Assembly: GCF_002215215.1 (NCBI RefSeq)
Contig: NZ_CP018632.1
Span: 5,018,501-5,082,500, forward strand
Direction of reading: 5' to 3'
Length of the DNA: 64,000 bases
Source of the DNA: Granulosicoccus antarcticus IMCC3135
GTDB taxonomy: Bacteria; Pseudomonadota; Gammaproteobacteria; Granulosicoccales; Granulosicoccaceae
Within the stretch, counting starts at the first letter, position 1. Each line of letters begins with the position of its first letter. A program made the position numbers and the translations under genes. This document shows positions 1-64,000 of the stretch, piece by piece. Under the pieces are notes generated by a model, which was given only the letters and a program-made list of their open reading frames with translations, was not told the origin of the DNA and ran no database searches.

Positions 1-1
1 G

Positions 2-181
2 ATGACCAAGGATATGGACCTTCCAGAAAAACTGACAGCACAACCTGAAGAGGTAGCTGATGATATTTACCAAGCTCAACAGAAAGGTGCAAATGTGCTT
101 TATACAAAATGGCTCTGGAGATGGATCATGTTGATCATTAAAAACATTCCAGAACTCATTTTCAAAAAAATGAGCATATAG
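2..181 (+). CDS. C-terminal end of a DprE2-like short-chain dehydrogenase (partial)
   Basis: An open frame enters from the left edge and stops at TAG 179-181; about 59 residues are visible. The end KWLWRWIMLIIKNIPELIF is the basic/hydrophobic tail I associate with SDR proteins of the DprE2 type (polyprenyl-phosphoryl-2-keto-ribose reductases), where an Arg/Trp-rich membrane-associated helix follows the Rossmann domain. The catalytic YxxxK and the cofactor site lie outside the window, so substrate specificity cannot be judged. The next gene starts 3 bp after the stop, which suggests one transcription unit with the GT-C-like protein and the HAD phosphatase. The DNA is AT-rich like those two genes and unlike the region after 2170. 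The family call rests on the tail alone. Confidence 0.6.
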   Translation: MTKDMDLPEKLTAQPEEVADDIYQAQQKGANVLYTKWLWRWIMLIIKNIPELIFKKMSI

Positions 182-184
182 AAC

Positions 185-1360
185 ATGTATCAAAGATTTT
201 TTGACATTAAGTATGTCATTATTTTTTTCTTTATTTATTATGGAATCTTGAGCTCATTCGGCTACGGGAATGATGGCGACACTTACCTGATGCTCAAAGC
301 AGGTCAGAACTACCTGATTAATTCCGATTACCAGCCCTCTAGATTCCAAGGCTCCCTAATACCAGAACTTATAATATCTGCCACATCCCTAATAGGCGGA
401 CATTATCTAAGTAATCTTATTTCAGTCATTCTAGGAGTTGGAACTCTCTACATATTCCACCTCCTTCTTAGCAAGATGTTTAAAAAAAAGGAAACAACCC
501 TAATCATACTAATAGTAGGATTTAACCCCTACTTTGTAATTGCATCATCCACCTCAATAGATTATATCTATAGTTTGTTTTTCATATTTCTTGGATCACT
601 ACTTCTATTTAAAAACTTTCGCATCATTGCTGCAATTTCTTTTGCACTGGCATTGTCCTCCCGACTATCCAATGCCATGCTCGTAGGCTTGGTATACTTA
701 TACTTCATTCTACCTACAGTCAAAACTGATAAAAATAAATTTTTTATACTATTTCTATCCGGATTATTCTCCTTGATTTTAACACTCGCGCTTTATATTC
801 CAGCATACACAAGCGCAGGAAATACACTCTCCTTTCTCTCATATGCCATTGGAGACTGGAGCGCGTCACAGTATGTCGCACGATTCATATACAAGAATAT
901 TGCACTATTCGGAATGATAACTTCCATATTCATATACCTCTCATTTTTTTATTATATTACCACTCAAAAAATTCATACCGACCACTCAAAATTATTCTAT
1001 TTTGCGGTCTGTGCTTTCATCATTGAGGAAGCACTTTTCCTTAAAATACCTTTGGAGATATCATACCTCTTACCCGCTGTATTTCTACTCCTACCACTTT
1101 ACATCCACGTAACCAAATCCAGTTTCTTTGGTTATATTTTATTATTTTTATCAATATTTTATAATTTTATTAACATTGACTTCTTGAAGATGGAATATAC
1201 AATGGAAAACCCAAAGGCAACTGACATGAAAGAAGCCACTGGCGCGAAAATTGGACTATTCATAAAACAAGGGGCCGTATACAATGACATTAAAACCAGA
1301 AAAGCCTCTCAAGACGAGTATTTCAATACCAATCATCTACCTATCATGAAGGTGAACTAA
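185..1360 (+). CDS. Polytopic membrane protein, probable GT-C (PMT/GT39-like) glycosyltransferase
   Basis: 391 residues with about nine or ten hydrophobic segments, the first at about residues 9-28. An acidic cluster GNDGDT (residues 28-33) follows in the first external loop, and a short Arg-containing segment (YQPSRFQGSLIPE) comes soon after. This layout, with acidic residues in loop 1 and many membrane spans, is typical of lipid-phosphate-sugar-dependent GT-C enzymes such as PMT/ArnT/GT39. These use a polyprenyl-phosphate sugar donor and act on the periplasmic side of the inner membrane. It sits between a DprE2-like reductase and a HAD phosphatase, which suits a polyprenyl-phosphate pentose pathway. 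GC content is about one third in sampled lines, far below later genes, which suggests horizontal acquisition. It could also be an unrelated O-antigen polymerase-like protein. No catalytic assignment is proven. Confidence 0.55.
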   Translation: MYQRFFDIKYVIIFFFIYYGILSSFGYGNDGDTYLMLKAGQNYLINSDYQPSRFQGSLIPELIISATSLIGGHYLSNLISVILGVGTLYIFHLLLSKMFKKKETTLIILIVGFNPYFVIASSTSIDYIYSLFFIFLGSLLLFKNFRIIAAISFALALSSRLSNAMLVGLVYLYFILPTVKTDKNKFFILFLSGLFSLILTLALYIPAYTSAGNTLSFLSYAIGDWSASQYVARFIYKNIALFGMITSIFIYLSFFYYITTQKIHTDHSKLFYFAVCAFIIEEALFLKIPLEISYLLPAVFLLLPLYIHVTKSSFFGYILLFLSIFYNFINIDFLKMEYTMENPKATDMKEATGAKIGLFIKQGAVYNDIKTRKASQDEYFNTNHLPIMKVN

Positions 1361-1361
1361 T

Positions 1362-1976
1362 TTGTTGAATATTGCACTTTTTGATTTCGACGGCACCATC
1401 ACCACAGACGACAGCCTGATTAAGTTTATCCGTTTTGTATTTGGTGACATCAAGACAGCATGGGGGATGATGATCCTCTCCCCCATGCTGCTAACATTCA
1501 AACTAAAACTCATTCCCAATTACAAGGCAAAGCAGTGGATGCTTTCCTATTTCTTCAAGGGAATGCCCGAAGAAAAATATCAAAAACTTGCAGAAGAATA
1601 TTCACTAGAGCAGATTGACAACATACTTCGACGACAGGCAATGGAGAGAATCATGTGGCACAAGGAACAAGGTCACAAAGTCGTAGTCGTTTCAGCATCT
1701 TTAGAGTGCTGGTTAAAACCTTGGTGTAGTAAAAATGGTTTAGACATCATTGCCACGAAGATAGAAATAAAGGACGGCATCCTCACAGGGAAATTTTCAG
1801 GCAAGAACTGCCATGGCATTGAAAAAGTCAACAGAGTAAAAGGAGCATATGACCTGAGCGATTATAAACACATCTGGGCATATGGTGATTCTAATGGAGA
1901 TAATGAAATGCTAGCTCTAGCTGATGAGAGTTTCTATAAGCCCTTCAGACACCCCTCCCCTTCTACGTCAGAATAG
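1362..1976 (+). CDS. HAD-IB family phosphatase
   Basis: 204 residues. Motif I is DFDGT (D8, D10), motif II is the Ser in VVSAS near residue 111, and motif IV is GDSNGDNEML at 175-184, so all HAD catalytic elements are present. The spacing and the helical cap between residues 15 and 100 match HAD subfamily IB (phosphoserine phosphatase-like; members often sit next to UbiA prenyltransferases or lipid-carrier genes). The start is non-ATG: TTG at 1362 or the next TTG at 1365, directly after the stop of the preceding gene, so translation is probably coupled. In a DprE2/GT-C context it may dephosphorylate a polyprenyl-phosphoribose 5-phosphate intermediate, but this is inference. It is the last AT-rich gene; the GC content rises after about 2000. 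Confidence 0.8.
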   Translation: MLNIALFDFDGTITTDDSLIKFIRFVFGDIKTAWGMMILSPMLLTFKLKLIPNYKAKQWMLSYFFKGMPEEKYQKLAEEYSLEQIDNILRRQAMERIMWHKEQGHKVVVVSASLECWLKPWCSKNGLDIIATKIEIKDGILTGKFSGKNCHGIEKVNRVKGAYDLSDYKHIWAYGDSNGDNEMLALADESFYKPFRHPSPSTSE

Positions 1977-2169
1977 TTATTCTCTAGCTGCAACAGAATC
2001 AGAATAATGGCCGCGAGGCGTTAAACAAGTAATTAGCGACCTAGTAGAACGGTGCTGCCAATCATCACACCTCGTAAATATAAGAAATTTTTAAACCCTC
2101 AGTACCATTAGGACAACTGTATTAGCGCAGAACGATATAACGAACCATACAAATCATCGTAGCTACAGA
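1977..2169. other. Intergenic junction between AT-rich left edge and the main polysaccharide locus
   Basis: 193 bp between the convergent HAD phosphatase and GT4 gene. Base composition changes here from AT-rich to GC-rich. I looked for an integrase, tRNA fragment, direct repeat or inverted-repeat end and saw none. No convincing terminator hairpin is visible on either strand. Confidence 0.5.
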
Positions 2170-3330
2170 TTATAAAACCTCTTCCAATACCTGCATGGCG
2201 TGTTGTACGGTAAATTGCTCCTCGGCACGCCCATGCGCCTGCCTCCCTAGCTCGCGACGCAATGCCGGATCTGCAGCCAGGCGTTCAAAGGCGGTACCGA
2301 TAGCGACCTTATCGCCGACCGGCACATGCAGCGAAACCAATCCATCGGGAGCTGCGTCTGGCACACCACCTACCGGCGTGACGATAGTAGGCAAGGCACA
2401 GGCCATCGCTTCGATAACCGCATTAGGCATACCCTCAGACCAGGAAGCCAGACACAGGCAATCAGCCAGTCTCAGTTCCTCCAGCTTCTGCTCCAACTCT
2501 ATCCAACCCAAAAAGGTAACCCGTTGCTCCACGCCAAGGATGACACACAGGGCACGCAACTCGCTATCTGCAACACCGTCACCCGCCAACACCAGCGTCA
2601 TATCCGGCACGCTCTTGAGTGCCAAGGCAAAACCCTCAATCATCTCGACAAGCCCTTTACGTAGCATCAAACTACCGACGTATAAAATGCGCATCTGATG
2701 GCTTTTAATCGTCTCGTGAGATGCGAGCCGTTCGCGTCCCAATGCCAACATTTCATCCGTTGCAGTCCAATTGAACAAGCAGATGTATTTCGGTGCATTA
2801 ACATCGGCTTCAAAGGATTGGACTAGCCTCTCCTCTTCAGGACCGGTCTTGCCTGCCTCATAGGCGGAAAACAGCCTGACCCAGCTATTACCTTGGCAAA
2901 TAACGTGATCCACTCGATTGAACATCCAACGCGCAGCCGCACGCATGATGCGATGGTCGTCCAGCTCTTGTCGCAACGCCCCCCCACGAGGTGCGACCGT
3001 GACCTTGAGACCTGCTCGTTTTGCTAATACCGCAAGTAAGGATTTTTCCAAAAAACTCAGCCCCTCATTCAGAAAAATCAAGGCACTATCCGGCACTGGC
3101 TGTTGGCGTAACGCGGCCGAAAACCGGACAACCCTGGACACCGAACCCCACGTGCGCACCAGCAATCCCGGTGGTGGGTTTTGACGCTGCGAGCTATCGA
3201 TGAGGCGAAGTGAAAACTTCTCCCCAATACCCGCAGACAACAGAGCCTGGCACGACGCCATCACGCCACCGAAGATATCCTTGGTCTCGGGCCCTGGAAA
3301 CGCACCTACGATGATCAATACTTTTTTCAT
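2170..3330 (-). CDS. Glycosyltransferase family 4 (GT-B fold)
   Basis: 386 residues from ATG 3330, which gives the conserved opening MKKVLIIVGAFPGP. A longer reading from ATG 3363 adds 11 residues with no better ribosome site. The C-terminal half carries the family's donor-binding EX7E motif EGMPNAVIE near residue 300, followed by TPVGGVPD. Upstream of it is the segment MRILYVGSLMLRKGLVEMI that begins the second Rossmann domain. It is a retaining nucleotide-sugar glycosyltransferase, presumably acting on an undecaprenyl-diphosphate-linked repeat unit at the cytoplasmic face. It lies downstream of asnB on the same strand (91 bp gap from this start), so the two are likely co-transcribed. Sugar specificity cannot be read from sequence. 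Confidence 0.85.
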   Translation of the reverse strand: MKKVLIIVGAFPGPETKDIFGGVMASCQALLSAGIGEKFSLRLIDSSQRQNPPPGLLVRTWGSVSRVVRFSAALRQQPVPDSALIFLNEGLSFLEKSLLAVLAKRAGLKVTVAPRGGALRQELDDHRIMRAAARWMFNRVDHVICQGNSWVRLFSAYEAGKTGPEEERLVQSFEADVNAPKYICLFNWTATDEMLALGRERLASHETIKSHQMRILYVGSLMLRKGLVEMIEGFALALKSVPDMTLVLAGDGVADSELRALCVILGVEQRVTFLGWIELEQKLEELRLADCLCLASWSEGMPNAVIEAMACALPTIVTPVGGVPDAAPDGLVSLHVPVGDKVAIGTAFERLAADPALRRELGRQAHGRAEEQFTVQHAMQVLEEVL

Positions 3331-3421
3331 GTGAGCTTCGTCAACAGGGTTTTCAGTAGTCATAGTGAATCTCGGTAATACACTTAAAAGCCAGGTGACT
3401 GGGCAGGCAAGAGGACGACGT

Positions 3422-5365
3422 TCATGCTGAACGATTAGCCATCCAGTGTTGCAGCATCAATACACTCCAGATGAATTCTGCCGATGCGCTGTTATCCGAC
3501 AACAGATTCTGCCAATGTCGAGTGACCAGTTCTGCATCCAGCAAGCCCTGCTCTTGCAGCGTCTCCGGATTGAGCAATTCTTCTGCCCAGTCCCGCAGTG
3601 GTCCGCGTAACCAGGCGTCGATGGGAATACCAAAGCCCATCTTGGGCCGCTCGATACACTCTCGGGGTACATATCGACAGGCTATATCCTTAAGCAATGG
3701 CTTCAGTGAGTTTGCCGCCGACTCGGCTCTGAATGCCGGTGGCAAAGACCAGATAAACGTCAATAGCCGATGGTCAAGCAAGGGGATACGGGTTTCCAGC
3801 GACACACTCATCGAGGCGCGGTCTACCTTTGCCATAATATCGTCAGGTAAGTAGGTCTGCACGTCTATCATTTGCACCGCCTCTTGCGGCCCCACCGTGT
3901 CCAGCCAGCGCGCCGGATCGTGAAAAAGACCCGTTGGGTCTGGCGCATTCAGCACCGGGGTATGAGGGTTTCTCCAATAAGAAACCAGCTCGCGATAGGC
4001 CAGTGCATCTGTGTCAACCCCCAGAACCTGTATGGCTAACGCCGCCTTGGATGCGCCGGGTATTGCTTGCAGCTTGGCAGATGCCCAGTGGCGCTGCCCT
4101 GTGATGCTGGATGCCAGCAACGGACTGGACAGTAATGTCTTGGCTGCCGTTTTGCCCACAGTCCCCAGCTTTCGGCGCAATCTGATTATGCTGGCAGCAG
4201 ATGGATAGCGGGTATAGCCGCCGAAGAGCTCATCGCCTCCGTCACCTGACAAACTGACAGTCACATTTTCTCGTGCAAGCCGGGACACCGCGTAGGTAGG
4301 AAGCATCGATGAATCTGCAAATGGCTCATCGGTGATCTGCGGCATGTTCTGCACCAGTTGAGCTATATCCGCATCACTCAGATAAAGCTCGGTGTGATGA
4401 GTTCCCAGGGCACTGGCAACATTCTTGGCATGGTGTGCTTCATTGAATCTTTCGTCGTCGAAACCGATCGTGAAGGTGTTGACACGTGAGTTGCTCTGCT
4501 GCTGCATTAATGCCACAACGGTACTGGAATCAATACCGCCTGACAGAAAGGCACCCACTGGCACATCTGCAACCACCTGGCCGCTGATCGACTCACTCAG
4601 CAGAGCTTCTACCTGAGCTGATGCTTCACTGAAACTGCCGGTAAATGGATCTTTTCGACTTTCCATTGCCGTGGCTGGCGCAGACCAGTAGCGATCAATG
4701 ACTGGGCTTTGACAATCGGCACTAACGGTCAGCAGGCAGCCTGGTTCAAGCTTCTTGATGCCCTCATAGATGGAATATGGGGCTGGTACATAGTTGTGCC
4801 GAAAATACAGTGTCAGGGCATCGCGATCAATCTGCGCATCAAAACCTGGCATGGCGGCAAGCGCCTTGAGCTCCGAGCCGAACAGGAATCGTTTGTTGTG
4901 CCAGCCATAGTAGAGCGGTTTTTCCCCGATCCGATCGCGACACAAACGTAACGTTTTTTCACGTACATCCCACAACGCGAAGGCAAACATGCCAACCAGC
5001 TTGTCAACGGTACGCCTCAATCCCCACGTATCGATCGCCATCAACAAGGTTTCGGTATCCGAGTGGCCCTGCCATGCAATAGCGCCCGCCACCTGCTCAA
5101 GCTCCTGGCGCAAACTCAGGTGATTATAAATCTCGCCATTGAAACTGATCACATAACGATCAGAGCGGGCGGACATGGGCTGGTGGCCTGCCTCGGAAAT
5201 ATCCACGATGGCCAGGCGGCGATGTACAAAACCAAACCCTGCCTGCTCGTCGACCCAGATACCGGATGAGTCAGGACCGCGGTGGGATATGGCATCGCCC
5301 ATCGGTTTGAGCAGCGGTGTAAAATCTCCACCGGCCGGAGACAATATACCGCTGAATCCACACAT
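3422..5365 (-). CDS. asnB: Asparagine synthetase (glutamine-hydrolysing) family amidotransferase, copy 1
   Basis: 647 residues starting MCGFSG, so Cys2 becomes the N-terminal nucleophile of the class II glutaminase after Met removal; this fixes the start. Residues 1 to about 210 form the glutamine amidotransferase domain (SHRGPD, FNGEIYNH and the SDTE segment are visible). The synthetase domain has the ATP pyrophosphatase P-loop FLSGGIDSS and LSGDGGDELFGG. In known asparagine synthetases the enzyme adenylates Asp and transfers ammonia. Members in polysaccharide clusters often amidate a sugar acid or amino-sugar substituent instead. It is divergent from a second homologue starting at 5496, with a 130 bp shared control region that holds an inverted repeat. 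Family assignment is firm; the true substrate is open. Confidence 0.9.
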   Translation of the reverse strand: MCGFSGILSPAGGDFTPLLKPMGDAISHRGPDSSGIWVDEQAGFGFVHRRLAIVDISEAGHQPMSARSDRYVISFNGEIYNHLSLRQELEQVAGAIAWQGHSDTETLLMAIDTWGLRRTVDKLVGMFAFALWDVREKTLRLCRDRIGEKPLYYGWHNKRFLFGSELKALAAMPGFDAQIDRDALTLYFRHNYVPAPYSIYEGIKKLEPGCLLTVSADCQSPVIDRYWSAPATAMESRKDPFTGSFSEASAQVEALLSESISGQVVADVPVGAFLSGGIDSSTVVALMQQQSNSRVNTFTIGFDDERFNEAHHAKNVASALGTHHTELYLSDADIAQLVQNMPQITDEPFADSSMLPTYAVSRLARENVTVSLSGDGGDELFGGYTRYPSAASIIRLRRKLGTVGKTAAKTLLSSPLLASSITGQRHWASAKLQAIPGASKAALAIQVLGVDTDALAYRELVSYWRNPHTPVLNAPDPTGLFHDPARWLDTVGPQEAVQMIDVQTYLPDDIMAKVDRASMSVSLETRIPLLDHRLLTFIWSLPPAFRAESAANSLKPLLKDIACRYVPRECIERPKMGFGIPIDAWLRGPLRDWAEELLNPETLQEQGLLDAELVTRHWQNLLSDNSASAEFIWSVLMLQHWMANRSA

Positions 5366-5385
5366 TCACGCAATTCCCATTCAAG

Positions 5386-5434
5386 GCTGTTAGTCCCGCA
5401 GAGCACTCAGCGGTGACTCGATTGTACTAACAGC
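5386..5434. promoter_or_regulatory. Inverted repeat in the divergent asnB promoter region
   Basis: GCTGTTAGT at 5386-5394 is repeated in reverse complement as ACTAACAGC at 5426-5434. A second interleaved pair, CCCGC at 5395-5399 and GCGGG at 5433-5437, overlaps it. It sits in the 130 bp between the starts of the two divergent amidotransferase genes, so it could be an operator controlling both. No matching regulator gene is seen nearby, and a spacing of 31 bp between arms is long for a simple dimer site. Confidence 0.35.
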
Positions 5435-5495
5435 GGGCACGATCACCGTGTACCATGCGCTCTTAGACTTTGGCTACAAACAGTATAACCAGCGT

Positions 5496-7400
5496 ATGTG
5501 TGGAATAGGTGGATATCTGGGACCAGCCTCCCATAGCGCACTTATGGATACGGCCCGTACTCTGGCGTCATCCTTACACCATCGTGGCCCGGATGCCAAC
5601 GATGTTTTTATCGATGCAGCTGACGGTAATAATCCCGGCCTTGCGCTGGCTCACACACGCCTGAGTATCCTGGATTTGAGCGAGCTTGGCGCCCAGCCAA
5701 TGAGCTCGGCTGATCAGCATTTTACCATCAGCTATAACGGTGAACTCTATAACTATTTAGAGCTGCGTCAGGAGTTGATAGATGCTGGCAGGCAGTTCGT
5801 GTCCGAGTCGGATACCGAGGTGGTGCTGCAAGCTCTTATCCACTGGGGAGAGGCAGCACTGAGCCGATTCAACGGCATGTTCGCACTCGCCCTCTGGGAT
5901 GCGAACGAGCGCACATTGACTCTGGCGCGGGATCGTTTTGGCATCAAGCCGCTTTACTACACCTATAACGATGAACGGCTGGTCTTTGCCTCCGAAATTC
6001 AATCACTGCTGTCCGTGGATGCACTGGACCGGCGCTTGTCGCTGCAGGGTTTCTACGAGTATCTCTATTTTGGCAATGCCTTAGGCTCCGAGACCCTGTT
6101 TCGTGACTGCTCAAAACTGCCAGCAGGAAGTGTGTTGACCCTGAGTCCTGGCCAGCCGCCGGAACTGCGCACGTTCTGGAATCCCGAGCAACAAGCCCTT
6201 GAGACTCATACAGAACAAGAAGCCGTTGCCAATATCCGTCAGCACTTGTCCAACAGTGTTAAACGGCATCTGGTATCCGATGTGCCTGTCGGCTTGTTTC
6301 TGAGTGGCGGGCTTGATTCGTCGACACTGTGTGCCCTTGCATCAGAGCACTACGAGGGCCAGCTAGCTACCTACTCTGTCGACTTCAGTGGCTCCTCAGC
6401 CCATAGTGAGCTTGACGTAGCGCGTGAAGTCGCCAAGTGTTTTGGCACAGAACATCACGAACTGAACGTAACCTACGACAATCTCGAATCGTTGCTGGAC
6501 AAGATGACGACCGCTCATTCACAGCCGTTTGGCGATGCTGCGAATATTCCCTTGTACCTTCTGACAGAACAACTACCTGACAGCGTTAAAGTGGTACTTC
6601 AGGGTGATGGTGGCGATGAAATATTCGGTGGCTATAAACGTTACCGACTGCTCGAACATGCTCGTTTGTGTCAACTGATCTGCAGCCTGCCGCTGATGCG
6701 ACGTGAGCTACCGCTACCCACTTCGGTACTGAGACGTGGCCACCGAATGTTAAAAGCTCTGGGAAGTGCCAGTGACGCTGAGCGCTGTGCCCGCCTGCTT
6801 ACAGAAGAGCCCGGTGATAACGCAGTCATGGAGCTGATATCTGAACCACTTCGCGGCAAATTAATGGGCCATGATCCCTTTCGCCGCTATCAGGAAGTGG
6901 TGAGCACCTTACCTGACAAGGTCCGTAATGATCCGCAGCAACTGATGTTGTGGACGGATACCCGAATATTGCTGCCTGATCACTTTCTGGAAAAAGTGGA
7001 TCGTTCAACCATGGCAAACAGCGTAGAGGTGCGCGTACCGTTTCTTGACACAGAACTGACCGACTATGTCATGAGCCTGCCCGCCAAGCTCAAGCTGCAA
7101 GGCAGCTCCAAGAATCTGCTGAGAAAAGCCATGGCAGACCAACTGCCAGACTCTGTTTTACACGGACCAAAATACGGTTTTGGTGTGCCCTATGTGGAGT
7201 GGCTGCGAGGACCCTTGGCTGCGTATGCAAAGGAGCGTCTGTTTGCAGATAACTCACTCATGGCAGAGCTATTCGACCAGAAGGCACTCCAGCGGCTGTG
7301 GGACGATCATATGTCTGGCTCCGCCGACCGTGGTTTCATGATCTACAAACTGTTGATGTTTGCCCTGTGGGCCGAGCGTTTTAATGTAACGCTGGAGTGA
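5496..7400 (+). CDS. asnB: Asparagine synthetase (glutamine-hydrolysing) family amidotransferase, copy 2
   Basis: 634 residues. The start is taken at ATG 5496 because MCGIGG places Cys2 as the catalytic nucleophile; the open frame extends 16 codons further upstream, but that would bury the Cys. The glutaminase domain shows HHRGPD and YNGELYNY, with FGIKPLYY towards its end. The synthetase domain shows FLSGGLDSS and QGDGGDEIFGGYKRY. It is a paralogue of the divergent gene ending at 3422 but is not a recent duplicate, since most residues outside the motifs differ. Its 3' end overlaps the 3' end of the convergent glycosyltransferase by 20 bp. It probably serves polysaccharide modification or amino-acid supply in this locus; which of the two cannot be told from sequence. 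Confidence 0.9.
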   Translation: MCGIGGYLGPASHSALMDTARTLASSLHHRGPDANDVFIDAADGNNPGLALAHTRLSILDLSELGAQPMSSADQHFTISYNGELYNYLELRQELIDAGRQFVSESDTEVVLQALIHWGEAALSRFNGMFALALWDANERTLTLARDRFGIKPLYYTYNDERLVFASEIQSLLSVDALDRRLSLQGFYEYLYFGNALGSETLFRDCSKLPAGSVLTLSPGQPPELRTFWNPEQQALETHTEQEAVANIRQHLSNSVKRHLVSDVPVGLFLSGGLDSSTLCALASEHYEGQLATYSVDFSGSSAHSELDVAREVAKCFGTEHHELNVTYDNLESLLDKMTTAHSQPFGDAANIPLYLLTEQLPDSVKVVLQGDGGDEIFGGYKRYRLLEHARLCQLICSLPLMRRELPLPTSVLRRGHRMLKALGSASDAERCARLLTEEPGDNAVMELISEPLRGKLMGHDPFRRYQEVVSTLPDKVRNDPQQLMLWTDTRILLPDHFLEKVDRSTMANSVEVRVPFLDTELTDYVMSLPAKLKLQGSSKNLLRKAMADQLPDSVLHGPKYGFGVPYVEWLRGPLAAYAKERLFADNSLMAELFDQKALQRLWDDHMSGSADRGFMIYKLLMFALWAERFNVTLE

Positions 7401-8526
7401 GCACCCGCTCCCATTGAGGTAGGCAGTTTTTTTCATCAAATAGCTCGCGTGCGCGCTGATAGGCAGACAGTCCCATCGCCGTGCGAGTCTCTTGAGGTAA
7501 CTGAATGAGGGCCTGCATGGCATCAGCCAGTGATGAGGCATTGTCAGGTTGACACAGAAGGCCACAGCCGCTGTCACCCAGTATCAGTGCATTGTCGGCA
7601 ATATCGGTGGCAATGACGGGCAATCCTGACGCCATCGCTTCGCATAATGAGTTGGCCACTCCTTCATGCAGAGATGGCAGAACCAGTCCCTGATAGTCAG
7701 GGTAGCAACGGGCAACCTCGCTCTGCTCTCCTTCCCAGTGCCAGTTGCCCTGTAGTGAGTGCTGCTCAATGAGTGATTGGGCTTTGCTGACCAGAGGATG
7801 TGTGTCCTGTACCGGGCCAATCCAGTGCACGGAGAAATCGGTGATGCCACGATCTACCAGCTGTACCACAGCATTGATCAGTGGCAGCAAACCTTTTTCT
7901 TCAGAAGGTCTTGCTGCGACAACACAAAGCCGGCAAGCAGACGACTGTGCACTATCAACTGAATCTGATGGTGGTTGTTCGAGTTGGCTACGTGCCTTGC
8001 CATTTTCGAAGAATTGCTCATCGATACTGTTGTAAATGACCTGACACTTGGGCTTCAACCACGGTAGGGCCTTGGCCAGCGCATCGAGATAGTGATGACT
8101 GTTACCGGTGACCACGGTGGCCAGGCTATGCCCTAAGCCAGATAAATAGTGCTCCTTACCGAGCCCACGATCTGTGATGCCGGCACGCTCTGACACTACA
8201 ATACGGGTTCGTCGGCACAGCAAGCCTGCCAGCTCGGCATAGAGCGCCGGTGTGCGTAAAAATGCGACCACAGAATCAGCCTTCAATCGGCGTATGGCCT
8301 GATACAGCCGTATGACTGGTCGAAGATCGAATTTTGAACGTTTATTCAGACATTCGAACGACACACCGGCCGCCTCCAGTCTTGGCAGGTGATGATTAAG
8401 CGGCGTATAGGTTATGACGGTGACGCAATGATCCCGCTGATGCAAGCCAATCGCCAAATTCACCAACTGACGCTGGGATCCGCCATTAGCCAGGCTATCG
8501 ATAAACAGGATGATATTCATGCGCAT
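7381..8526 (-). CDS. Glycosyltransferase family 4 (GT-B fold)
   Basis: 381 residues. The N-terminus IILFIDSLANGGSQRQLVNLA is the typical first strand and glycine loop of GT4 enzymes (acceptor-side Rossmann domain). The C-terminal half has the EX7E motif EGVANSLCE, followed by SGLPVIATDI. ATG 8526 and ATG 8520 are both possible starts, with no clear Shine-Dalgarno for either. It overlaps the asnB copy 2 stop by 20 bp tail to tail and faces the flippase gene divergently. It probably adds one sugar of the repeat unit assembled in this locus. Confidence 0.85.
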   Translation of the reverse strand: MRMNIILFIDSLANGGSQRQLVNLAIGLHQRDHCVTVITYTPLNHHLPRLEAAGVSFECLNKRSKFDLRPVIRLYQAIRRLKADSVVAFLRTPALYAELAGLLCRRTRIVVSERAGITDRGLGKEHYLSGLGHSLATVVTGNSHHYLDALAKALPWLKPKCQVIYNSIDEQFFENGKARSQLEQPPSDSVDSAQSSACRLCVVAARPSEEKGLLPLINAVVQLVDRGITDFSVHWIGPVQDTHPLVSKAQSLIEQHSLQGNWHWEGEQSEVARCYPDYQGLVLPSLHEGVANSLCEAMASGLPVIATDIADNALILGDSGCGLLCQPDNASSLADAMQALIQLPQETRTAMGLSAYQRARELFDEKNCLPQWERVLTPALH

Positions 8527-8765
8527 GAATTAGTTGGGTTGTCAGAGTGATGGCTGATTCGGGCCGTCTTCCGTATTGGGCTGGCGAAATCATGATCAGA
8601 ATTCACCATATGAACCTGCCCCAGCTCTGTTGTTGAGTCCGGTCGCAGTATGCACGCCTGTGCGGATGTTAATATAACTACTGCTGCACGAATCATATTG
8701 CTTCTGCACTAACACTATTCAACATGCTCCTATAACCTGTCCCGACCATTTACCGCGCCGCCCTT
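8527..8765. promoter_or_regulatory. Divergent promoter region between GT4 and the flippase
   Basis: 239 bp separate the two divergent starts, so promoters for both transcripts must lie here. AT-rich patches around 8680-8745 (TATAAC near 8731, TATTCA near 8716) are possible -10 elements, but none pairs with a well-spaced -35. No strong repeat is seen. Confidence 0.3.
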
Positions 8766-10118
8766 ATGAGTAATTCATTGTTCGCCTTGCGCACAGCCAT
8801 CGCGCAATCCGCGATGGCAAGGCGTTTTGCAGGAGCTGCCGCCTGGAGCGTACTGGGTGCCGTCGTGTCGAGTGGCATCAACATGACGTTGATGATGATG
8901 GTTGCGCGTATTCTGCCCCAGGACAAGTACGGCCAACTCATTCTACTGCAGAGTACCTTGATGTCTGTGAGCCTGCTGGCCGGCCTGGGCATGAGCGCCG
9001 TGGCAACACGCTACACTGCAGCATTACGCTCTCGCGAGCCAGAGCGACTAGCCAGAATACTCGCACTGTGCATCCGAATGACTCTGCTTGGTTCAGTGAT
9101 AGCAATGCTTAGCCTTCTGCTCTGGGCTTCTCCGGTTGCTACCGGCGTGCTCAGTTCTGTTGATCTGTATGTACCAGTACTGTTATCAGCGCCCTCAGTG
9201 CTCTTCCTGACCCTGGACCTTTATCAGAAAAGTGTACTGATCGGTCTCGAGTCGATGAAGCTGGTCGCTTTGTCAACACTGGCCGGGGTGCTCTTAAGCT
9301 TGCCAACGATGTTGTTTCTAACCCACCAATACGGCCTTGAGGGTGCCGCAACCGCATTGAGTGCAGCGGCCTTTTATCAAGTCCTGTTCAGCTACCTATC
9401 GCTCCGACATGAACGGGTGCGACATGATTTGTCGCGTAATACGGCTCACTGGCGGGGTGAACGTTCTCTGCTTGGCAGCTATGCACTTCCCGCATTGATC
9501 GCTGGCGGCCTTGTCGGTCCGGCCCATTGGGCCGTGCAGGCAATACTGGCTGGTCGACCTGATGGATTTACTCAGATTGCGATACTGGGTATCGCCATGC
9601 AGTGGTTCAATGTGATCATGTTCATTCCTGGCAATGCCAGCAAGGTGGTGCTGCCCATACTGACTGACAGCCTGACCGGCAACGATCACAAAGGCTCACG
9701 CTCTTTGCTTGGATTCTCTATTCTGGCCAATGCCTTGATAGCGATCCCTTTGGCTATTGGCATGAGCCTGTTTGCAACACAGATTTTGCAGCTCTACGGA
9801 GATAGCTACAATGACAGCACCTTGCCTTTCCGACTAGCAGTCTTTACTGCGGCAATACTGGCCTGCATCGGCCCCATTGGCACCATGATGTCGGCGGCTT
9901 CACGCATGTGGCTGGCAGCCTCGACCAATGCGGCCTGGGCGGCCCTGTACGTCGGCCTTGTCTACCTGCTGTTCGGTGACAGCGCAGCCGGGGTCACTCA
10001 AGCATTGATCATCGCGTACGTATTTCATACAATCTGGACTATCCTGTTTGCCCGCGTACACCTACGCCAGATTGCCAACGCCACCGCACATTCGGCAACA
10101 CAGGCCCCCGACAAGTGA
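8766..10118 (+). CDS. Wzx-like oligosaccharide flippase (MOP/PST superfamily)
   Basis: 450 residues with about 12-14 hydrophobic segments spread along the whole length and few long soluble stretches. After a short N-terminus, residues 18-45 contain the AWSVLGAVVSSGINMTLMMM type of first helix common to polysaccharide-biosynthesis flippases. Family members move undecaprenyl-diphosphate-linked repeat units across the inner membrane. The stop overlaps the GTG start of the next glycosyltransferase by 4 bp, which implies translational coupling. The neighbouring GT4 genes and the ligase at 12812 support a Wzx/Wzy-type pathway. This is the first of two Wzx candidates in the window. Confidence 0.82.
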   Translation: MSNSLFALRTAIAQSAMARRFAGAAAWSVLGAVVSSGINMTLMMMVARILPQDKYGQLILLQSTLMSVSLLAGLGMSAVATRYTAALRSREPERLARILALCIRMTLLGSVIAMLSLLLWASPVATGVLSSVDLYVPVLLSAPSVLFLTLDLYQKSVLIGLESMKLVALSTLAGVLLSLPTMLFLTHQYGLEGAATALSAAAFYQVLFSYLSLRHERVRHDLSRNTAHWRGERSLLGSYALPALIAGGLVGPAHWAVQAILAGRPDGFTQIAILGIAMQWFNVIMFIPGNASKVVLPILTDSLTGNDHKGSRSLLGFSILANALIAIPLAIGMSLFATQILQLYGDSYNDSTLPFRLAVFTAAILACIGPIGTMMSAASRMWLAASTNAAWAALYVGLVYLLFGDSAAGVTQALIIAYVFHTIWTILFARVHLRQIANATAHSATQAPDK

Positions 10119-11245
10119 AGTCACACAAGCAAATTACCTCCGACGCAAGCTGGTCAAGCTGCGCCCAGCGTGTCGTGATCTTTGTCGATGATTATCTGGA
10201 TTTTGATGGTCGTTACTCGATAGGTGGACGACAGCGTTTCACACGAGATCTGGCACTATTGATTCGTGCCTGGGGACGTGAGGTGGTCATCGTACAAAAA
10301 GCTCGTAAAGGCTTTGAACTAGAGTGCCCGGCAGGCATCTCAGTGATCGGCCTACCCGCAGCATTGCGTGTCAGAGGGGATCTTCTCTTCTGGAAAAAAG
10401 CGCAGGTGGTTGCCCGCCCAGGTGATGTTTTCCTGTACGCCTCTGGTGATGAGGTGTGGCCGTTTTTCCTTCCCAATGCCAAAGCCATACAACATGGAAT
10501 CTCATGGGACGGTGATCAGAAAGCCTGGTTTAGAAGCCTGCAAGGCTTCCGTGCGCTGGGTATGGCACGCAAGGTCCGCAGCATACTGTGTGTCGACACC
10601 AACTACATCAACTGGTTACGCTGTCAGGGCAACGAAGGCTATCGGCTAACCAGCAAGTGCGAATACATTCCCAACTATGCTGATCTACAACATGTGCCAA
10701 TCAGCGAAAAGTCCTCGGAAGAGCCCATGGCCATCATATCTGCGCGCCGCAATAGCGAGTTCCGAGGCCTTGACCTGTTCATTGAAGCGCTGGGAATGTT
10801 GCAGGCTCAATCTATCAACTTTACTGCGCATATCAGCACTAATCAGGGACATGACGATCTGCAGGCACGCGCCAGGGAACTGGGCTTTGCAGATCGACTG
10901 ACCACCAGTATGGATTCGATGGACGAGGTGTTGGCACGTTACCGCGACTTTGATGTCGCAGTGATTCCTACCCGCTGGTCGGAGGGTACAAGTCTGGCCT
11001 GCGTCGAGGCACTGACGGCAGGGCTGGCGGTAGTCACGACCCCTGTTGGCGGATTGGCCAACCTTGTAATCCCCGGATTCAACGGGTATGTCGTACCACC
11101 GGTTGCAGAACGTATTGCCGAGTCTCTTGCAGAGCTCGACTCTACAAGCAAGCGGCAACAGATGCGTGTCAATGCACTCTCTATGCGACCAGCGTTGGGT
11201 ATTGATGCCTGGCAGGCTTCCGTACAAAAATGGCTCGAGGCTTGA
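10115..11245 (+). CDS. Glycosyltransferase family 4 (GT-B fold)
   Basis: 376 residues beginning with GTG in a GTGA overlap with the flippase stop. The C-terminal half carries EX7E (EGTSLACVE) followed by TAGLAVVTTPVGG, the donor-binding signature of GT4. The middle part (IPNYADL, then AIISARRNSEFRGLDLFIEA) is the start of the second Rossmann domain. The N-terminal DDYLDFDGRYSIGGRQRF region is the acceptor-side entry. The last 16 bp overlap the start of the lyase gene, so flippase, transferase and lyase form one operon. Confidence 0.82.
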   Translation: MKSHKQITSDASWSSCAQRVVIFVDDYLDFDGRYSIGGRQRFTRDLALLIRAWGREVVIVQKARKGFELECPAGISVIGLPAALRVRGDLLFWKKAQVVARPGDVFLYASGDEVWPFFLPNAKAIQHGISWDGDQKAWFRSLQGFRALGMARKVRSILCVDTNYINWLRCQGNEGYRLTSKCEYIPNYADLQHVPISEKSSEEPMAIISARRNSEFRGLDLFIEALGMLQAQSINFTAHISTNQGHDDLQARARELGFADRLTTSMDSMDEVLARYRDFDVAVIPTRWSEGTSLACVEALTAGLAVVTTPVGGLANLVIPGFNGYVVPPVAERIAESLAELDSTSKRQQMRVNALSMRPALGIDAWQASVQKWLEA

Positions 11246-12822
11246 AGCGGCGAATCTTTCTTACCTCCGCCGCCAGACTCGCCCTGCTTTCGGGCGTAAA
11301 GCTATCGACTGAGATAAACGCCTCCGAAGATACCGCCAACTCATCTCACCCCGTCACGGCCTCACCTGAACAGATCGCCTCACCTGAACAGATCGCCTCA
11401 CCTGAACAGATCGCCTCAGACGAAACGCTCGAGCCGATTGATGAGCAAACGCCCGAAAGCTATCTGCCTCCAGCAGTCAAACCGTTGCGGGTAGCACCGG
11501 GACTCGAGGGTTTCGGCACCGATACGACAGGCGGGCGTGGTGGCAAAATCCTTGTCGTTACCAATCTGAACGAATCAGGCCCGGGCTCGTTCCACGAAAC
11601 GATGCAAACATCGGGGGACCGTATCATCCTGTTTGATGTGTCGGGCGATATTGCAATGGGACCATTTTCAGATATGGCTCCGGGCAAGGTGTCCATCTAT
11701 GGCCAATCGGCACCCGGCGAAGGCATTTCCATCAATTGCCGCCAGGATCACATCGGAACCCCCTTATCCGTCAGCACTGACGATGTTCTCATTCAGCATT
11801 GTCGCTTTCGCCCGGGAGCTGCGATCGCCACCAATAGCGATCGACGTGCCCTGAATATCGGCAGCAGTAGTCGCACCGTGAAAAATGTGGTCATTGACCA
11901 TTGCTCACTATCATGGAGCACTGATGGGCAGCTGGATATCTGGTACGACACTCACGACATCACCATCAATCGCTGCCTGATTTACGAATGCCTGTTCAAT
12001 TCGACCAGCGGCCCGGGCAAACAGTCTTATGCGGTCGTTATGGGTGGCGGCGCCAGTCGAATCAGTATTATCAACTGTGTACTGGCAAACGGGGACTATC
12101 GCTTCCCGGCTATCTTTGCCGTCACTGATCTGGATTTGTTCAACAACCTGATTTACGGCTATACCTTTGTGGGCACTATCGCCCAATGCCAGTATTCTGA
12201 GGTAAACGTAACGGGCAACATCGAACAGAACCTGTACATAGATGCAGCGCAAACCGCCTATGCCGATATAGATGGACTGGTCAATGCCGAGTCATCCGCC
12301 AATATACGTCTCAACGTCAAAGACAACGGGCTGATTCTCGGTCCGGATTCAACCACGATAGAGCCAATCAGGGTTTATCAAGGCGCCCCTGTCACCGACC
12401 CGACAAGCCATCCAGATTGGTCCGCAGCCGCTACCCCCGCGCCACGCCCCGCTCTGATTCCGCTAAATCAACTGGAAGCCAATCTGCTTGCAGATGTGGG
12501 TGCGACGGCACCAACACGTGATGCTGCCGATACTCGAATCATTGCGCAAATTCGATCACGTTATGTGCAGCTCGTGGATCTGGTTGACGGCGATATCCTC
12601 ACCCCTGATAACGCTGCCAGTGTCGGCACGAACCGGGACGTGACGCGCCCGCAATTGGCAGGCGGCCCGTCCAGACTCGGTTCTGCACCGGACTATGTAC
12701 CCGATAGCTGGAAGAGGGCTAATGGTCTTCAGACTTCAGACAATGCAGCAAACACAGACAGCAACAGTGATGGCTACCTGGATATCGAAGACTGGCTCGC
12801 CTCTCTTACGATCAAACACTAA
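11230..12822 (+). CDS. Secreted PL1-like (pectate lyase family) polysaccharide lyase with Tat-type signal
   Basis: 530 residues. The N-terminus KRRIFLTSAARLALLSG (residues 6-22) has a twin Arg and a hydrophobic stretch, so Tat export is likely. Residues 45-62 are three in-frame copies of a six-residue unit (SPEQIA). From about residue 87, PGLEGFGTDTTGGRGG and the parallel beta-helix pattern (GDRIILFDVSGDI, then IDHCSLSWSTDGQLDI near residues 222-237) match polysaccharide lyase family 1. A Ca-binding-like DSNSDGYLDIEDW lies near the C-terminus and resembles a dockerin/EF-hand loop. It starts inside the preceding glycosyltransferase and overlaps the convergent ligase by 11 bp. It probably trims or releases the uronate-containing polymer made here; the target polymer is unknown. 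Confidence 0.8.
   Translation: MARGLKRRIFLTSAARLALLSGVKLSTEINASEDTANSSHPVTASPEQIASPEQIASPEQIASDETLEPIDEQTPESYLPPAVKPLRVAPGLEGFGTDTTGGRGGKILVVTNLNESGPGSFHETMQTSGDRIILFDVSGDIAMGPFSDMAPGKVSIYGQSAPGEGISINCRQDHIGTPLSVSTDDVLIQHCRFRPGAAIATNSDRRALNIGSSSRTVKNVVIDHCSLSWSTDGQLDIWYDTHDITINRCLIYECLFNSTSGPGKQSYAVVMGGGASRISIINCVLANGDYRFPAIFAVTDLDLFNNLIYGYTFVGTIAQCQYSEVNVTGNIEQNLYIDAAQTAYADIDGLVNAESSANIRLNVKDNGLILGPDSTTIEPIRVYQGAPVTDPTSHPDWSAAATPAPRPALIPLNQLEANLLADVGATAPTRDAADTRIIAQIRSRYVQLVDLVDGDILTPDNAASVGTNRDVTRPQLAGGPSRLGSAPDYVPDSWKRANGLQTSDNAANTDSNSDGYLDIEDWLASLTIKH
11361..11414 (+). repeat. Three tandem copies of an 18-bp unit inside the lyase gene
   Basis: The unit ctcacctgaacagatcgc repeats exactly three times and encodes six residues per copy in the linker after the Tat signal. 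The copies are identical at DNA level, so the array is young and may vary in copy number by slippage without a frameshift. Confidence 0.9.
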
Positions 12823-14089
12823 GTCCGATACTGCGTCGTTTGCGTCGTCGTCGACGCTGCTGGTTTTCAACCTGAAAGTCCGGATTGTTGAACAGAGATC
12901 GTTCACCATTTTGCCGAAGTATGGTAATGCAGGCCAGCATAACGGCAGGTGTCAGCATCTGGAATTTGGCGTTGAACGATACCAGAGCCATGTCATAAGC
13001 CATGAAGGACAGCAACATCAGACCGAACAATAGCTTGAATCGCCAGACACGCATTGACAGGATAGCTCGCAATATCAGTCCGTAGAATGACAACATGCAA
13101 ATCAATCCGATCATCCCGACGGACGACATTATCTCCAGGTAATTATTGTGCGCGTAGGAGACATTCAAAGACTGGAAAGCGCCGATCCCATTACCTAACA
13201 ATGGCCGTTCGCTATACAAGGCATAGGCTGCGCGTGCCAGATCTGCACGTTCATCGACACTGCCGTCGTCATTCTCCGCACCCGACTCCATGCGGTTGTA
13301 GACCATTTCGGCTACGTTGGCAAAGTCGACATCACCACTGATAACCAGTTTGCCCAGGCTGCCCGAACTGACAACCAGATAAGCTGCCACAACTACGCCG
13401 ATCAGCGGAACAGCAATAACAGGCTTGAAGAAGGCAGTCAGGAACACCCAAAGCAACAGGGCCGCCACCAGGACAATAGCCGTCCGCGACCCTGTCAGGT
13501 AGGTGACGAACACAGCGACCACACAGATCGCCAGCAAAGCCAGAATCTCAACCATTTTCTTGGCCGCCACACTACGACGCCCTGCTACCGACACAATATG
13601 AACATAACCAAAAAATACGGTGACATGTCCGATATACCCCATCAGGTTCGATTGATTGATGGAACCAAGGAAGCGAATCCCTACTTCACTAAGGTTCAAG
13701 TTGACCAAACCCAATGCCATCAACAAATTGAAGCCGATCGCCGCGTATAAACCGATGAAAAAAGCAGTGGCGTTGCCAAAATGTATGATGATGTTGTACA
13801 CGACAAACATACTGACCAGAATCAGCGCCATGGTGCGCACCATACCAATGGAAAAATTCTGATCGACTGACCAGAAAATTGATGCAACGGACAGAGCCAC
13901 CAGCACGGTGTAGGCAATGAATGGTGCAGGGAACTTGGGCTTGACCCTGACGATCAACGCATAAAGACCATAAGCCCCTACCATCACGACGTTGATCAGG
14001 TAGAGAAACGGTAAAAACAACTCGTTATCAAACACCACCAATGCAAACGCATACAGCGCCAGCATGCCACTGAAAAACAAGCTAATCAC
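12812..14089 (-). CDS. O-antigen ligase / Wzy-like polymerase family membrane protein
   Basis: 425 residues with about ten to twelve membrane segments. A periplasmic loop before the last spans contains LYSERPLLGNGIGAF and YAHNNYLEIMSSVGMIGL, the conserved Wzy_C pattern (R-P-x-x-G-x-G and H-N). These proteins transfer or polymerise undecaprenyl-linked polysaccharide on the periplasmic side. The C-terminal end is a basic cytoplasmic tail (QRRRRRKRRS). It is on the minus strand downstream of the DUF1501 gene (115 bp gap) and overlaps the PL1-like gene tail to tail by 11 bp. Ligase and polymerase cannot be separated from sequence alone. Confidence 0.8.
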   Translation of the reverse strand: MISLFFSGMLALYAFALVVFDNELFLPFLYLINVVMVGAYGLYALIVRVKPKFPAPFIAYTVLVALSVASIFWSVDQNFSIGMVRTMALILVSMFVVYNIIIHFGNATAFFIGLYAAIGFNLLMALGLVNLNLSEVGIRFLGSINQSNLMGYIGHVTVFFGYVHIVSVAGRRSVAAKKMVEILALLAICVVAVFVTYLTGSRTAIVLVAALLLWVFLTAFFKPVIAVPLIGVVVAAYLVVSSGSLGKLVISGDVDFANVAEMVYNRMESGAENDDGSVDERADLARAAYALYSERPLLGNGIGAFQSLNVSYAHNNYLEIMSSVGMIGLICMLSFYGLILRAILSMRVWRFKLLFGLMLLSFMAYDMALVSFNAKFQMLTPAVMLACITILRQNGERSLFNNPDFQVENQQRRRRRKRRSIGLSV

Positions 14090-14204
14090 TTGGAATTTTC
14101 CATATCATTATTCTTCATGGTTGGCGTGCACCGCGCGCACTACCTGTCTGACCCGGAAAACCGAGCATGCTTACAGACTATGGTAGCCGAACTTCAATGA
14201 AGGA

Positions 14205-15605
14205 TCAGTCAAACAACCCGTAATTCTGCCAAGTGTTGTCAAAATTGGCCAGATCCGGAAAGACAGAAGCAATGTCAGCATTCGACAAGCCCATCCAGGA
14301 AGCCAGTGCGGCCCCGTACTGATTGACCGAAATCGACGGTATGACGCGGCCCTTGTCACCCGTATCATCATCACCACCAATGACATAGCTGGGCCAGTCA
14401 CCGATCAGTTTCTTGCCATTCACAGCACCACCAAGCACAAGATAGTGCCCGCCCCAGCCGTGGTCCGACCCATCACCATTGACCGTCAAGGTACGACCGA
14501 AGTCTGAAGCGGTAAACGTGGTGACTTCCTGCGCCACGCCCAGACTCGCCAGCTCTTGTTGAAAACTGCTCAAGCCTTTGTCCAGGTCTTTGGTCAGCTG
14601 GTCCATTCTGGGTGATTGAGCATCATGCGTATCCCAACCGCCCATGCCGACGAAAAAGATCTGGCGCTTCTGCCCCATGATGTCGCGACCGGCAATCAGC
14701 CTGGCGACCATCTGCAACTGCTCACCCAGGTTTCCCTTGGTTGTAAAGTCGTATCCTGAGGCCGAATGCTGCGACATGACTTCAGCCAGCAGGCGTGAAC
14801 TATCACGTGCCCGGGTAAACGAGCTACCGGCAAACTGCTTGAGTATATGTTCGTTATCCAGGGCCAGTATCTGCGCCATGGCGTTATCACGTCCGGCATT
14901 AGCGCTGGACTTGTTGGCATCCATGTAATCCATCAGCTTCGGTCCGTACTTGGCATTGACGGACACCGGTGCGGTGTAATTGCCAGACTGAAAATAGTTG
15001 CTGCCTGCCACGGTAAAGGTCGGTGGCAACGTCGCACCGGCATTGGCTTCACGCAACATATCGGCCATGCGACCACCCCAGCCCGCTCCCACCAGCGCGG
15101 AAGGTCGACTTGTCAGACCTTTCTGCCACTGCTCCTGCTGATGATTGTGTGCAAACAGATCGGAAGGAATGGTGGCTGAGCCATTAGCTAACCCGGCCCG
15201 AGTAACAGGCGAAATCAGGTTACCGACGTTGGCCAGTATGGCAGCATTACCCTCTTCGTAGAGCTGCCGGATACCCGGCAGATTCTTGTTGAAGCTGACC
15301 ACGCCATCACTGGCCGGCAGCAGCTCACTCTGGTCGATAGCCAGACTTCCACGCGCGGCACTGTATTCGCTATGCCGTGAACTGTCGGAAGGCACGAACA
15401 GATTGAACGAATCACTGCCTCCGTACAAAAATACACAGACCAGAGCCTTGTAATCATCGATGCCGGCATAGGAGCTTGAATCAGCCAGCGCCGAACCGAC
15501 CAGGTTCAGCTTGCCAGTCATGGCACCGGCCCCGCTGCCTGCAACGGCACAGGCCAGTGAATTTTTCAGGAATCGGCGGCGTGCTTGATAGTGTCTGCTC
15601 ATCAA
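14205..15605 (-). CDS. DUF1501 family protein, Tat-exported
   Basis: 466 residues. The N-terminus ARRRFLKNSLACAVAGSGAG (residues 8-27) is a clear Tat signal (RRxFLK), and export past an Ala-rich h-region is expected. The body has the DUF1501 features KALVCVFLYGGSDSFNLFVP near residues 48-67 and DFGRTLTVNGDGSDHGWGG near residues 360-380, the latter with sulfatase/alkaline-phosphatase-like metal-site residues. An AAGGAG ribosome site 7 bp before ATG 15605 supports the start and lies on the stop of the upstream DUF1800 gene (9 bp gap). DUF1501 and DUF1800 proteins are known to occur as adjacent pairs; their biochemical function is not established. Confidence 0.85.
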   Translation of the reverse strand: MMSRHYQARRRFLKNSLACAVAGSGAGAMTGKLNLVGSALADSSSYAGIDDYKALVCVFLYGGSDSFNLFVPSDSSRHSEYSAARGSLAIDQSELLPASDGVVSFNKNLPGIRQLYEEGNAAILANVGNLISPVTRAGLANGSATIPSDLFAHNHQQEQWQKGLTSRPSALVGAGWGGRMADMLREANAGATLPPTFTVAGSNYFQSGNYTAPVSVNAKYGPKLMDYMDANKSSANAGRDNAMAQILALDNEHILKQFAGSSFTRARDSSRLLAEVMSQHSASGYDFTTKGNLGEQLQMVARLIAGRDIMGQKRQIFFVGMGGWDTHDAQSPRMDQLTKDLDKGLSSFQQELASLGVAQEVTTFTASDFGRTLTVNGDGSDHGWGGHYLVLGGAVNGKKLIGDWPSYVIGGDDDTGDKGRVIPSISVNQYGAALASWMGLSNADIASVFPDLANFDNTWQNYGLFD

Positions 15606-15614
15606 CGTACTCCT

Positions 15615-18600
15615 TTACATTTGGACCAGATAATCAGGGGACGCCATGATCAGACTCAGCGCATCACGCACGCGCTGTGACTGATCTGCTGCAGTATTTG
15701 CCGCTGGCAATGAGTCAATATGATTGGCAAGAACGCTGCGCAGCCCATCGCTCATGCTGCCAGACAATAACAGGACATCAAGATGATCCAGAAGCTCTGT
15801 TGTACCGAGTGCTGCCAGCGCTCGCTCAGCACTCAGATTCAGGTATGAGGTTCGCTTGGCATTGGAATCACTGGCGTCATGTCCGTACTGAATCTGCTTG
15901 TCGATGCGATTGGTCATGCTCAGAATCGTGTCATCTGTATAGATTTCAGCTTCTGGCGCAGCTTTACCCTGAGCGTAAATGGCTCCCAGAGGGGCATAGT
16001 CAGGGTGGTAAAAGTTGAACACCGACGGCGACTTGAGTACCGCCTGTCCACCCACCGAATCCAGATCCTTCACATGTGGCGAGGGTGTGTTGTAAACACC
16101 GTTCTGACTTCCACTACCGCGTGTGATGTTGAAGGCACGCCACAGATGCGACAAGCGCAGTACCGGTTCTCGCAACTTGCCAAAATCAGCAACATTCTCA
16201 TGCCCATGGCGAGCTTCATCATCAAGAAGAATGGCCTTGACGACCGCCTTCAGATCACCGCGAACACCGGCGCCATTGTTGTTGAAGACGCCACTGACGC
16301 GTGCAATATAACCAGGCGTCGGGTTACTGGTAACCAGCCGTTGGATCAGCTGTCTGGAGATGAAAGGCCCTACATTCGCATGATTGGCAATCGAATCCAG
16401 CGCCATTTGCAGATCGGCTTCTGCGCCATTGCTTGCCGGAGCAACAACCCCACCGAGCAACCATTTCGGATCGTCATCGTGATACTGGGGCCAGGCCTGC
16501 ATCGGCACCAGTTTGTTGGCATTACCGTTGATAGAGGTGATCGTCCAGTCAGTGGCTCCACCAAAGTTCCAGCCGGTATAGATCCGTGAATAATTCTCGA
16601 TCTGATTCTGGGTAAAGCTATGAATAGGCTGGCCACCCGAGAGCTTTTTCGTACCATCGATGTTCAGCTCATACAAACCAATACTGAATAGCTGTAGAAC
16701 CTCTCTTGCGAAGTTCTCATCAGCCCGGGTATTGCTGGATATCTCGCCTCTGGCGTTCTGCAGCATGCTCAGATACACACCCATGACCGGGCTCAGCGTC
16801 ACGGTTTCAAGCAGTTCCCGATAGTTGCCAAACGCCTGCTCACGCAGCTGATCGTAGTAACGAGTGACACCGTACTGTGCATTGCCCAGGGTATAACCCT
16901 GATCCGATACCACAAAGATCTGACTCAGGGCAAAAGCGACTCGCTGGCGCAGCTGGTCTTCTCCATCCACAACATCTCGCCACCAGACCTCATGACGCGG
17001 CTCCTGGCCACTACCATTGCTGTGGGTCTGGACGAAATCCAGATGTGGCGCACCCTGGAGGGTGAACTGATCATCGATCCACGCTTCCAGACCCATGCTC
17101 TGAACCTTGGCGATAGACTCAGTCGTTGCACCAAAACTTGCCTGCGCCAGAAATCGGGCAGCCTCACTTGGCGTCACACCGGAGCTCTGCCCCTCGGTAA
17201 CAGTTACAAGCAGAGTTGTCTGCGCACTGTTTTCAAGCTCGTCAAGAACCGTCAGGGTGACACGATAACTACCTGCAGTAGATAACAGCAATTCAGCTAA
17301 AGCGCCCTCAGATGATGGACCTTGCTCGCCTGTTGCTACACCCGATTCATCCAGCATTTCGGTTAGCCACAGGAATGTCAGATCACCCTCTCCACCTGTG
17401 GTTGCGGATGCATCAAACCTGGCCGTAAAAGGCGTCTCACCTGTCAATGCCTCACTTGAAACCTGGATAGACAGTTCTTCTGATTCTTCGTCCAGCTCAG
17501 TAATGCTGATGATCTGGGTAGCCGTATCCATCTGTCCAGCACCATCAAGCACCGTCAGTGTCACCGTGTAGTCGCCGATAGACGAATAGCTGTAGAGCGG
17601 TGAAAGCTCATTGGATTGCCCCGACTCGGTGGCATCACCAAAATTCCACAAGACACGTGTGACCTCATTGTCGTCAGTCGACTCATTGAGGAAATTCACG
17701 GTGGAACCGGTCTGCGGTGAATCGATGCTGAATGCGGCAACCGGCGGATTGTCTTCAACCGCTTCCGGGCTAGCCGTAATGGTTAGTGTCGCGCTGCTCT
17801 GCAATCCTGCAGCATCACTGACAGTGACTGTGGCGGTATATTCGCCGGCAACAGTATAGTCATGACTGACTGAGGCAAGTTCAGGACCTTCTTCTGCCGT
17901 GCCATCACCAAAATTCCAGACATAACTGACGATGCCTACATTATCGGTGGACGCTGTCGCATCCAGCACCGTCGTCAACGGAATAAAGCCTTCTACAGGA
18001 GCTGCTGTCAGACTGGCGACCGGTGCCTCAGAATCGCTCAGCACACTGATACCGATCTCTGCAGTTGCACTTTGCCCCGCACTGTCGGTCACGGTTACTA
18101 CAGCCGTAAAATCACCGGCTTCTGCATAACTGTGAGTAACGACACTCTCGCCTCCGCTGAGCGGCTCACTACCGTCACCGAAATCAAAGGCGTAACTGAC
18201 GAGACCATAGTCATCACTCGATGCACTGGCGTCAAAAACGGTCAGAAGAGGCGCAGCTCCCTCGCTCTGGGTGACACTCAGAACCGCTGTTGGACTGGCA
18301 TCCACAATGGTCAGCATGCCGATATCATCGACCAGAAAATCTCCGCGGAACTGCACACCATGAACCGCGATAACGCTGTTACCCGGCTGCAGGCTGGCCA
18401 AGTCCGCATGGATATTGCGCGTGAATGTCTGCCAGCTACCGTCATAGGCGTCGCGGCCCAGGCCAAATCGCAGATTACTGCTCGCCTCATCGCCGCGAGC
18501 GGAGGTGTACTGGTCATAGATCAGGTAGCGAAATCCGTCGGCAGTTTCCAGGCTGACATACACAGAGAAACCCTCGTTGGTCTTCATCGACCAGCGCAGA

Positions 18601-20765
18601 TGCGTCTGTTCAGTGTTATTCCAGCCCGGTGAACGACTATCGTAACCACCGAGCAGATAGGCATTCGCCTGCCCATTGCCCTTTAGCTCGATGACACGGC
18701 TATCGCGATCATCATCCCGGACATTGGTAATGGCAGCACCACCGGGTGTGTTATCAGTGATACGCCAGCGCGAGATAGAGGAATCTTCGGCATCCTCAAA
18801 GACCGGCTCACCGGGAGTGTCGTCGACCAGGTTGAGCATCTGCAGGTCGTCAACCAAAAAGCTGCCACGAAACTGCATACCATGAACGGCAATGAGTGAG
18901 TTGCCTGGCTGGAATTTACCCAGATCATCCCGCACGTTGCGAGTGAACGTCTGCCAGCTGCCGTCATGTGCCCCACTACCCAGACCAAATCGCAGACTGC
19001 TGGCAGAACTACTGCCGCGATCACTACCGTACTGGTCGTAGATCAGGTAGCGAAAGCCGTCCGCTGTCTCCAGACGTACATAAATGGCAAAACCTGCATC
19101 CGTTTTCATTGACCAGCGCAGATGCGTCTGCAACTGGTTGTTCCAGCCAGGTGCACGGCTGTCGTAGTTGCCAATCAGGAATGCATTCTGCTGACCATCA
19201 CCCGTGAGCTGCAGTACCCGACTATTACGAGCCGCATCCTGGATGTTCTCGATACTGGCGCCGGCAGGCGTTGTATCACTGATAAGCCAACGACTGATAG
19301 CCGAGTCCTCGGCATCTTCGTAGATAGTGGGAGCGGTGCCATCCTGAACGGAAATCTGTGTGAGTGCCGTTGCTGTCAGACCACTTTCGTCTGTCACAGT
19401 CAACTGGTAGCTAAACGTACCCGCCTCGCTTGTTGTGACAATCAGTTGCGCCTCATTGCCCAATGGCGCACCGTCTGCATCATTCCACTGGTAGGCGGCA
19501 ATGCCAATATCGTCGGTACTTGCCGAGCCATCCAGTACCACCGTCTCGCCCAGAGTCACTGAGCGATCACCACCACTGATAAGAGCTACGGGGGGTATGG
19601 CCTGGACTTCAGGGCTATCGAACAGACGAATGTTATCGAGTCGCAGGCTGCCGCGAACCAGAAAACCATGCACGGCAAGCAATGTATTGCCCGGATCACC
19701 GGTAGCAACGTCTGCTGCCAGGTCACGAACGATGCTGTGCCATTGACCATCAACTGAAGCACTGCCCAGACCAAAGCCGATATCACGACCATTGGAGCTC
19801 AGCAGACTGTCCGAATTGCTGTTGCTGTAGACCACATAACGCCAGCCATTGGCGGTATCTACCCGCACATAAACCTGATAGCTTTCAGACGAGAGCATGT
19901 CCCAGGCGATATTGAACTGTGTGGTGTTGTTCCAGCCATCAACGCTATCCAGACCTCCCAGTTGATAGCCGTTGGAGCGGCCCGCACCGGTGAGCTCAAA
20001 GACCTGACTGCCGCTCGCCTCATCAGCTACAACCGCAATGCTGGCACCTGCCGGCAAATCATCGAATATCTGCCAGCCCGATGTTGAGCCATCTTCCGCA
20101 TTGGCGTCCACAACGCTGCTGACAACAGGCAAAACTGTCTGTCTAACGGCCGCATCGGCCAGCGTGATGTCATCCAGAAGAACAGAGCCACGAACCAGAA
20201 AGCCGTTGACCGCTATCAGGGCATTATCCGGCTGTGCATCGGCCAGGTCCTGTGCCAGGTCACGACTGAAAACGCGCCATCGGCCGTCTGTGGTACTACT
20301 GCCCAAGCCGTGGCTGATGTATTCACCGCTAGGGTTGGCAAGGGAATCGCTATTACTGTTCGTATAAGCCAGGTAACGCCAGCCATCGGTGGTGTCAACT
20401 CGCACATAGATGGCGTAGGATTCGGCAACCTGCATGCGCCAATTGATATGAAATTCGGTGGTGTTGTTCCAACCGGCGGCGGCACTGGTACCACCCAACA
20501 GGTAACCATTGTTACGCTGATCGCCACGGGTTCTGATGACCTGACTGTCGAGAACGTCATCGAAGTCACTGACAACTTCAGCACCTGCCGGAAGTGCGTC
20601 ATACACCTGCCAGTCAGCAACACCATTTTCTGCATCTGAATAAACGGTGGCAAAAGCTGGCACTGTAAAGCAGGACACAAATATCCCCACGACTAGCATT
20701 GCTTGAAGCACTGCAAATCGCCGCCAGCAAGACAGTGATCTCGAATGACAAGTTGGCCGTGGCAT
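15615..20765 (-). CDS. Giant secreted DUF1800 protein with repeated N-terminal modules and PKD-like domains
   Basis: 1716 residues from ATG 20765, chosen because AGGAG lies at good spacing upstream; the open frame reaches 20801. A signal peptide covers about residues 1-40. Next come two copies of a module of about 165 residues (starting YSDAENG... and VDANAEDG...), a PKD-like domain (about 390-480), two more copies of the same module (starting YEDAEDS and FEDAEDS), then four PKD-like domains (about 820-1190; FDFGDG, WNFGDGT, WNFGDAT visible). The DUF1800 domain fills about 1195-1716 (AARFLAQASFGAT..., FAREVLQLFSIGLYEL, and LKSPSVFNFYHPDY). The repeated module has the pattern NGYLLGG...W NNTTE...HINWRM...YVRVDTTDGWRYL and looks like a beta-sandwich of carbohydrate-binding type, but I do not recognise the family. 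It is the first gene of the DUF1800-DUF1501 operon. Probably a cell-surface or secreted protein. Confidence 0.85.
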   Translation of the reverse strand: MPRPTCHSRSLSCWRRFAVLQAMLVVGIFVSCFTVPAFATVYSDAENGVADWQVYDALPAGAEVVSDFDDVLDSQVIRTRGDQRNNGYLLGGTSAAAGWNNTTEFHINWRMQVAESYAIYVRVDTTDGWRYLAYTNSNSDSLANPSGEYISHGLGSSTTDGRWRVFSRDLAQDLADAQPDNALIAVNGFLVRGSVLLDDITLADAAVRQTVLPVVSSVVDANAEDGSTSGWQIFDDLPAGASIAVVADEASGSQVFELTGAGRSNGYQLGGLDSVDGWNNTTQFNIAWDMLSSESYQVYVRVDTANGWRYVVYSNSNSDSLLSSNGRDIGFGLGSASVDGQWHSIVRDLAADVATGDPGNTLLAVHGFLVRGSLRLDNIRLFDSPEVQAIPPVALISGGDRSVTLGETVVLDGSASTDDIGIAAYQWNDADGAPLGNEAQLIVTTSEAGTFSYQLTVTDESGLTATALTQISVQDGTAPTIYEDAEDSAISRWLISDTTPAGASIENIQDAARNSRVLQLTGDGQQNAFLIGNYDSRAPGWNNQLQTHLRWSMKTDAGFAIYVRLETADGFRYLIYDQYGSDRGSSSASSLRFGLGSGAHDGSWQTFTRNVRDDLGKFQPGNSLIAVHGMQFRGSFLVDDLQMLNLVDDTPGEPVFEDAEDSSISRWRITDNTPGGAAITNVRDDDRDSRVIELKGNGQANAYLLGGYDSRSPGWNNTEQTHLRWSMKTNEGFSVYVSLETADGFRYLIYDQYTSARGDEASSNLRFGLGRDAYDGSWQTFTRNIHADLASLQPGNSVIAVHGVQFRGDFLVDDIGMLTIVDASPTAVLSVTQSEGAAPLLTVFDASASSDDYGLVSYAFDFGDGSEPLSGGESVVTHSYAEAGDFTAVVTVTDSAGQSATAEIGISVLSDSEAPVASLTAAPVEGFIPLTTVLDATASTDNVGIVSYVWNFGDGTAEEGPELASVSHDYTVAGEYTATVTVSDAAGLQSSATLTITASPEAVEDNPPVAAFSIDSPQTGSTVNFLNESTDDNEVTRVLWNFGDATESGQSNELSPLYSYSSIGDYTVTLTVLDGAGQMDTATQIISITELDEESEELSIQVSSEALTGETPFTARFDASATTGGEGDLTFLWLTEMLDESGVATGEQGPSSEGALAELLLSTAGSYRVTLTVLDELENSAQTTLLVTVTEGQSSGVTPSEAARFLAQASFGATTESIAKVQSMGLEAWIDDQFTLQGAPHLDFVQTHSNGSGQEPRHEVWWRDVVDGEDQLRQRVAFALSQIFVVSDQGYTLGNAQYGVTRYYDQLREQAFGNYRELLETVTLSPVMGVYLSMLQNARGEISSNTRADENFAREVLQLFSIGLYELNIDGTKKLSGGQPIHSFTQNQIENYSRIYTGWNFGGATDWTITSINGNANKLVPMQAWPQYHDDDPKWLLGGVVAPASNGAEADLQMALDSIANHANVGPFISRQLIQRLVTSNPTPGYIARVSGVFNNNGAGVRGDLKAVVKAILLDDEARHGHENVADFGKLREPVLRLSHLWRAFNITRGSGSQNGVYNTPSPHVKDLDSVGGQAVLKSPSVFNFYHPDYAPLGAIYAQGKAAPEAEIYTDDTILSMTNRIDKQIQYGHDASDSNAKRTSYLNLSAERALAALGTTELLDHLDVLLLSGSMSDGLRSVLANHIDSLPAANTAADQSQRVRDALSLIMASPDYLVQM
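18290..20640 (-). repeat. Four diverged copies of a ~165-residue module within the DUF1800 gene
   Basis: Copies lie at about 20640-20150, 20110-19620, 19330-18830 and 18800-18300. Each encodes the order D-A-E-[DN]-x-x-x-x-x-W, a T/L-PAGA or PGGA block, an N-G/A-Y/F-L-x-G block, W-NN, a W-x-M strand, a YVR[VL][DE]TADG[WF]RYL[IV]Y block and an AVHG block. Copies 3 and 4 are the closest pair. A PKD-like domain separates copies 2 and 3. Confidence 0.85.
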
Positions 20766-20801
20766 TCTGTACGCTCCTGTACGGGTAAGAAAACACAACA
20801 A

Positions 20802-20945
20802 CGCCCTGATCCGCTAGCAAAGTCGGAGCTATGACGCGAGCAGAGTGTAACCCTAACAGATAGTAATGAGAAGCTATCGACGGTCAGTCGATTGAACTTA
20901 CTGTAGTTTAGGGGGGTTCAGGCATCGCCTGCTGGCAGTGGCAAT
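20802..20945. other. Upstream region of the DUF1800 gene, downstream of tRNA-Ser
   Basis: 144 bp between the 3' end of the minus-strand tRNA and the DUF1800 open frame. A short perfect hairpin CAGGC-gat-GCCTG (about 20922-20934) lies just after the tRNA but lacks a U-run. The DUF1800 transcript could start here or read through from the tRNA. Confidence 0.3.
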
Positions 20946-21037
20946 TGGCGGAGAGAGAGGGATTCGAACCCTCGATACGAGTTACCCCGTATACCAACTT
21001 TCCAGGCTGGCGCCTTCGACCACTCGGCCACCTCTCC
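20946..21037 (-). tRNA. tRNA-Ser (anticodon GGA)
   Basis: 92 nt on the minus strand including an encoded CCA end (20946-20948). The acceptor stem GGAGAGG pairs with TCTCTCC (one G-U), followed by discriminator G. A long variable arm (TATACGGGGTAACTCGTA), the T-loop TTCGAAT and the D-arm with GTGGTCGAAGGC are those of a class II serine tRNA. The anticodon GGA is the reverse complement of TCC at 21001-21003 and reads UCC/UCU. The gene stands alone between DUF1820 and DUF1800. Confidence 0.96.
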
Positions 21038-21134
21038 GTACTTGACTGCCCTGCACTTACTTATCAACTCTCAAATCTGTTTACAACAGATTTTGGCCTT
21101 TGTTCAGGCTTGCACACGCTGGAACGTGTAGTTG

Positions 21135-21140
21135 ATTATA
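21135..21140 (-). promoter_or_regulatory. Candidate -10 element upstream of tRNA-Ser
   Basis: Reads TATAAT on the minus strand, a perfect sigma70 -10. The start point would be about 90 nt before the mature tRNA, so a processed 5' leader would be needed. There is no good TTGACA at 16-18 bp, so support is limited. Confidence 0.3.
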
Positions 21141-21145
21141 CAACT

Positions 21146-21187
21146 GACGAACGACAAGTTCCCGATGCTCGGGGTTGCCCGTTCGTC
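21146..21187. terminator. Nested inverted repeat downstream of DUF1820
   Basis: GACGAACG at 21146-21153 pairs with CGTTCGTC at 21180-21187, and an inner CCCGA-tgc-TCGGG (21161-21173) forms a second stem. It begins 21 bp after the DUF1820 stop on the minus strand. It may end the rluB-DUF1820 transcript, but no U-run follows, so it could instead be a regulatory structure ahead of tRNA-Ser. Confidence 0.4.
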
Positions 21188-21208
21188 GAGCTGCATAGTT
21201 TAACCTGA

Positions 21209-21544
21209 TTATGACTCTGGTGTACGCCCTGGTGTGTAGATTGGTGACGGAAATTGCGCAACGTTACCTTTCAACTCGACAACCTTGGCCGTCCCACGCT
21301 TTTCAACCTCATCAATCCGGATAATCGAATGCATGGGAATGATGGTTTGAGTGACGCCTTCGAACTCAGTCTTGAGTTTTTCTTCGCCAGGATCGACCAC
21401 TACCGTCTTGTTGGTATCGAACACCAGATCCTCGATAACCACGAAACCGTACAGATCGCCCTGATACACCTCACGCGCGTAGATTTCATACACCTTGTCC
21501 TGGCTGATGAAACGTACGCGGTAGAGAACCTTGTCTTCTGTCAT
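21209..21544 (-). CDS. DUF1820 family protein
   Basis: 111 residues, small, soluble, with no signal peptide. The sequence (YRVRFISQDKVYEIYAREV, then GFVVIEDLVFDTNKTVVVDP, then IPMHSIIRIDEVEKRG) matches the gammaproteobacterial DUF1820 family, whose function is unknown. The ATG overlaps the rluB stop by 4 bp, so the two are translated together. A structural guess would be a small beta-rich domain. Confidence 0.85.
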   Translation of the reverse strand: MTEDKVLYRVRFISQDKVYEIYAREVYQGDLYGFVVIEDLVFDTNKTVVVDPGEEKLKTEFEGVTQTIIPMHSIIRIDEVEKRGTAKVVELKGNVAQFPSPIYTPGRTPES

Positions 21545-22359
21545 TTACGGCTTCTTTGCTGTGCCTTGCGGCGATGTCTGGGGTGAACAGGAATGATACG
21601 CATCTTTGCTGGCGGACGCGGGTCCAGACCAGCCGCCTTGGCGAGTCCCTCGATATCCGCAGCCGGCATCTCGAAGACCTTGCCTCGCACCAGCCAGCGC
21701 GGTAACAGCACCGGACCAAAACGGGTACGAATCAAACGACTCACTTGCAGATCCTGGGATTCCCACAGGCGACGCACCATACGATTGCGTCCTTCTTTCA
21801 AGGAGACCCTGAACCATTGGTTGGCATGCTCGGTGTCCACCTCTGCCACGATTTTTTCGAATTTGGCAGGACCATCGTCCAGCTCTACACCGGTTGACAG
21901 CTTCTGGATGATTTCCGGGCTGACTCGTCCATTCACCCGCACCGCATACTGGCGTTCGAATTCTGATGATGGATGCATCAAGGCGTTTGCCAGCTCTCCA
22001 TCATTGGTCATCAGCAGCAAACCCAGTGTATTGATGTCCAGTCGACCAACAGCTATCCAGCGCCCATGATGCAGACGCGGCAGGTTGTCGAAAACCGTCC
22101 GTCGTTTTTCAGGATCGTCGCGGGTAGTGACCTCACCCAGGGGCTTATGATAGATAAGAACACGACGCAATCCCTGATCGTCAGGGACTACCTTGTAGAA
22201 TCGCCCCTTGACCACCAGATCATCGTTGAGTTCGGCACGATCGCCCAACTTGGCAGTCTGCCCGTTTATCCGAATTTCGCCAGCCGCAATCCAGGTTTCC
22301 AGCTCACGCCGTGATCCCAGACCAGAATTGGCCAATATTTTTTGTAGTCGTTCCGCCAT
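21541..22359 (-). CDS. rluB: 23S rRNA pseudouridine synthase RluB
   Basis: 272 residues from ATG 22359; a TTG two codons earlier (22365) is the alternative start. Residues 2-60 form an S4 RNA-binding domain (AERLQKILANSGLGSRRE). The RsuA-type catalytic motif GRLDINTLGLLL near residue 107 contains the nucleophilic Asp, and EGRNRMVRRL near residue 190 is the second family signature. RluB modifies U2605 (E. coli numbering) of 23S rRNA. The basic C-terminal tail (HPRHRRKAQQRSRK) is typical. RluB fits better than RluE or RluF because of the S4 domain and family motifs. Confidence 0.88.
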   Translation of the reverse strand: MAERLQKILANSGLGSRRELETWIAAGEIRINGQTAKLGDRAELNDDLVVKGRFYKVVPDDQGLRRVLIYHKPLGEVTTRDDPEKRRTVFDNLPRLHHGRWIAVGRLDINTLGLLLMTNDGELANALMHPSSEFERQYAVRVNGRVSPEIIQKLSTGVELDDGPAKFEKIVAEVDTEHANQWFRVSLKEGRNRMVRRLWESQDLQVSRLIRTRFGPVLLPRWLVRGKVFEMPAADIEGLAKAAGLDPRPPAKMRIIPVHPRHRRKAQQRSRK

Positions 22360-22409
22360 CCCCAAAGTTTAACAGGCGGAACCCATGGACATGTTGATTA
22401 AGCACCATT

Positions 22410-22937
22410 ATGAGCAATACTTCTTTCACTAATTTCAAACCGCTTAACATTGCGGTCCTCACCATCTCGGACACACGAGGTGAAGAGGATGATATTTCCG
22501 GCAAAAAACTGGTGACAGGCCTCACCGAGGCTGGCCATGTCAATTGCGACAAGGCCATTGTGCGGGATGACAAATACGCCATTCGAGCCGTTATATCGCG
22601 CTGGATAGCCGATTCGACCGTCGATGTTGTGCTGACAACAGGCGGCACCGGCATCACGGGTCGCGATGGAACCCCTGAAGCCATCAAGCCATTACTGGAC
22701 AAAGAGATCGAAGGTTTCGGTGAAATGTTCCGGGTTTTGTCCTACGAAGACATCAAAACATCCACCCTGCAATCGCGTGCACTGGCAGGTGTTGCCAACG
22801 CCACCTATCTGTTTGTCCTGCCCGGATCGAGCGGCGCCTGCAAAACCGCCTGGGAAAAACTGATCTGCTTCCAGCTTGATGCCCGCACCAAACCCTGCAA
22901 TCTGGTGCAGCTCATGCCCCGACTAAACGAGATTTAG
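22410..22937 (+). CDS. moaB: Molybdenum cofactor biosynthesis protein MoaB
   Basis: 175 residues. The MoCF-binding signatures TISDTRG (residues 18-24) and VLTTGGTGITGRD (near 72-84) are present, with the C-terminal LPGSSGACKTAWEKL. MoaB/MogA proteins adenylylate molybdopterin before metal insertion; the exact role of MoaB in E. coli-like bacteria is still discussed. It is a lone gene here with no other moa, mob or moe gene within the window. It is convergent with djlA (17 bp gap). Confidence 0.9.
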   Translation: MSNTSFTNFKPLNIAVLTISDTRGEEDDISGKKLVTGLTEAGHVNCDKAIVRDDKYAIRAVISRWIADSTVDVVLTTGGTGITGRDGTPEAIKPLLDKEIEGFGEMFRVLSYEDIKTSTLQSRALAGVANATYLFVLPGSSGACKTAWEKLICFQLDARTKPCNLVQLMPRLNEI

Positions 22938-22954
22938 ACGACCAAGCGCTGCAC

Positions 22955-23848
22955 CTACCAGTTCTTGCTTTCCTTGATTTTCTCGTAGGCTTTCTGGATG
23001 TGCTGAGTCTTGTCAGTTGCCAGCTTTATCATTTCATCCGGCAAGCCTTTGGACACCAGCTTATCGGGATGGTGCTGACTCATGAGGCGGCGATAGGCCT
23101 GTTTCACGGTTGATCGGTCGTCACTGGATTCCACTCCCAGTACAACAAAGGCCTCGCGCAACGTCATCTGGCCTGAAGCTTCTGGTGCTGTGCGGCGACG
23201 ACCGCCGCCAGCTCCTGGCTTGGGACCAGAGCCAGTACCACTGCCCACCCCTGCGCCATAGCCCCGACCGGTTCCACCGCTCTGATCGGCCCCCATACTG
23301 AAACGCACCAGCATCTCCAGCTGGCGGAAAGAATATTCGGAAAAGCCGAGAATGCCCGCCACCTTCAACAGAGCAACCTCCTCATCAGAGGTCATAACCC
23401 CGTCAGCCAGAGCCGCCTGAATGAGGATTTCCACGAACATGCGGTAGAGACTGGTTTGTTGCTGGCACTCCTCACGAAACTGCAGAACCAGGGCCTCGGC
23501 GTCAAAGCCTTCCTGCTTACCTTCATTAAACAGCTTGATGGCCGCCGCCCGCAGCTCGTCATCCAGATTCATACTGGACATCAGAGCCTCGGCCAGGGCT
23601 ATTTCAGACTTGTCTACTATTCCATCGGCTTTGGCGATATATCCCATGACCGAAAAGGTCGCGGTGAAAAAGGCCATCTTGATGCGACCGGCCTCGCCTG
23701 GTGCCAAGTCCTCATCGGCGACATCGTGCGACAACTGCAATTTCATGCCTTTGTCGAACGTATGACCCAAAGCTGTGCCCAGCACGGCCCCCAGCGGGCC
23801 GCCGATCATGAAGCCGAACGTACCGCCCAGCAGTTTTCCCCACACCAT
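22955..23848 (-). CDS. djlA: DnaK co-chaperone DjlA
   Basis: 297 residues. The N-terminal glycine-rich segment LLGGTFGFMIGGPLGAVLG (residues 6-24) is the single membrane helix. A TerB-like domain covers about 45-180. A Gly-rich linker (about 186-215) follows, and a C-terminal J domain with the HPD tripeptide in SQHHPDKL, the DnaK-stimulating motif. Order and length match DjlA. It lies 98 bp downstream of truD on the same strand. Confidence 0.92.
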   Translation of the reverse strand: MVWGKLLGGTFGFMIGGPLGAVLGTALGHTFDKGMKLQLSHDVADEDLAPGEAGRIKMAFFTATFSVMGYIAKADGIVDKSEIALAEALMSSMNLDDELRAAAIKLFNEGKQEGFDAEALVLQFREECQQQTSLYRMFVEILIQAALADGVMTSDEEVALLKVAGILGFSEYSFRQLEMLVRFSMGADQSGGTGRGYGAGVGSGTGSGPKPGAGGGRRRTAPEASGQMTLREAFVVLGVESSDDRSTVKQAYRRLMSQHHPDKLVSKGLPDEMIKLATDKTQHIQKAYEKIKESKNW

Positions 23849-23946
23849 TTAATGCATTCCCTATATTTCAAGATCCAGCGGCCGGCCCGCACCTGTCAGG
23901 TAGCGGTACAGACTTCGCCGGCCAAGGATAAATCATTCTTGCCGTA

Positions 23947-25095
23947 CTATCGTGCCGGCTCGTTACAGAGTCCTAATTCGAGCAACAAAGTGGTCGCAAA
24001 GACACCCGGCGACAAGTGAAAACGCAACTCCAGCGTGTTTTCATCCAACCAGACATGCTGCAGACCGACAGCACGGGCACGCAAAGCACGTCTTTCCTGC
24101 GTCAAACCACCACGCTCCAGGCCTGCGCATAGATCGGCATGCTCACTCACTATCTGTTGTTCAAAATCAGCACACGCCCCTTGAGCCAAGGTACGGCCAC
24201 GCCCCCACCAGGCGCCACTGGGATGAATATCAAACGCGGCCAGGCGAGTTTCCAGCTCCTCACTGGTCACTTCCGTCGTATCGAAGAAGCTGCGAGTACC
24301 ATCAAGCACCGCCGGCTCGCCCTGCAACAAAGACTGCCAACTCCCCTGTCTGACCCTGGCCGCACAAATATCATTGAACAGGGCGCTGCGGGCCGCTGAC
24401 AACCAAAGACTGCGTTGCTGTCTTGATGTACGTTTTTTAGGCTGCCTGAACCACTGCCGTGCTCTCACCAGGTTCTGGCCGCCGAGACCAAATCGCTGCG
24501 GGCCGATATAGTTGGGAAATCCGTTGGCAGCCAGTGCCGCTATCCGCTCGTCAACAGAGGCTGCAAAATCTACCGCCGGATCGCTGGACAATGATTCGAT
24601 ATCACGCAAGATGATGACGAAGCCGTTGCCGCTATGCGCTCCACTGCGCAGCTTGCGTGAATGACGAACACTCTCCAGCAACGTCAACTGCTTGCAATAG
24701 GGCACCTTGCCAGAGACCTGCCCCTCGCCGCTCGCTTCAGCGGCCACCACCATCGCTTCGGCCTGGGCCTTAGCGGTCTCATTGAAAGCCTCAAGCGCTT
24801 CGGTAATGACCTGCAACTCCAACGGTGTCTTCACACTGAACCACTGACGAGTAACCGCGTGCCTGTCCTTCAAACCCGAAACACCGATATCTGCGGAAGT
24901 CAGAGAACAGGTGTTTTCCAGCAGACTGGCCACCTCGTCCGTATTGGTCGCTGTTTTCTCAATGTGCAGATAGAGATGTTCGCCCGCCCCATCAAGCTGA
25001 ATATCCAGTACCTCGCTGACCTGAAAGTCTAGAGGTTGAACCTTGTAGAAGGCTTTGAACAAGGCGGGGCCGAAGGCAGCAGGGGTATCAATCAT
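23947..25095 (-). CDS. truD: tRNA pseudouridine(13) synthase TruD
   Basis: 382 residues from ATG 25095, where an AGAAGA site sits upstream; an open frame to 25140 exists but the extra 15 residues look unlike the family. GLKDRHAVTRQWFSV near residue 80 includes the catalytic Asp of TruD. FPNYIGPQRFG and the TRUD insertion domain (about 160-310) are visible. It makes pseudouridine at position 13 of tRNA. It is divergent from glpE with an 81 bp gap. Confidence 0.92.
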   Translation of the reverse strand: MIDTPAAFGPALFKAFYKVQPLDFQVSEVLDIQLDGAGEHLYLHIEKTATNTDEVASLLENTCSLTSADIGVSGLKDRHAVTRQWFSVKTPLELQVITEALEAFNETAKAQAEAMVVAAEASGEGQVSGKVPYCKQLTLLESVRHSRKLRSGAHSGNGFVIILRDIESLSSDPAVDFAASVDERIAALAANGFPNYIGPQRFGLGGQNLVRARQWFRQPKKRTSRQQRSLWLSAARSALFNDICAARVRQGSWQSLLQGEPAVLDGTRSFFDTTEVTSEELETRLAAFDIHPSGAWWGRGRTLAQGACADFEQQIVSEHADLCAGLERGGLTQERRALRARAVGLQHVWLDENTLELRFHLSPGVFATTLLLELGLCNEPAR

Positions 25096-25176
25096 CAAAA
25101 TCTTCTGGGTAAGCGTGCAAATAGCAGTTGAATAGTACAATGCCCTCCGCCTTCACATTCCCCCCTAAAGAGTCAC

Positions 25177-25500
25177 ATGTCCCAATACGCTCGCCTGTCC
25201 TCTGAGGATGCCCACCAGATGCTGCTTGACCAGCCGGTCAACATTGTGGATATCAGGGATGCAGACAGTTTCCAGCTGGCGCATATTACCGAAGCTGTTC
25301 ATCTGGACAACACCGGCATGCAATCCTTTATCAACGACACCAATCAGGACATCCCTCTGATTGTCTGCTGCTATCACGGCAATATGAGCCAGAGTGCAGG
25401 CGCTTATCTGGCAGAAAAAGGGTTTGCAGAGGTTTACAGCCTTGATGGCGGCTTTGCCGAATGGGCTTCACGCTTTCCTGATGATTGTGAGCCGGATTGA
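25177..25500 (+). CDS. glpE: Thiosulfate sulfurtransferase GlpE (single-domain rhodanese)
   Basis: 107 residues, one rhodanese domain. The active-site loop VCCYHGNMSQ puts the catalytic Cys at residue 65, the same position as in E. coli GlpE, and the preceding VDIRD strand is conserved. It transfers sulfane sulfur from thiosulfate to thiol or cyanide acceptors in the cytoplasm. It is not in a glp regulon context here; the upstream neighbour truD is divergent. Confidence 0.92.
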   Translation: MSQYARLSSEDAHQMLLDQPVNIVDIRDADSFQLAHITEAVHLDNTGMQSFINDTNQDIPLIVCCYHGNMSQSAGAYLAEKGFAEVYSLDGGFAEWASRFPDDCEPD

Positions 25501-25581
25501 GACTTCTATCTCAGATTAAGTCTGACGCTGAGATCTCATCCTGAGCATCATAAGAGCTGCTGAAACAAGAGCGAGGGGCAC

Positions 25582-26700
25582 GTGAAAAACATCATGGTTG
25601 TATGCGGTACCCGACCAGAAGCCATCAAGATGGCGCCTCTGGTCAGGAGACTGAAAACGTTAACGGAATTTCGGACAACCCTCTGCTCTACCGGTCAACA
25701 TCGGGAAATGCTGGACCAGGTCATGTCCTTGTTCGACCTGCAACCAGAAATTGACCTGGGAGTCATGCGTGCCGGTCAAGATCTGATAGATGTGACGACC
25801 GACGTCATGCTCGGCCTGCGTACCTGTTTTGCCAATCAGCGGCCCGATCTGGTGCTGGTGCATGGTGATACCAACACAACGTTTGCTGCAACGCTGGCAG
25901 CCTACTATCACATGATCCCGGTGCATCATGTCGAAGCAGGCCTGCGAACCGGCAATCTGTTATCTCCATGGCCAGAAGAAGGCAATCGAAAACTGACCGG
26001 CGCCCTGGCCGCTCACCATTACGCACCCACCGCATCCTCACGTCAGAACCTGCTGAATGAAGGCATTGATGACAACAGCATCACCGTGACGGGCAACACG
26101 GTTATCGATGCATTGTTTGATGTCGTCAATCAACTGGAAAATGACGCCTCGTTACGAGATTCGCTTGCCAAGTCCCTGCCGACGCTGGACCCTGACAGAA
26201 AACTGATTCTGGTGACCGGGCATCGACGAGAGAACTTTGGAGACGGGTTCGAGAACATTTGCAAAGCACTGGCCACCTTGGCCAAGCGTGATGATGTACA
26301 GATAATCTATCCCGTTCACCTGAATCCGAACGTACAAGAACCCGTCAAACGTCACCTCCAGCATCTGGATAACGTGCATTTGATTCCATCGCAAGGCTAT
26401 CTGGCATTTACCTACCTGATGACACAGAGCCACATCATTTTGACCGACAGTGGCGGTGTGCAGGAAGAGGCGCCATCGTTGGGAAAACCCGTACTGGTCA
26501 TGCGAGAAACCACAGAACGCCCGGAAGCTGTCGACGCTGGAACCGTACGGTTGGTTGGTACAGACCAGGAAAAAATTGTCACCGAAGTGAATCGACTGCT
26601 TGACGACCACTCGGCATGGATCGACATGAGTAAATCAACCAATCCCTACGGTGATGGAACTGCCTGCGAGCTGATCATCAACAACCTTCTACAAGAATAA
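25582..26700 (+). CDS. wecB: UDP-N-acetylglucosamine 2-epimerase (non-hydrolysing)
   Basis: 372 residues starting with GTG 25582, preceded by a GAGG ribosome site. It shows the family blocks VCGTRPEAIKMAPL, VHGDTNTTFAATLAAYY, HHVEAGLRTGNLLSPWPEE, TGHRRENFG and SDSGGVQEEAPSLGKP. It converts UDP-GlcNAc to UDP-ManNAc in the cytoplasm. The wecC-type dehydrogenase follows after 10 bp, so the pair makes UDP-ManNAcA for a surface polymer. It sits outside the two main polysaccharide loci but probably feeds one or both. Confidence 0.93.
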   Translation: MKNIMVVCGTRPEAIKMAPLVRRLKTLTEFRTTLCSTGQHREMLDQVMSLFDLQPEIDLGVMRAGQDLIDVTTDVMLGLRTCFANQRPDLVLVHGDTNTTFAATLAAYYHMIPVHHVEAGLRTGNLLSPWPEEGNRKLTGALAAHHYAPTASSRQNLLNEGIDDNSITVTGNTVIDALFDVVNQLENDASLRDSLAKSLPTLDPDRKLILVTGHRRENFGDGFENICKALATLAKRDDVQIIYPVHLNPNVQEPVKRHLQHLDNVHLIPSQGYLAFTYLMTQSHIILTDSGGVQEEAPSLGKPVLVMRETTERPEAVDAGTVRLVGTDQEKIVTEVNRLLDDHSAWIDMSKSTNPYGDGTACELIINNLLQE

Positions 26701-26710
26701 GCTCCTCAAG

Positions 26711-27961
26711 ATGGACGAATCTATTAAAACTGTTGGCATGGTCGGGTTAGGTTATATCGGCCTGCCCACCGCTGCCATCCTGGCCTCACGCGGACTTCAA
26801 GTCATTGGCATCGACGTCAATCAACATGCCGTGGATACGATAAACAAGGGCGCTGTTCATATCGTTGAACCGGATCTGGATATAGTCGTGCGCAGCGTCG
26901 TGACCACGGGAAATCTGCGTGCCACCACCACCGCCGAGCCAGCAGACGCTTTTCTTGTTGCCGTCCCCACACCGTTTAATGAGGACCGCACACCCGATCT
27001 TTCTTTCATAAGATCCGCGGCAATGGCCATTGCACCGGTACTCAAATGTGGCAACCTGGTTGTGCTGGAGTCAACCAGCCCTGTCGGAACGACAGAAAAA
27101 CTGGCCGAATGGCTGGCAACCGAACGTCCCGATCTCAGCTTCCCCCAAACAGCCGGAGTCAACGCCGATATTCAGGTTGCCTACTGCCCGGAACGCGTCT
27201 TGCCCGGACAAGTGCTTCAGGAGCTGGTCAACAACGATCGGGTTATTGGCGGCATGACCAGTCATTGTGCGGAGCGTGCCTCCACGCTGTATCAGATCTT
27301 CGTCAAGGGTGAATGCATTGTTACCAGTGCCCGCACTGCCGAATTGTGCAAGCTGACAGAAAACGCCTATCGCGACGTCAACATCGCCTTTGCCAACGAA
27401 ATGTCTCTGGTTTGCGATCCACTGGAAGTCAACGTCTGGGAACTGATAGAACTGGCCAATCGCCACCCTCGAGTGAACATACTGACCCCAGGCCCCGGAG
27501 TGGGAGGACACTGTATAGCGATCGACCCCTGGTTTATTGTTGACTCTGCCCCTGAACTGGCTCGACTGATCCGCACGGCCAGAGAGGTTAACGACTCAAA
27601 ACCAGAATTCGTTGTCGCCAAAATTCGAGAAAAGGCCAACCGATTCAAGACGCCAAGAATTGCCTGCTTTGGCTTATCCTTCAAGGCCAACATTGATGAT
27701 CTGCGCGAGAGTCCGGCTCTGCAAATAGTCAATAAACTGGCTAGCGAATCCATAGGCACGCTGCTGATTGTGGAGCCCAACATCAGGCAATTACCACCGT
27801 CATTAGCTGACAACCCGGCTGTGGAACTGGTGTCGCTGGAATATGCCTTGAAGCACTCCGATATCGTGGTAGGACTGGTTGACCACAGGGAGTTCAAGGT
27901 ACTGGACAGAACCGCTCTCAGTGAAACCATCGTCATAGATACACGCGGAATGTGGCGTTAG
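26711..27961 (+). CDS. wecC: UDP-N-acetyl-D-mannosamine dehydrogenase
   Basis: 416 residues. The Rossmann fingerprint GLGYIGLPTAAILASRG (residues 12-28) binds NAD. The central ESTSPVGTTEK block and GPGVGGHCIAIDPWF, which holds the catalytic Cys, assign it to the UDP-glucose/GDP-mannose dehydrogenase family. Adjacency to wecB makes UDP-ManNAc the likely substrate (two-step oxidation to the uronic acid). The start ATG lies 10 bp after the wecB stop. A Gln/Gly-type 6-dehydrogenase for another HexNAc is the main alternative. Confidence 0.9.
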   Translation: MDESIKTVGMVGLGYIGLPTAAILASRGLQVIGIDVNQHAVDTINKGAVHIVEPDLDIVVRSVVTTGNLRATTTAEPADAFLVAVPTPFNEDRTPDLSFIRSAAMAIAPVLKCGNLVVLESTSPVGTTEKLAEWLATERPDLSFPQTAGVNADIQVAYCPERVLPGQVLQELVNNDRVIGGMTSHCAERASTLYQIFVKGECIVTSARTAELCKLTENAYRDVNIAFANEMSLVCDPLEVNVWELIELANRHPRVNILTPGPGVGGHCIAIDPWFIVDSAPELARLIRTAREVNDSKPEFVVAKIREKANRFKTPRIACFGLSFKANIDDLRESPALQIVNKLASESIGTLLIVEPNIRQLPPSLADNPAVELVSLEYALKHSDIVVGLVDHREFKVLDRTALSETIVIDTRGMWR

Positions 27962-28085
27962 GAGCCTGAAAAGCGTTGCTCGCATCACATTATGCAATAC
28001 ACTTTCCGCGGTGAAGCTGGCTGCGTACAGCTCTTGCATCGTTTCGGTGACTGCCTCATCTCACGCTCCTTCAACCCCTGATTTA

Positions 28086-28107
28086 CGCACTGTCATCAAA
28101 CAGTGCG
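28086..28107. promoter_or_regulatory. Perfect 8-bp hairpin between wecC and tamA
   Basis: CGCACTGT (28086-28093) pairs with ACAGTGCG (28100-28107) around a 6-nt loop, 33 bp before the tamA start. There is no U-run. It could be a weak terminator for wecB-wecC or an operator/5' structure for tamA. Confidence 0.35.
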
Positions 28108-28140
28108 GAACTCGCCAGTCCTGCGACCTCTCATAAAGCC

Positions 28141-29892
28141 GTGAAATCCGACATTTTCAAGCTCAGTTGCAGCCTGGCACTGGCCAGCCTGATAGCGCTC
28201 TGCTCCGCAGGCGCCCTGGCCGCGGACACCAGCCTGTCCGTAACCGGGGTCAAGGGGGATCTGAAGAAAAATATCGAGCTGCTGGTCGGAACTCCTCCTC
28301 CAAGCGCAGATGCACGCAAGTTACGGCGTTACATTGCCGATCTTGAGCCGCAAAGTGCTATCGCACTGAATGCTCTGGGCTACTATGCCGCCGATATCAA
28401 CGTCAGCCAGAAAACGAGTGCAGGCAATACGATCATCACGGTCAACGTCACACCCAACAAGCCAGTTCTGATCAATCAGATCGACATCACCCTTGATGGC
28501 GAAGGCAATGATGATCCGTCATATAAAAGAGTGCTTGATGAGCTGCCCATTCGCAAGGGCGCTATCTTTGTGTCAGGTGCCTACGAGTCGACCAAGTCGA
28601 CCCTCAGAGATCAGGCGCAGGATCTGGGCTATTTTCAGTTCAATTTCACCGAGTCTACCGTCAAGGTCAGCCGGCGTAAATTGACCGCTGACATCAAGCT
28701 GACAGCCGATACGGGGCCTCGCTACACCTTCGGTGATATCGTCTTCGAAGAGACGCTACTGAGTCGCGCCTTCCTTGATCGATGGGTACCGTTTGAGAAG
28801 GGTGACCTCTATGAGTCCGGTCTGACAGGAGAGCTGACCCAGAACCTGCAGAACAGTGGCTATTTCAAGAGTGTCCGGGTACTACCTTTGCAGGATCGGC
28901 GCTACGGCACCGAAGTGCCCGTCAAGGTTGATCTGATTCGCAAGGACAACAATGAAGTCGGCATCGGCATCGGTTACGCGACCGATACACGCCTGCGCAC
29001 AAAACTGACCTGGGGCAAACCCTTGATAAACCGCCGCGGTCACTCCGTGACCACGCAGCTTGGTTTGGCAGCAGAGCAGCAAAATGTGAGCATTGCCTAC
29101 CGCATTCCACGACGCAATGAGCCCCTGTACAACTACTGGGGCATCGAGTACGGATTGCTCAACGACATCACAGGTGACACCGACAGTTTTCTCAGCACAC
29201 TGAACTTTCAACGGGTATCACGCACCTCCAATCAGTGGATCGAATCGCTGTTCCTGCGCTGGGAACGAGAAACCTTCACCGCTGGCGAAACCGAAGAAAA
29301 AACTGATCTGGTCCTGCCCGGCTTCAGCTATCAGCGTAGCCGAAGCAAAGGCAGCCCTTTCCCGACCTGGGGACAATCCTTTAGCCTGCAGATGATGGCT
29401 GGCTCGAAAGAGCTCTTGTCGACAATCGACTTTTTCAAGACCGTTGGCAGTTTTCGCTACCTGCGCGCCCTGTCTGAACGCAACACCGCCATAGCCAACT
29501 TCCAGCTAGGCGCCATCCAGTCCAATGACTATCCCAGAGTGCCGGTATCCCAACGTTTTTTTGCCGGTGGTGACAGAAGTGTTCGTGGCTTCCAGTACAA
29601 GGATATTTCGCCCAAGGACACCGACGGCGATGCCATTGGTGGCCGCTTCCTGGAAGTGGCGAGCCTGGAGTACAACTATCGTTTCCTGGATCTGTGGAGC
29701 GGTGCCCTGTTCACTGATGCTGGCCGAGTATTCAACTCGTACAAATCAGATGTCGGATATAGCGTTGGCGCAGGCTTCGGCATTCGCTGGCAATCACCTG
29801 TCGGCCCGTTTCGTGTGGATCTGGCGCGACCGATCAGCGATGGTGATGGCAGCGCATGGCGAGTGCATTTGTCGCTGGGATCGGAATTCTAG
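28141..29892 (+). CDS. tamA: Translocation and assembly module outer-membrane protein TamA (Omp85 family)
   Basis: 583 residues from GTG 28141, with a Sec signal peptide (ALASLIALCSAGALAADT). POTRA-like domains cover about 30-270, and the 16-stranded barrel follows. The Omp85 L6 signature GGDRSVRGF and the C-terminal strand ending in LGSEF are visible. With TamB it forms the TAM complex that helps insert outer-membrane proteins and has been linked to phospholipid transport. The stop is 2 bp before the tamB start, the usual tamAB order. Confidence 0.93.
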   Translation: MKSDIFKLSCSLALASLIALCSAGALAADTSLSVTGVKGDLKKNIELLVGTPPPSADARKLRRYIADLEPQSAIALNALGYYAADINVSQKTSAGNTIITVNVTPNKPVLINQIDITLDGEGNDDPSYKRVLDELPIRKGAIFVSGAYESTKSTLRDQAQDLGYFQFNFTESTVKVSRRKLTADIKLTADTGPRYTFGDIVFEETLLSRAFLDRWVPFEKGDLYESGLTGELTQNLQNSGYFKSVRVLPLQDRRYGTEVPVKVDLIRKDNNEVGIGIGYATDTRLRTKLTWGKPLINRRGHSVTTQLGLAAEQQNVSIAYRIPRRNEPLYNYWGIEYGLLNDITGDTDSFLSTLNFQRVSRTSNQWIESLFLRWERETFTAGETEEKTDLVLPGFSYQRSRSKGSPFPTWGQSFSLQMMAGSKELLSTIDFFKTVGSFRYLRALSERNTAIANFQLGAIQSNDYPRVPVSQRFFAGGDRSVRGFQYKDISPKDTDGDAIGGRFLEVASLEYNYRFLDLWSGALFTDAGRVFNSYKSDVGYSVGAGFGIRWQSPVGPFRVDLARPISDGDGSAWRVHLSLGSEF

Positions 29893-29894
29893 GC

Positions 29895-32800
29895 ATGAAA
29901 CGACTATTCAAATGGCTGAGCCGATCGCTCCTTGGCATCCTGGCATTACTGCTATTGATCCTGGGTATTGCCTGGTTTCTATTGGGAAGCGATAAGGGTT
30001 TTTCTTTTCTCAGCAGCCAGATATCGACACGTATTGAAGGGCTGGAACTCAACGCTGTCTCCGGTAATCTGAGCGATGGCATCCGTAGTGAGGACATCAG
30101 CTTCAACAACGATGCCATGGCAATCAGTGCCCGCGGCGTGGACACTGAATGGCGACTAAGCTGCCTGCGAGAGCGCGAGTTCTGCCTGGACAGAATCATC
30201 ATTGATGAGCTTGATGTGGAAACCTTTGCCACCGACAAGCCTGTTGAGGAACCTGCCAGCGGCCCTATTGTCCTGCCGACGATCAAGCTTCCGATTGACG
30301 TTACTGTCAAAGAGGTCCTGATTCGTAAACTCAGCTTCAAGGCAGCCGGGGATGCCCCTGCGCAAGTGCTGGAAAACATCAGACTGTCGGCCAACACGGA
30401 AGGCAGCCAGCTGACACTGGAAAATGTCTCAGCCAGCTATCAGGACTATGACGCGCAGCTTGCCGGCACGCTCGATCTTGACGGTGATTATCCATTGGAT
30501 CTGGTGCTGACACTGAATGCCAAGGACCTGATTCCGGATGAGCTGCCTGAAGGCGAAGGTGCCCAGGCGGCAACTGTTACGGCAAAGCTCAGCAATACGC
30601 TGCGCGAGCTGCAAATAGACACACACGTTGCAGGCACGGTGAACGCCTCATTGAGTGGATCAGTCATGCCACTGGAGAAGAACCTGCCCGCCACACTAAG
30701 GCTGAGCAGCCCGCAACTGGGATGGCCCATTATTTCCCATCAGCAGGCAAAGGCTGAAAAGCTCGTTGCCGACATAGACGGCACACTTGACGATTACAAA
30801 CTGAAGATCACCACACGCCTTACTGGCGAACAAGTGCCTGCGACCGATCTGTCCATCGCCGGAGTTGCTAATACCGAGCGTGTGAAACTCCCCGATATCG
30901 CAGTGAAGACCCTGGGGGGTACCGCGAAAGCATCAGCCAATGTGTCCTGGAAAGACTTGCTGATCTGGGATACTAACTGGGTCATCAAGAATATCGACCC
31001 CTCGCTGCAAATTCCAGAGGTGAGCGGCAAACTGGACGGCAACATCAAGGCCTCGGGACGCGTTGAAAATGGCAACTGGACGCTGAACCTTCCCACCGCA
31101 AAAATCAACGGTACCTTGCGCAACTACCCGTTTACGCTGGATGCCAAACTGTCCAAGGGACTTGACGATATCTGGCTGATTGACAAGGTGATACTGAACA
31201 ACGATCAGAACCAGATCAACGCATCGGGCAAGATCAGTGATCGTTGGAACCTCAACGCCCTGCTCAAGCTGCCACAATTGCAGAACCTGCTGCCCGAACT
31301 TGCCGGAGGCTTTGATGCCAAACTGGCCGTTACCGGAGCTCTGGCGACACCGAGTATTGACTTGAATGCCAGTTCATCAGTCATCAAGTACAACGATCTT
31401 CTGGTGAAAGGCATCAGCATCAATGCCGATATCAACGAGCTGTTTGTCAAACCCAGCGACATGAAGATTGCCGTGGGCACTATTCAAACCGGCGGGCAGG
31501 AAATAAACAATACACGCCTGGCTCTGACGGGCAAACGCACTCAACATCAACTGACACTGTTTGCGGACGGCCCCGATGCCACAGCCATTGACCTGATAGC
31601 CAGCGGCAAACTCAACGATAGCTTCGACTGGGATGGCTCCCTCGACAAGGTGCGACTGGAAGTGCCTGCTCATACCATCCGACTGAATGGGCCAACCGAT
31701 CTGAGCTGGAACAATACCTTGAAACAGTTTGCCGTCGACGCCCATTGCTGGGTCACCGAAGGCAGCAATCTATGCCTGGAAAACAAGGTGCTTGCCGAGC
31801 CCAACGGCACCGCGACCATCACCCTGGATCAGTATGCCTTGAAGCGTCTGGAACCCTTCCTGCCTGCCGAGACATCATTGCAGGGCAGCCTGGAAATGGA
31901 TGCCACCGTCAATTGGGGCGATGACCAGCCCGGCGGTTACTCGGCGGCTATCGATACGCGAATTTCTGATGGCGGTGCGCAGGTTACCGATGCGAACGAC
32001 CACCCGGTGACCTTCAGCTATGAAGAGCTGACACTGAACACACGCATGAACCCCGAGTCGGTGGAAGCCGACATCGCTTTGAAATCAAAGAACCTGGGGC
32101 AAGCCGATATTTCCCTGATGCTGGACCCTGCCGGTGAAGAAAAACCAATCAAGGGCACGCTTGCACTAAACGGGCTCGATATCAGTGTGGCAAAAGCCTT
32201 CTTGCCTGATTTTGACGAAGTATCCGGCACCATCAGCCTGAACGGTGATCTTTCGGGCATCCTGACCGACCCCAGGTTCGATGGAGTACTGAAACTCGAC
32301 AACCCCAGACTGCGAGCTGAAGCTCTACCTTTACCGCTCACCGGCGGCCAGATCCTGGCAACCGTCAAAGGCAAGCGCGCCATTATCACCGGCAAGCTCA
32401 ATAGCGATGAAGGTGCCATTAAAATTGATGGCAGCGCCAACTGGCAACAGAGCAGCGCCTGGCGTGCCGAGGTGTCGCTCAATGGCGAAAACCTCAATGT
32501 ACAAAGCGAGCCACTGCAAGAATCGAGCATCAGTCACAAGATAAGAATAGGAGCACAGCCGGGCATTATTCGTATCAACGGCGACATCACTATTCCCATG
32601 GCGGTGATCAATGTCGATGACTTACCCGAAGGTGCTGCCAGTGTCTCCCCTGACATCGTGATCATCGAAGATATTGTAGAGGACGCCCCTGCCTCACAAA
32701 AAGCGAAAGCCGGCGATACCAAAATCCTGGTCGGACTCAATGTCTCACTAGGAGACAAGGTCAGTCTGTCTGCCTATGGCCTGAACGCAAGGCTGACGGG

Positions 32801-33434
32801 CGATATGAGCGTGAAGATGAACAGCCCTAACCCGCTACAACTCGGTGGCGAGATAGAGGTGGTTGACGGCATCTACAAACAGTATGGGCAGAACCTGGAG
32901 GCCAACGGCAAAATCCTGTTCGTGGGCCCTGTCAACCAGACTCGTCTGGCCATTGATGCCGTGCGCGAAATCGACTCGGACGACGACGACCGAACAGCAG
33001 GCCTGCGCATACAGGGCACCGTGGCTGAGCCGGAGATCACCCTGTTCACTGAACCCAGTGATAAATCTGAAGATGCCATCTTGTCTTATATCGTATTGGG
33101 ACGAGATATCAATGAGGCCAGTGACCAGGAAGCCAACTTGCTGGCAACCGCCGCCCTTGCATTGACCGTCAAAGGTGGCCGCAACATTGCAGGCGGCATC
33201 GCCAATGCGCTGGGTGTCGAAGACTTCGCCCTCGAGACTCGCGGCAGTGGTAACGATACCGAGCTGGTGGTCAGTGGCCGACTCAACGAAAGGCTTCTGG
33301 TGCGCTATGGTCGCAGTGTTTTCGAACCGACCAGTACCCTGTATCTGCGCTACGATCTGACCAAGAAGCTCTACCTTGAGGCGGCACAGGGCGCAGAAGA
33401 TGCGGTTGACCTGTTCTATTCCTTCTCGTTCTGA
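29895..33434 (+). CDS. tamB: Translocation and assembly module inner-membrane-anchored protein TamB
   Basis: 1179 residues from ATG 29895, directly after the tamA stop; an upstream in-frame start inside tamA is less likely. One N-terminal membrane helix (LGILALLLLILGIAWFLLG) is followed by a long beta-rich periplasmic taco of repeated strands. The C-terminal DUF490/TamB domain (about 830-1179) contains LQLGGEIEVVDGIYKQYGQN and ends in DLFYSFSF, the Phe end that docks into TamA. It is an AsmA-like bridge between membranes. Length is within the usual range (about 1200-1300). Confidence 0.92.
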   Translation: MKRLFKWLSRSLLGILALLLLILGIAWFLLGSDKGFSFLSSQISTRIEGLELNAVSGNLSDGIRSEDISFNNDAMAISARGVDTEWRLSCLREREFCLDRIIIDELDVETFATDKPVEEPASGPIVLPTIKLPIDVTVKEVLIRKLSFKAAGDAPAQVLENIRLSANTEGSQLTLENVSASYQDYDAQLAGTLDLDGDYPLDLVLTLNAKDLIPDELPEGEGAQAATVTAKLSNTLRELQIDTHVAGTVNASLSGSVMPLEKNLPATLRLSSPQLGWPIISHQQAKAEKLVADIDGTLDDYKLKITTRLTGEQVPATDLSIAGVANTERVKLPDIAVKTLGGTAKASANVSWKDLLIWDTNWVIKNIDPSLQIPEVSGKLDGNIKASGRVENGNWTLNLPTAKINGTLRNYPFTLDAKLSKGLDDIWLIDKVILNNDQNQINASGKISDRWNLNALLKLPQLQNLLPELAGGFDAKLAVTGALATPSIDLNASSSVIKYNDLLVKGISINADINELFVKPSDMKIAVGTIQTGGQEINNTRLALTGKRTQHQLTLFADGPDATAIDLIASGKLNDSFDWDGSLDKVRLEVPAHTIRLNGPTDLSWNNTLKQFAVDAHCWVTEGSNLCLENKVLAEPNGTATITLDQYALKRLEPFLPAETSLQGSLEMDATVNWGDDQPGGYSAAIDTRISDGGAQVTDANDHPVTFSYEELTLNTRMNPESVEADIALKSKNLGQADISLMLDPAGEEKPIKGTLALNGLDISVAKAFLPDFDEVSGTISLNGDLSGILTDPRFDGVLKLDNPRLRAEALPLPLTGGQILATVKGKRAIITGKLNSDEGAIKIDGSANWQQSSAWRAEVSLNGENLNVQSEPLQESSISHKIRIGAQPGIIRINGDITIPMAVINVDDLPEGAASVSPDIVIIEDIVEDAPASQKAKAGDTKILVGLNVSLGDKVSLSAYGLNARLTGDMSVKMNSPNPLQLGGEIEVVDGIYKQYGQNLEANGKILFVGPVNQTRLAIDAVREIDSDDDDRTAGLRIQGTVAEPEITLFTEPSDKSEDAILSYIVLGRDINEASDQEANLLATAALALTVKGGRNIAGGIANALGVEDFALETRGSGNDTELVVSGRLNERLLVRYGRSVFEPTSTLYLRYDLTKKLYLEAAQGAEDAVDLFYSFSF

Positions 33435-33575
33435 CGGGCAAGACACCTTCTCGCAGACAGCAGACGGGAGCCGCAAGCACAAGGCAGCAGCGAGCCACCA
33501 GCGACAGCTGTTGGCACGACGAGTCGGTCTGCGCTTTACGATACACTGTGCAGACCGAACAATGACTAGCAAATC
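33435..33575. other. tamB-rnd spacer
   Basis: 141 bp of GC-rich sequence with no clear terminator or promoter. TTTACGATACACTG around 33536-33549 is a possible weak -10 region for rnd. Confidence 0.25.
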
Positions 33576-34754
33576 ATGGCCAATCCGACTGATCCGGATG
33601 CACTTTATGAAAGTGCCTTGTACATAGACACGGCCGAAGCACTGGCCGATCTGTGTACCCAATTGCGCACCCGCCCCTATGTTGCGATTGATACCGAATT
33701 TCTGCGCGAACGCACCTACCGGCCAGAGCTTTGCCTGGTCCAGGTCAAGCATGATGAACTGCTCGCCTGCATCGACACCATCGCCATTGATGATCTGAGC
33801 GCCCTGACCGGCCTGCTACTGGATCAGTCTGTCACCAAGGTCTTCCATGCCGCCTCACAGGATCTGGAAATCTTCTACCTGCTGGCCAAAGAGGTTCCCA
33901 CACCACTTTTCGACACGCAGATTGCAGCCCCGCTGCTGGGTTACAACGAACAGATTGGCTATGGCAACCTGGTGAATGAGCATCTGGGGGTGGAGCTGGC
34001 CAAGACCCATACCCGCGCTGACTGGACACGCCGCCCACTACCCGCACAGCAGATCCGATACGCCCTGGATGACGTCATCTATCTGGAAGCGCTGTATATC
34101 GACATGCACAAGCAGCTCAAGCAAATGGGTCGACTAAGCTGGCTGCAGCCAGAGTTCGATGAAGCGGCGCGCGAGGAAAAGTACGAGCAACCTGCCGCTG
34201 AACGCTGGAAGAAGATTCGCAATATCCAGCGCTACAAGGGCCCCGCCCTGTCCATCATCCAGCAACTGGCCAAGTGGCGCGAAATCAAGGCACGCGAGAC
34301 CAACCAGCCACGCAACTGGTTACTCAAGGACGATGTTCTGCTCAATATTGCCCAGCAACAGCCAGACTCTGCAGAAGAGCTATCCCACATCCGTAGCCTG
34401 GAACGTAAAACCCGCGATCGGTTTGGATCAGAGATCCTGCAGATCGTCGCCACCGCCAAGGACCAGACTCCTGAGCCACTACCGCCCTTTGCCAAGAAAC
34501 AGAAACTCAACGGTGGCAACCTTGCGCGTCTGCAATTGCTCAACGCCTGGGTCCATCAACGCGGTGAGGAACTGGATATTGCGCCGGCGCTACTGGCTCC
34601 TCAGAAAATTCTGGAAAAAATGGTCACCGGTGACGGGCGAGCAGCACTCAGTGGCTGGCGTGACCCCTTGTTAGGTGACGATCTGACGGCCTTGCTGGAA
34701 GGTCGTGCGGTCCTGACCGGCACCAAAACGGGATTGAAGTTGACTCCAGCCTGA
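33576..34754 (+). CDS. rnd: Ribonuclease D
   Basis: 392 residues. The DEDDy exonuclease motifs are visible: AIDTEFLRERTY (D and E of ExoI) near residues 37-48, FHAASQDLEIF (ExoII) near 90-100 and RYALDDVIYLEALY (ExoIII, with the Tyr) near 165-178. Two HRDC-like helical regions fill the C-terminal half (about 205-380). RNase D trims tRNA 3' ends. It is a stand-alone gene between tamB and the DAHP synthase gene. Confidence 0.93.
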   Translation: MANPTDPDALYESALYIDTAEALADLCTQLRTRPYVAIDTEFLRERTYRPELCLVQVKHDELLACIDTIAIDDLSALTGLLLDQSVTKVFHAASQDLEIFYLLAKEVPTPLFDTQIAAPLLGYNEQIGYGNLVNEHLGVELAKTHTRADWTRRPLPAQQIRYALDDVIYLEALYIDMHKQLKQMGRLSWLQPEFDEAAREEKYEQPAAERWKKIRNIQRYKGPALSIIQQLAKWREIKARETNQPRNWLLKDDVLLNIAQQQPDSAEELSHIRSLERKTRDRFGSEILQIVATAKDQTPEPLPPFAKKQKLNGGNLARLQLLNAWVHQRGEELDIAPALLAPQKILEKMVTGDGRAALSGWRDPLLGDDLTALLEGRAVLTGTKTGLKLTPA

Positions 34755-34769
34755 CGAATGTGGAACGCT

Positions 34770-34804
34770 GGTGTAATCTTGGCGAGTTAGCCAAGATTCA
34801 CACC
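34770..34804. promoter_or_regulatory. Near-perfect 14-bp inverted repeat upstream of the DAHP synthase gene
   Basis: GGTGTAATCTTGGC (34770-34783), loop gagtta, GCCAAGATTCACACC (34790-34804): every base pairs except one bulged C in the right arm. It lies 15 bp after the rnd stop and 19 bp before the next ATG. With no U-run it may be an operator or an mRNA leader structure controlling the aromatic pathway gene rather than a simple terminator. Confidence 0.5.
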
Positions 34805-34823
34805 TGCGAGTAAACGAGTTTTC

Positions 34824-35909
34824 ATGACTGCCTCCAACACTGCCGCCGTTCTCAACCGCCCTCTGTCCAATACCAACATATTGGCAGAAAAGACTCTGAT
34901 ATCGCCCGACGAACTGCGATCACGCTATCCACGTTCCGAAAAAGCCAGTCAGACCATCGAAGCGGGACGTGCCAGCGTTGAAGCCATTCTTGATGGTGAA
35001 GACAAGCGCATATTGGTTGTTGTCGGCCCCTGCTCCATTCACGATGTGGATACAGCAAAGGAATATGCAGAGCGCTTGATGGGCCTGCGCGAAAAGGTCA
35101 GCGACCGTATTGAAGTGGTCATGCGGGTCTATTTTGAAAAGCCGCGTACAACCGTGGGCTGGAAAGGCCTGATCAATGATCCTCACCTGGATGACAGCTT
35201 CGATATCGAGACAGGCTTGTCCCGTGCACGCGAGCTGCTGGTATGGCTGGCCGATAGAGGCATGCCTACGGGCACTGAAGCACTGGATCCTATCAGCCCA
35301 CAATACCTGTCCGATCTTTTCACCTGGTCAGCCATTGGCGCACGCACTACCGAGTCTCAAACACACCGGGAGATGTCCAGCGGACTCTCAACGGCGGTGG
35401 GATTCAAGAACGGTACCGACGGCGGCCTCACCGTCGCTGTCAATGCCATGCAATCGGCTGCTAACCCTCACAGTTTCCTGGGTATCGATTCCAAAGGCCA
35501 GGCAACGGTTCTGAAAACCCGCGGCAACGCCTACGGACATGTGATTCTGCGCGGTGGCAACGAAGGTCCCAACTACGATTCAGTCAATGTATCGATCGCA
35601 GAAGAAGCCATGAGCAAGGCCGGACTGCCTCTGCGCATCATGATCGACTGCTCACACGCCAATGCCAACAAAGACCACAAGCGCCAGCCGCTGGTAGCCC
35701 ATAACGTTGCAGACCAACTGGCTGCCGGTAATGATTCCATCATCGGCATCATGCTCGAGTCTCACCTGCATGCTGGCAACCAGTCCCTGAAGGATCCGAA
35801 AGATCTGGTTCATGGCGTGTCCATCACCGATGCCTGCATTGATTGGGAAACCACAGAAAAGCTGATGATGGAACTGCACGGTGTACTGGCAGCTCGAGTT
35901 GGCAAATAG
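34824..35909 (+). CDS. aroG: 3-deoxy-7-phosphoheptulonate (DAHP) synthase, class I
   Basis: 361 residues, type I alpha (AroFGH) class. VVGPCSIHD near residues 66-74, RVYFEKPRTTVGWKGLINDP near 94-113 and GFKNGTDGGLTVA near 193-205 are present, and CSHANANKDH near the C-terminus supplies metal/substrate ligands. It condenses PEP and erythrose 4-phosphate as the first step of aromatic amino acid synthesis. Which of the Phe-, Tyr- or Trp-sensitive forms it is cannot be told, so the aroG symbol is generic. It is followed by cmoA after 30 bp from the chosen start. Confidence 0.92.
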   Translation: MTASNTAAVLNRPLSNTNILAEKTLISPDELRSRYPRSEKASQTIEAGRASVEAILDGEDKRILVVVGPCSIHDVDTAKEYAERLMGLREKVSDRIEVVMRVYFEKPRTTVGWKGLINDPHLDDSFDIETGLSRARELLVWLADRGMPTGTEALDPISPQYLSDLFTWSAIGARTTESQTHREMSSGLSTAVGFKNGTDGGLTVAVNAMQSAANPHSFLGIDSKGQATVLKTRGNAYGHVILRGGNEGPNYDSVNVSIAEEAMSKAGLPLRIMIDCSHANANKDHKRQPLVAHNVADQLAAGNDSIIGIMLESHLHAGNQSLKDPKDLVHGVSITDACIDWETTEKLMMELHGVLAARVGK

Positions 35910-35939
35910 TCACGACAAGGATTGCGAGAAATAAAGCCG

Positions 35940-36737
35940 ATGAGTAACAGTGATTCTGCCGCCGGAGTGCGTGATTCGCTTTTTGCGGCGCCACTGGGAG
36001 ATATCGAGGGGTTCCGCTTCAACCAGTCCGTTGTTGATGTATTCCCCGACATGCTAAGGCGTTCGGTACCTGGCTACGAATCCATCATCGCCCAATCGGC
36101 GTTGCTGGCCAGTCGCTATGTCCAGCCCAACAGTCATTTGTATGACTTGGGCTCATCGCTGGGTGCCACCTCGATTGCCATGCGCGATGCGCTGATGAAA
36201 AAAGAGGCGGCCTCCAGCATTGGCTGCCAGATTCATGCAATCGACAACGCTGGCGCCATGATTGCCGCCAGTCGCCAGTTAATTGAGCTGCATGACGGGC
36301 AAAAGACGGCACAAACTCAGCAAGCGGTGCCCATCGTACTGCACGAAGCCAATCTGGAAGAACACCCACTGACGGATGCCTCAGTGGTTGCCATGAACTT
36401 TACCTTGCAGTTCGTCAACCCCGACGCTCGCAGCGACTTGATGCAGAAGATTGCAACGGCCCTCAGACCCGGAGGCGTGTTGATACTGAGTGAAAAAGTC
36501 AGATTCGACGATGCTATCGTTAATGATATGCACATTGATATGTACCACGCGTTCAAGAGCCGCAATGGCTATTCTGATCTGGAAATCAGTCAGAAACGAA
36601 CGGCACTGGAAAACGTACTGGTGCCTGATACGCTGGAACAGCATCGGGATCGACTGCTGGGCAGTGGCTTTGCCCATTGCACGGTCTGGTTCCAGTGTTT
36701 CAACTTCGCCTCCCTGATTGCCATCAAGGGCTCGTAA
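35940..36737 (+). CDS. cmoA: Carboxy-S-adenosyl-L-methionine synthase CmoA
   Basis: 265 residues from ATG 35940; a TTG start at 35922 is possible. The SAM-binding YDLGSSLGATSIAMRDAL segment near residues 62-79, IHAIDNAGAMIAASR, and NFTLQFV near 156 match CmoA. It makes carboxy-SAM from SAM and prephenate, used by CmoB for the wobble modification cmo5U34 of tRNA. cmoB follows at 36782, the usual order. Confidence 0.93.
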   Translation: MSNSDSAAGVRDSLFAAPLGDIEGFRFNQSVVDVFPDMLRRSVPGYESIIAQSALLASRYVQPNSHLYDLGSSLGATSIAMRDALMKKEAASSIGCQIHAIDNAGAMIAASRQLIELHDGQKTAQTQQAVPIVLHEANLEEHPLTDASVVAMNFTLQFVNPDARSDLMQKIATALRPGGVLILSEKVRFDDAIVNDMHIDMYHAFKSRNGYSDLEISQKRTALENVLVPDTLEQHRDRLLGSGFAHCTVWFQCFNFASLIAIKGS

Positions 36738-36781
36738 TACCCGGGAGGTCATCAAACCTCGCCACCAAAGAACTGCTTTTC

Positions 36782-37759
36782 ATGTCTGAACTTGCCTTCG
36801 ATGCCGCCGCCCTGCGTAAGCAACTGGCCGATACGACCCTGGCCGCCTGGAGTGATGGCCTTGCCAGTGCGGTATTGGGCCAGGAACACGCACTCAAGCA
36901 TGGGCATTTACCGCAATGGGAGAGCGCGGTCAGCTTGTTACCTTCGATAGCCGATGCAAGCTGGTCAATGCAGGACGGCAGAATGACCATCAGCGGCTCG
37001 TTCACGGATGAACAAGCAGAGCAACTCAGCACCGCCCTGAGCGGCCTGATGCCATGGCGCAAGGGCCCCTTCCAGGCAGGCCCTGTGCACCTTGATACTG
37101 AATGGCGATCAGACTGGAAATGGAACCGTCTGTGCGAGCACATTCAACCCATGGACAATCGCGTGGTGCTGGATGTGGGCTGTGGCAGTGGTTATCACTT
37201 ATGGTGCATGCGCGCCGCCGGAGCCCGCCTGGCTCTGGGAATCGATCCCAGCCTGTTGTATCTGAAGCAATTTGATGCCATTCAGCACTATGCCAACGAT
37301 CCTGGGGCCTGCCTTCTGCCATTGCCCATGGAGGCCCTGCCCTCGTCCATGCAGGCATTCGACACGGTGTTCTCCATGGGTGTGCTTTATCACCGTCGTG
37401 ACCCTGCCCCCCACCTCGAGGAGCTTCGCCAGGCGCTGAAAAGCGGCGGAGAACTGGTGCTGGAAACACTGGTAATCCCGGACAGCACCGAGACCTCACT
37501 GGCTATTACCGGACGTTACGCCAATATGCGCAACATCTACGAATTGCCCTCGGTGAAACGTCTGGAGAACTGGGTGCGAGCCGCTGGTTTCAATGATGTA
37601 CGGGCAGTCTCCGTCGAACAAACCAGTCTTGAAGAACAACGCAGCACCGCCTGGATGCCATCGCATTCGCTGGACAAGGCTCTGGACCCTGAGAACCCGG
37701 AGTGCACCATTGAAGGCTACCCACGGCCACTACGAGCGGTGATTCTGGCAACGGTTTGA
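36782..37759 (+). CDS. cmoB: tRNA U34 carboxymethyltransferase CmoB
   Basis: 325 residues from ATG 36782; the open frame reaches 36677 but that part overlaps cmoA in another frame. KGPFQAGPVHLDTEWRSDWK near residues 92-111 is a CmoB block, and VVLDVGCGSGYHLWCM near 129-144 is the Rossmann SAM site. MGVLYHRRDP and the C-terminal TAWMPSHSLDKALDP are also family blocks. It transfers the carboxymethyl group to 5-hydroxyuridine at tRNA position 34. Confidence 0.93.
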   Translation: MSELAFDAAALRKQLADTTLAAWSDGLASAVLGQEHALKHGHLPQWESAVSLLPSIADASWSMQDGRMTISGSFTDEQAEQLSTALSGLMPWRKGPFQAGPVHLDTEWRSDWKWNRLCEHIQPMDNRVVLDVGCGSGYHLWCMRAAGARLALGIDPSLLYLKQFDAIQHYANDPGACLLPLPMEALPSSMQAFDTVFSMGVLYHRRDPAPHLEELRQALKSGGELVLETLVIPDSTETSLAITGRYANMRNIYELPSVKRLENWVRAAGFNDVRAVSVEQTSLEEQRSTAWMPSHSLDKALDPENPECTIEGYPRPLRAVILATV

Positions 37760-38116
37760 GCGGGAGCGAAATGCTGCATCTTATCGCTCTAAAACAATCA
37801 GCTTGAACTGTTTTGTGAGCCTGCAAATCGATGATATCGAACCTGAACAGGTCAAAACAGCACTCGCAAGGTTATAAAAGTGCACAAAACAGACGAATGT
37901 AATGTACAAGATTGCGAATGTAGTCTGTAACAATATGACTTTCGTTAACCATTGATATCATTGAATATAACAGTTACATAACGCGTATTCTCCCTCACAT
38001 GAAACAACAATTTCGGTAGGAAATGTGAGCAAATTACAAAATCATAGTGATCATTGACTGGCAGAACCTATCCATCTCGTTATACTGCGCCCATCGAGCT
38101 GTTTCACCGGTGTTAA
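37760..38116. other. AT-rich intergenic region between cmoB and an unknown gene
   Basis: 357 bp with no gene. A weak stem GAGCGA...TCGCTC follows the cmoB stop (about 37763-37790) and is followed by TAAAA. Another AAAACA...TGTTTT pair lies at 37791-37814. These could act as a cmoB terminator. The middle (37860-38040) is AT-rich and shows nothing recognisable. Confidence 0.4.
38058..38086 (+). promoter_or_regulatory. Candidate sigma70 promoter for the 38117 gene
   Basis: TATACT at 38081-38086 is a good -10. A weak CTGGCA at 38058-38063 is 17 bp upstream. The better -35, TTGACT at 38054-38059, is 21 bp away and so badly spaced. Confidence 0.3.
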
Positions 38117-39082
38117 ATGCGTATTGCCCATTCATCAAACAACCCTGCCGGGTCTGAAAGACCCACTTTGCTGGCACAGGCGACTCCGCCTGACAACGGC
38201 GAACGGCGCACAGTCGATGGAGCTGACTATATTCACTTCAACGGTTACTGGGTACGTTATTACCCACCGCTGGAAGAATCACTGGCATCCAGAAAAACTC
38301 TGATCGATCACCTGACTCGGCGTGCCTTCCATCACACCGAACCAGGTATCAACACCCCGGGCGAACGACTGGACACAGCCCGGGCTCACTACCAGAACCA
38401 GTCAGATCCGGCCATGAAACGGGTCAACGCGGCCATGCTGGCTGGCGCTCTGTTCAACCGTGCGACCGACATCTTTACCGCGATTGTCGAGCTGGAAGAA
38501 AAAGGCGTGCGAATCAGCCGTGACAACGAGCTGATGAGAGCCTGTGGCGACTACTTCAAGGAAGCACTGGAACTGGGCCGTGATGTTCGGCATTTCAGTG
38601 GCGAGGAAGGTATCGATGAGCTGTGGGGCGAGCCTTTCCGGGCGTTTACCCTACCGATCACCGCCTATTACGAGTCACGATTCGTCAAGGTGGCACAAGC
38701 CATGGCGAACATCGACAAGGTAGTAGCTCGTATCCAGCAGTTATATGGCGATCGACCCGAATTCAGTGAGATCGGACCACTACTCGAAAACTACTCTTCA
38801 GCGGCCAAGCATGAGTGCGAGACCATGAAGTCCGATGTCTGCATCTTCGACATCTGGCCGCGGTTCATCGCATCGGGTGAATTGCTGGGTAATGTGCAAC
38901 CGCATATGCAACAAAACTGTTCGCGAGAATGCCGCTACGTCATGGAAGAGGCCCTGAAAACTCTGGTAGCGGGTCGTAACCTGATCAACTGGATAGCCCG
39001 TGCGCGCGTTCCCATGCCGCGTAGCAGCGTTGCTTATTTCGCACGCTGCGAGCTGCTGGGCGAGCGGTTTAAATCCTGCTGA
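38117..39082 (+). CDS. Unknown protein, 321 residues, mostly helical
   Basis: I do not recognise it. It has no signal peptide and no membrane segment. The first 35 residues are polar and probably disordered; then comes DGADYIHFNGYWVRYYPPLEES (about residues 35-56). The remainder is alpha-helical in character, with many charged residues and several Cys, including CGDYF, MKSDVCIFDIW and QQNCSRECRYVM. It is cytoplasmic by inference. It stands alone behind a 357 bp gap, 37 bp before the mnmD-like gene. Codon use resembles its neighbours, so it is likely a real lineage-specific gene. Confidence 0.7.
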   Translation: MRIAHSSNNPAGSERPTLLAQATPPDNGERRTVDGADYIHFNGYWVRYYPPLEESLASRKTLIDHLTRRAFHHTEPGINTPGERLDTARAHYQNQSDPAMKRVNAAMLAGALFNRATDIFTAIVELEEKGVRISRDNELMRACGDYFKEALELGRDVRHFSGEEGIDELWGEPFRAFTLPITAYYESRFVKVAQAMANIDKVVARIQQLYGDRPEFSEIGPLLENYSSAAKHECETMKSDVCIFDIWPRFIASGELLGNVQPHMQQNCSRECRYVMEEALKTLVAGRNLINWIARARVPMPRSSVAYFARCELLGERFKSC

Positions 39083-39119
39083 CAAATCCCCTGCTGTCAG
39101 ACACCTTGTCAGCTTTGCA

Positions 39120-39800
39120 ATGACTGCCCAGATCATAACAACAGGCGACGGCTCTCATACGATCTGTAGCGAGCGTTATGGGGAAACCTACCATTCCATC
39201 AACGGCGCCATCACCGAGTCGCGCCATGTGTTTCTGGAAGCCGCCGGCGTGTCCCAGCGCCTGGCACAACAGCAACCTACGCGGGTGCTGGAAATCGGTT
39301 TTGGACTCGGATTGAATTTTCTACTCACAGCAGATCTGGCCCTGCAGCACGGTGCGGCTCTGGACTATCATGCCTATGAGCATGACCCCTCAGTGCTACT
39401 GACAATCGCCTCCCTGAACTACGTTGACTGGCTGACAGACCCGCAAGTGCTGGATAAACTGCTGTCAGGGCTTGCCGATTCAAAGCAGCAGACACAGACT
39501 CACATCTGCGTTGGGCAAAATGTCACGCTGACACTGCATCAGGCAGATGCTGTCCAGGAGCCGCTACCACCCGGAAGCTTTGATGCGTTGTACCTGGACG
39601 CCTTCAGCCCGGATACCAATCCGGAATGCTGGACGATGAGCTTCTTTGCCAAACTACTGGCCAGCACCACCCCCGGCGGAATGTTAACGACCTACTCTGC
39701 CAAAGGTTCGGTTCGACGAGCCTTGATAGCGGCTGGATTTGGCGTCAAAAAAATGGCCGGACCGCCCGGAAAGCGCGAAATGCTGCATGCAACTGCCTGA
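39120..39800 (+). CDS. mnmD: Stand-alone MnmD-like tRNA U34 methyltransferase (DUF752 domain)
   Basis: 226 residues from ATG 39120; the frame is open to 39000 inside the previous gene. ERYGETYHSINGAITESRHV near residues 17-36, the SAM-binding LEIGFGLGLNFLL and the YLDAFSPDTNPECW block with the TYSAKGSVRRAL segment match the methyltransferase half of MnmC. The FAD oxidase half, fused to it in E. coli (about 670 residues), is absent. It would convert nm5(s2)U to mnm5(s2)U at wobble position 34. The separate form is better known from other bacteria, so the single-domain form is worth noting here. Confidence 0.85.
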   Translation: MTAQIITTGDGSHTICSERYGETYHSINGAITESRHVFLEAAGVSQRLAQQQPTRVLEIGFGLGLNFLLTADLALQHGAALDYHAYEHDPSVLLTIASLNYVDWLTDPQVLDKLLSGLADSKQQTQTHICVGQNVTLTLHQADAVQEPLPPGSFDALYLDAFSPDTNPECWTMSFFAKLLASTTPGGMLTTYSAKGSVRRALIAAGFGVKKMAGPPGKREMLHATA

Positions 39801-39804
39801 AAGC

Positions 39805-39822
39805 ACACATTTAACAATGTGT
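39805..39822. terminator. Weak hairpin just after the mnmD-like gene
   Basis: ACACATT-taac-AATGTGT, seven perfect pairs four bases after the stop. No U-run follows, so termination is only suggested. Confidence 0.35.
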
Positions 39823-39880
39823 TGCTGTCAGCTCACCAAGTTGTTGACCGGTACTCATGATCTTTACATGGTTGTACCCA

Positions 39881-39886
39881 TATAAT
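39881..39886 (+). promoter_or_regulatory. Candidate -10 element for ugd
   Basis: A perfect TATAAT, about 200 bp before the ugd start in the 284 bp gap. The 17-18 bp upstream hexamer is poor, so the -35 is uncertain. The implied leader of about 190 nt is long and is otherwise unexplained. Confidence 0.3.
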
Positions 39887-40084
39887 CCCCCCCTGACTTA
39901 ACTTCTCAAAAAAACTCTCCGGATAACATGACCACTGCCGCTAACGGCATGGTTTCCGCAGTTATCTGTTGCAAATTCCGCAGGTAGATCGTGATGCTGT
40001 TCAGCGCCGTTTGCCCTGCCACTCTTTGATTTTTCTTTTACGCAGTGTATTGGCGGCCTTGGCTGTCACAATTCAGGAATAATA

Positions 40085-41428
40085 ATGAAAGTAACGATTT
40101 ACGGTTCGGGCTATGTAGGGCTGGTAACGGGCGCATTGATTGCGGACGTCGGCAACGAAGTACTGTGTGTGGATGTTGACGAGAAGAAAGTCGCCAACCT
40201 CAAGAAAGGCATCATTCCCATCTTCGAACCGGGCCTTGATGATGTCATCAAGCGCAATGTGGAAGCTGATCGTCTCGACTTCACCACCGATATGGATCGT
40301 GCGGTTGCTCACAGCGAAGTGCAGTTCATCGCCGTTGGCACACCTCCTGGCGAAGATGGCTCCGCTGACATGCAATATGTCGCAGCTGTTGCCAAGACGA
40401 TTGCCGATCGCATGACCGAATCAAAGGTTGTCGTGAACAAGTCGACAGTGCCTGTTGGCACCGGTGACATGGTCGAAAAAGTCATCGCAGACGGACTGGC
40501 TGCTCGCGGCCAATCCATCTCCTACGCTGTCATATCCAACCCTGAATTTCTCAAAGAAGGCGCGGCTATCGAAGATTTCATGAAGCCTGATCGCATTGTC
40601 ATCGGTACTGACAACGAACAAGCGATGGAAGTCATGCGCGAACTGTACGCACCTTTCTGCCGCAACCGTCGCGACCGTCTCATCTTCATGAGCCGCAAGT
40701 CATCTGAACTGACTAAATATGCCGCTAACTCTCTGCTGGCAACCAAAATCAGTTTCATGAACGAGCTGTCCAACATTGCTGATCGCCTCGGTGCTGACAT
40801 CGAAGATGTTCGCGTCGGTATCGGTTCTGACCCACGCATTGGCTATCACTTCATCTACCCTGGCTGCGGCTACGGCGGATCGTGCTTTCCAAAGGATGTA
40901 AAGGCGCTTATCGCCACGGCACGTGAGAATAACTACGACGCCAAGCTGCTGTCAGCCGTGGATAGCGTCAACGACAGTCAGAAGCATGTACTGTTCGAAA
41001 AGCTGATGAAGCATTTTGACAACGACATCAAAGGCAAGAAGTTTGCAGTCTGGGGATTGTCGTTCAAACCCAACACCGATGATCTGCGTGAAGCGCCCAG
41101 TCGCGTACTGATTGAATCCATCTTCGAACACGGCGGTACTGTACGTGCCTATGATCCGGTTGCCATGAAAGAGATGCGTCATTTCTACCCGGACGAGAAG
41201 CGCCTGGAACTGGTGGGTACCGCACAGGATACGGTTGATGGAACCGATGCCCTGCTGATCAATACCGAATGGCGTGAATTTCGCAGCCCGAACCTGGAAG
41301 CCCTCAAGAGCAGCCTCAAACGACCTCTGGTGATCGACGGTCGTAACCTCTATGATCCGGCTCAGATGGTTGAACATGGTTTTACCTATGACTGCATCGG
41401 TCGTCCCGGCAAGCACGCCGAAAGCTGA
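40085..41428 (+). CDS. ugd: UDP-glucose 6-dehydrogenase
   Basis: 447 residues, AGGA ribosome site 8 bp before the ATG. The NAD-binding GSGYVGLVTGALIADVG (residues 7-23), the STVPVGTGD block and GCGYGGSCFPKDVKAL with the catalytic Cys at 267 identify it. It oxidises UDP-glucose twice to UDP-glucuronate. The product is the donor needed by a PssD/PssE-type glucuronosyltransferase, and such a pair is present at 60476-61488. It is a monocistronic gene with its own terminator-like hairpin. Confidence 0.95.
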   Translation: MKVTIYGSGYVGLVTGALIADVGNEVLCVDVDEKKVANLKKGIIPIFEPGLDDVIKRNVEADRLDFTTDMDRAVAHSEVQFIAVGTPPGEDGSADMQYVAAVAKTIADRMTESKVVVNKSTVPVGTGDMVEKVIADGLAARGQSISYAVISNPEFLKEGAAIEDFMKPDRIVIGTDNEQAMEVMRELYAPFCRNRRDRLIFMSRKSSELTKYAANSLLATKISFMNELSNIADRLGADIEDVRVGIGSDPRIGYHFIYPGCGYGGSCFPKDVKALIATARENNYDAKLLSAVDSVNDSQKHVLFEKLMKHFDNDIKGKKFAVWGLSFKPNTDDLREAPSRVLIESIFEHGGTVRAYDPVAMKEMRHFYPDEKRLELVGTAQDTVDGTDALLINTEWREFRSPNLEALKSSLKRPLVIDGRNLYDPAQMVEHGFTYDCIGRPGKHAES

Positions 41429-41445
41429 TTGAGCGATAAACCAGG

Positions 41446-41467
41446 CGCGCTGGCTGCCAGCGCGTTT
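41446..41467 (+). terminator. Hairpin terminator after ugd
   Basis: CGCGCTGG-ctg-CCAGCGCG (41446-41464) followed by TTT. Eight GC-rich pairs with a 3-nt loop, 17 bp downstream of the ugd stop. The short T-run makes it a moderate intrinsic terminator. Confidence 0.6.
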
Positions 41468-41528
41468 GGGTGAAGTCATCGGGGTTAGAACTTCCCCACC
41501 CCGATCACGGCTTCTGTAACATACCGCG

Positions 41529-42902
41529 GTGATTACAGAAAACGCCAGCCCCGCCCATTGGCGACGACACCTGCTCAACCTCTCTATTCCTGTCATGCTG
41601 TCCAACAGCATGGTGCCGATCGTCGGCATTGTGGATACAGCGGTCATGGGCCATATGGGCTCTCCCGAATGGATTGCAGCCACAGCCGTTGGCGCACTCC
41701 TGTTCAGCAGCATCTTCTGGCTATTCGGCTTTCTGCGAATGGGCACAGGTGGACTGGTAGCACAGGCCTTCGGCGCAGACAATCATACTGAGGCCGGACG
41801 AATCGCTGTGCGGGCCATGTCCATGGCAGCGCTGCTTGGCATCTTGCTCATCCTGCTACAAAGTCCTTTGCTTGAATTGGGTCTTGCCGCCCTGACTGAT
41901 AGTCAGGACTGGAAAGCACTGACCTCGATCTATTTCTCCATTCGTATCTACTCAGCGCCTGCCACATTGATGATCTACGTCATCATGGGCACCCTGATCG
42001 GCTTGCAATTGATGCGACAGGTGCTGTTTCTGCAGCTCGCCTTGAATGTGCTGAACGTCATTCTGACCATCGGTTTCTTTTCACTGACCGATCTGAATAT
42101 TGCAGGGGTTGCTCTGGCAACCGTCATCAGCGAATACACCACACTCGCCCTGGGTCTGTACCTATCGCGCGATGTGCTGCTGCAAGCGCTGCGACAAAAA
42201 CCCATATCCCCCTGGCTATTTGACTCGCAGGAGTGCCTTAAATTCTTCCGCATCAGCGGCAATCTGTTTATCCGCACCTTGTGCCTGATTCTGGCCATGT
42301 ACTGGATGACGGTCATGGGCAGCCGCATTGGCGTGGCAACCCTGGCCGCCAATACCATCTTGCTGAATATGGTCAGCTTTACCGCCTATAGCCTGGACGG
42401 ATATGCCCATGCTATCGAAACGCTTACCGGCTATTCACTTGGACAGCGCAATCAGGCCATGTTCAAGCGAGCAACCCGCGCCTCCATTGAACTGGCAGCT
42501 TTGACCGCGATCGTGTTCTCGGGCATTTTCTGGCTCTTCGGCCATACCCTGGCTGGCCTGATGACCAACGATGCACAGATCGTGGCAATGGCCACGCAGT
42601 GGCTGCCCTGGGTCATTCTTGTACCTCTGACTGGTGTCTGGAGCTTCTTGCTGGACGGTATTTTCATTGGCGCCACCCAAACCGCCAATATGCGAGACAG
42701 CATGATCGTATCGCTGCTGGTCTTCGGCGTATCAACTCTGGTAACCGTGCCACTGCTGGGTAATCACGGCATCTGGCTGAGCTACCATATAATGCTGGTG
42801 ACACGAGCACTGACGCTGGCAAGGTACTGGCCTCAAGTGGTACACCGTATGAGTGCCAGTGTTCACACCCAAGCTGTAACTGCCCGGATATCGATTCCGT
42901 GA
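41529..42902 (+). CDS. MATE family efflux transporter (DinF-like)
   Basis: 457 residues from GTG 41529, about 12 membrane segments. The N-terminal LSIPVMLSNSMVPIVGIVDTAVMGHMG and GFLRMGTGGLVAQAFGA match the MATE/DinF branch of the MOP superfamily. Transport is driven by a Na+ or H+ gradient; the substrate is unknown. The stop overlaps the murB GTG start by 4 bp (GTGA), so it is translationally coupled to a peptidoglycan gene. A lipid-linked-saccharide flippase role is possible but less likely given the DinF similarity. Confidence 0.88.
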   Translation: MITENASPAHWRRHLLNLSIPVMLSNSMVPIVGIVDTAVMGHMGSPEWIAATAVGALLFSSIFWLFGFLRMGTGGLVAQAFGADNHTEAGRIAVRAMSMAALLGILLILLQSPLLELGLAALTDSQDWKALTSIYFSIRIYSAPATLMIYVIMGTLIGLQLMRQVLFLQLALNVLNVILTIGFFSLTDLNIAGVALATVISEYTTLALGLYLSRDVLLQALRQKPISPWLFDSQECLKFFRISGNLFIRTLCLILAMYWMTVMGSRIGVATLAANTILLNMVSFTAYSLDGYAHAIETLTGYSLGQRNQAMFKRATRASIELAALTAIVFSGIFWLFGHTLAGLMTNDAQIVAMATQWLPWVILVPLTGVWSFLLDGIFIGATQTANMRDSMIVSLLVFGVSTLVTVPLLGNHGIWLSYHIMLVTRALTLARYWPQVVHRMSASVHTQAVTARISIP

Positions 42903-43960
42903 GCCAGCTCGATGTGCAACATGATGTCGAGCTGAGTCCGTACACCACATTCGGATTTTCGCAGCGTGCCGCGCATTTTGTCGAGGTGCATTCAGAGGCG
43001 GAACTGGCTGAGGCGGTGCAGATTGCTCAGACAGAAAAATGGCCCCTGTTGGCGCTTGGCGGCGGCAGCAATCTGGTCTTTGCCCACGATTACCCGGGGC
43101 TGATTATCCGGCAGCTTGACCAGACGATCTCCTACCAGCAAAACAGCGACGGCAAAAACAACAGTAACGGCGACATAGACGACAAACAAGACATACAAGT
43201 CACGGCCAGTGCGGGAGTCTCCTGGCACACCCTGGTCATGGATACCGTCAATCGTGGCCTGACCGGGCTGGAGAATCTGAGCCTGATACCCGGCCAGGTG
43301 GGCGCGGCTCCCGTGCAGAACATCGGCGCTTATGGCGTTGAGCTGTGCGACCGGTTTGTCTGCTTGCGCGCCTTGCATGTCCCCAGCGGCGAATGGCATT
43401 GCATGAATGGCAGCGATTGCCAATTCTCCTATCGCGACAGTCACTTCAAACACCATGATGGCGACTACATTATCAGTTCCGTGACACTGCGACTTGGCGA
43501 GCATCTGGGCCTGCATACAGCCTATGCGACGTTGTCAGACTACCTGGCGCTGCACTACCCTGGCGTAGAACCGGATGCCAGGCTGGTGAGTGAGGCGGTC
43601 TGTGTCGTTCGCAGCGCCAGGCTTCCAGACCCTGCCAAACTACCCAATGCCGGCAGTTTCTTTCACAATCCGATTACCTCTGCGGAGCATTTCCTGCAGC
43701 TGCAAGTGCGTTTCCCGGACATTGTTGGTCATGCCCTTGCCGATGGCCGCTACAAGCTGGCTGCCGGCTGGCTGATTGATCGGCTCGGCTACAAAGGCTA
43801 TCGTGACAACGGGGTCGGCGTGCACGAGCATCAGGCTCTGGTTCTGGTCAAATACCAACAGACGGATGCCTCGGCCCTGATCCAGCTAGCCGACAAGATT
43901 CGCCAGCACGTCATGACGGAGTATGGCGTGACTCTCAATATCGAACCCCGCATACTTTAA
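42899..43960 (+). CDS. murB: UDP-N-acetylenolpyruvoylglucosamine reductase
   Basis: 353 residues from GTG 42899, which overlaps the transporter stop. ALGGGSNLVF near residues 53-62 binds FAD. GLENLSLIPGQVGAAPVQNIGAYG, YRDSHFK, the catalytic Ser in NAGSFFHNP (Ser253) and Glu310 in GVHEHQALVLV are intact, of the E. coli type. It reduces enolpyruvate to lactyl in UDP-MurNAc synthesis. A polar Asn/Asp/Gly/Lys-rich insert of about 20 residues (about 79-99) interrupts the N-terminal FAD domain and is unusual. The DUF4910 gene starts 2 bp after its stop. Confidence 0.93.
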   Translation: MSQLDVQHDVELSPYTTFGFSQRAAHFVEVHSEAELAEAVQIAQTEKWPLLALGGGSNLVFAHDYPGLIIRQLDQTISYQQNSDGKNNSNGDIDDKQDIQVTASAGVSWHTLVMDTVNRGLTGLENLSLIPGQVGAAPVQNIGAYGVELCDRFVCLRALHVPSGEWHCMNGSDCQFSYRDSHFKHHDGDYIISSVTLRLGEHLGLHTAYATLSDYLALHYPGVEPDARLVSEAVCVVRSARLPDPAKLPNAGSFFHNPITSAEHFLQLQVRFPDIVGHALADGRYKLAAGWLIDRLGYKGYRDNGVGVHEHQALVLVKYQQTDASALIQLADKIRQHVMTEYGVTLNIEPRIL

Positions 43961-43962
43961 TC

Positions 43963-45285
43963 ATGAACAATGATCTGGCCCCTGGTGGCAAACTAACTGG
44001 CGACGCCTTGCATCAGCTGATTGCAAAGCTCTATCCCATCATGCGCAGCATCACAGGGCCCGGCGTCAGGGAATCACTGGCGATACTGCAAACTCTGGCC
44101 CCTTTGGACATTCATGAAGTCGCCAGTGGCAGCCAGGTGCTGGATTGGAACGTACCGGATGAATGGCATTTCAAATCCGCCTGGATAGCTGACGCCAGCG
44201 GCAAACGCATCATTGATAGCGCGGATTCAAATCTGCATGTCGTGAATTTCAGTGTCCCCGTGGAAGGAGAGTTTACGCGCGAGCAGTTGCTACCACACCT
44301 GCATACCCTGCCCGATCAGCCAGAGAGCATTCCCTACCGCACGACCTACTATGCGGAACAATGGGGCTTCTGCTTGTCCCATAAAACACTGGAATCAATG
44401 GGAGATGGCCCATTTCAGGTCAGGATTGATGCACAACGCAAGCCTGGAGTGCTGAACTATGGCGAGTTGTTTATCTGCGGCAAGAGCGATCGTGAGGTTC
44501 TGGTCAGTACCCATATCTGCCACCCGCAACTGGCCAATGACAACCTCTCCGGCATGGTACTCGCAGCGGCCCTGGCAGCCTCGCTATCAACCAGCACGCC
44601 CGAACTTTCCTGGCGTTTCGTTTTTGTCCCGGGCACCATCGGTGCTATCAGCTGGCTGGAGCAGAACCAGTCCTCGCTGTCCCCGATCGTCGCCGGTCTG
44701 GTCATCACAGGACTAGGAGACAACAGCGATTATCACTGGAAAAAGACGCGCGACGGAAGCCTCTGGATTGATCAGCTGATGGCACAGGTACTCAACGAGG
44801 CGGCACCGTCGACCCATACGCTGCTACCGTTCAGCCCCTACGGCTATGACGAGAGACAATATTGCTCACCGGGTTTCAATCTGCCGGTTGGACGATTGAC
44901 ACGTGGGGTTCATGGCACCTTTGCGCAATACCACACCAGTGAGGACAATCTGGATTTTGTCACCGCCAGTGGATTGAGCCAGTCTCTTGAACTACTGGAG
45001 AAAATTGCAGCAGCCGCCAATCGCGACATCATCTACCAGAACTTGTCACCCTATGGTGAACCGCAACTGGGACGTCGAGGCCTGTACAGCGCCCTGGGGG
45101 CCAACAATGACCCGGGCAAGCTACAGATGAGCCTGTTGTGGCTGCTCAATCAATCTGATGGCCAAACCTCCTTGTCAACGATTGCCGCAAAATCCGGCAT
45201 TTCCATGAGTGATCTGGATGAGGCTGCACGCCTGCTGGAAGAACATCAACTACTCGCCCCAGTCAGGCATGCCAGCGCTGACTGA
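43963..45285 (+). CDS. DUF4910 family M28-like putative aminopeptidase
   Basis: 440 residues, cytoplasmic (no signal). The start LYPIMRSITGPGVRESL near residues 24-40 and DWNVPDEWHF near 66-75 are typical of DUF4910. The zinc-site block STHICHPQLANDNLSGM near residues 185-201 carries His and Asp ligands like M28 peptidases. A winged-helix-like domain at the end (about 370-440) includes TSLSTIAAKSGISMSDLDEA. Family members are common in polysaccharide and aminoglycan clusters, where the substrate is unknown; peptidase activity is an inference from the fold. It is cotranscribed with murB by spacing. Confidence 0.82.
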   Translation: MNNDLAPGGKLTGDALHQLIAKLYPIMRSITGPGVRESLAILQTLAPLDIHEVASGSQVLDWNVPDEWHFKSAWIADASGKRIIDSADSNLHVVNFSVPVEGEFTREQLLPHLHTLPDQPESIPYRTTYYAEQWGFCLSHKTLESMGDGPFQVRIDAQRKPGVLNYGELFICGKSDREVLVSTHICHPQLANDNLSGMVLAAALAASLSTSTPELSWRFVFVPGTIGAISWLEQNQSSLSPIVAGLVITGLGDNSDYHWKKTRDGSLWIDQLMAQVLNEAAPSTHTLLPFSPYGYDERQYCSPGFNLPVGRLTRGVHGTFAQYHTSEDNLDFVTASGLSQSLELLEKIAAAANRDIIYQNLSPYGEPQLGRRGLYSALGANNDPGKLQMSLLWLLNQSDGQTSLSTIAAKSGISMSDLDEAARLLEEHQLLAPVRHASAD

Positions 45286-45292
45286 GACGGCA

Positions 45293-45316
45293 CGGTAGTA
45301 GCAAACGCTACTACCG
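45293..45316. terminator. Bidirectional hairpin between convergent genes
   Basis: CGGTAGTAGC (45293-45302), loop aaac, GCTACTACCG (45307-45316): ten perfect pairs, 7 bp after the DUF4910 stop and 12 bp before the methyltransferase stop on the opposite strand. There is no strong U-run in either direction, but position and symmetry fit a shared terminator. Confidence 0.55.
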
Positions 45317-45328
45317 CCTGCTATCTAT

Positions 45329-46675
45329 CTAGTCAAGAATCAGTGGATGCGGAATGGGCACGATGAACTTGCAGCCCCACTCCCGTACGTGTGCCAGCTG
45401 ATCCATGATTTCACGTTGCAGATTCCAGGGCAGGATAAGCACATAATCCGGCTTCATCTCATCGATGTGCTCAGGCGGGAAAATCGGGATGCGTGAACCC
45501 GGGCAGAACCGACCATGCTTGTGCAGACTCTTGTCGCAAGTTGATGGTAATAAATCGGTTTTGATACCGCAATAGTTGAGCATTGTATTGCCCTTGCCAG
45601 GTGCGCCGTACCCGATGACACGCTTGCCGTCACGCTTCAGTTGAATCAGCAGAGTCAGTAATTCATTCTTGATTTCAGCCGCACGTGCACCAAATTCCAG
45701 ATAGGTCTTCATATCACGCAAGCCAGCATCCGTCTCCTCGACGAGCACTTCTGCAACCGCCGCCGTTGGCGTCGATCCAGCCGCCTGATGCTTGAGAAAT
45801 ACCCGCAAAGAGCCACCTGCTGTTTCCAGCTTCTCCACATCAACCACCTGCAAGCCCACGCTTTCGAACATGCGACTGATGGTGTAGAGCGAATAGTAGG
45901 AATAGTGCTCGTGATAAATGGTGTCAAACTGGCATTGTTCGATCAGTTGCAAGAGGTGAGGAAACTCGAACGTTGCTGTGCCTTCCGCCTTCAACAGAGT
46001 AGCCACAGCTGCAATGAAGTCATTCACATACGGTGTATGGGCCAGCACATTGTTGCCAATGATCAGGTCGGCCTGTTCGCCGGCATCTCGCATTCCACGC
46101 GCCAGCTCGTCGGTGAAGAATTCAACTCGCGTGTCTACACCCACTGTTTTAGCGGCTTTTGCCACATTGCCAGCAGGATCGATACCCAGACAGGGAATAC
46201 CTTTCTGGACAAAGTTCTTCAGCAGGTATCCATCATTACTGGCCACTTCCACCACGAAGCTATCAGCATTCAGGTTAAAGCGAGGTATGGCCATATCGAC
46301 ATACTTGCTGGCATGCTTCAACCAGCTTGTGGAGTACGACGAGTAATAGCCGTAGTCGTCATCAAAGATATCTGTGTTTGAACAGTATTCCTTGGCCTGT
46401 ACCAGCCAGCACTCGGAACACACCAGCACTTCCAGCGGCAGAAAAACCTCTGGGCTGTTCATCTCGCTGGGGCTGATGAAATCTTCACACAAGGGCGAAA
46501 GCCCCAGGTTGACCATCGTATGCTCTAGCCCGGTTCCGCAAAAACGGCAATTCATGACAGGCTCAGCAGATTGCACAGTTTTAACAGCTTGTTTGCCCTG
46601 GGAGCTCGCGTCGATCGACGGCTCCTGAATCGTATCATCGCTGTTGAAATTGAGAGAGTTAACAGATTTATCCAT
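45329..46675 (-). CDS. SAM-dependent C-methyltransferase with N-terminal zinc domain (NDP-hexose type)
   Basis: 448 residues. The first 40 residues are variable; then MNCRFCGTGLEH and VCSECWLVQ (CxxC pairs) form the putative zinc-binding domain seen in C-methyltransferases of the TylC3/Methyltransf_13 type. The SAM domain has FVVEVASNDGYLLKNFV near residue 142, with FEFPHLLQLIEQCQFDTIYHEHYSYYS near 232-258. The C-terminal Methyltransf_14 domain shows IGYGAPGKGNTMLNYCGI. The start could also be the Met 41 codons in (46555). It probably C-methylates a nucleotide-linked sugar for the polymer made nearby. It is on the minus strand, last in the run 50506-45329. Confidence 0.85.
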   Translation of the reverse strand: MDKSVNSLNFNSDDTIQEPSIDASSQGKQAVKTVQSAEPVMNCRFCGTGLEHTMVNLGLSPLCEDFISPSEMNSPEVFLPLEVLVCSECWLVQAKEYCSNTDIFDDDYGYYSSYSTSWLKHASKYVDMAIPRFNLNADSFVVEVASNDGYLLKNFVQKGIPCLGIDPAGNVAKAAKTVGVDTRVEFFTDELARGMRDAGEQADLIIGNNVLAHTPYVNDFIAAVATLLKAEGTATFEFPHLLQLIEQCQFDTIYHEHYSYYSLYTISRMFESVGLQVVDVEKLETAGGSLRVFLKHQAAGSTPTAAVAEVLVEETDAGLRDMKTYLEFGARAAEIKNELLTLLIQLKRDGKRVIGYGAPGKGNTMLNYCGIKTDLLPSTCDKSLHKHGRFCPGSRIPIFPPEHIDEMKPDYVLILPWNLQREIMDQLAHVREWGCKFIVPIPHPLILD

Positions 46676-46911
46676 TCCGAAGAAATTCCTAAAACAAACT
46701 AAACGCGGAAGTAGCTATTCTACTCCGGTACATTACCAAAATTTAACAATTGAAAATAACGATGTGGTTACGTAATTTCACAGCCAATAGCATTGAGGGC
46801 AAGCACGCCGGTCGGTCCATCAAGCCCGAACCAACACCGTTATCGATTCTTTACCTATAGACTTCAAAACACCACTTGAAGTCACATTACAAGGATCTGA
46901 GCTTGCCCCTG
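46676..46911. other. Spacer upstream of the C-methyltransferase
   Basis: 236 bp, AT-rich at 46680-46790 (a plausible promoter area for the methyltransferase). No strong repeat or terminator is seen. Confidence 0.3.
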
Positions 46912-47829
46912 TCAGGCGCTTACCTTAGGCAGTGTTGTCAGCTCGGCAAAAGGATGTGGCTTACCGCCTCGCACTGATGCGAAGTAGTCGGAGCGCAATG
47001 TCGCGAGCATGCCTGTATCGGTGGCTAGTTCGCGGCGGCCAATGGCCTTCACCGGTGTGATCTCGTTAAGTGTTCCACCGATCGCAAGTTCGTCAGCAAT
47101 CAGCAGTTCAGTGCGATCAATTGGTCGACGCTCGAATCGGTAACCACGGTCAATGGCCAGCTGCTCACAGAAATCCGCTGTCAGACTCTCAAGCGTGGAC
47201 TCGCTCGCAGGCGGGGTGGAAATGACGCCATCGCGCACCATCATCAACGCAGCAGTGGATGCCTCGGCAACTCGGCCAGCCTGGTTGAGCATGACCATGT
47301 CATCAAGCCCCTGTTCGCGGGCTTCGATACGCGCCATGCGTGAATTCTGGTAATTGGCACTCGCTTTGATTCGTGCCGGCAATGAATCATCGCCCGGCTG
47401 ACGCCAAGTGCTGATACCCAGACTCACAGGCTCCGGCAAGGCCTTGTCCTGATGATAGGCTGTCAGTACCAGATCAGAACGTGTGTTCTCGCCCCAGTGA
47501 CCTTCAACAACATACAACGTGGTACGAATCCACATATCACGCGAAGGTTCAACAAGAGCGGTCATCAGCTCGAAGATAGCTGCCGAAAATTCATCAAAAT
47601 CGTGTTCGAACGGGATGTGCAATAGCATGGCAGAGCGCTTCAGGCGAGCGAAATGCAAACGCAGCATCAACAGCGCAAAGCTACCGTCAGGCTGCCAGTA
47701 GCCCTTGATGCCTTCAAAGATGCTCAGTCCACGCGTTACGGATTCGCAGCCTATGTGCAGGCGCGCATCCTCCCATGCAGTAAGCCCACCATTCATGTAG
47801 ACAAATTTTGGAGTTTGCAGTGCGGCCAT
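46912..47829 (-). CDS. PLP-dependent class IV aminotransferase (branched-chain/D-amino acid type)
   Basis: 305 residues from ATG 47829; the open frame reaches 47883. It opens FVYMNGGLTAWEDARLHIGCES. Lys155 in ARIKASANYQNSRMA is the likely PLP-binding lysine, with EAST and a GGTLNEITPV glycine-rich phosphate-binding segment further on. Class IV includes branched-chain aminotransferases and aminodeoxychorismate lyase; the ARIKASANYQNS context looks more like the former. In this locus it may provide or remove an amino group on a precursor. The substrate is not determinable. Confidence 0.82.
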   Translation of the reverse strand: MAALQTPKFVYMNGGLTAWEDARLHIGCESVTRGLSIFEGIKGYWQPDGSFALLMLRLHFARLKRSAMLLHIPFEHDFDEFSAAIFELMTALVEPSRDMWIRTTLYVVEGHWGENTRSDLVLTAYHQDKALPEPVSLGISTWRQPGDDSLPARIKASANYQNSRMARIEAREQGLDDMVMLNQAGRVAEASTAALMMVRDGVISTPPASESTLESLTADFCEQLAIDRGYRFERRPIDRTELLIADELAIGGTLNEITPVKAIGRRELATDTGMLATLRSDYFASVRGGKPHPFAELTTLPKVSA

Positions 47830-48001
47830 GGGCAGATATTCGGTGAGAATGCCAAAAAAGAAGGTTAAAAAATCTAAATGCAACTACAAGATGATTCTAT
47901 CGCAGCCGCATTACCCCAGCGATGGCATGTAACCCGGTCGATGAGGAATATGACTCGGGAATATCACCACCAATGAGTGCGAGCAACAAGAGAAGGCAGC
48001 C
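47830..48001. other. Spacer between the WecA-like gene and the aminotransferase gene
   Basis: 172 bp, no gene, no clear repeat or hairpin; a promoter for the aminotransferase could lie here. Confidence 0.25.
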
Positions 48002-49066
48002 TTAGCCTTGATCGACCAGACCCGCTTCGACGCGCTTGTGTAGCAGTCGTGGTGTCAGGAAGTGATGAGCCAGAACCAGAACAACAAATAACCAGAATGA
48101 AAACGGGATCAATACGCGATATTCATTCACCAGAATACCCACCAGTATGAAACCTACCTGGATCAGCGCCATGACCAGAACCATACCGTTCACTGAAAAA
48201 TTGGCTTCCAGCAATCGATGATGCAAATGTTCGCGATCAGCATCGAACGGAGATCGTTTTTGTGACAAACGCCTCATCATGACTGACACGGTATCGGCCA
48301 AGGGTAATCCAAATATCCAGCCCGCGCTGACCGGTGAAAGCACAGCATCTGGTCCCTGGGTTAGCACAATGAAATACCAGACCAGGAAGAATCCGAACAA
48401 CATGCTGCCCGAATCGCCCATGAAAACCTTGGCGCTCTTGCGGAAGAGTCTTGAGTTATAAAACAGGAACGCGAACAGCGCACCGACCATGGTCATCATC
48501 AATTGAAACGATGCCAGATCACCCGCTTTGTAGCAGTAGTAGGCCAGAGGGCAAACGGTAATCGTGATGATGGTGCCAGAAAGGCCGTCGACCCCGTCAA
48601 GCATGTTGATCGAATTGATAACGCCCACCACACACATGATCGTAAAAATGACAGAGACAACACCTGTCATCAGCACCGGACCGCTACCGTACAAATCGCC
48701 GACGGATTCAATACTCTGCCCACCCAGGAAAACCATGGCCAGAGCCGTGGCAATCTGCAAAGGCAAGCGCTGCCGTGCACTCATTATGTAAATATCGTCA
48801 AGCACACCCATCAGGACAAGCCCGGTTCCGAAAACGATAGGAGCCATGACACGCCATTCGATACCCAATGCCAACGAGGCCACCAGCACTGACAGGTAGA
48901 TAGCAATACCTCCCACCACAGGGACATTACCCACGTGCTGTTTGCGTTCGGTGGGTTTGTCGAGTAGACCTACCGAACCGGCGAAACGCGCTAGCACAGG
49001 CACCAATGCCAGACAAAACAAACCGCCTAACGCTACCCCGCTACCCATGTAGAGGTCGAATGTCAT
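48002..49066 (-). CDS. wecA: WecA-like undecaprenyl-phosphate glycosyl-1-phosphate transferase
   Basis: 354 residues, about 10-11 membrane segments. LMGVLDDIYIMSARQRLPLQ (DD motif), NSINMLDGVDGLSG (DxxD), KVFMGDSGSMLFGFFL and DREHLHHRLLEA near residue 280 (the HxHHRL carbohydrate-recognition site) are those of the MraY/WecA superfamily, WecA branch. It transfers a HexNAc-1-phosphate (UDP-GlcNAc in E. coli) to undecaprenyl phosphate, the first step of polymer repeat-unit assembly. It is probably the initiating enzyme for locus B and possibly A, as no other initiator is seen. Confidence 0.9.
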   Translation of the reverse strand: MTFDLYMGSGVALGGLFCLALVPVLARFAGSVGLLDKPTERKQHVGNVPVVGGIAIYLSVLVASLALGIEWRVMAPIVFGTGLVLMGVLDDIYIMSARQRLPLQIATALAMVFLGGQSIESVGDLYGSGPVLMTGVVSVIFTIMCVVGVINSINMLDGVDGLSGTIITITVCPLAYYCYKAGDLASFQLMMTMVGALFAFLFYNSRLFRKSAKVFMGDSGSMLFGFFLVWYFIVLTQGPDAVLSPVSAGWIFGLPLADTVSVMMRRLSQKRSPFDADREHLHHRLLEANFSVNGMVLVMALIQVGFILVGILVNEYRVLIPFSFWLFVVLVLAHHFLTPRLLHKRVEAGLVDQG

Positions 49067-49195
49067 TGTTCATCAACTGTTGCAAAACTTGTAATAAGCC
49101 AGACTCATAGTGTACCGGCTAGCAAGGCGATAAAAGTGCCACAAGTGCCTGTTTGATGCTTCCAGACAGGGTAAAAATACCTGTGACATGCAGGA

Positions 49196-50506
49196 TCACT
49201 CTGTCCCGCTGGCAGCTTTCATCTGGATGTTCGCGGCCTTTGACCAGGAACTGCGCATCTGCATCCACTCCTTCACCACGGCTCTGGAGTGATCAAGCTT
49301 GACGTTGTCCAATGAGATTGGCGCGTTCGCAGCTATACCTGCCGTTACCGTCGCAAATTCCACCAGTCCAACCGGCAAGTATTCAGAAGAGCGTCTGGTT
49401 GACTCTATCAGCCCATAGGCGGTGTAGCCACCAATACAATCCAGCTTTTCGCCACTGGATAAATCCTTTTTGGCCATGGCGATGACTTCCGCAACATGGG
49501 GTTGGTCAACACTGACCAACGGTTCATTATCCAACAACACCTGTGCCATGGTGGCAGGCAGCTCTAGATGAACCAGATGGAATGGGCGAAAGAAAAAATA
49601 ATCAGGTCCATTGCCCATCTTGTACAACGACAGCGCTTTTTTGTGTGAAACGCCGTTGGGATGATGGGCAATTACAGCAACACCTGCTCCAAAGTCACCG
49701 CCCAGGGTGTAGTCAACCTGCTTGCCTTTGGGAAGCTTTGCCGCACAATCGCGCAGTATGTTTTCCTGTGTGCTCTTGATCCCATGCATGCCAAGAATAC
49801 TTGGCTCAATACCAGTGGCATTGGCAACGACCGCTTGCTCTACCTGCATTTTGGTTCCATCACCAAATGCGGTTGTCATGATATTGGAGGTTGCGTCGCG
49901 AGAGGCAAAGCCAGCACCGCTACTCGGTGTCTGGCTAGTGTCCATATAGCGTTTGCAATTGAGCAAGGTATCCACTTCGAACCCCATAGCCTCCACTTGC
50001 TGTTTCAATCGAAAGATAGCTCCGGGTTGATCACCATCTGCGATGGTGTAGACCACGTTGTGCAAACGAGCCTTGTCATGAAACAACCATCCCAGTAGCG
50101 CGTCCACTTCGGCATTGTAGGACACCACATGAATACCTTGTTCCAAGGTATACAGAATGGCTTCTGTGCCGTAGTCCATAGCGCCGGTAGCTTCAACCAG
50201 AGCACGCACAGGGAGATCCTTGATGACAGCATAATGCTGTGTTACGGCGGGCTTACCGCTATCGATAGCGTTGGCCAACACCGATGCGTCATCAGAAACA
50301 ACGATATCCGACTCGCTATAACCCACATCAATAAAAGCCTGTACGGCTTTCTCAACAGTTCGGTTAATGATGATAGCCGGGCGTACACCCGGAGTCTGAG
50401 CCAGCATGCTGACCACGCCACCAGCGACATAGCCTGCACCTATGATTGCGATGGGTGCTGCACCATTTTCGCTTTCGTATCTTTGCAGTCTGTTCCAAAT
50501 ATTCAT
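49196..50506 (-). CDS. COG4091-type NAD(P)-dependent oxidoreductase with SAF-like C-terminal domain
   Basis: 436 residues. The Rossmann site APIAIIGAGYVAGGVVSML lies at residues 17-35. VEATGAMDYGTEAILYTLEQGIHVV and DGDQPGAIFRLKQQVEAMG are the homoserine-dehydrogenase-like blocks of COG4091. The C-terminal part (about 300-400, DYFFFRPFHLVHLELPATMA) is the SAF-like region. Members are often found in polysaccharide clusters; their reaction is not established. The start at 50506 follows a 400 bp gap, so it has its own promoter region, divergent from the lipoprotein gene. Confidence 0.82.
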   Translation of the reverse strand: MNIWNRLQRYESENGAAPIAIIGAGYVAGGVVSMLAQTPGVRPAIIINRTVEKAVQAFIDVGYSESDIVVSDDASVLANAIDSGKPAVTQHYAVIKDLPVRALVEATGAMDYGTEAILYTLEQGIHVVSYNAEVDALLGWLFHDKARLHNVVYTIADGDQPGAIFRLKQQVEAMGFEVDTLLNCKRYMDTSQTPSSGAGFASRDATSNIMTTAFGDGTKMQVEQAVVANATGIEPSILGMHGIKSTQENILRDCAAKLPKGKQVDYTLGGDFGAGVAVIAHHPNGVSHKKALSLYKMGNGPDYFFFRPFHLVHLELPATMAQVLLDNEPLVSVDQPHVAEVIAMAKKDLSSGEKLDCIGGYTAYGLIESTRRSSEYLPVGLVEFATVTAGIAANAPISLDNVKLDHSRAVVKEWMQMRSSWSKAANIQMKAASGTE

Positions 50507-50908
50507 CTAATAATGCCGATTGAGAAATGATATTTCACAGCCCTGAACTGACTGTTGCGCGAAGTATACAGGTTACAAGCTGCCGCAAAAAACAGCACCC
50601 AACCGAACCTCTGGCTTCGTGATGTCGCGCACTAATCAGATCAAAAAAGTGATACTCATCACAGAATAAAACCAAGCATACTTCGCGAACTACAACACGC
50701 CACAACCGTTAAAACATTGCAAATTCCAGCTTTTGCAACGCACTGCACACGACTTGATCGGCATTTGCACAACAGCCGCTTCACAAACATCAAGGGGGTC
50801 CGATAAGCGCAGTAATACCTATTAACAGCTTATTCGACGCGGTTGACGTTGCGCTCGAAAAACCAAGCATACGCACAGGCCGGGACTCATGCCGAGGCAA
50901 CAACAACT
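50507..50908. promoter_or_regulatory. Long divergent control region with a 14-bp direct repeat
   Basis: 402 bp between the COG4091 gene and the lipoprotein start. AAAACCAAGCATAC occurs at 50668-50681 and again at 50859-50872, in the same orientation, 191 bp apart. Its chance occurrence is low. CATACTT near 50677 and TATTAACAGCTTATTC near 50819-50834 are possible -10 regions. It contains no gene, apart from a weak upstream reading frame of the lipoprotein (TTG 50843). Confidence 0.45.
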
Positions 50909-53900
50909 ATGAATCGAAAGCGATTAAAAGCCCATTTCACACTGTCAGTGACAGCCCTGTTGGTTGCTGCATGTTCGGATGGATCAACGCCATCCAGCTC
51001 TGACAATAATCCGGACCTAGGGGCCGCCACGGCAGATTCGGTCATATCCGGTAGCAATGCCACTGACTCGGCCAATGCTTCCACCCCCCCCGATAACTCT
51101 TCAGCTGTACCGACCGTCAACATAGACACCGGTGCAGTCAGCTCAACAGATATCACAATCACTCCCAGCGTGTCCTCGTCCACAGGTACTTTGGTTAGCG
51201 ATCAGAATTACACAATAGGTGCTCAATCTTCATTGCCAGCACTTGAGCTACTGCAGGCAGACTTTCTGTCCATGACCAGTACTACAGGAGTTGCACACGC
51301 GGCGCTCAATCGAAACAGCACATCCACGCTGCAATTCCAGAGCGATAGCGGGCAATTAGTGTTCCAGGAAAACTCCGAAACATGGGGAACTGGCGACGGT
51401 CATAACATGAAGATGGCGGGTCTTACGGCCGGTACAGAGTATCAGTACACCTGGACGTTTACCGCCAAGGGTATGCAGCCGTTGACGATCATGGGCATGC
51501 TGATCACACCCTCTGACAACACCACGGTAGCACCGGATTCAGCATTGCCTGCACTTGAGTTGGTGGAGGCAGATTTCCTGTCAATGACAAGCACGACAGG
51601 GGTTGCGCACGCAGCCCTGAACCACAACAGCACATCAACTCTGCGACTGCAGAGCGCTAGAGGCCAAATCGTGATTCAGGAAAACTCCGAAACATGGGGC
51701 ACTGGCGACGGCCACAACATGAGGATGAAAGAGCTTACGCCTGGTACAAATTATCAATATACCTGGACGTTCACAGCCAAGGGCATGCAACCGTTGACAA
51801 TCAGAGGCGTGATGAGTACGCCTTCTGACAATAATCAGCCAGCAGCCGAGCCAGCAATGCCTGCACTTGAACTGGTGGAAGCAGATTTTCTGTCAATGAC
51901 CGGTACTACAGGGGTTGCGCACGCTGCACTCAACCATAACAGTACATCAACTCTGGCACTCATGGGTGCAGGTAGCCAAATCGTGTTTCAGGAAGAATCC
52001 GAAACATGGGGTAGTGGCGATGGTCACAACATGAAGATGACTGGCCTCACGCCAGGTGCAGAGTATCAATACACCTGGACATTCACAGCAGAAGGAAAGC
52101 AACCGTTGACAATCAGTGGTGTATTGAGCACGCTTTCTCTCGCTTCCCCCTCCTCCAACAACACTGACTCAGCACCTGAATCCGTAATAATAACGCCTGA
52201 AGAAAAAGCTGCTGAAGTGCAAGCAGCGGCAGAAGCAGCTGCTGCAAAGGCTGCTGCTGAAGCAAAAGCAAATGCTGCAGAGGCAAAAGCTGCTGCAGAA
52301 GCAAAAGCTGCTGCAGAGGCAAAAGCTGCTGCAGAGGCAAAAGCTGCTGCAGAGGCAAAAGCTGCTGCTGAAGCAAAAGCTGCAGCAGAGGCAAAGGCTG
52401 CAGCAGAGGCAAAGGCTGCTGCTGAAGCAAAGGCTGCGGCTGAAGCAAAGGCGGCTGCTGAGGCAAAAGCTGCGGCTGAAGCAGAACCTGCGCTGCCTGC
52501 ACTTGAGCTTGTTAAAGTCAACTTCCTGTCAATGACAAGTACAACAGGAATTGCCCAGGCTGTACTCAACCATGTAAGCACATCGAAGCTGGTGCTTGAT
52601 AGCGGTACGGACCAAATCGTGTTTCAGGAGGACACACAGGACTGGGGCACTGGGGATGGCCACAATATGAGGATGAAGGATCTGACCCCTGGAACAGAAT
52701 ATCAGTACACATGGACATTCACAGCCGACGGAATGCAGCCATTGACAATCAATGGCGTAATGAGCACGACCGCTGCCAAGACAAACGATAATACCCCCGA
52801 CAACTCAGCTGATAGCATCGCTGAAAACACCACCAACACCACCTCAGCCAACAGCTCAGGTAGCGCTATTGTTGTTGGAAGCGGACCCGGTGATGCAGCT
52901 TGCATAGACCTGTCAAACCATCAGATGGGATTTGGTGGAGTCAAGGATTCGCACTGGAAACAATGGGTACCAAGCTTGCGTTATTCCATTGGCGAGGAGT
53001 TTCTGGCTGTCGAGGATTCTGGTGAATTTGGCAAAGTCATGCGCCATAAATATGTACCCTCATCGATTGGAACCGGTCGCGTAGTCACAGCCAGCAGCTT
53101 GAACCATCAGCGTACTTACCGCCTGGCCCAATCGATGTACCTGGAGCCAGGCTGGGATTGGGGCGGACTTACCACCAAGGGTGGCGGTGGAAAACTGGGT
53201 TTCGGCCTAGGTGGCGGCACTACGCCTTCTGGAGGCACGGTTGACCCCAAAGGCTTTACGGCAAGACTGATGTGGCGTGGTCAGAAGGACGGCACGGCAA
53301 AAATCGGCATCTATTCCTACGCAGCTGATCGTACAAAAACTTACGGTGAAGACGTCCTTATTGAAAACTACACGGCTCCGATCGGAGAGTGGATCAACAT
53401 CATTATAGAAATTCAGACGAACTCATCAACCTCCAGTTACGACGGACGCATGAGAATCTGGCTTGATGGCGTTGAGGTGTTGGACAAGCAGAACGTTGGC
53501 TGGCAATTGGGAGGCAGCACTCCAGTGGTAGATTCCCTGTACTACTCCAGCTTCTATGGAGGCTCCAGTGCCCAATGGGGGCCCAGCAATACAACCTATG
53601 CCAAGCTGCGAGATGTCTGCTGGTCCTCGGTTGTCAATGGCTACTCTGGCATCGACCCGGACAACGGACGCTATGAAGTGCACTCAACGGTCAACCCTGG
53701 CGGCTCTTTCGGGGATGACCCCTGGGGCGACAGTGGCGCACCAGATTGGTATCTCAAGCGACAAGAGTCGGAGCAACTGGCAGAGGAAGCTCGTATACAG
53801 ATAGAGTTTCTGGCACCCGAGGCATCAGAAAGTATCGGAGTGAACTATGCGCAAACCGTCGAACAGTTGATTCTTGCATTGGATGCAATCAAATCCAACT

Positions 53901-54277
53901 CGATTATTGGCCTGGCAAACAATCCGGTTCCTGCAATCAGGCAAGCCTACGACTCCCTGGATGCCATTACCGAGCAAGACGTGAACGCAGGAGAGTGGGG
54001 CGAGATTCAACGCATCAAGGAATCCCTGAAAACCCTGAGCGGCGTATCAGCAGAAACTGCACTGGCCGTTGTTGAAATCAATCTCGATGCCGCAGACTGC
54101 GACATCGAGCCTCTCTCAGTCTTCTGCGAGAATGCCTTGTCTCACTATGAGACTGCCAAGGCAAGCAAGCAACAGATGGATAGCAGTAGCAATGACTACC
54201 ATCTGCATGCCGAGCAATCCTGGAACAGTAGTGTCGAGGCGCTCATGAGCTTGCAAGCCGATTACAGGCAGAAGTAA
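50909..54277 (+). CDS. Large lipoprotein: four repeated modules, TolA-like helix, PL14-like lyase domain
   Basis: 1122 residues from ATG 50909. The signal peptide has the lipobox LLVAAC, so Cys22 is lipidated. Residues 23-105 are Ser/Thr/Asp-rich. Three modules of about 90 residues (about 108-201, 211-308, 315-410; ALELVEADFLSMTSTTGVAH, then SETWGTGDGHNM, then YQYTWTFTAKGMQPLTI) come next. A helix of AAAEAK repeats spans about 438-526, followed by a fourth module (527-619). At about 664-906 is a domain with the PL14 pattern GKLGFGLGGG (Lys762), TAR (T784, R786), YSY (Y802, Y804) and YYSSFYGG. This matches, from memory, the K/S/R/Y/Y set of the Chlorella virus glucuronate lyase. A helical tail of about 215 residues ends it. 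Probably an outer-membrane-anchored glucuronate- or alginate-type lyase. Confidence 0.72.
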   Translation: MNRKRLKAHFTLSVTALLVAACSDGSTPSSSDNNPDLGAATADSVISGSNATDSANASTPPDNSSAVPTVNIDTGAVSSTDITITPSVSSSTGTLVSDQNYTIGAQSSLPALELLQADFLSMTSTTGVAHAALNRNSTSTLQFQSDSGQLVFQENSETWGTGDGHNMKMAGLTAGTEYQYTWTFTAKGMQPLTIMGMLITPSDNTTVAPDSALPALELVEADFLSMTSTTGVAHAALNHNSTSTLRLQSARGQIVIQENSETWGTGDGHNMRMKELTPGTNYQYTWTFTAKGMQPLTIRGVMSTPSDNNQPAAEPAMPALELVEADFLSMTGTTGVAHAALNHNSTSTLALMGAGSQIVFQEESETWGSGDGHNMKMTGLTPGAEYQYTWTFTAEGKQPLTISGVLSTLSLASPSSNNTDSAPESVIITPEEKAAEVQAAAEAAAAKAAAEAKANAAEAKAAAEAKAAAEAKAAAEAKAAAEAKAAAEAKAAAEAKAAAEAKAAAEAKAAAEAKAAAEAKAAAEAEPALPALELVKVNFLSMTSTTGIAQAVLNHVSTSKLVLDSGTDQIVFQEDTQDWGTGDGHNMRMKDLTPGTEYQYTWTFTADGMQPLTINGVMSTTAAKTNDNTPDNSADSIAENTTNTTSANSSGSAIVVGSGPGDAACIDLSNHQMGFGGVKDSHWKQWVPSLRYSIGEEFLAVEDSGEFGKVMRHKYVPSSIGTGRVVTASSLNHQRTYRLAQSMYLEPGWDWGGLTTKGGGGKLGFGLGGGTTPSGGTVDPKGFTARLMWRGQKDGTAKIGIYSYAADRTKTYGEDVLIENYTAPIGEWINIIIEIQTNSSTSSYDGRMRIWLDGVEVLDKQNVGWQLGGSTPVVDSLYYSSFYGGSSAQWGPSNTTYAKLRDVCWSSVVNGYSGIDPDNGRYEVHSTVNPGGSFGDDPWGDSGAPDWYLKRQESEQLAEEARIQIEFLAPEASESIGVNYAQTVEQLILALDAIKSNSIIGLANNPVPAIRQAYDSLDAITEQDVNAGEWGEIQRIKESLKTLSGVSAETALAVVEINLDAADCDIEPLSVFCENALSHYETAKASKQQMDSSSNDYHLHAEQSWNSSVEALMSLQADYRQK
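52221..52484 (+). repeat. Ala/Glu/Lys-rich 18-bp repeat array encoding a TolA-like helix
   Basis: The six-residue unit AAAEAK is repeated about a dozen times, coded by diverged 18-bp units such as gctgctgcagaggcaaaa. The high alanine content with alternating Glu and Lys predicts one long, rigid single helix, as in TolA domain II. DNA copies are near-identical in places, so length variation by slippage is likely. Confidence 0.9.
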
Positions 54278-54280
54278 GCT

Positions 54281-55522
54281 TTAACCTGCCTCAGCCGACA
54301 GACACACGTTCGAAAATCGGGCGTGTGTCGTGTAGTCTGGCGCCCAGGCAGCAGTGTTACCGCCGTAGAACGAGGAGTAGATCAGTTGATCTACTTCAGG
54401 AAAAACACCTGATCCCTGCCATTGAATATTGTCTTTCCACATCACGACTTCGTTATCCAGCAGTACACTCAATGAACCATCATGGCTGTTGACTGTTGAG
54501 TTGGCTGTCACTACGAGAGTGATTCGAAACCATTCGCCAACCGGGATTTGGAAATTCTCCACATTGAAAACATCCCCCCATGGCAGGTTCTGGCTCCGGT
54601 CGGCTGAATACGCATAAACACCCAATCCCGCTGTACCGTCTCCGTTACCTTGCCATATCAATCTGGCCGACAGGCCATCGTCGCGAGCATCACCGCCCGT
54701 TGGTGTTGATCCGCCCCCGAGTCCGAATCCGAATTTGCCGCTTTCACTGGTACCACCCCAATCAAATCCATCTTCAAACAAGACTGACTGGCTTAATGCG
54801 TAAGTTTGCTGCCCGGTTATATCGATTGAAGCAACCACTCGATCCGAGCCGATATTTGTAGGCTCAAACTTCTGTCTGATTGCAGACTGGTTTTCAAAGC
54901 CGGTGTCTATAGAGAGGTGTTGTGGGTTGACGATATAGCGAAGATCAGGCATCCAGTGCTGCATCATCGCCTTATTTACTTGACCAAATGGGACTGGCTC
55001 ATCCTGAATTGGCAGGCAGGCTTGATGAACATCATTTGCCGCCAGCTCGATTGTGCTCACGCTGTTATCAGTATCATCGTCAGATGCTGTGCTGTTACGT
55101 CTGACAGGTACGATGTCGTAGTCATAATTGGCCGTCTGCTCAGTCCCGACAACGACCGTGCTGCGACTGACAGATGAAGCATTGAATTTGTCATTAACAC
55201 CAATCTTGGCCGTTTCGGTACTGACCGATGAATTACCGTTGGCTTCAACAGCACGCACAACCATCGAGTGATCACCCTGCCAAAGGTCACGACTGATATA
55301 TAAAGTCTCTCGAGTAATACCCTTGTAGCTATCGTCTACGGTGATCTCATAGTAAACAGCACCAGGAACGCTGGCCCACTCCCATTTCACCGCTGATTGT
55401 GCCACCTCAGTGCCACGAAGATCTTTGGGGGCATCAATAGCATAAGCCATCGTGGTCGCAAGTCCTGATCCTGCCAGGACAAGCAACATGCAAGAACGAT
55501 TTACAACATGCTTACTTGTCAT
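54281..55522 (-). CDS. Secreted PL14-like lyase-domain protein (partner of the convergent lipoprotein)
   Basis: 413 residues. A Sec signal peptide is at 1-28 (cut after AYA). Residues 30-110 look like a fibronectin type III-like fold (DAPKDLRGTE, YYEITVDDSYKG). A polar linker (110-165) follows. The C-terminal domain (about 168-413) is homologous to that of the convergent gene: GKFGFGLGGG with Lys263, SAR with Ser285/Arg287, YAY with Tyr303/Tyr305, and YSSFYGG. The K-to-S spacing is 22 in both proteins and in the vAL-1 lyase as I recall it. The 3' ends of the two genes are 3 bp apart. No lipobox, so it is secreted or periplasmic. Catalysis is likely but untested. Confidence 0.72.
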   Translation of the reverse strand: MTSKHVVNRSCMLLVLAGSGLATTMAYAIDAPKDLRGTEVAQSAVKWEWASVPGAVYYEITVDDSYKGITRETLYISRDLWQGDHSMVVRAVEANGNSSVSTETAKIGVNDKFNASSVSRSTVVVGTEQTANYDYDIVPVRRNSTASDDDTDNSVSTIELAANDVHQACLPIQDEPVPFGQVNKAMMQHWMPDLRYIVNPQHLSIDTGFENQSAIRQKFEPTNIGSDRVVASIDITGQQTYALSQSVLFEDGFDWGGTSESGKFGFGLGGGSTPTGGDARDDGLSARLIWQGNGDGTAGLGVYAYSADRSQNLPWGDVFNVENFQIPVGEWFRITLVVTANSTVNSHDGSLSVLLDNEVVMWKDNIQWQGSGVFPEVDQLIYSSFYGGNTAAWAPDYTTHARFSNVCLSAEAG

Positions 55523-55744
55523 CGTTTTTTACATCCGAATGCTTGCTGGCAATATCGGGAGTTGCTGCACTTGCCATTGTGCTCGGACTCACGGTCAGCA
55601 TCAGAAAAGCTGAGGTTAAACGCATCGGGTATCACCATACATGGATTCGGTGCAAGGACAATATCACCATTTTTTACGTTCATATAACCCTAAGATCCAT
55701 CATGTCCAGAAAGTAATGACAGAATGGACATAAGCTGTAACCCG
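55523..55744. other. Region between the PL14-like gene and Wzx
   Basis: 222 bp, containing the promoter side of the lyase gene. A 66-codon open frame with a hydrophobic N-terminus starts at TTG 55516, but it has no ribosome site and no family match that I recognise. No strong repeat. Confidence 0.3.
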
Positions 55745-57028
55745 TTATTGATTGATTGGCATGCTTTTTTGTTTTCGACGTAAAGTCACGATCAGGAATA
55801 TCTCTCCCACGGCTGGCGCCATTACCACCCAGAGCGCGGATTTCAATGCAAGCCCACCAACCAGCATGACACCAAGTGTCAAAATACTGGCAACAATACC
55901 CAGAGTGAGCAGAATTCCAAATTGCAGTCGCACCACAAAATTCTGACTGACCCAGAACCGATAGTTGGACAGAGCCATGACCAGCACGGTAGCCACGAAC
56001 AAGGGTATCAACGCATCCCCTGTTTCAATCCAGCCAGCGTATCGACCTATCACCCACGCAACAGCAATGACTGCAACGTAGTAATAGACGATATTCATAC
56101 TGGTACGACAGTGGGCCGTGATTGCCTTGTCCAGCGCATCGTTGTCACCGTCCCCAAATGCTCTTCGAATCTGTGGCAAGGCACTCTTTGATAGTCCCGT
56201 GGTGACCATATTGACTGGTGTGACAATCATGCGAGCCACACTGTAGTAGCCAACCGATAGTGGACCAAACATGAACATCAACAACGGTACAACGCTCTGA
56301 TTCTGCATCCAGGTCACCAACATGCCACTGGTTGCAGGGATGCCATGTCGCCAATAGCTTCGGCATAACTCAAGAGTGTCGGCAAACGTGACTCCAGAGT
56401 TTGCTCCCTGGGCACGCAGTGCTCGATGGGCGAACAAAACGAACAGCAGATTACCGACAGCTAAAAACCAGAATGCCGATATTTCTGGCGAATGATTCAC
56501 TTCACTGACGATGATCAGCAGAAAACCCACGACACCCAGTGTCAGCGACAAACCAGAAAACCATAACGAATGCCTGTGCCGCGATTGCAGATAGTAGTAT
56601 TGCCGATACAGCTCTGCAAAGTTTAGACTGGCGCTGTACAGCACCAAGGCAACCCACAGCGCGATGGCACTACCTGTCGGTGGATGCATCCATACCAGCG
56701 CAGCGAATAACACGGCCTGGGCCACTTGCAAGCCCATCACGATTTGGCAGGTGGCCCAGAATCCGTGGATCTGCCTGACAAATGTCTCACTGGACAACTG
56801 TAGTACCATCTGCCGCGTAGCAAGGCCCATTGTCAGCATCGCCATGAACTGACAGACCACGAACCAGAAACTGTAGACCCCCAGATCAGCAACGCCTGCA
56901 ACTTTTATTATCAGTAACGAGAACAAAAAATTACTGCCACTCAAACCTGACTGCTCGAGCGCTGCATACCACTTGTTATTGCGCTTGGCAAGCTTACTGG
57001 ACAGCCATCGAAGCTGATGTGTATTCAC
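55745..57028 (-). CDS. Wzx-like polysaccharide flippase (second copy in window)
   Basis: 427 residues, about 12 membrane segments, with a short cytoplasmic N-terminus (KLAKRNNKWYAALEQSG) and a first helix FLFSLLIIKVAGVADLGVYS of the PST/Wzx type. Conserved positive and polar residues lie inside helices, as usual for lipid-linked glycan flippases. It is a distant paralogue of the flippase at 8766. It would move the locus B repeat unit across the inner membrane. It is divergent from the VanZ-like gene with 56 bp between starts. Confidence 0.82.
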   Translation of the reverse strand: MNTHQLRWLSSKLAKRNNKWYAALEQSGLSGSNFLFSLLIIKVAGVADLGVYSFWFVVCQFMAMLTMGLATRQMVLQLSSETFVRQIHGFWATCQIVMGLQVAQAVLFAALVWMHPPTGSAIALWVALVLYSASLNFAELYRQYYYLQSRHRHSLWFSGLSLTLGVVGFLLIIVSEVNHSPEISAFWFLAVGNLLFVLFAHRALRAQGANSGVTFADTLELCRSYWRHGIPATSGMLVTWMQNQSVVPLLMFMFGPLSVGYYSVARMIVTPVNMVTTGLSKSALPQIRRAFGDGDNDALDKAITAHCRTSMNIVYYYVAVIAVAWVIGRYAGWIETGDALIPLFVATVLVMALSNYRFWVSQNFVVRLQFGILLTLGIVASILTLGVMLVGGLALKSALWVVMAPAVGEIFLIVTLRRKQKSMPINQ

Positions 57029-57084
57029 GATTTCGAAGCGTGCCTGAAGTTAGGGGATTTCATGATCAATAGGAGCGATAGCAG

Positions 57085-58230
57085 TTGTCAGTCATTGTAA
57101 ATATCGGCGAAATGATATTCGCATTACTTAATAGGCGGATAGTCAATGTGTTGCTTGGCGGCGTCATTCTTATTGTACTGTTCGCCGGCTTGCGTCCGTA
57201 TGCCAGCTATTCAGATGAGTGGGTTTCGTTCAACAGCCAGGCAAATCAGACGGAGTTCGGGTACTACGGCCTGGCTACCGGGAAGCTGGACGATGCCGTC
57301 AGTATAGCGATCTGGCAGCAATCAATTGAAATTTCCATGACGGTGCAGTTAAGCCGCCCCCCTGACAATCGTTTCCAGGTTCTGACACAAATCGACTCCC
57401 CTGGCAGTGTCGACCCCTTGATCATAGGGCAATGGCAATCCAACCTCATCATCATGAGTGGGCGCGATTATCGCTCCGAGTTCAAATTTCCACGACTGTC
57501 TGCAGATCTATCAGCAAATTCTGCAGATCTATCAGCAAATATAGATACGGCCATCGATGTTGTTGTCATTCTTACCCCCGATATGACCTCATTGAATGTC
57601 AACCAGCAGTTGATAGCTCAAGGCCCGGCCATCCCTTTCAATCAAGCTCCTGACAGAATCAGCATTGGCAATGCTCCGGACGGCGGCCATGGATGGACAG
57701 GCAGTCTTCAACACTTTCAACTTCAAAGCACAACGCCAGGCCGAACACGTGCTCAGTATCAGTTTGACAAAGACAATTTCCCCGCCATTGCCGAGAGCGA
57801 CGATGGCACAAATAGTCTGGTCGTGCCTGAGCCGGGGCATTTCCCGGACAGGGCCTGGATCGGCGCATTGCGAATCAATGATCTATTTCATGGCAACTTA
57901 TTTGATGTCATCATCAATTTTCTGGGATTTACACCTTTTGGCTTCCTGATGTGCGCCGCACTACCCCGGCGTAATCGAAGCTATTCCGGCCTTCAGAATG
58001 TTTGCCTCACTATTCTCACCGGCTTCCTGCTAAGCCTGGCCATTGAATCCGCGCAATCATTCATACCTGGCCGCAGTCCTCATGTGCATGACCTGCTGCT
58101 GAACACTCTGGGGACAGCAGCAGGCGCCATCAGCCTGCTGATTATGCTCAAGCTCTGGCGAAGAATCAGGACTACTGCTTCTGCGGAGCATCCTCCAACC
58201 AGGAATCCAGAGAGCTCAGAAAATCCTTGA
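57085..58230 (+). CDS. VanZ-like membrane protein with an extracytoplasmic LamG-like domain
   Basis: 381 residues from TTG 57085, backed by AGGAG 9 bp upstream (an ATG exists at 57112). One N-terminal helix (VLLGGVILIVLFAGL) precedes a soluble LamG/concanavalin-like region (about 45-245; FEISM/VQLSRPPDNRF, DRISIGNAPDGGHGWTGSLQHFQL). The C-terminal VanZ part follows (DVIINFLGFTPFGFL, IESAQSFIPGRSPHVHDLLLNTLGT), with three or four helices. VanZ proteins are poorly understood, linked to cell-envelope glycan assembly and glycopeptide response. The Arg-rich HDxxxN motif is intact. Its 3' end overlaps GT61 by 59 bp. It is the only plus-strand gene among the locus B operons here. Confidence 0.78.
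   Translation: MSVIVNIGEMIFALLNRRIVNVLLGGVILIVLFAGLRPYASYSDEWVSFNSQANQTEFGYYGLATGKLDDAVSIAIWQQSIEISMTVQLSRPPDNRFQVLTQIDSPGSVDPLIIGQWQSNLIIMSGRDYRSEFKFPRLSADLSANSADLSANIDTAIDVVVILTPDMTSLNVNQQLIAQGPAIPFNQAPDRISIGNAPDGGHGWTGSLQHFQLQSTTPGRTRAQYQFDKDNFPAIAESDDGTNSLVVPEPGHFPDRAWIGALRINDLFHGNLFDVIINFLGFTPFGFLMCAALPRRNRSYSGLQNVCLTILTGFLLSLAIESAQSFIPGRSPHVHDLLLNTLGTAAGAISLLIMLKLWRRIRTTASAEHPPTRNPESSENP
57499..57540 (+). repeat. Perfect 21-bp tandem duplication in the VanZ-like gene
   Basis: tctgcagatctatcagcaaa plus t is repeated exactly twice in frame (57499-57519 and 57520-57540). It encodes SADLSAN twice within the LamG-like region. Exact identity suggests a recent slippage event. Confidence 0.9.
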
Positions 58231-59353
58231 GATCCAGGTCAAACTCTCCACCAGAGCCTTGATGCAGCCACCGCTTCTTGGAGTTATTCTTGAAGATATA
58301 CGTATGATGCTCATGACCCAATGCAGCGCTGATGGTGGCAAACATATAGCTAAGAAAATTTGAGGGATAAAGCTCAACAACCCTTGTATCCGGTGGGCTG
58401 AACATCACAGACATCATGCCGGCACCTGCCAGCCCAATGACATCGGTTGCCTGTGAGAAAAGTTCTGCCTTCTCCCGAAGACCCAGTGATGACATCTCCA
58501 CGGATTTGAAACCACGCTGCTCCAGCTCTGCGACCAGCGTATCTTCCTGACGAAATTTACGAGAGCCTGCGTCTTTGCGACTGATGTACAAGCGTTGATT
58601 CGCAGCCGCAGGCTCGCTCATGAAGGAGCCCAGTCGCGTACGATAGCCTTCGATGAGCCAGCCGGGTACCACATTGGATGAGTAGCCGCGCGGACGCGAT
58701 ACACACACCAAACGCTCGAACTCCATCGCTTCATGAAGCGACAACTCCACCATCCGATCATCGGCCACACCCAGCACCCGCAAACTCTCACGAAACGCAG
58801 ATTTGTTCGGTGGTATCAGAAACTGATCAATCTGAACTGATTCAGTTGCGCAATCCTCCAGCAATATCCATCGCCCCAGAGCGTCAGTCAGCCAGTGAGC
58901 AAAATTACCCTGAACTGTCGATAACGGGGCACACAGATTCAAGGTCGTGCCCGCTATCACTCTTGCAGGCGCTCGCTTCAATACCTCGAGCGGCTTGAGT
59001 TGATGATGCGTCGAGTAGTCTTTTTGCAGTCGGTTGTCTGCACCGAATATCGACACATGAGTAATCCCATCACTGAGGATACGGCCATTGTTCAGAATGA
59101 GTCCCTCATACTCGAAGTCGGTTTTGAGAACTGCCGGACTGACAGACTCGTCCAGCGTGTCCTGTTCCCGACCTTCAGACCAGCGTTGGTACAGCTCTGG
59201 ATTAAACGGTACGCTGGAATGGAACGCCGACAGCTCGATCTTGGTTACCTGCAGATGCTCCACGGGAACAACGGGCAGCGCCGGAAGTAACAAATCTTTT
59301 GTTCGTTCCCTGAGCGCAACACCCAGACTGACAGCATGTCGTAGACTTATCAC
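58172..59353 (-). CDS. Glycosyltransferase family 61 (DUF563)
   Basis: 393 residues from GTG 59353, whose GTGA overlaps the stop of the upstream GT4 gene; GGAGT lies 8 nt upstream. The ATG of the longer frame at 59425 would lie inside that gene. NFAHWLTDALGRWILLED near residues 146-163, YISRKDAGSRKFRQEDTL and DVIGLAGAGMMSVMFSPPDTR near 315-335 are GT61 blocks. The family includes xylosyl- and GlcNAc-transferases of plants and bacteria. It is the last gene of the minus-strand operon, and its 3' end overlaps the VanZ-like gene by 59 bp. The sugar is unknown. Confidence 0.82.
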   Translation of the reverse strand: MISLRHAVSLGVALRERTKDLLLPALPVVPVEHLQVTKIELSAFHSSVPFNPELYQRWSEGREQDTLDESVSPAVLKTDFEYEGLILNNGRILSDGITHVSIFGADNRLQKDYSTHHQLKPLEVLKRAPARVIAGTTLNLCAPLSTVQGNFAHWLTDALGRWILLEDCATESVQIDQFLIPPNKSAFRESLRVLGVADDRMVELSLHEAMEFERLVCVSRPRGYSSNVVPGWLIEGYRTRLGSFMSEPAAANQRLYISRKDAGSRKFRQEDTLVAELEQRGFKSVEMSSLGLREKAELFSQATDVIGLAGAGMMSVMFSPPDTRVVELYPSNFLSYMFATISAALGHEHHTYIFKNNSKKRWLHQGSGGEFDLDLKDFLSSLDSWLEDAPQKQ

Positions 59354-60483
59354 AGACCAAGAACTCCATCGACAATTTTTGACGCCGTATCCTGAATGGT
59401 GTATCGGTTTGCTGAACGTCGACACCCTTCTCTGAGTTGCTCTGATAGCTCAGCAGACTCCAGAAATTGCCTGAGCAGTGACGTGTAGCTCTCAACATCT
59501 CCTTTGCTATCCAGTATCAGCGCGTTGTCGCCATTTTCAAGATAGGCCACTTCGGGGCCATGATTGTCACAACGCGTGGTGATTATCGGAATGGCATAAT
59601 GAAACGAATCGATCGCCACCAGGCCTACTGCACCGGGCACAACCATGGCACTGGCACTCAACAGCAATCGGTCGCGATCTTCACCGAACACCGAACCTAC
59701 GTAGTTACACCAATCGTGTTTACTGGCAAACGATTCAACCATGGCTTGATCGGGGCCCGTACCTGCCACAACCAACTCAAGCTCAGGGTGTTCAGCCTGC
59801 AGGTTCTGCATCGACTGAAAGATCAGATCCAAACGCTTATCGTCGTACAGCCCACCGATGTAGACAAAACGAGACTTGTGCCGTTGTACTTCTGACTCCT
59901 CCAGCTTCCTGGTTACGGTCAGCGTATTGTTGACAACGACTATTCGCTCATCAGGTACTTCTTGCTCCAGCAAGGCCTGTCGGGAGATTTCCGTATAGGC
60001 GAACCACCGAGCCACTCGACGGACCATCAACTGCTTGAGCTTACGTGCCAGGCCTATCTCTCGGTGGCTTTGAAAATTCTTGCCATGACCGAAATAACAC
60101 ATCGATATCCATCCGATCTGCTGAAGTGCGAAAAGCAGATAATTATCGAGCAATTTGGAGGCATGCTCCACGATCACCACATCACCGCGCCGCACCTTGA
60201 AAGGCGAACCCTGCCAGTACAGGTAGCGCGTGAATTTACCAGGCAAGGGAATGATCAGGCTTTTCACACGATGCCCCCACTCGGGATATTCCATACGAAT
60301 CTTTGAGCCTTCATAGGCGTCTGGTGGCCCATAGATAAGGACGAACTCAATTCCCTGCTGCGCAAACTGTTCACGCAGGTTTTCGAACAGAGGCAAACGG
60401 TAGTGAGGCACGAATTTCTGAACGAAAACCACACGCTTTATCCCAGCCTGATTAGTCGCCTGTGATTTGTCAGCTTCACTCAT
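59350..60483 (-). CDS. Glycosyltransferase (GT-B, GT4-like)
   Basis: 377 residues from ATG 60483; an alternative start 20 codons upstream (60543) would lie inside the previous gene. VVFVQKFVPHYRLPLFENL near residues 16-34 starts the acceptor Rossmann domain. The second domain begins FVYIGGLYDDKRLDLIFQSM, with VVAGTGPDQ. The donor site lacks a standard EX7E: the equivalent segment reads GAVGLVAIDSFHYAIPIITT, so the first Glu is replaced. ATG 60483 overlaps the previous stop by 8 bp. A retaining or inverting mechanism cannot be decided. Confidence 0.78.
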   Translation of the reverse strand: MSEADKSQATNQAGIKRVVFVQKFVPHYRLPLFENLREQFAQQGIEFVLIYGPPDAYEGSKIRMEYPEWGHRVKSLIIPLPGKFTRYLYWQGSPFKVRRGDVVIVEHASKLLDNYLLFALQQIGWISMCYFGHGKNFQSHREIGLARKLKQLMVRRVARWFAYTEISRQALLEQEVPDERIVVVNNTLTVTRKLEESEVQRHKSRFVYIGGLYDDKRLDLIFQSMQNLQAEHPELELVVAGTGPDQAMVESFASKHDWCNYVGSVFGEDRDRLLLSASAMVVPGAVGLVAIDSFHYAIPIITTRCDNHGPEVAYLENGDNALILDSKGDVESYTSLLRQFLESAELSEQLREGCRRSANRYTIQDTASKIVDGVLGL

Positions 60484-60985
60484 TATTTCCACCACTGTTT
60501 TTCTGATCCTTACTGGACAAATCATCCAGGCCCATATGCGCACGTACCATTCTATTCAACGGTTCCTGATAGAAAAAGCGTCGTTCAGTAAATGCAACAC
60601 AGCTTTGTTTTGCCTCCTCGTAGCTCTCCAGCACCTCATTGACCTGTTCCGGATACATCGCTACGACTGCAAAAGAATTGCGTTGCAGCCACCGGGCAAT
60701 CTCGAGCTGATGTTTGTCACGCCGGAGGGTATTCGGCACAACCAATGGGACAATGCCGGCTTCAAGCAGGGAAAAAATCGACCCACCTCCCCCATGACAG
60801 ACAACCACATCGGCCTTGTCGATATGCGCCTGGATACCTGGTTCGAATCTGAACCAGCGTGCCACTGCGGGCTCATACAGGCCGTCAGCGATCTGGATCA
60901 AGGCATTTTTGGCGTATGGTCCCTTATCCACGGCTTCAACCAATGGGTCGAACGATGTTGTGCCAACGGTAACAAAAATGTTCAT
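60476..60985 (-). CDS. pssE: PssE/Alg13-like glycosyltransferase subunit (donor-binding)
   Basis: 169 residues from ATG 60985. MNIFVTVGTTSFDPLVEAVD opens the GT28 C-terminal-type domain, and VVVCHGGGGSIFSLLEAGIVPLVVP near residues 62-86 is the UDP-binding loop. Proteins of this split type (PssE with PssD, Alg13 with Alg14) form one active glycosyltransferase on the membrane. In Rhizobium the pair adds glucuronate in exopolysaccharide synthesis. It overlaps the pssD stop by 4 bp (ATGA), which fits stoichiometric translation. The acceptor and donor in this host are inferred. Confidence 0.85.
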   Translation of the reverse strand: MNIFVTVGTTSFDPLVEAVDKGPYAKNALIQIADGLYEPAVARWFRFEPGIQAHIDKADVVVCHGGGGSIFSLLEAGIVPLVVPNTLRRDKHQLEIARWLQRNSFAVVAMYPEQVNEVLESYEEAKQSCVAFTERRFFYQEPLNRMVRAHMGLDDLSSKDQKNSGGNNE

Positions 60986-61488
60986 AGCAGCCCTACCCAG
61001 GTTGCCTTGGGATAAATTTTCAGCAACTCTTTGTGCTGCACGAAGAATTGATCTGCGAACCGGTACAAAGCACGCCCACATTTGCTACGTGTCTCGAATC
61101 GAGCCCAACTCTCGAAAACAATCAACTTGCCCCCTAGAACCTTTGCCGCCAAGGCCGGAATAACGGCAAAGCCGGGGCCCGTCACGATTGCCATGCGAAT
61201 ATCGTAATGACGCGTCATACGCCAAAGCAGTCGAGCTGAACTGACGGCATATGCAAGCACATCCCTTAACTCCACGGCACGATGTTTGGGGGCACAGGTA
61301 TCCACAGACCAGCACTCGTCAAACAAGCTGCCATCAACGAGTTCAGAGTCAGTAATCAGGACACAGTGACTCGCGGCTCTTACCTCTGGATCCAGGGATA
61401 CAAGGACGCGAAGAGCTTCCTCCAAATGACCACCTTCACCAGCAATGAAGAGCAACGTAGCCGGTGAATGCGCACGACAAAATTTCAT
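60982..61488 (-). CDS. pssD: PssD/Alg14-like glycosyltransferase subunit (membrane anchor)
   Basis: 168 residues. ATLLFIAGEGGHLEEALRVL near residues 10-29, HCVLITDSE and VTGPGFAVIPALAAKVLG near 102-119 are the Alg14-family blocks. The family anchors the catalytic partner (Alg13/PssE) at the membrane and binds the lipid-linked acceptor. It starts 12 bp after the ligase stop and overlaps pssE. With ugd (UDP-glucuronate source) elsewhere in the window, a glucuronosyltransferase is the natural guess. Confidence 0.85.
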   Translation of the reverse strand: MKFCRAHSPATLLFIAGEGGHLEEALRVLVSLDPEVRAASHCVLITDSELVDGSLFDECWSVDTCAPKHRAVELRDVLAYAVSSARLLWRMTRHYDIRMAIVTGPGFAVIPALAAKVLGGKLIVFESWARFETRSKCGRALYRFADQFFVQHKELLKIYPKATWVGLL

Positions 61489-61500
61489 CTGTTTATCCGA

Positions 61501-62988
61501 CTACCAGCGTAAGCGGCGAGCAGAGGGCCGTACCTGCTGGCTGCGCACACTGGTGGGCTTGGACCGCTTGCGCGGCTTGACCGTCATCACGGCAACTGCC
61601 ATGAAACTGATGAAGTAGATCTGCCAGATGGCCGTATTACTTCTGAACAAGGAATACTCAGTCATGTTTTGAACAGACACAGCCGCAATCGCCACTAACA
61701 ATGGAAATGCATTAGTGACTCTCGATGAGAGTGATAGATAACGCAAGAAATATGCACCATAGCTGAATATTATAGCTGCCCCGAAAAACACCCCTCCCGA
61801 TACCAGACTGTCCATATAGCCATTGTGATAGTGGTTGTAAGGCACACCAAATGCTGGTGCTTCCATAACGGTCTGGTGGTTATCGTAACCCCATCCGAGT
61901 ATCGGGCGTTGCATGAACGCATCCCACGCCACCCCCCATAAGTCGGTTCGACCGGTCAGTGTCATGTCCTTGCCTACAGCACCTGTCGCAGCCTCGGCGT
62001 AGTCATCAGCGCTCTGCTGAATAACCAGCACCAGCAACACGATAAAGACCAGCGTTGTACCACCAAGAATGATGGCGGCTCGGCCTTTCTTGCCAAGCGA
62101 CCCATAAAACCGGTGACCAATCATCATCAAAGCCAGGGAAGAGATGATCGATAGCGTAGTCGCACTACCCGTACTCCATGCGTTGAACATGACGACACCC
62201 AGAACAAGCATCAGCCACATCATTTTTCTGGTTTTGAATCGCGTCTGGGACATTAATCCAAATGTGGCCCAGGCGGCCGCAATACAGACACCACCCAGTG
62301 AGTTAGGGTTCCCAGCAAGACCGCTGTAACGTTGACCGTCGAGGATAGCTGCGATGGTGCCGTTCTCATGTGCGAAAAACAACAGAAAGCCTCCTCCCAG
62401 GGTCAGCATCAAGGGCGCAATAGTGATAATGCAGGCACTGTAGACAACATTGCGTTGCCGACGTTCATCACTGAAATACAACCAGGTAGCAAAAATACCC
62501 AGACTCAAATGAATCACGTTGATGATGACCCTGTCGGGGTAGTCACTGGCGACTGCGGTTAACAGCAGCACAAATATCAGGAATAAAAGCGTTCTTTCAC
62601 GTTTGAAGAAGGCGATCATGTCCCTCATTCGAAACATCATCAGAAAAAACGTCAATAGATAGCTGAGTGCCTGAAGCTTCTGTTTAAACAATTCTGCAGA
62701 CAATTCCGCACCGTCATCTGTGGCAGTATCTGGCACCCAAAACACGGTGTAGCTATTGATATCAGTCAAGCCTTGAATAACGGCCAGAAAAAACACCGAG
62801 CCCAGAAACATATAGCTGAACAGTGGCAGAGCCGTCAGCGTCGGCCAATGAGAGATGGCTTCAAGTCTGCGCCATGTGCGAGAGAAGAATCCGAAACTCA
62901 AAAATCTTGTGTACCAGGAACTCGAACGCTTCTTGCGACGACGCTGCCTGGAATCACCACTACCCTCTGAAGACTGCACGCCAGCCAT
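61501..62988 (-). CDS. O-antigen ligase / Wzy-like polymerase family membrane protein
   Basis: 495 residues, about 10-12 membrane segments after a basic cytoplasmic N-terminus (QRRRKKRSSSW). The periplasmic loop has GRTDLWGVAWDAFMQRPILG and WGYDNHQ, then NHYHNGYMDSLVSGGVFFG, matching Wzy_C (R-P-x-x-G-x-G and the H-N motif). A basic tail (PRKRSKPTSVRSQQVRPSARRL) ends it. Start and previous stop touch (TAAATG). It is the second ligase/polymerase in the window, the locus B counterpart of the one at 12812. Confidence 0.82.
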   Translation of the reverse strand: MAGVQSSEGSGDSRQRRRKKRSSSWYTRFLSFGFFSRTWRRLEAISHWPTLTALPLFSYMFLGSVFFLAVIQGLTDINSYTVFWVPDTATDDGAELSAELFKQKLQALSYLLTFFLMMFRMRDMIAFFKRERTLLFLIFVLLLTAVASDYPDRVIINVIHLSLGIFATWLYFSDERRQRNVVYSACIITIAPLMLTLGGGFLLFFAHENGTIAAILDGQRYSGLAGNPNSLGGVCIAAAWATFGLMSQTRFKTRKMMWLMLVLGVVMFNAWSTGSATTLSIISSLALMMIGHRFYGSLGKKGRAAIILGGTTLVFIVLLVLVIQQSADDYAEAATGAVGKDMTLTGRTDLWGVAWDAFMQRPILGWGYDNHQTVMEAPAFGVPYNHYHNGYMDSLVSGGVFFGAAIIFSYGAYFLRYLSLSSRVTNAFPLLVAIAAVSVQNMTEYSLFRSNTAIWQIYFISFMAVAVMTVKPRKRSKPTSVRSQQVRPSARRLRW

Positions 62989-63918
62989 TTATCCGTACAA
63001 CCTCTTGGATGGACGTATCAGCTTACCTAGATTGGTAAACCCTTTCTTGAGCCAGTAAGCAGCCATACCGCCACTCACGGGTAGAGCCAGCACCCCCAAT
63101 ACCAGACCCACTGGCGCTTGCACCAGAGCCTTTAGATTGAATACCAGTCGCTGGGATAATTCTGCCTCGCGCAGCACGACCCGTTTGAAATTCTGGCCTT
63201 GGGTCATACAACGAAAGATCATGTATCGGGAGCTGGTTCTCGACGCGGGTATGGTCTCGTGCACGATGGCATCCTCACGCCAGACGACGTGCAAACCACG
63301 CTCTGCCAATTGATCAAAAAAGAGACTATCGCTGCCGCCCGACAAACCAAACTCTGGATCAAAGCGCTGTGAACCGATTTGTTGCAGATCGAGCAAGCAA
63401 TTGCCAGTGGCAACATGGCGCACCTTATCACCTGTCTTCAAGCTTCCTTTGTTGTGAAGGTCCAGCAAAGCGACCCAGGCAGAAGTGCCCTGCGGGTAAA
63501 CCGGCTCAATGGGACCTGCGACCACGGCACTGCCAGACACCTGCTGCTGGGCATACAGTGCGCTGATCCATTCAGGCTTCGGAAACTCATCGTCATCGAC
63601 AAAGACAAGCCATCGCGTCTGCGTGTTTTCCAGAATCAGGTTGCGCCCGATTGATATGTTGTTTTCTGGCGAGTCGACTATTACGACCTCACACACATCA
63701 TTTATTGACGAATCATCCACAATCTGTTGCACTATCGGACGAGACTGCAACCCCGAGTTGTTGACGACCAGTAATGTGCATTGCCCACTTTCAAGATCCG
63801 CCGCCTGAAAATGATTCATCGCGATTTTCAAGTGCACTAGCAGATTGCCAAACAGCGTGGAACGGTCGTGTGTAATCACGCCCACGGTAAGCCCTGGCTG
63901 TTTCTCAGGAGTGTTCAT
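62989..63918 (-). CDS. Glycosyltransferase family 2
   Basis: 309 residues from ATG 63918 (GGAG ribosome site 9 bp upstream; a GTG start at 63933 is possible). LTVGVITHDR near residues 10-19, LLVVNNSG and the DxD-like LVFVDDDEFPKPEWI near 108-122 assign it to GT2, GT-A fold. A membrane helix near the C-terminus (VLGVLALPVSGGMAAYWL) may hold it at the inner face. Probably an inverting transferase acting early in repeat-unit assembly. It is the first complete gene of the six-gene minus-strand operon. Confidence 0.85.
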   Translation of the reverse strand: MNTPEKQPGLTVGVITHDRSTLFGNLLVHLKIAMNHFQAADLESGQCTLLVVNNSGLQSRPIVQQIVDDSSINDVCEVVIVDSPENNISIGRNLILENTQTRWLVFVDDDEFPKPEWISALYAQQQVSGSAVVAGPIEPVYPQGTSAWVALLDLHNKGSLKTGDKVRHVATGNCLLDLQQIGSQRFDPEFGLSGGSDSLFFDQLAERGLHVVWREDAIVHETIPASRTSSRYMIFRCMTQGQNFKRVVLREAELSQRLVFNLKALVQAPVGLVLGVLALPVSGGMAAYWLKKGFTNLGKLIRPSKRLYG

Positions 63919-63933
63919 CTTGTCTTTCTCCAC

Positions 63934-64000
63934 GAGAATGAGAGGTATGGAATACGAGCCAAAGGCATGGGTTTACAGCAGCAAAAATGTCCGGAAAGGG
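63934..64000 (-). other. Window edge upstream of GT2
   Basis: 67 bp. On the minus strand one frame is open from the edge and stops at a TGA overlapping the GT2 ATG (ATGA), ending SFSWRKTR. This could be the 3' end of another operon gene, but it is too short to identify. Confidence 0.25.

Follow-up and report, generated by a model that had tools for sequence, protein, structure and literature searches.

Three paralogous polysaccharide lyases encoded in a Wzx/Wzy locus of Granulosicoccus antarcticus as candidate self-directed depolymerases

Three lyase genes in one polysaccharide locus

The locus described here raises the question of why a region for making a polysaccharide should also encode proteins with the fold of polysaccharide-cutting enzymes, and whether these would act on the polymer of that same locus. 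The window, by which we mean the whole stretch of 64,000 nucleotides analysed (Granulosicoccus antarcticus IMCC3135, contig NZ_CP018632.1, positions 5,018,501 to 5,082,500), contains the following genes, with coordinates counted from its first nucleotide.

40085-41428, + strand: nucleotide-sugar dehydrogenase, UDP-glucose dehydrogenase type (conserved flank)
48002-49066, - strand: WecA-like initiating sugar-phosphate transferase (PF00953; NCBIfam WecA model below its cut-off)
50909-54277, + strand: lyase A, putative stalked lipoprotein lyase, 1122 aa (lipobox VAAC, Cys22; PF21294, 62.9 bits)
54281-55522, - strand: lyase B, signal peptide without lipobox, 413 aa (PF21294, 77.1 bits)
55745-57028, - strand: Wzx-like flippase, upstream of B on B's strand (named from its sequence; no match in Pfam or NCBIfam)
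57085-58230, + strand: VanZ-like protein (PF04892)
58172-61488, - strand: glycosyltransferases (GT61, group 1, GT28 C-terminal or Alg13-like, Alg14-like)
61501-62988, - strand: Wzy-like polymerase/ligase (PF04932)
62989-63933, - strand: glycosyltransferase family 2, GT2 (PF00535)

A preliminary description had presented A and B as a tail-to-tail pair sharing a homologous domain and lying in a polysaccharide locus. The gene coordinates bear out the convergent arrangement, with the stop codons at 54275-54277 and 54281-54283 and 3 bp between the genes, and in the shared domain the two proteins are 39% identical across 262 aligned positions (E 1e-58). Both genes do lie in a Wzx/Wzy polysaccharide locus; the pair is real, but the set has three members and not two, as a third paralogue, lyase C, is encoded in the same locus at G000:C1:5082709-5083665, 209 bp beyond the window end, where it adjoins Wzc. 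A search of the genome returned only three PF21294 matches, all within this locus. Lyase C has a basic start and a hydrophobic segment that could serve either as signal peptide or as anchor; N-termini given here are provisional, because the open frames were taken from the first possible start codon. We rejected the tail-to-tail layout as a functional unit: it is seen in two of the eight genomes with both a long and a short form, recurring in G017 with a 22-bp gap and being absent from the other six.

The polymer had been proposed to be of a glucuronate type. Likely routes to UDP-GlcA, UDP-ManNAcA and GDP-Man are all encoded in the region, none of them singled out, and because Ugd-type, WecB, WecC and GMP/PMI enzymes all match there, we leave glucuronate aside as the substrate, where it would be a guess. 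No UDP-glucose dehydrogenase occurs among the best 25 of the 84 Pfam families found near lyases of this clade.

Fold, active site and architecture

The PF21294 (Polysacc_lyase_14) scores of A and B both exceed the cut-off of 27 bits; a PL36 fragment scores 70.9 bits against the same model, so that this match does not separate PL14 from PL36. The K-x21-[S/T]-x-R and Y-x-Y pattern noted at the outset is present, with the Lys, the Arg and both Tyr invariant in 26 of 26 aligned domains and the Ser/Thr kept in the same 26, and in A and B the Lys, Ser/Thr-x-Arg and Tyr-x-Tyr align with those of vAL-1 (presumably its Lys197, Ser219, Arg221, Tyr233 and Tyr235). The AlphaFold model of the lyase domain (pLDDT 93.7) gives VIA Z-scores of 28.3 with Aly36B, 25.2 with AkAly30 and 23.2-23.5 with vAL-1, the beta-jelly-roll of vAL-1 and AkAly30 being matched over 220 and 233 aligned residues; the next entry, at 15.4, is a glucuronan lyase and falls well short of these scores. 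The PL14-like fold sought beforehand is therefore predicted, and its absence, which would have told against the earlier proposal, is not what the model shows.

The original assignment to PL14 in particular is not supported, since the PL36 enzyme Aly36B ranks first in the profile search (80.9 bits, against 25.6 for vAL-1 and 44.2 for AkAly30), in Foldseek and in VIA. We thus rejected filing A and B under PL14, a label that is too narrow for proteins whose nearest solved relative, by both sequence and structure, is a PL36 enzyme lying ahead of the PL14 ones. In the tree (truncated row L105 left out), Aly36B is the nearest reference with support of 80/72, on a long branch and with PL36 represented by one fragment, and the PL14 references branch elsewhere, the deep branches being weak. 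The Aly36B mutant structures 6kcv (K143A/Y185A) and 6kzk (K143A/M171A) put K143, R169, Y185 and Y187, whose roles are described in PMC8286568, on the invariant Lys, Arg, Tyr and Tyr here. Taking model and sequence together, we consider the predicted fold and active site of the lyase domain well supported. A scan of viral contigs returned one distant relative (L087, 24% identity).

Aly36B (PDB 6kcw) therefore resembles A and B in fold (Z 28.3, 232 residues aligned, 21% identity), in its Lys/Arg/Tyr/Tyr site and in having the best sequence score, but it comes from Chitinophaga, acts on alginate in the account given in PMC8286568, and is only about 20% identical to the lyases here. The PL14 enzymes vAL-1 (3a0n) and AkAly30 (5gmt) share the fold, the catalytic pattern and the Pfam family or score range, but are farther in sequence and come from a Chlorella virus and a sea hare. 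To our knowledge, no stalk, lipid anchor or polysaccharide-locus setting has been described for Aly36B. The parts of A and B are as follows.

51233-52135, + strand: three FN3-like modules of A, about 92 residues each (starts 51233, 51545 and 51857; PF16656; identity to the first is 80% in copy 2 and 76% in copy 3)
52244-52491, + strand: Ala/Glu/Lys-rich repeat of A (18-bp tandem unit, 13.6 copies)
52493-52768, + strand: fourth FN3-like module of A, after the predicted helix (66% identical to the first)
52883-53638, + strand: lyase domain of A, as placed by the alignment (PF21294; PL36/PL14 type)
53612-54274, + strand: C-terminal stretch of A, modelled as a helical domain (pLDDT 86.1; first ~35 residues of low confidence)
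54281-55042, - strand: lyase domain of B
55100-55522, - strand: signal peptide and N-terminal domain of B (69% amino acid identity over 147 residues with a GH16-type protein elsewhere in the genome)

In A, Cys22 of the lipobox is followed by Ser, so the +2 residue is not Asp, and the start conforms to a bacterial lipoprotein signal; one copy had been called lipidated, and while the lipobox is present in A and absent from B, lipidation itself is predicted from sequence. All four repeats described earlier are there, copies 2-4 being 66-80% identical to copy 1, but they are not wholly unassigned as had been thought: with 53.4 bits, PF16656 (purple acid phosphatase N-terminal domain, which we take to be FN3-like) exceeds its cut-off of 30, while fn3 (PF00041) reaches 23.7, under its cut-off of 25. 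The Ala/Glu/Lys repeat probably forms a long single helix, scoring 26.2 bits against TIGR02794 (TolA), below the cut-off of 59.45. The C-terminal helical domain comes closest in structure to pectin methylesterase inhibitors (VIA Z 12.1, 107 aligned), a Z that helical bundles reach by chance, and Foldseek gave no match at E 0.001 or better. This helical region is common to all long forms, whereas their stalks vary widely: across the ten lipobox-bearing long forms (of 11 with an intact start), the region preceding the lyase domain spans 120 to 982 residues of unrelated make-up. Three short forms also carry a lipobox. Lyase B has the plain signal peptide ascribed to it; its N-terminal domain, which had been thought FN3-like, has no Pfam match up to E 1, with fibronectin only at E 0.12.

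Exchange of the cassette and distribution among relatives

Compared with G012, the nearest of the eight relatives compared, the flanks and the exporter are conserved (Ugd 93%, methyltransferase 88%, Wzc 84%, Wza 84%), whereas the centre differs (Wzx 27%, GT2 36%, lyase A 45%). The corresponding values against the distant G017 are 57% for Wzx, 70% for GT2 and 58% for lyase A, with GT4 at 77% and Alg13/14 at 68%. By plain identity B (48% to G012, 44% to G017) and C (47% and 51%) follow the cassette less clearly than A; GT61 (37% and 36%) and WecA (45% and 46%) show no leaning towards G017, and Wzy is 31% identical to that of G012 and has no match in the G017 stretches, where no hit means none at E 1e-8 in the 80 kb fetched for each genome. 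The cassettes are related, not identical.

In the tree, A groups with the long forms of two MAGs and of G017, G018 and G022 (starred set, 97/95). B and C join the short forms of G017 and G022 in another starred set (99/99), which excludes the short forms of G012, G019 and G024. Short-form identity correlates with that of rpoB (Spearman 0.48) as well as Wzx (0.62), values that are descriptive as the pairs are not independent, and that use one short gene per genome (C for this genome), with G008 and G023 lacking an rpoB match. In these comparisons a number of the cassette genes, and the clades of the lyases too, group with the distant species, unlike the kept flanks and exporter. The lyase set thus appears to have been swapped between species along with the polymer-specific genes, and lyases that travel in this way would therefore suit the polymer of their own cassette; the pattern suggests such matching, but linkage alone could explain the co-transfer without matched specificity.

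The clade is patchy, occurring in 11 of the 27 genomes of the genus (this one included). With the proteins of this genome as queries, Wzx or Wzy is found around the lyase in nine of the ten Granulosicoccus relatives that have the clade (weakly in G008, at 34 bits), and the tenth, G026, has GT2 matches around the lyase and Wza about 23 kb off. Around other PF21294 genes (n=21), marker profiles found Wza or Wzc in one stretch (L096) and Wzx/Wzy in none; since these profiles were built partly from the clade loci themselves, the search with this genome's own proteins is the cleaner test. Locus markers were not detected at L045 and L049 (Actinomycetota-labelled MAGs) or at the contig-edge L067; L040 (3 kb) has only VanZ, and L060 (8 kb) only GT61 and a DRL-type oxidoreductase. 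Two sets of neighbouring proteins, all 190 to 1000 aa long, were sorted into families. The first comprised 114 proteins within 6 kb of clade lyases at loci other than L040, and the best 25 of its 84 families are headed by GT2, Wzy_C and bacterial sugar transferase, with 11, 9 and 7 members; the second held 128 of the 132 proteins within 5 kb of other PF21294 genes, three of L105 and one of L095 being left out. Surveyed more widely, the class gave matches in 9 of 369 genomes and the phylum in 7 of 398, both counts including this genome, with scores of 39.8 to 88.4 bits beyond the genus.

Candidate function, alternatives and significance

Drawing on fold, catalytic residues, lipobox, locus, synteny and cassette replacement, as read from sequence or model, we put at about 60% the probability that the three lyases are cassette-encoded, self-directed depolymerases, which cut the polymer of their own locus and move with the polymer genes. 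Counting against it are the patchy spread of the clade, the stretches bare of locus markers, the weaker tie of B and C to the cassette and the lipobox in three short forms. The Wzx/Wzy locus would produce an exopolysaccharide or capsule containing a uronate, and the three paralogues, of the PL36/PL14 superfamily, would cleave it by beta-elimination, the Lys serving as both base and acid and a Tyr aiding proton transfer, as proposed for Aly36B. Export and lipidation would take A to the outer membrane, where its modules and Ala-rich helix would keep the lyase domain off the membrane; if surface-exposed, it would, being so spaced, trim chains or release them close to the point of export. B, having a plain signal peptide, would be active in the periplasm at the least, perhaps in the matrix as well, and the set may serve release, chain-length control or dispersal. 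A bolder version, which we offer only tentatively and think doubtful as it stands, is that each such cassette in the genus carries a cognate cutting kit (a stalked lipid-anchored lyase and at least one shorter one), which is swapped together with the genes for the polymer and always at one chromosomal site. The stalk, unrelated in sequence from species to species, would set the cutting distance from the membrane and so the thickness of the surface glycan layer.

AlgL trims stray alginate chains in the periplasm, and A might likewise face inward from the outer membrane, its helix spanning the periplasm to the Wzc-Wza conduit, and cut stray chains. Such a role would agree with the sub-threshold TolA likeness of the helix, as TolA spans the periplasm, with the position of C beside Wzc, and with a PF21294 gene (L097) between Alg44-like (PilZ-HlyD) and AlgL-like genes in a synthase-type operon, which L095 and L098 resemble by family tallies and gene order. 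However, pre-lyase regions of such varied length and make-up would be hard to fit to one periplasm, and we regard this reading as unlikely. Kelp is the habitat of related bacteria, so the lyases could also be enzymes for algal food that attack kelp alginate, their place in the locus being incidental. An alginate-lyase review lists all three solved relatives (vAL-1 as EC 4.2.2.14, Aly36B and AkAly30 as EC 4.2.2.3; PMC8618178), and a kelp MAG study reports alginate lyase genes in Granulosicoccaceae (PMC9238374). Both the placement in nine of ten relatives and the commonest neighbouring families argue against a dietary role, as do the separate PL7 and PF05426 matches of this genome far from the locus (C1:4188351, C1:6854213), neither of which was matched at E 1e-5 in G017 (88% complete), G018 or G022, all of which have locus lyases; we therefore rate it as rather improbable.

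Least probable of all, and very unlikely in our estimate, is that the lyase fold binds and anchors the polymer without cutting it. Cip1 has the same fold and is reported to show no convincing lyase activity (PMC3764139), and a lipid anchor with a stalk would fit a polymer tether, but the catalytic residues are kept in every one of the clade members aligned, long and short forms alike.

For the favoured reading of self-directed depolymerases, AlgL (PL5) offers a parallel as a lyase within a polymer-making operon, but it has another fold and serves synthase-dependent alginate, not a Wzx/Wzy polymer. RbmB of Vibrio cholerae is a secreted lyase that cleaves its own species' biofilm polysaccharide, but it cuts VPS and is described as one soluble enzyme, the likeness being functional (PMC11637428). 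WceF of Pantoea stewartii is encoded in an EPS synthesis cluster and active on that EPS, but is a hydrolase with a tailspike-like beta-helix, and its abstract mentions neither a lipid tether nor a paralogue set (PMC7949094). As the present lyases are likewise encoded in a polymer synthesis locus, we would place the set in the known kind of EPS-locus depolymerases, a functional kind and not a family; we found no report of these lyases in Wzx/Wzy loci in the open-access literature.

Self-directed depolymerases shape biofilm release and capsule length, and RbmB and WceF are described as single soluble enzymes. If the present reading is true, a tethered and untethered set that moves with its cassette would provide a rule for finding the cognate enzyme of an uncharacterised polysaccharide from the sea, and because stalk lengths vary, the distance at which cutting occurs would become testable. 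Granulosicoccus occurs on kelp, and the polymer may therefore matter for holding on there.

The lyase genes, their fold and family

The two lyase genes occupy the positions assigned to them in the preliminary description, with 3 bp between their stop codons, and a third paralogue starts 209 bp beyond the window end; these three are the only PF21294 matches in the genome (search at E 0.01).

Lyase genes of G. antarcticus IMCC3135 (G000) and a protein related to lyase B
Window 50909-54277, +, lyase A, long stalked form, 1122 aa
Window 54281-55522, -, lyase B, short form, 413 aa
G000:C1:5082709-5083665, lyase C, third paralogue, 318 aa
G000:C1:6071829-6073565 (L008:8330-10066), -, GH16-type protein sharing the signal peptide and N-terminal domain of lyase B

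As proposed earlier, A and B have a domain in common; it is 39% identical and passes the PF21294 cut-off of Pfam in both. A has a lipobox and four repeats, together with a tandem Ala/Glu/Lys repeat whose unit is 18 bp. The 90-residue module had been called unassigned: its four copies are present, but they match PF16656 of Pfam above the cut-off, a family that we take to be FN3-like, and are therefore not wholly unassigned. The N-terminus of B (146 residues, signal included) is 69% identical over 147 aligned residues to that of the GH16-type protein encoded elsewhere in the genome, in which a second copy of the domain reaches 51%. The DNA identity of 78% across 394 bp suggests a fairly recent copy. 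The best NCBIfam match of the GH16-type protein is an endo-1,3-1,4-beta-glycanase model, with a score under the model's cut-off.

Against solved structures, a profile built from 26 aligned lyase domains (the clade) scored 80.9 bits with Aly36B, 44.2 with AkAly30 and 25.6 with vAL-1, and the AlphaFold model of the B domain (mean pLDDT 93.7) gave VIA-align Z scores of 28.3, 25.2 and 23.5, respectively, with the next entry at 15.4. A review places Aly36B in PL36 (PMC8618178), and its active site is given as Lys143, Arg169, Tyr185 and Tyr187 in PMC8286568. Placed on the clade alignment through the mutated positions in PDB sequences, these four fall on invariant residues (26/26 rows), and they are conserved in 19 of 22 more distant homologues, the exceptions being those of stretches L065, L094 and L100. 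In the tree, the 26 domains cluster as a starred clade (95/90); among the references, Aly36B is closest to it, with weak support (80/72). PF21294 hits the Aly36B fragment as well (70.9 bits), so for this pair, called PL14-like in the preliminary description, the CAZy family cannot be read from the Pfam name.

Architecture and occurrence in relatives

Of the 11 long forms whose start is intact, 10 have a lipobox (all but L045; the truncated L040 stands outside this count). The region preceding the lyase spans 120 to 982 residues in these ten and consists of FN3-like modules, Pro/Glu or Pro/Asp repeats, or an Ala-rich helix; L040 has an Asp/Thr repeat there. The tail following the lyase, a predicted helical bundle, measures 185 to 217 residues in all 12 long forms, and HHalign aligns its two main groups (probability 87%; the E value of 4e-6 refers to one comparison). 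In 57 genomes, the nine strong tail matches all lie at long lyases, and three weak ones lie elsewhere (E 2e-6 to 3e-5). The "short" form does not appear to be always free, since a lipobox also occurs in three of its members (L058, L060 and L061).

PF21294 was matched in 14 of the 57 genomes searched and in none of 14 named control genomes. Within Granulosicoccus, 11 of 27 genomes, IMCC3135 included, have the clade, which is thus accessory there. Both forms occur together in 8 of these 11, with only the long form in G023 and only short forms in G008 and G026. Searches with the proteins of IMCC3135 detected Wzx or Wzy in the stretch around the lyase for 9 of 10 relatives that have the clade (weakly for G008), and in 8/11 genomes a clade lyase and Wza share a contig, no more than ~24 kb apart. 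Long forms are also found in MAGs labelled Leucothrix (L040), Robiginitomaculum (L050) and Acidimicrobiia (L045), and a short form in one labelled Acidimicrobiales (L049), all of which may be misbinned sequences. A VanZ-like gene adjoins the lyase in L040 and L050, the latter also with a Wzy-like gene nearby, and none of the locus markers was found around the lyase in L045 and L049. At L057:18275-20000, ~330 bp separate a short-form lyase from a gene that the UDP-glucose dehydrogenase query matched, which hints that the polymer of that species contains uronate.

The polysaccharide locus and exchange of its centre

The lyases of IMCC3135 neighbour genes for a Wzx-like flippase (so labelled from sequence reading, with no Pfam match), a Wzy_C protein, GT2, GT61, a group-1 GT, Alg13/14-like proteins, a WecA-like transferase, a Wzz/kinase (Wzc) protein, Poly_export (Wza) and an outer-membrane barrel. 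B is encoded on the flippase strand, 3' of that gene, and C lies between GT2 and Wzc.

In rpoB, IMCC3135 shares 94-95% identity with G012, G019 and G024, its closest relatives among the nine genomes compared, and 86% with the distant G017. The flanks of the locus are collinear and similar to those of G012, both on one side (RNase D 82%, Ugd 93%, MATE 75%, methyltransferase 88%) and on the other (Wzc and Wza 84%, barrel 58%), whereas the centre differs (Wzx 27%, GT2 36%, Wzy 31%, GT4 43%, lyase A 45%) and Alg13/14 has no match in the G012 stretch. Against G017, the centre is closer (Wzx 57%, GT4 77%, GT2 70%, Alg13/14 68%, lyase A 58%), with Wzc and Wza at 56-58%. A cassette, lyase A included, has thus been replaced at a fixed site. 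GT61 and WecA, equally distant from G012 and G017, and Wzy, with no match in the G017 stretches, fit the pattern poorly. Judged by identity to G012 and G017, B (48% and 44%, respectively) and C (47% and 51%, respectively) follow the cassette less clearly than A; in the tree, both group with the short forms of G017 and G022 in a starred set (99/99) that excludes the short forms of G012, G019 and G024. Long-lyase identity correlates with that of Wzy (0.79) and Wzx (0.59) and not with rpoB (0.04), and short-lyase identity with Wzx (0.62) and rpoB (0.48).

Outside the window, on the far side of Wza and the barrel, lie a zinc-dehydrogenase/GFO-IDH-MocA two-domain oxidoreductase (L007:8835-10982, -) and a heparinase II/III-like protein (L007:11112-12830, +), for neither of which the compared stretches of G012 and G017 gave a match. 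At L007:14172-16909, an acyltransferase-like gene in two halves around an opposite-strand transposase-like gene (both labelled from sequence reading) looks like an insertion into a polymer-modification gene. The protein at window 11230-12822 (+) resembles a pectate-lyase-type beta-helix by eye; Pfam at E 0.001 gave no match to it, nor did the G012/G017 stretches compared, which may stop short of that region.

Possible repeated recruitment of PF21294 and the proposed target of the lyases

Around the other PF21294 genes, marker profiles detected Wza and Wzc together in 1 of 21 stretches (L096). A further stretch (L102) gave GT61, and L093, L095, L097 and L098 gave dehydrogenase or GT markers. 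In L096:1715-10262, a distant PF21294 gene stands amid Wza, Wzc, a flippase-type protein and a polysaccharide pyruvyl transferase. The gene in L097:5583-15810 is surrounded by a nucleotide-sugar dehydrogenase, GT2, PilZ-HlyD (Alg44-like), PF05426 (AlgL-like) and Sel1 repeats (AlgK-like), a polymer synthase operon carrying two lyase families. L095:5615-15323 and L098:5712-15495 probably resemble it, AlgL-like gene included, by gene order and family tallies, with one further gene (of L095) scanned singly. The presence of PF21294 genes in these other polymer loci suggests that the superfamily was recruited to such loci more than once. The genus also holds a second, separate PF21294 group of ~450 aa (L102:9234-10622, L103:7975-9333 and L104:6456-7796), around which the markers used found no Wzx/Wzy locus, with a GT61 gene near L102.

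Linkage alone could explain the co-transfer of the lyases with the cassette, and we therefore only infer that they are specific for its polymer. Their placement, their co-inheritance and their separation from PL7 and PF05426 genes favour the reading that the lyases are aimed at the polymer of their own cassette.
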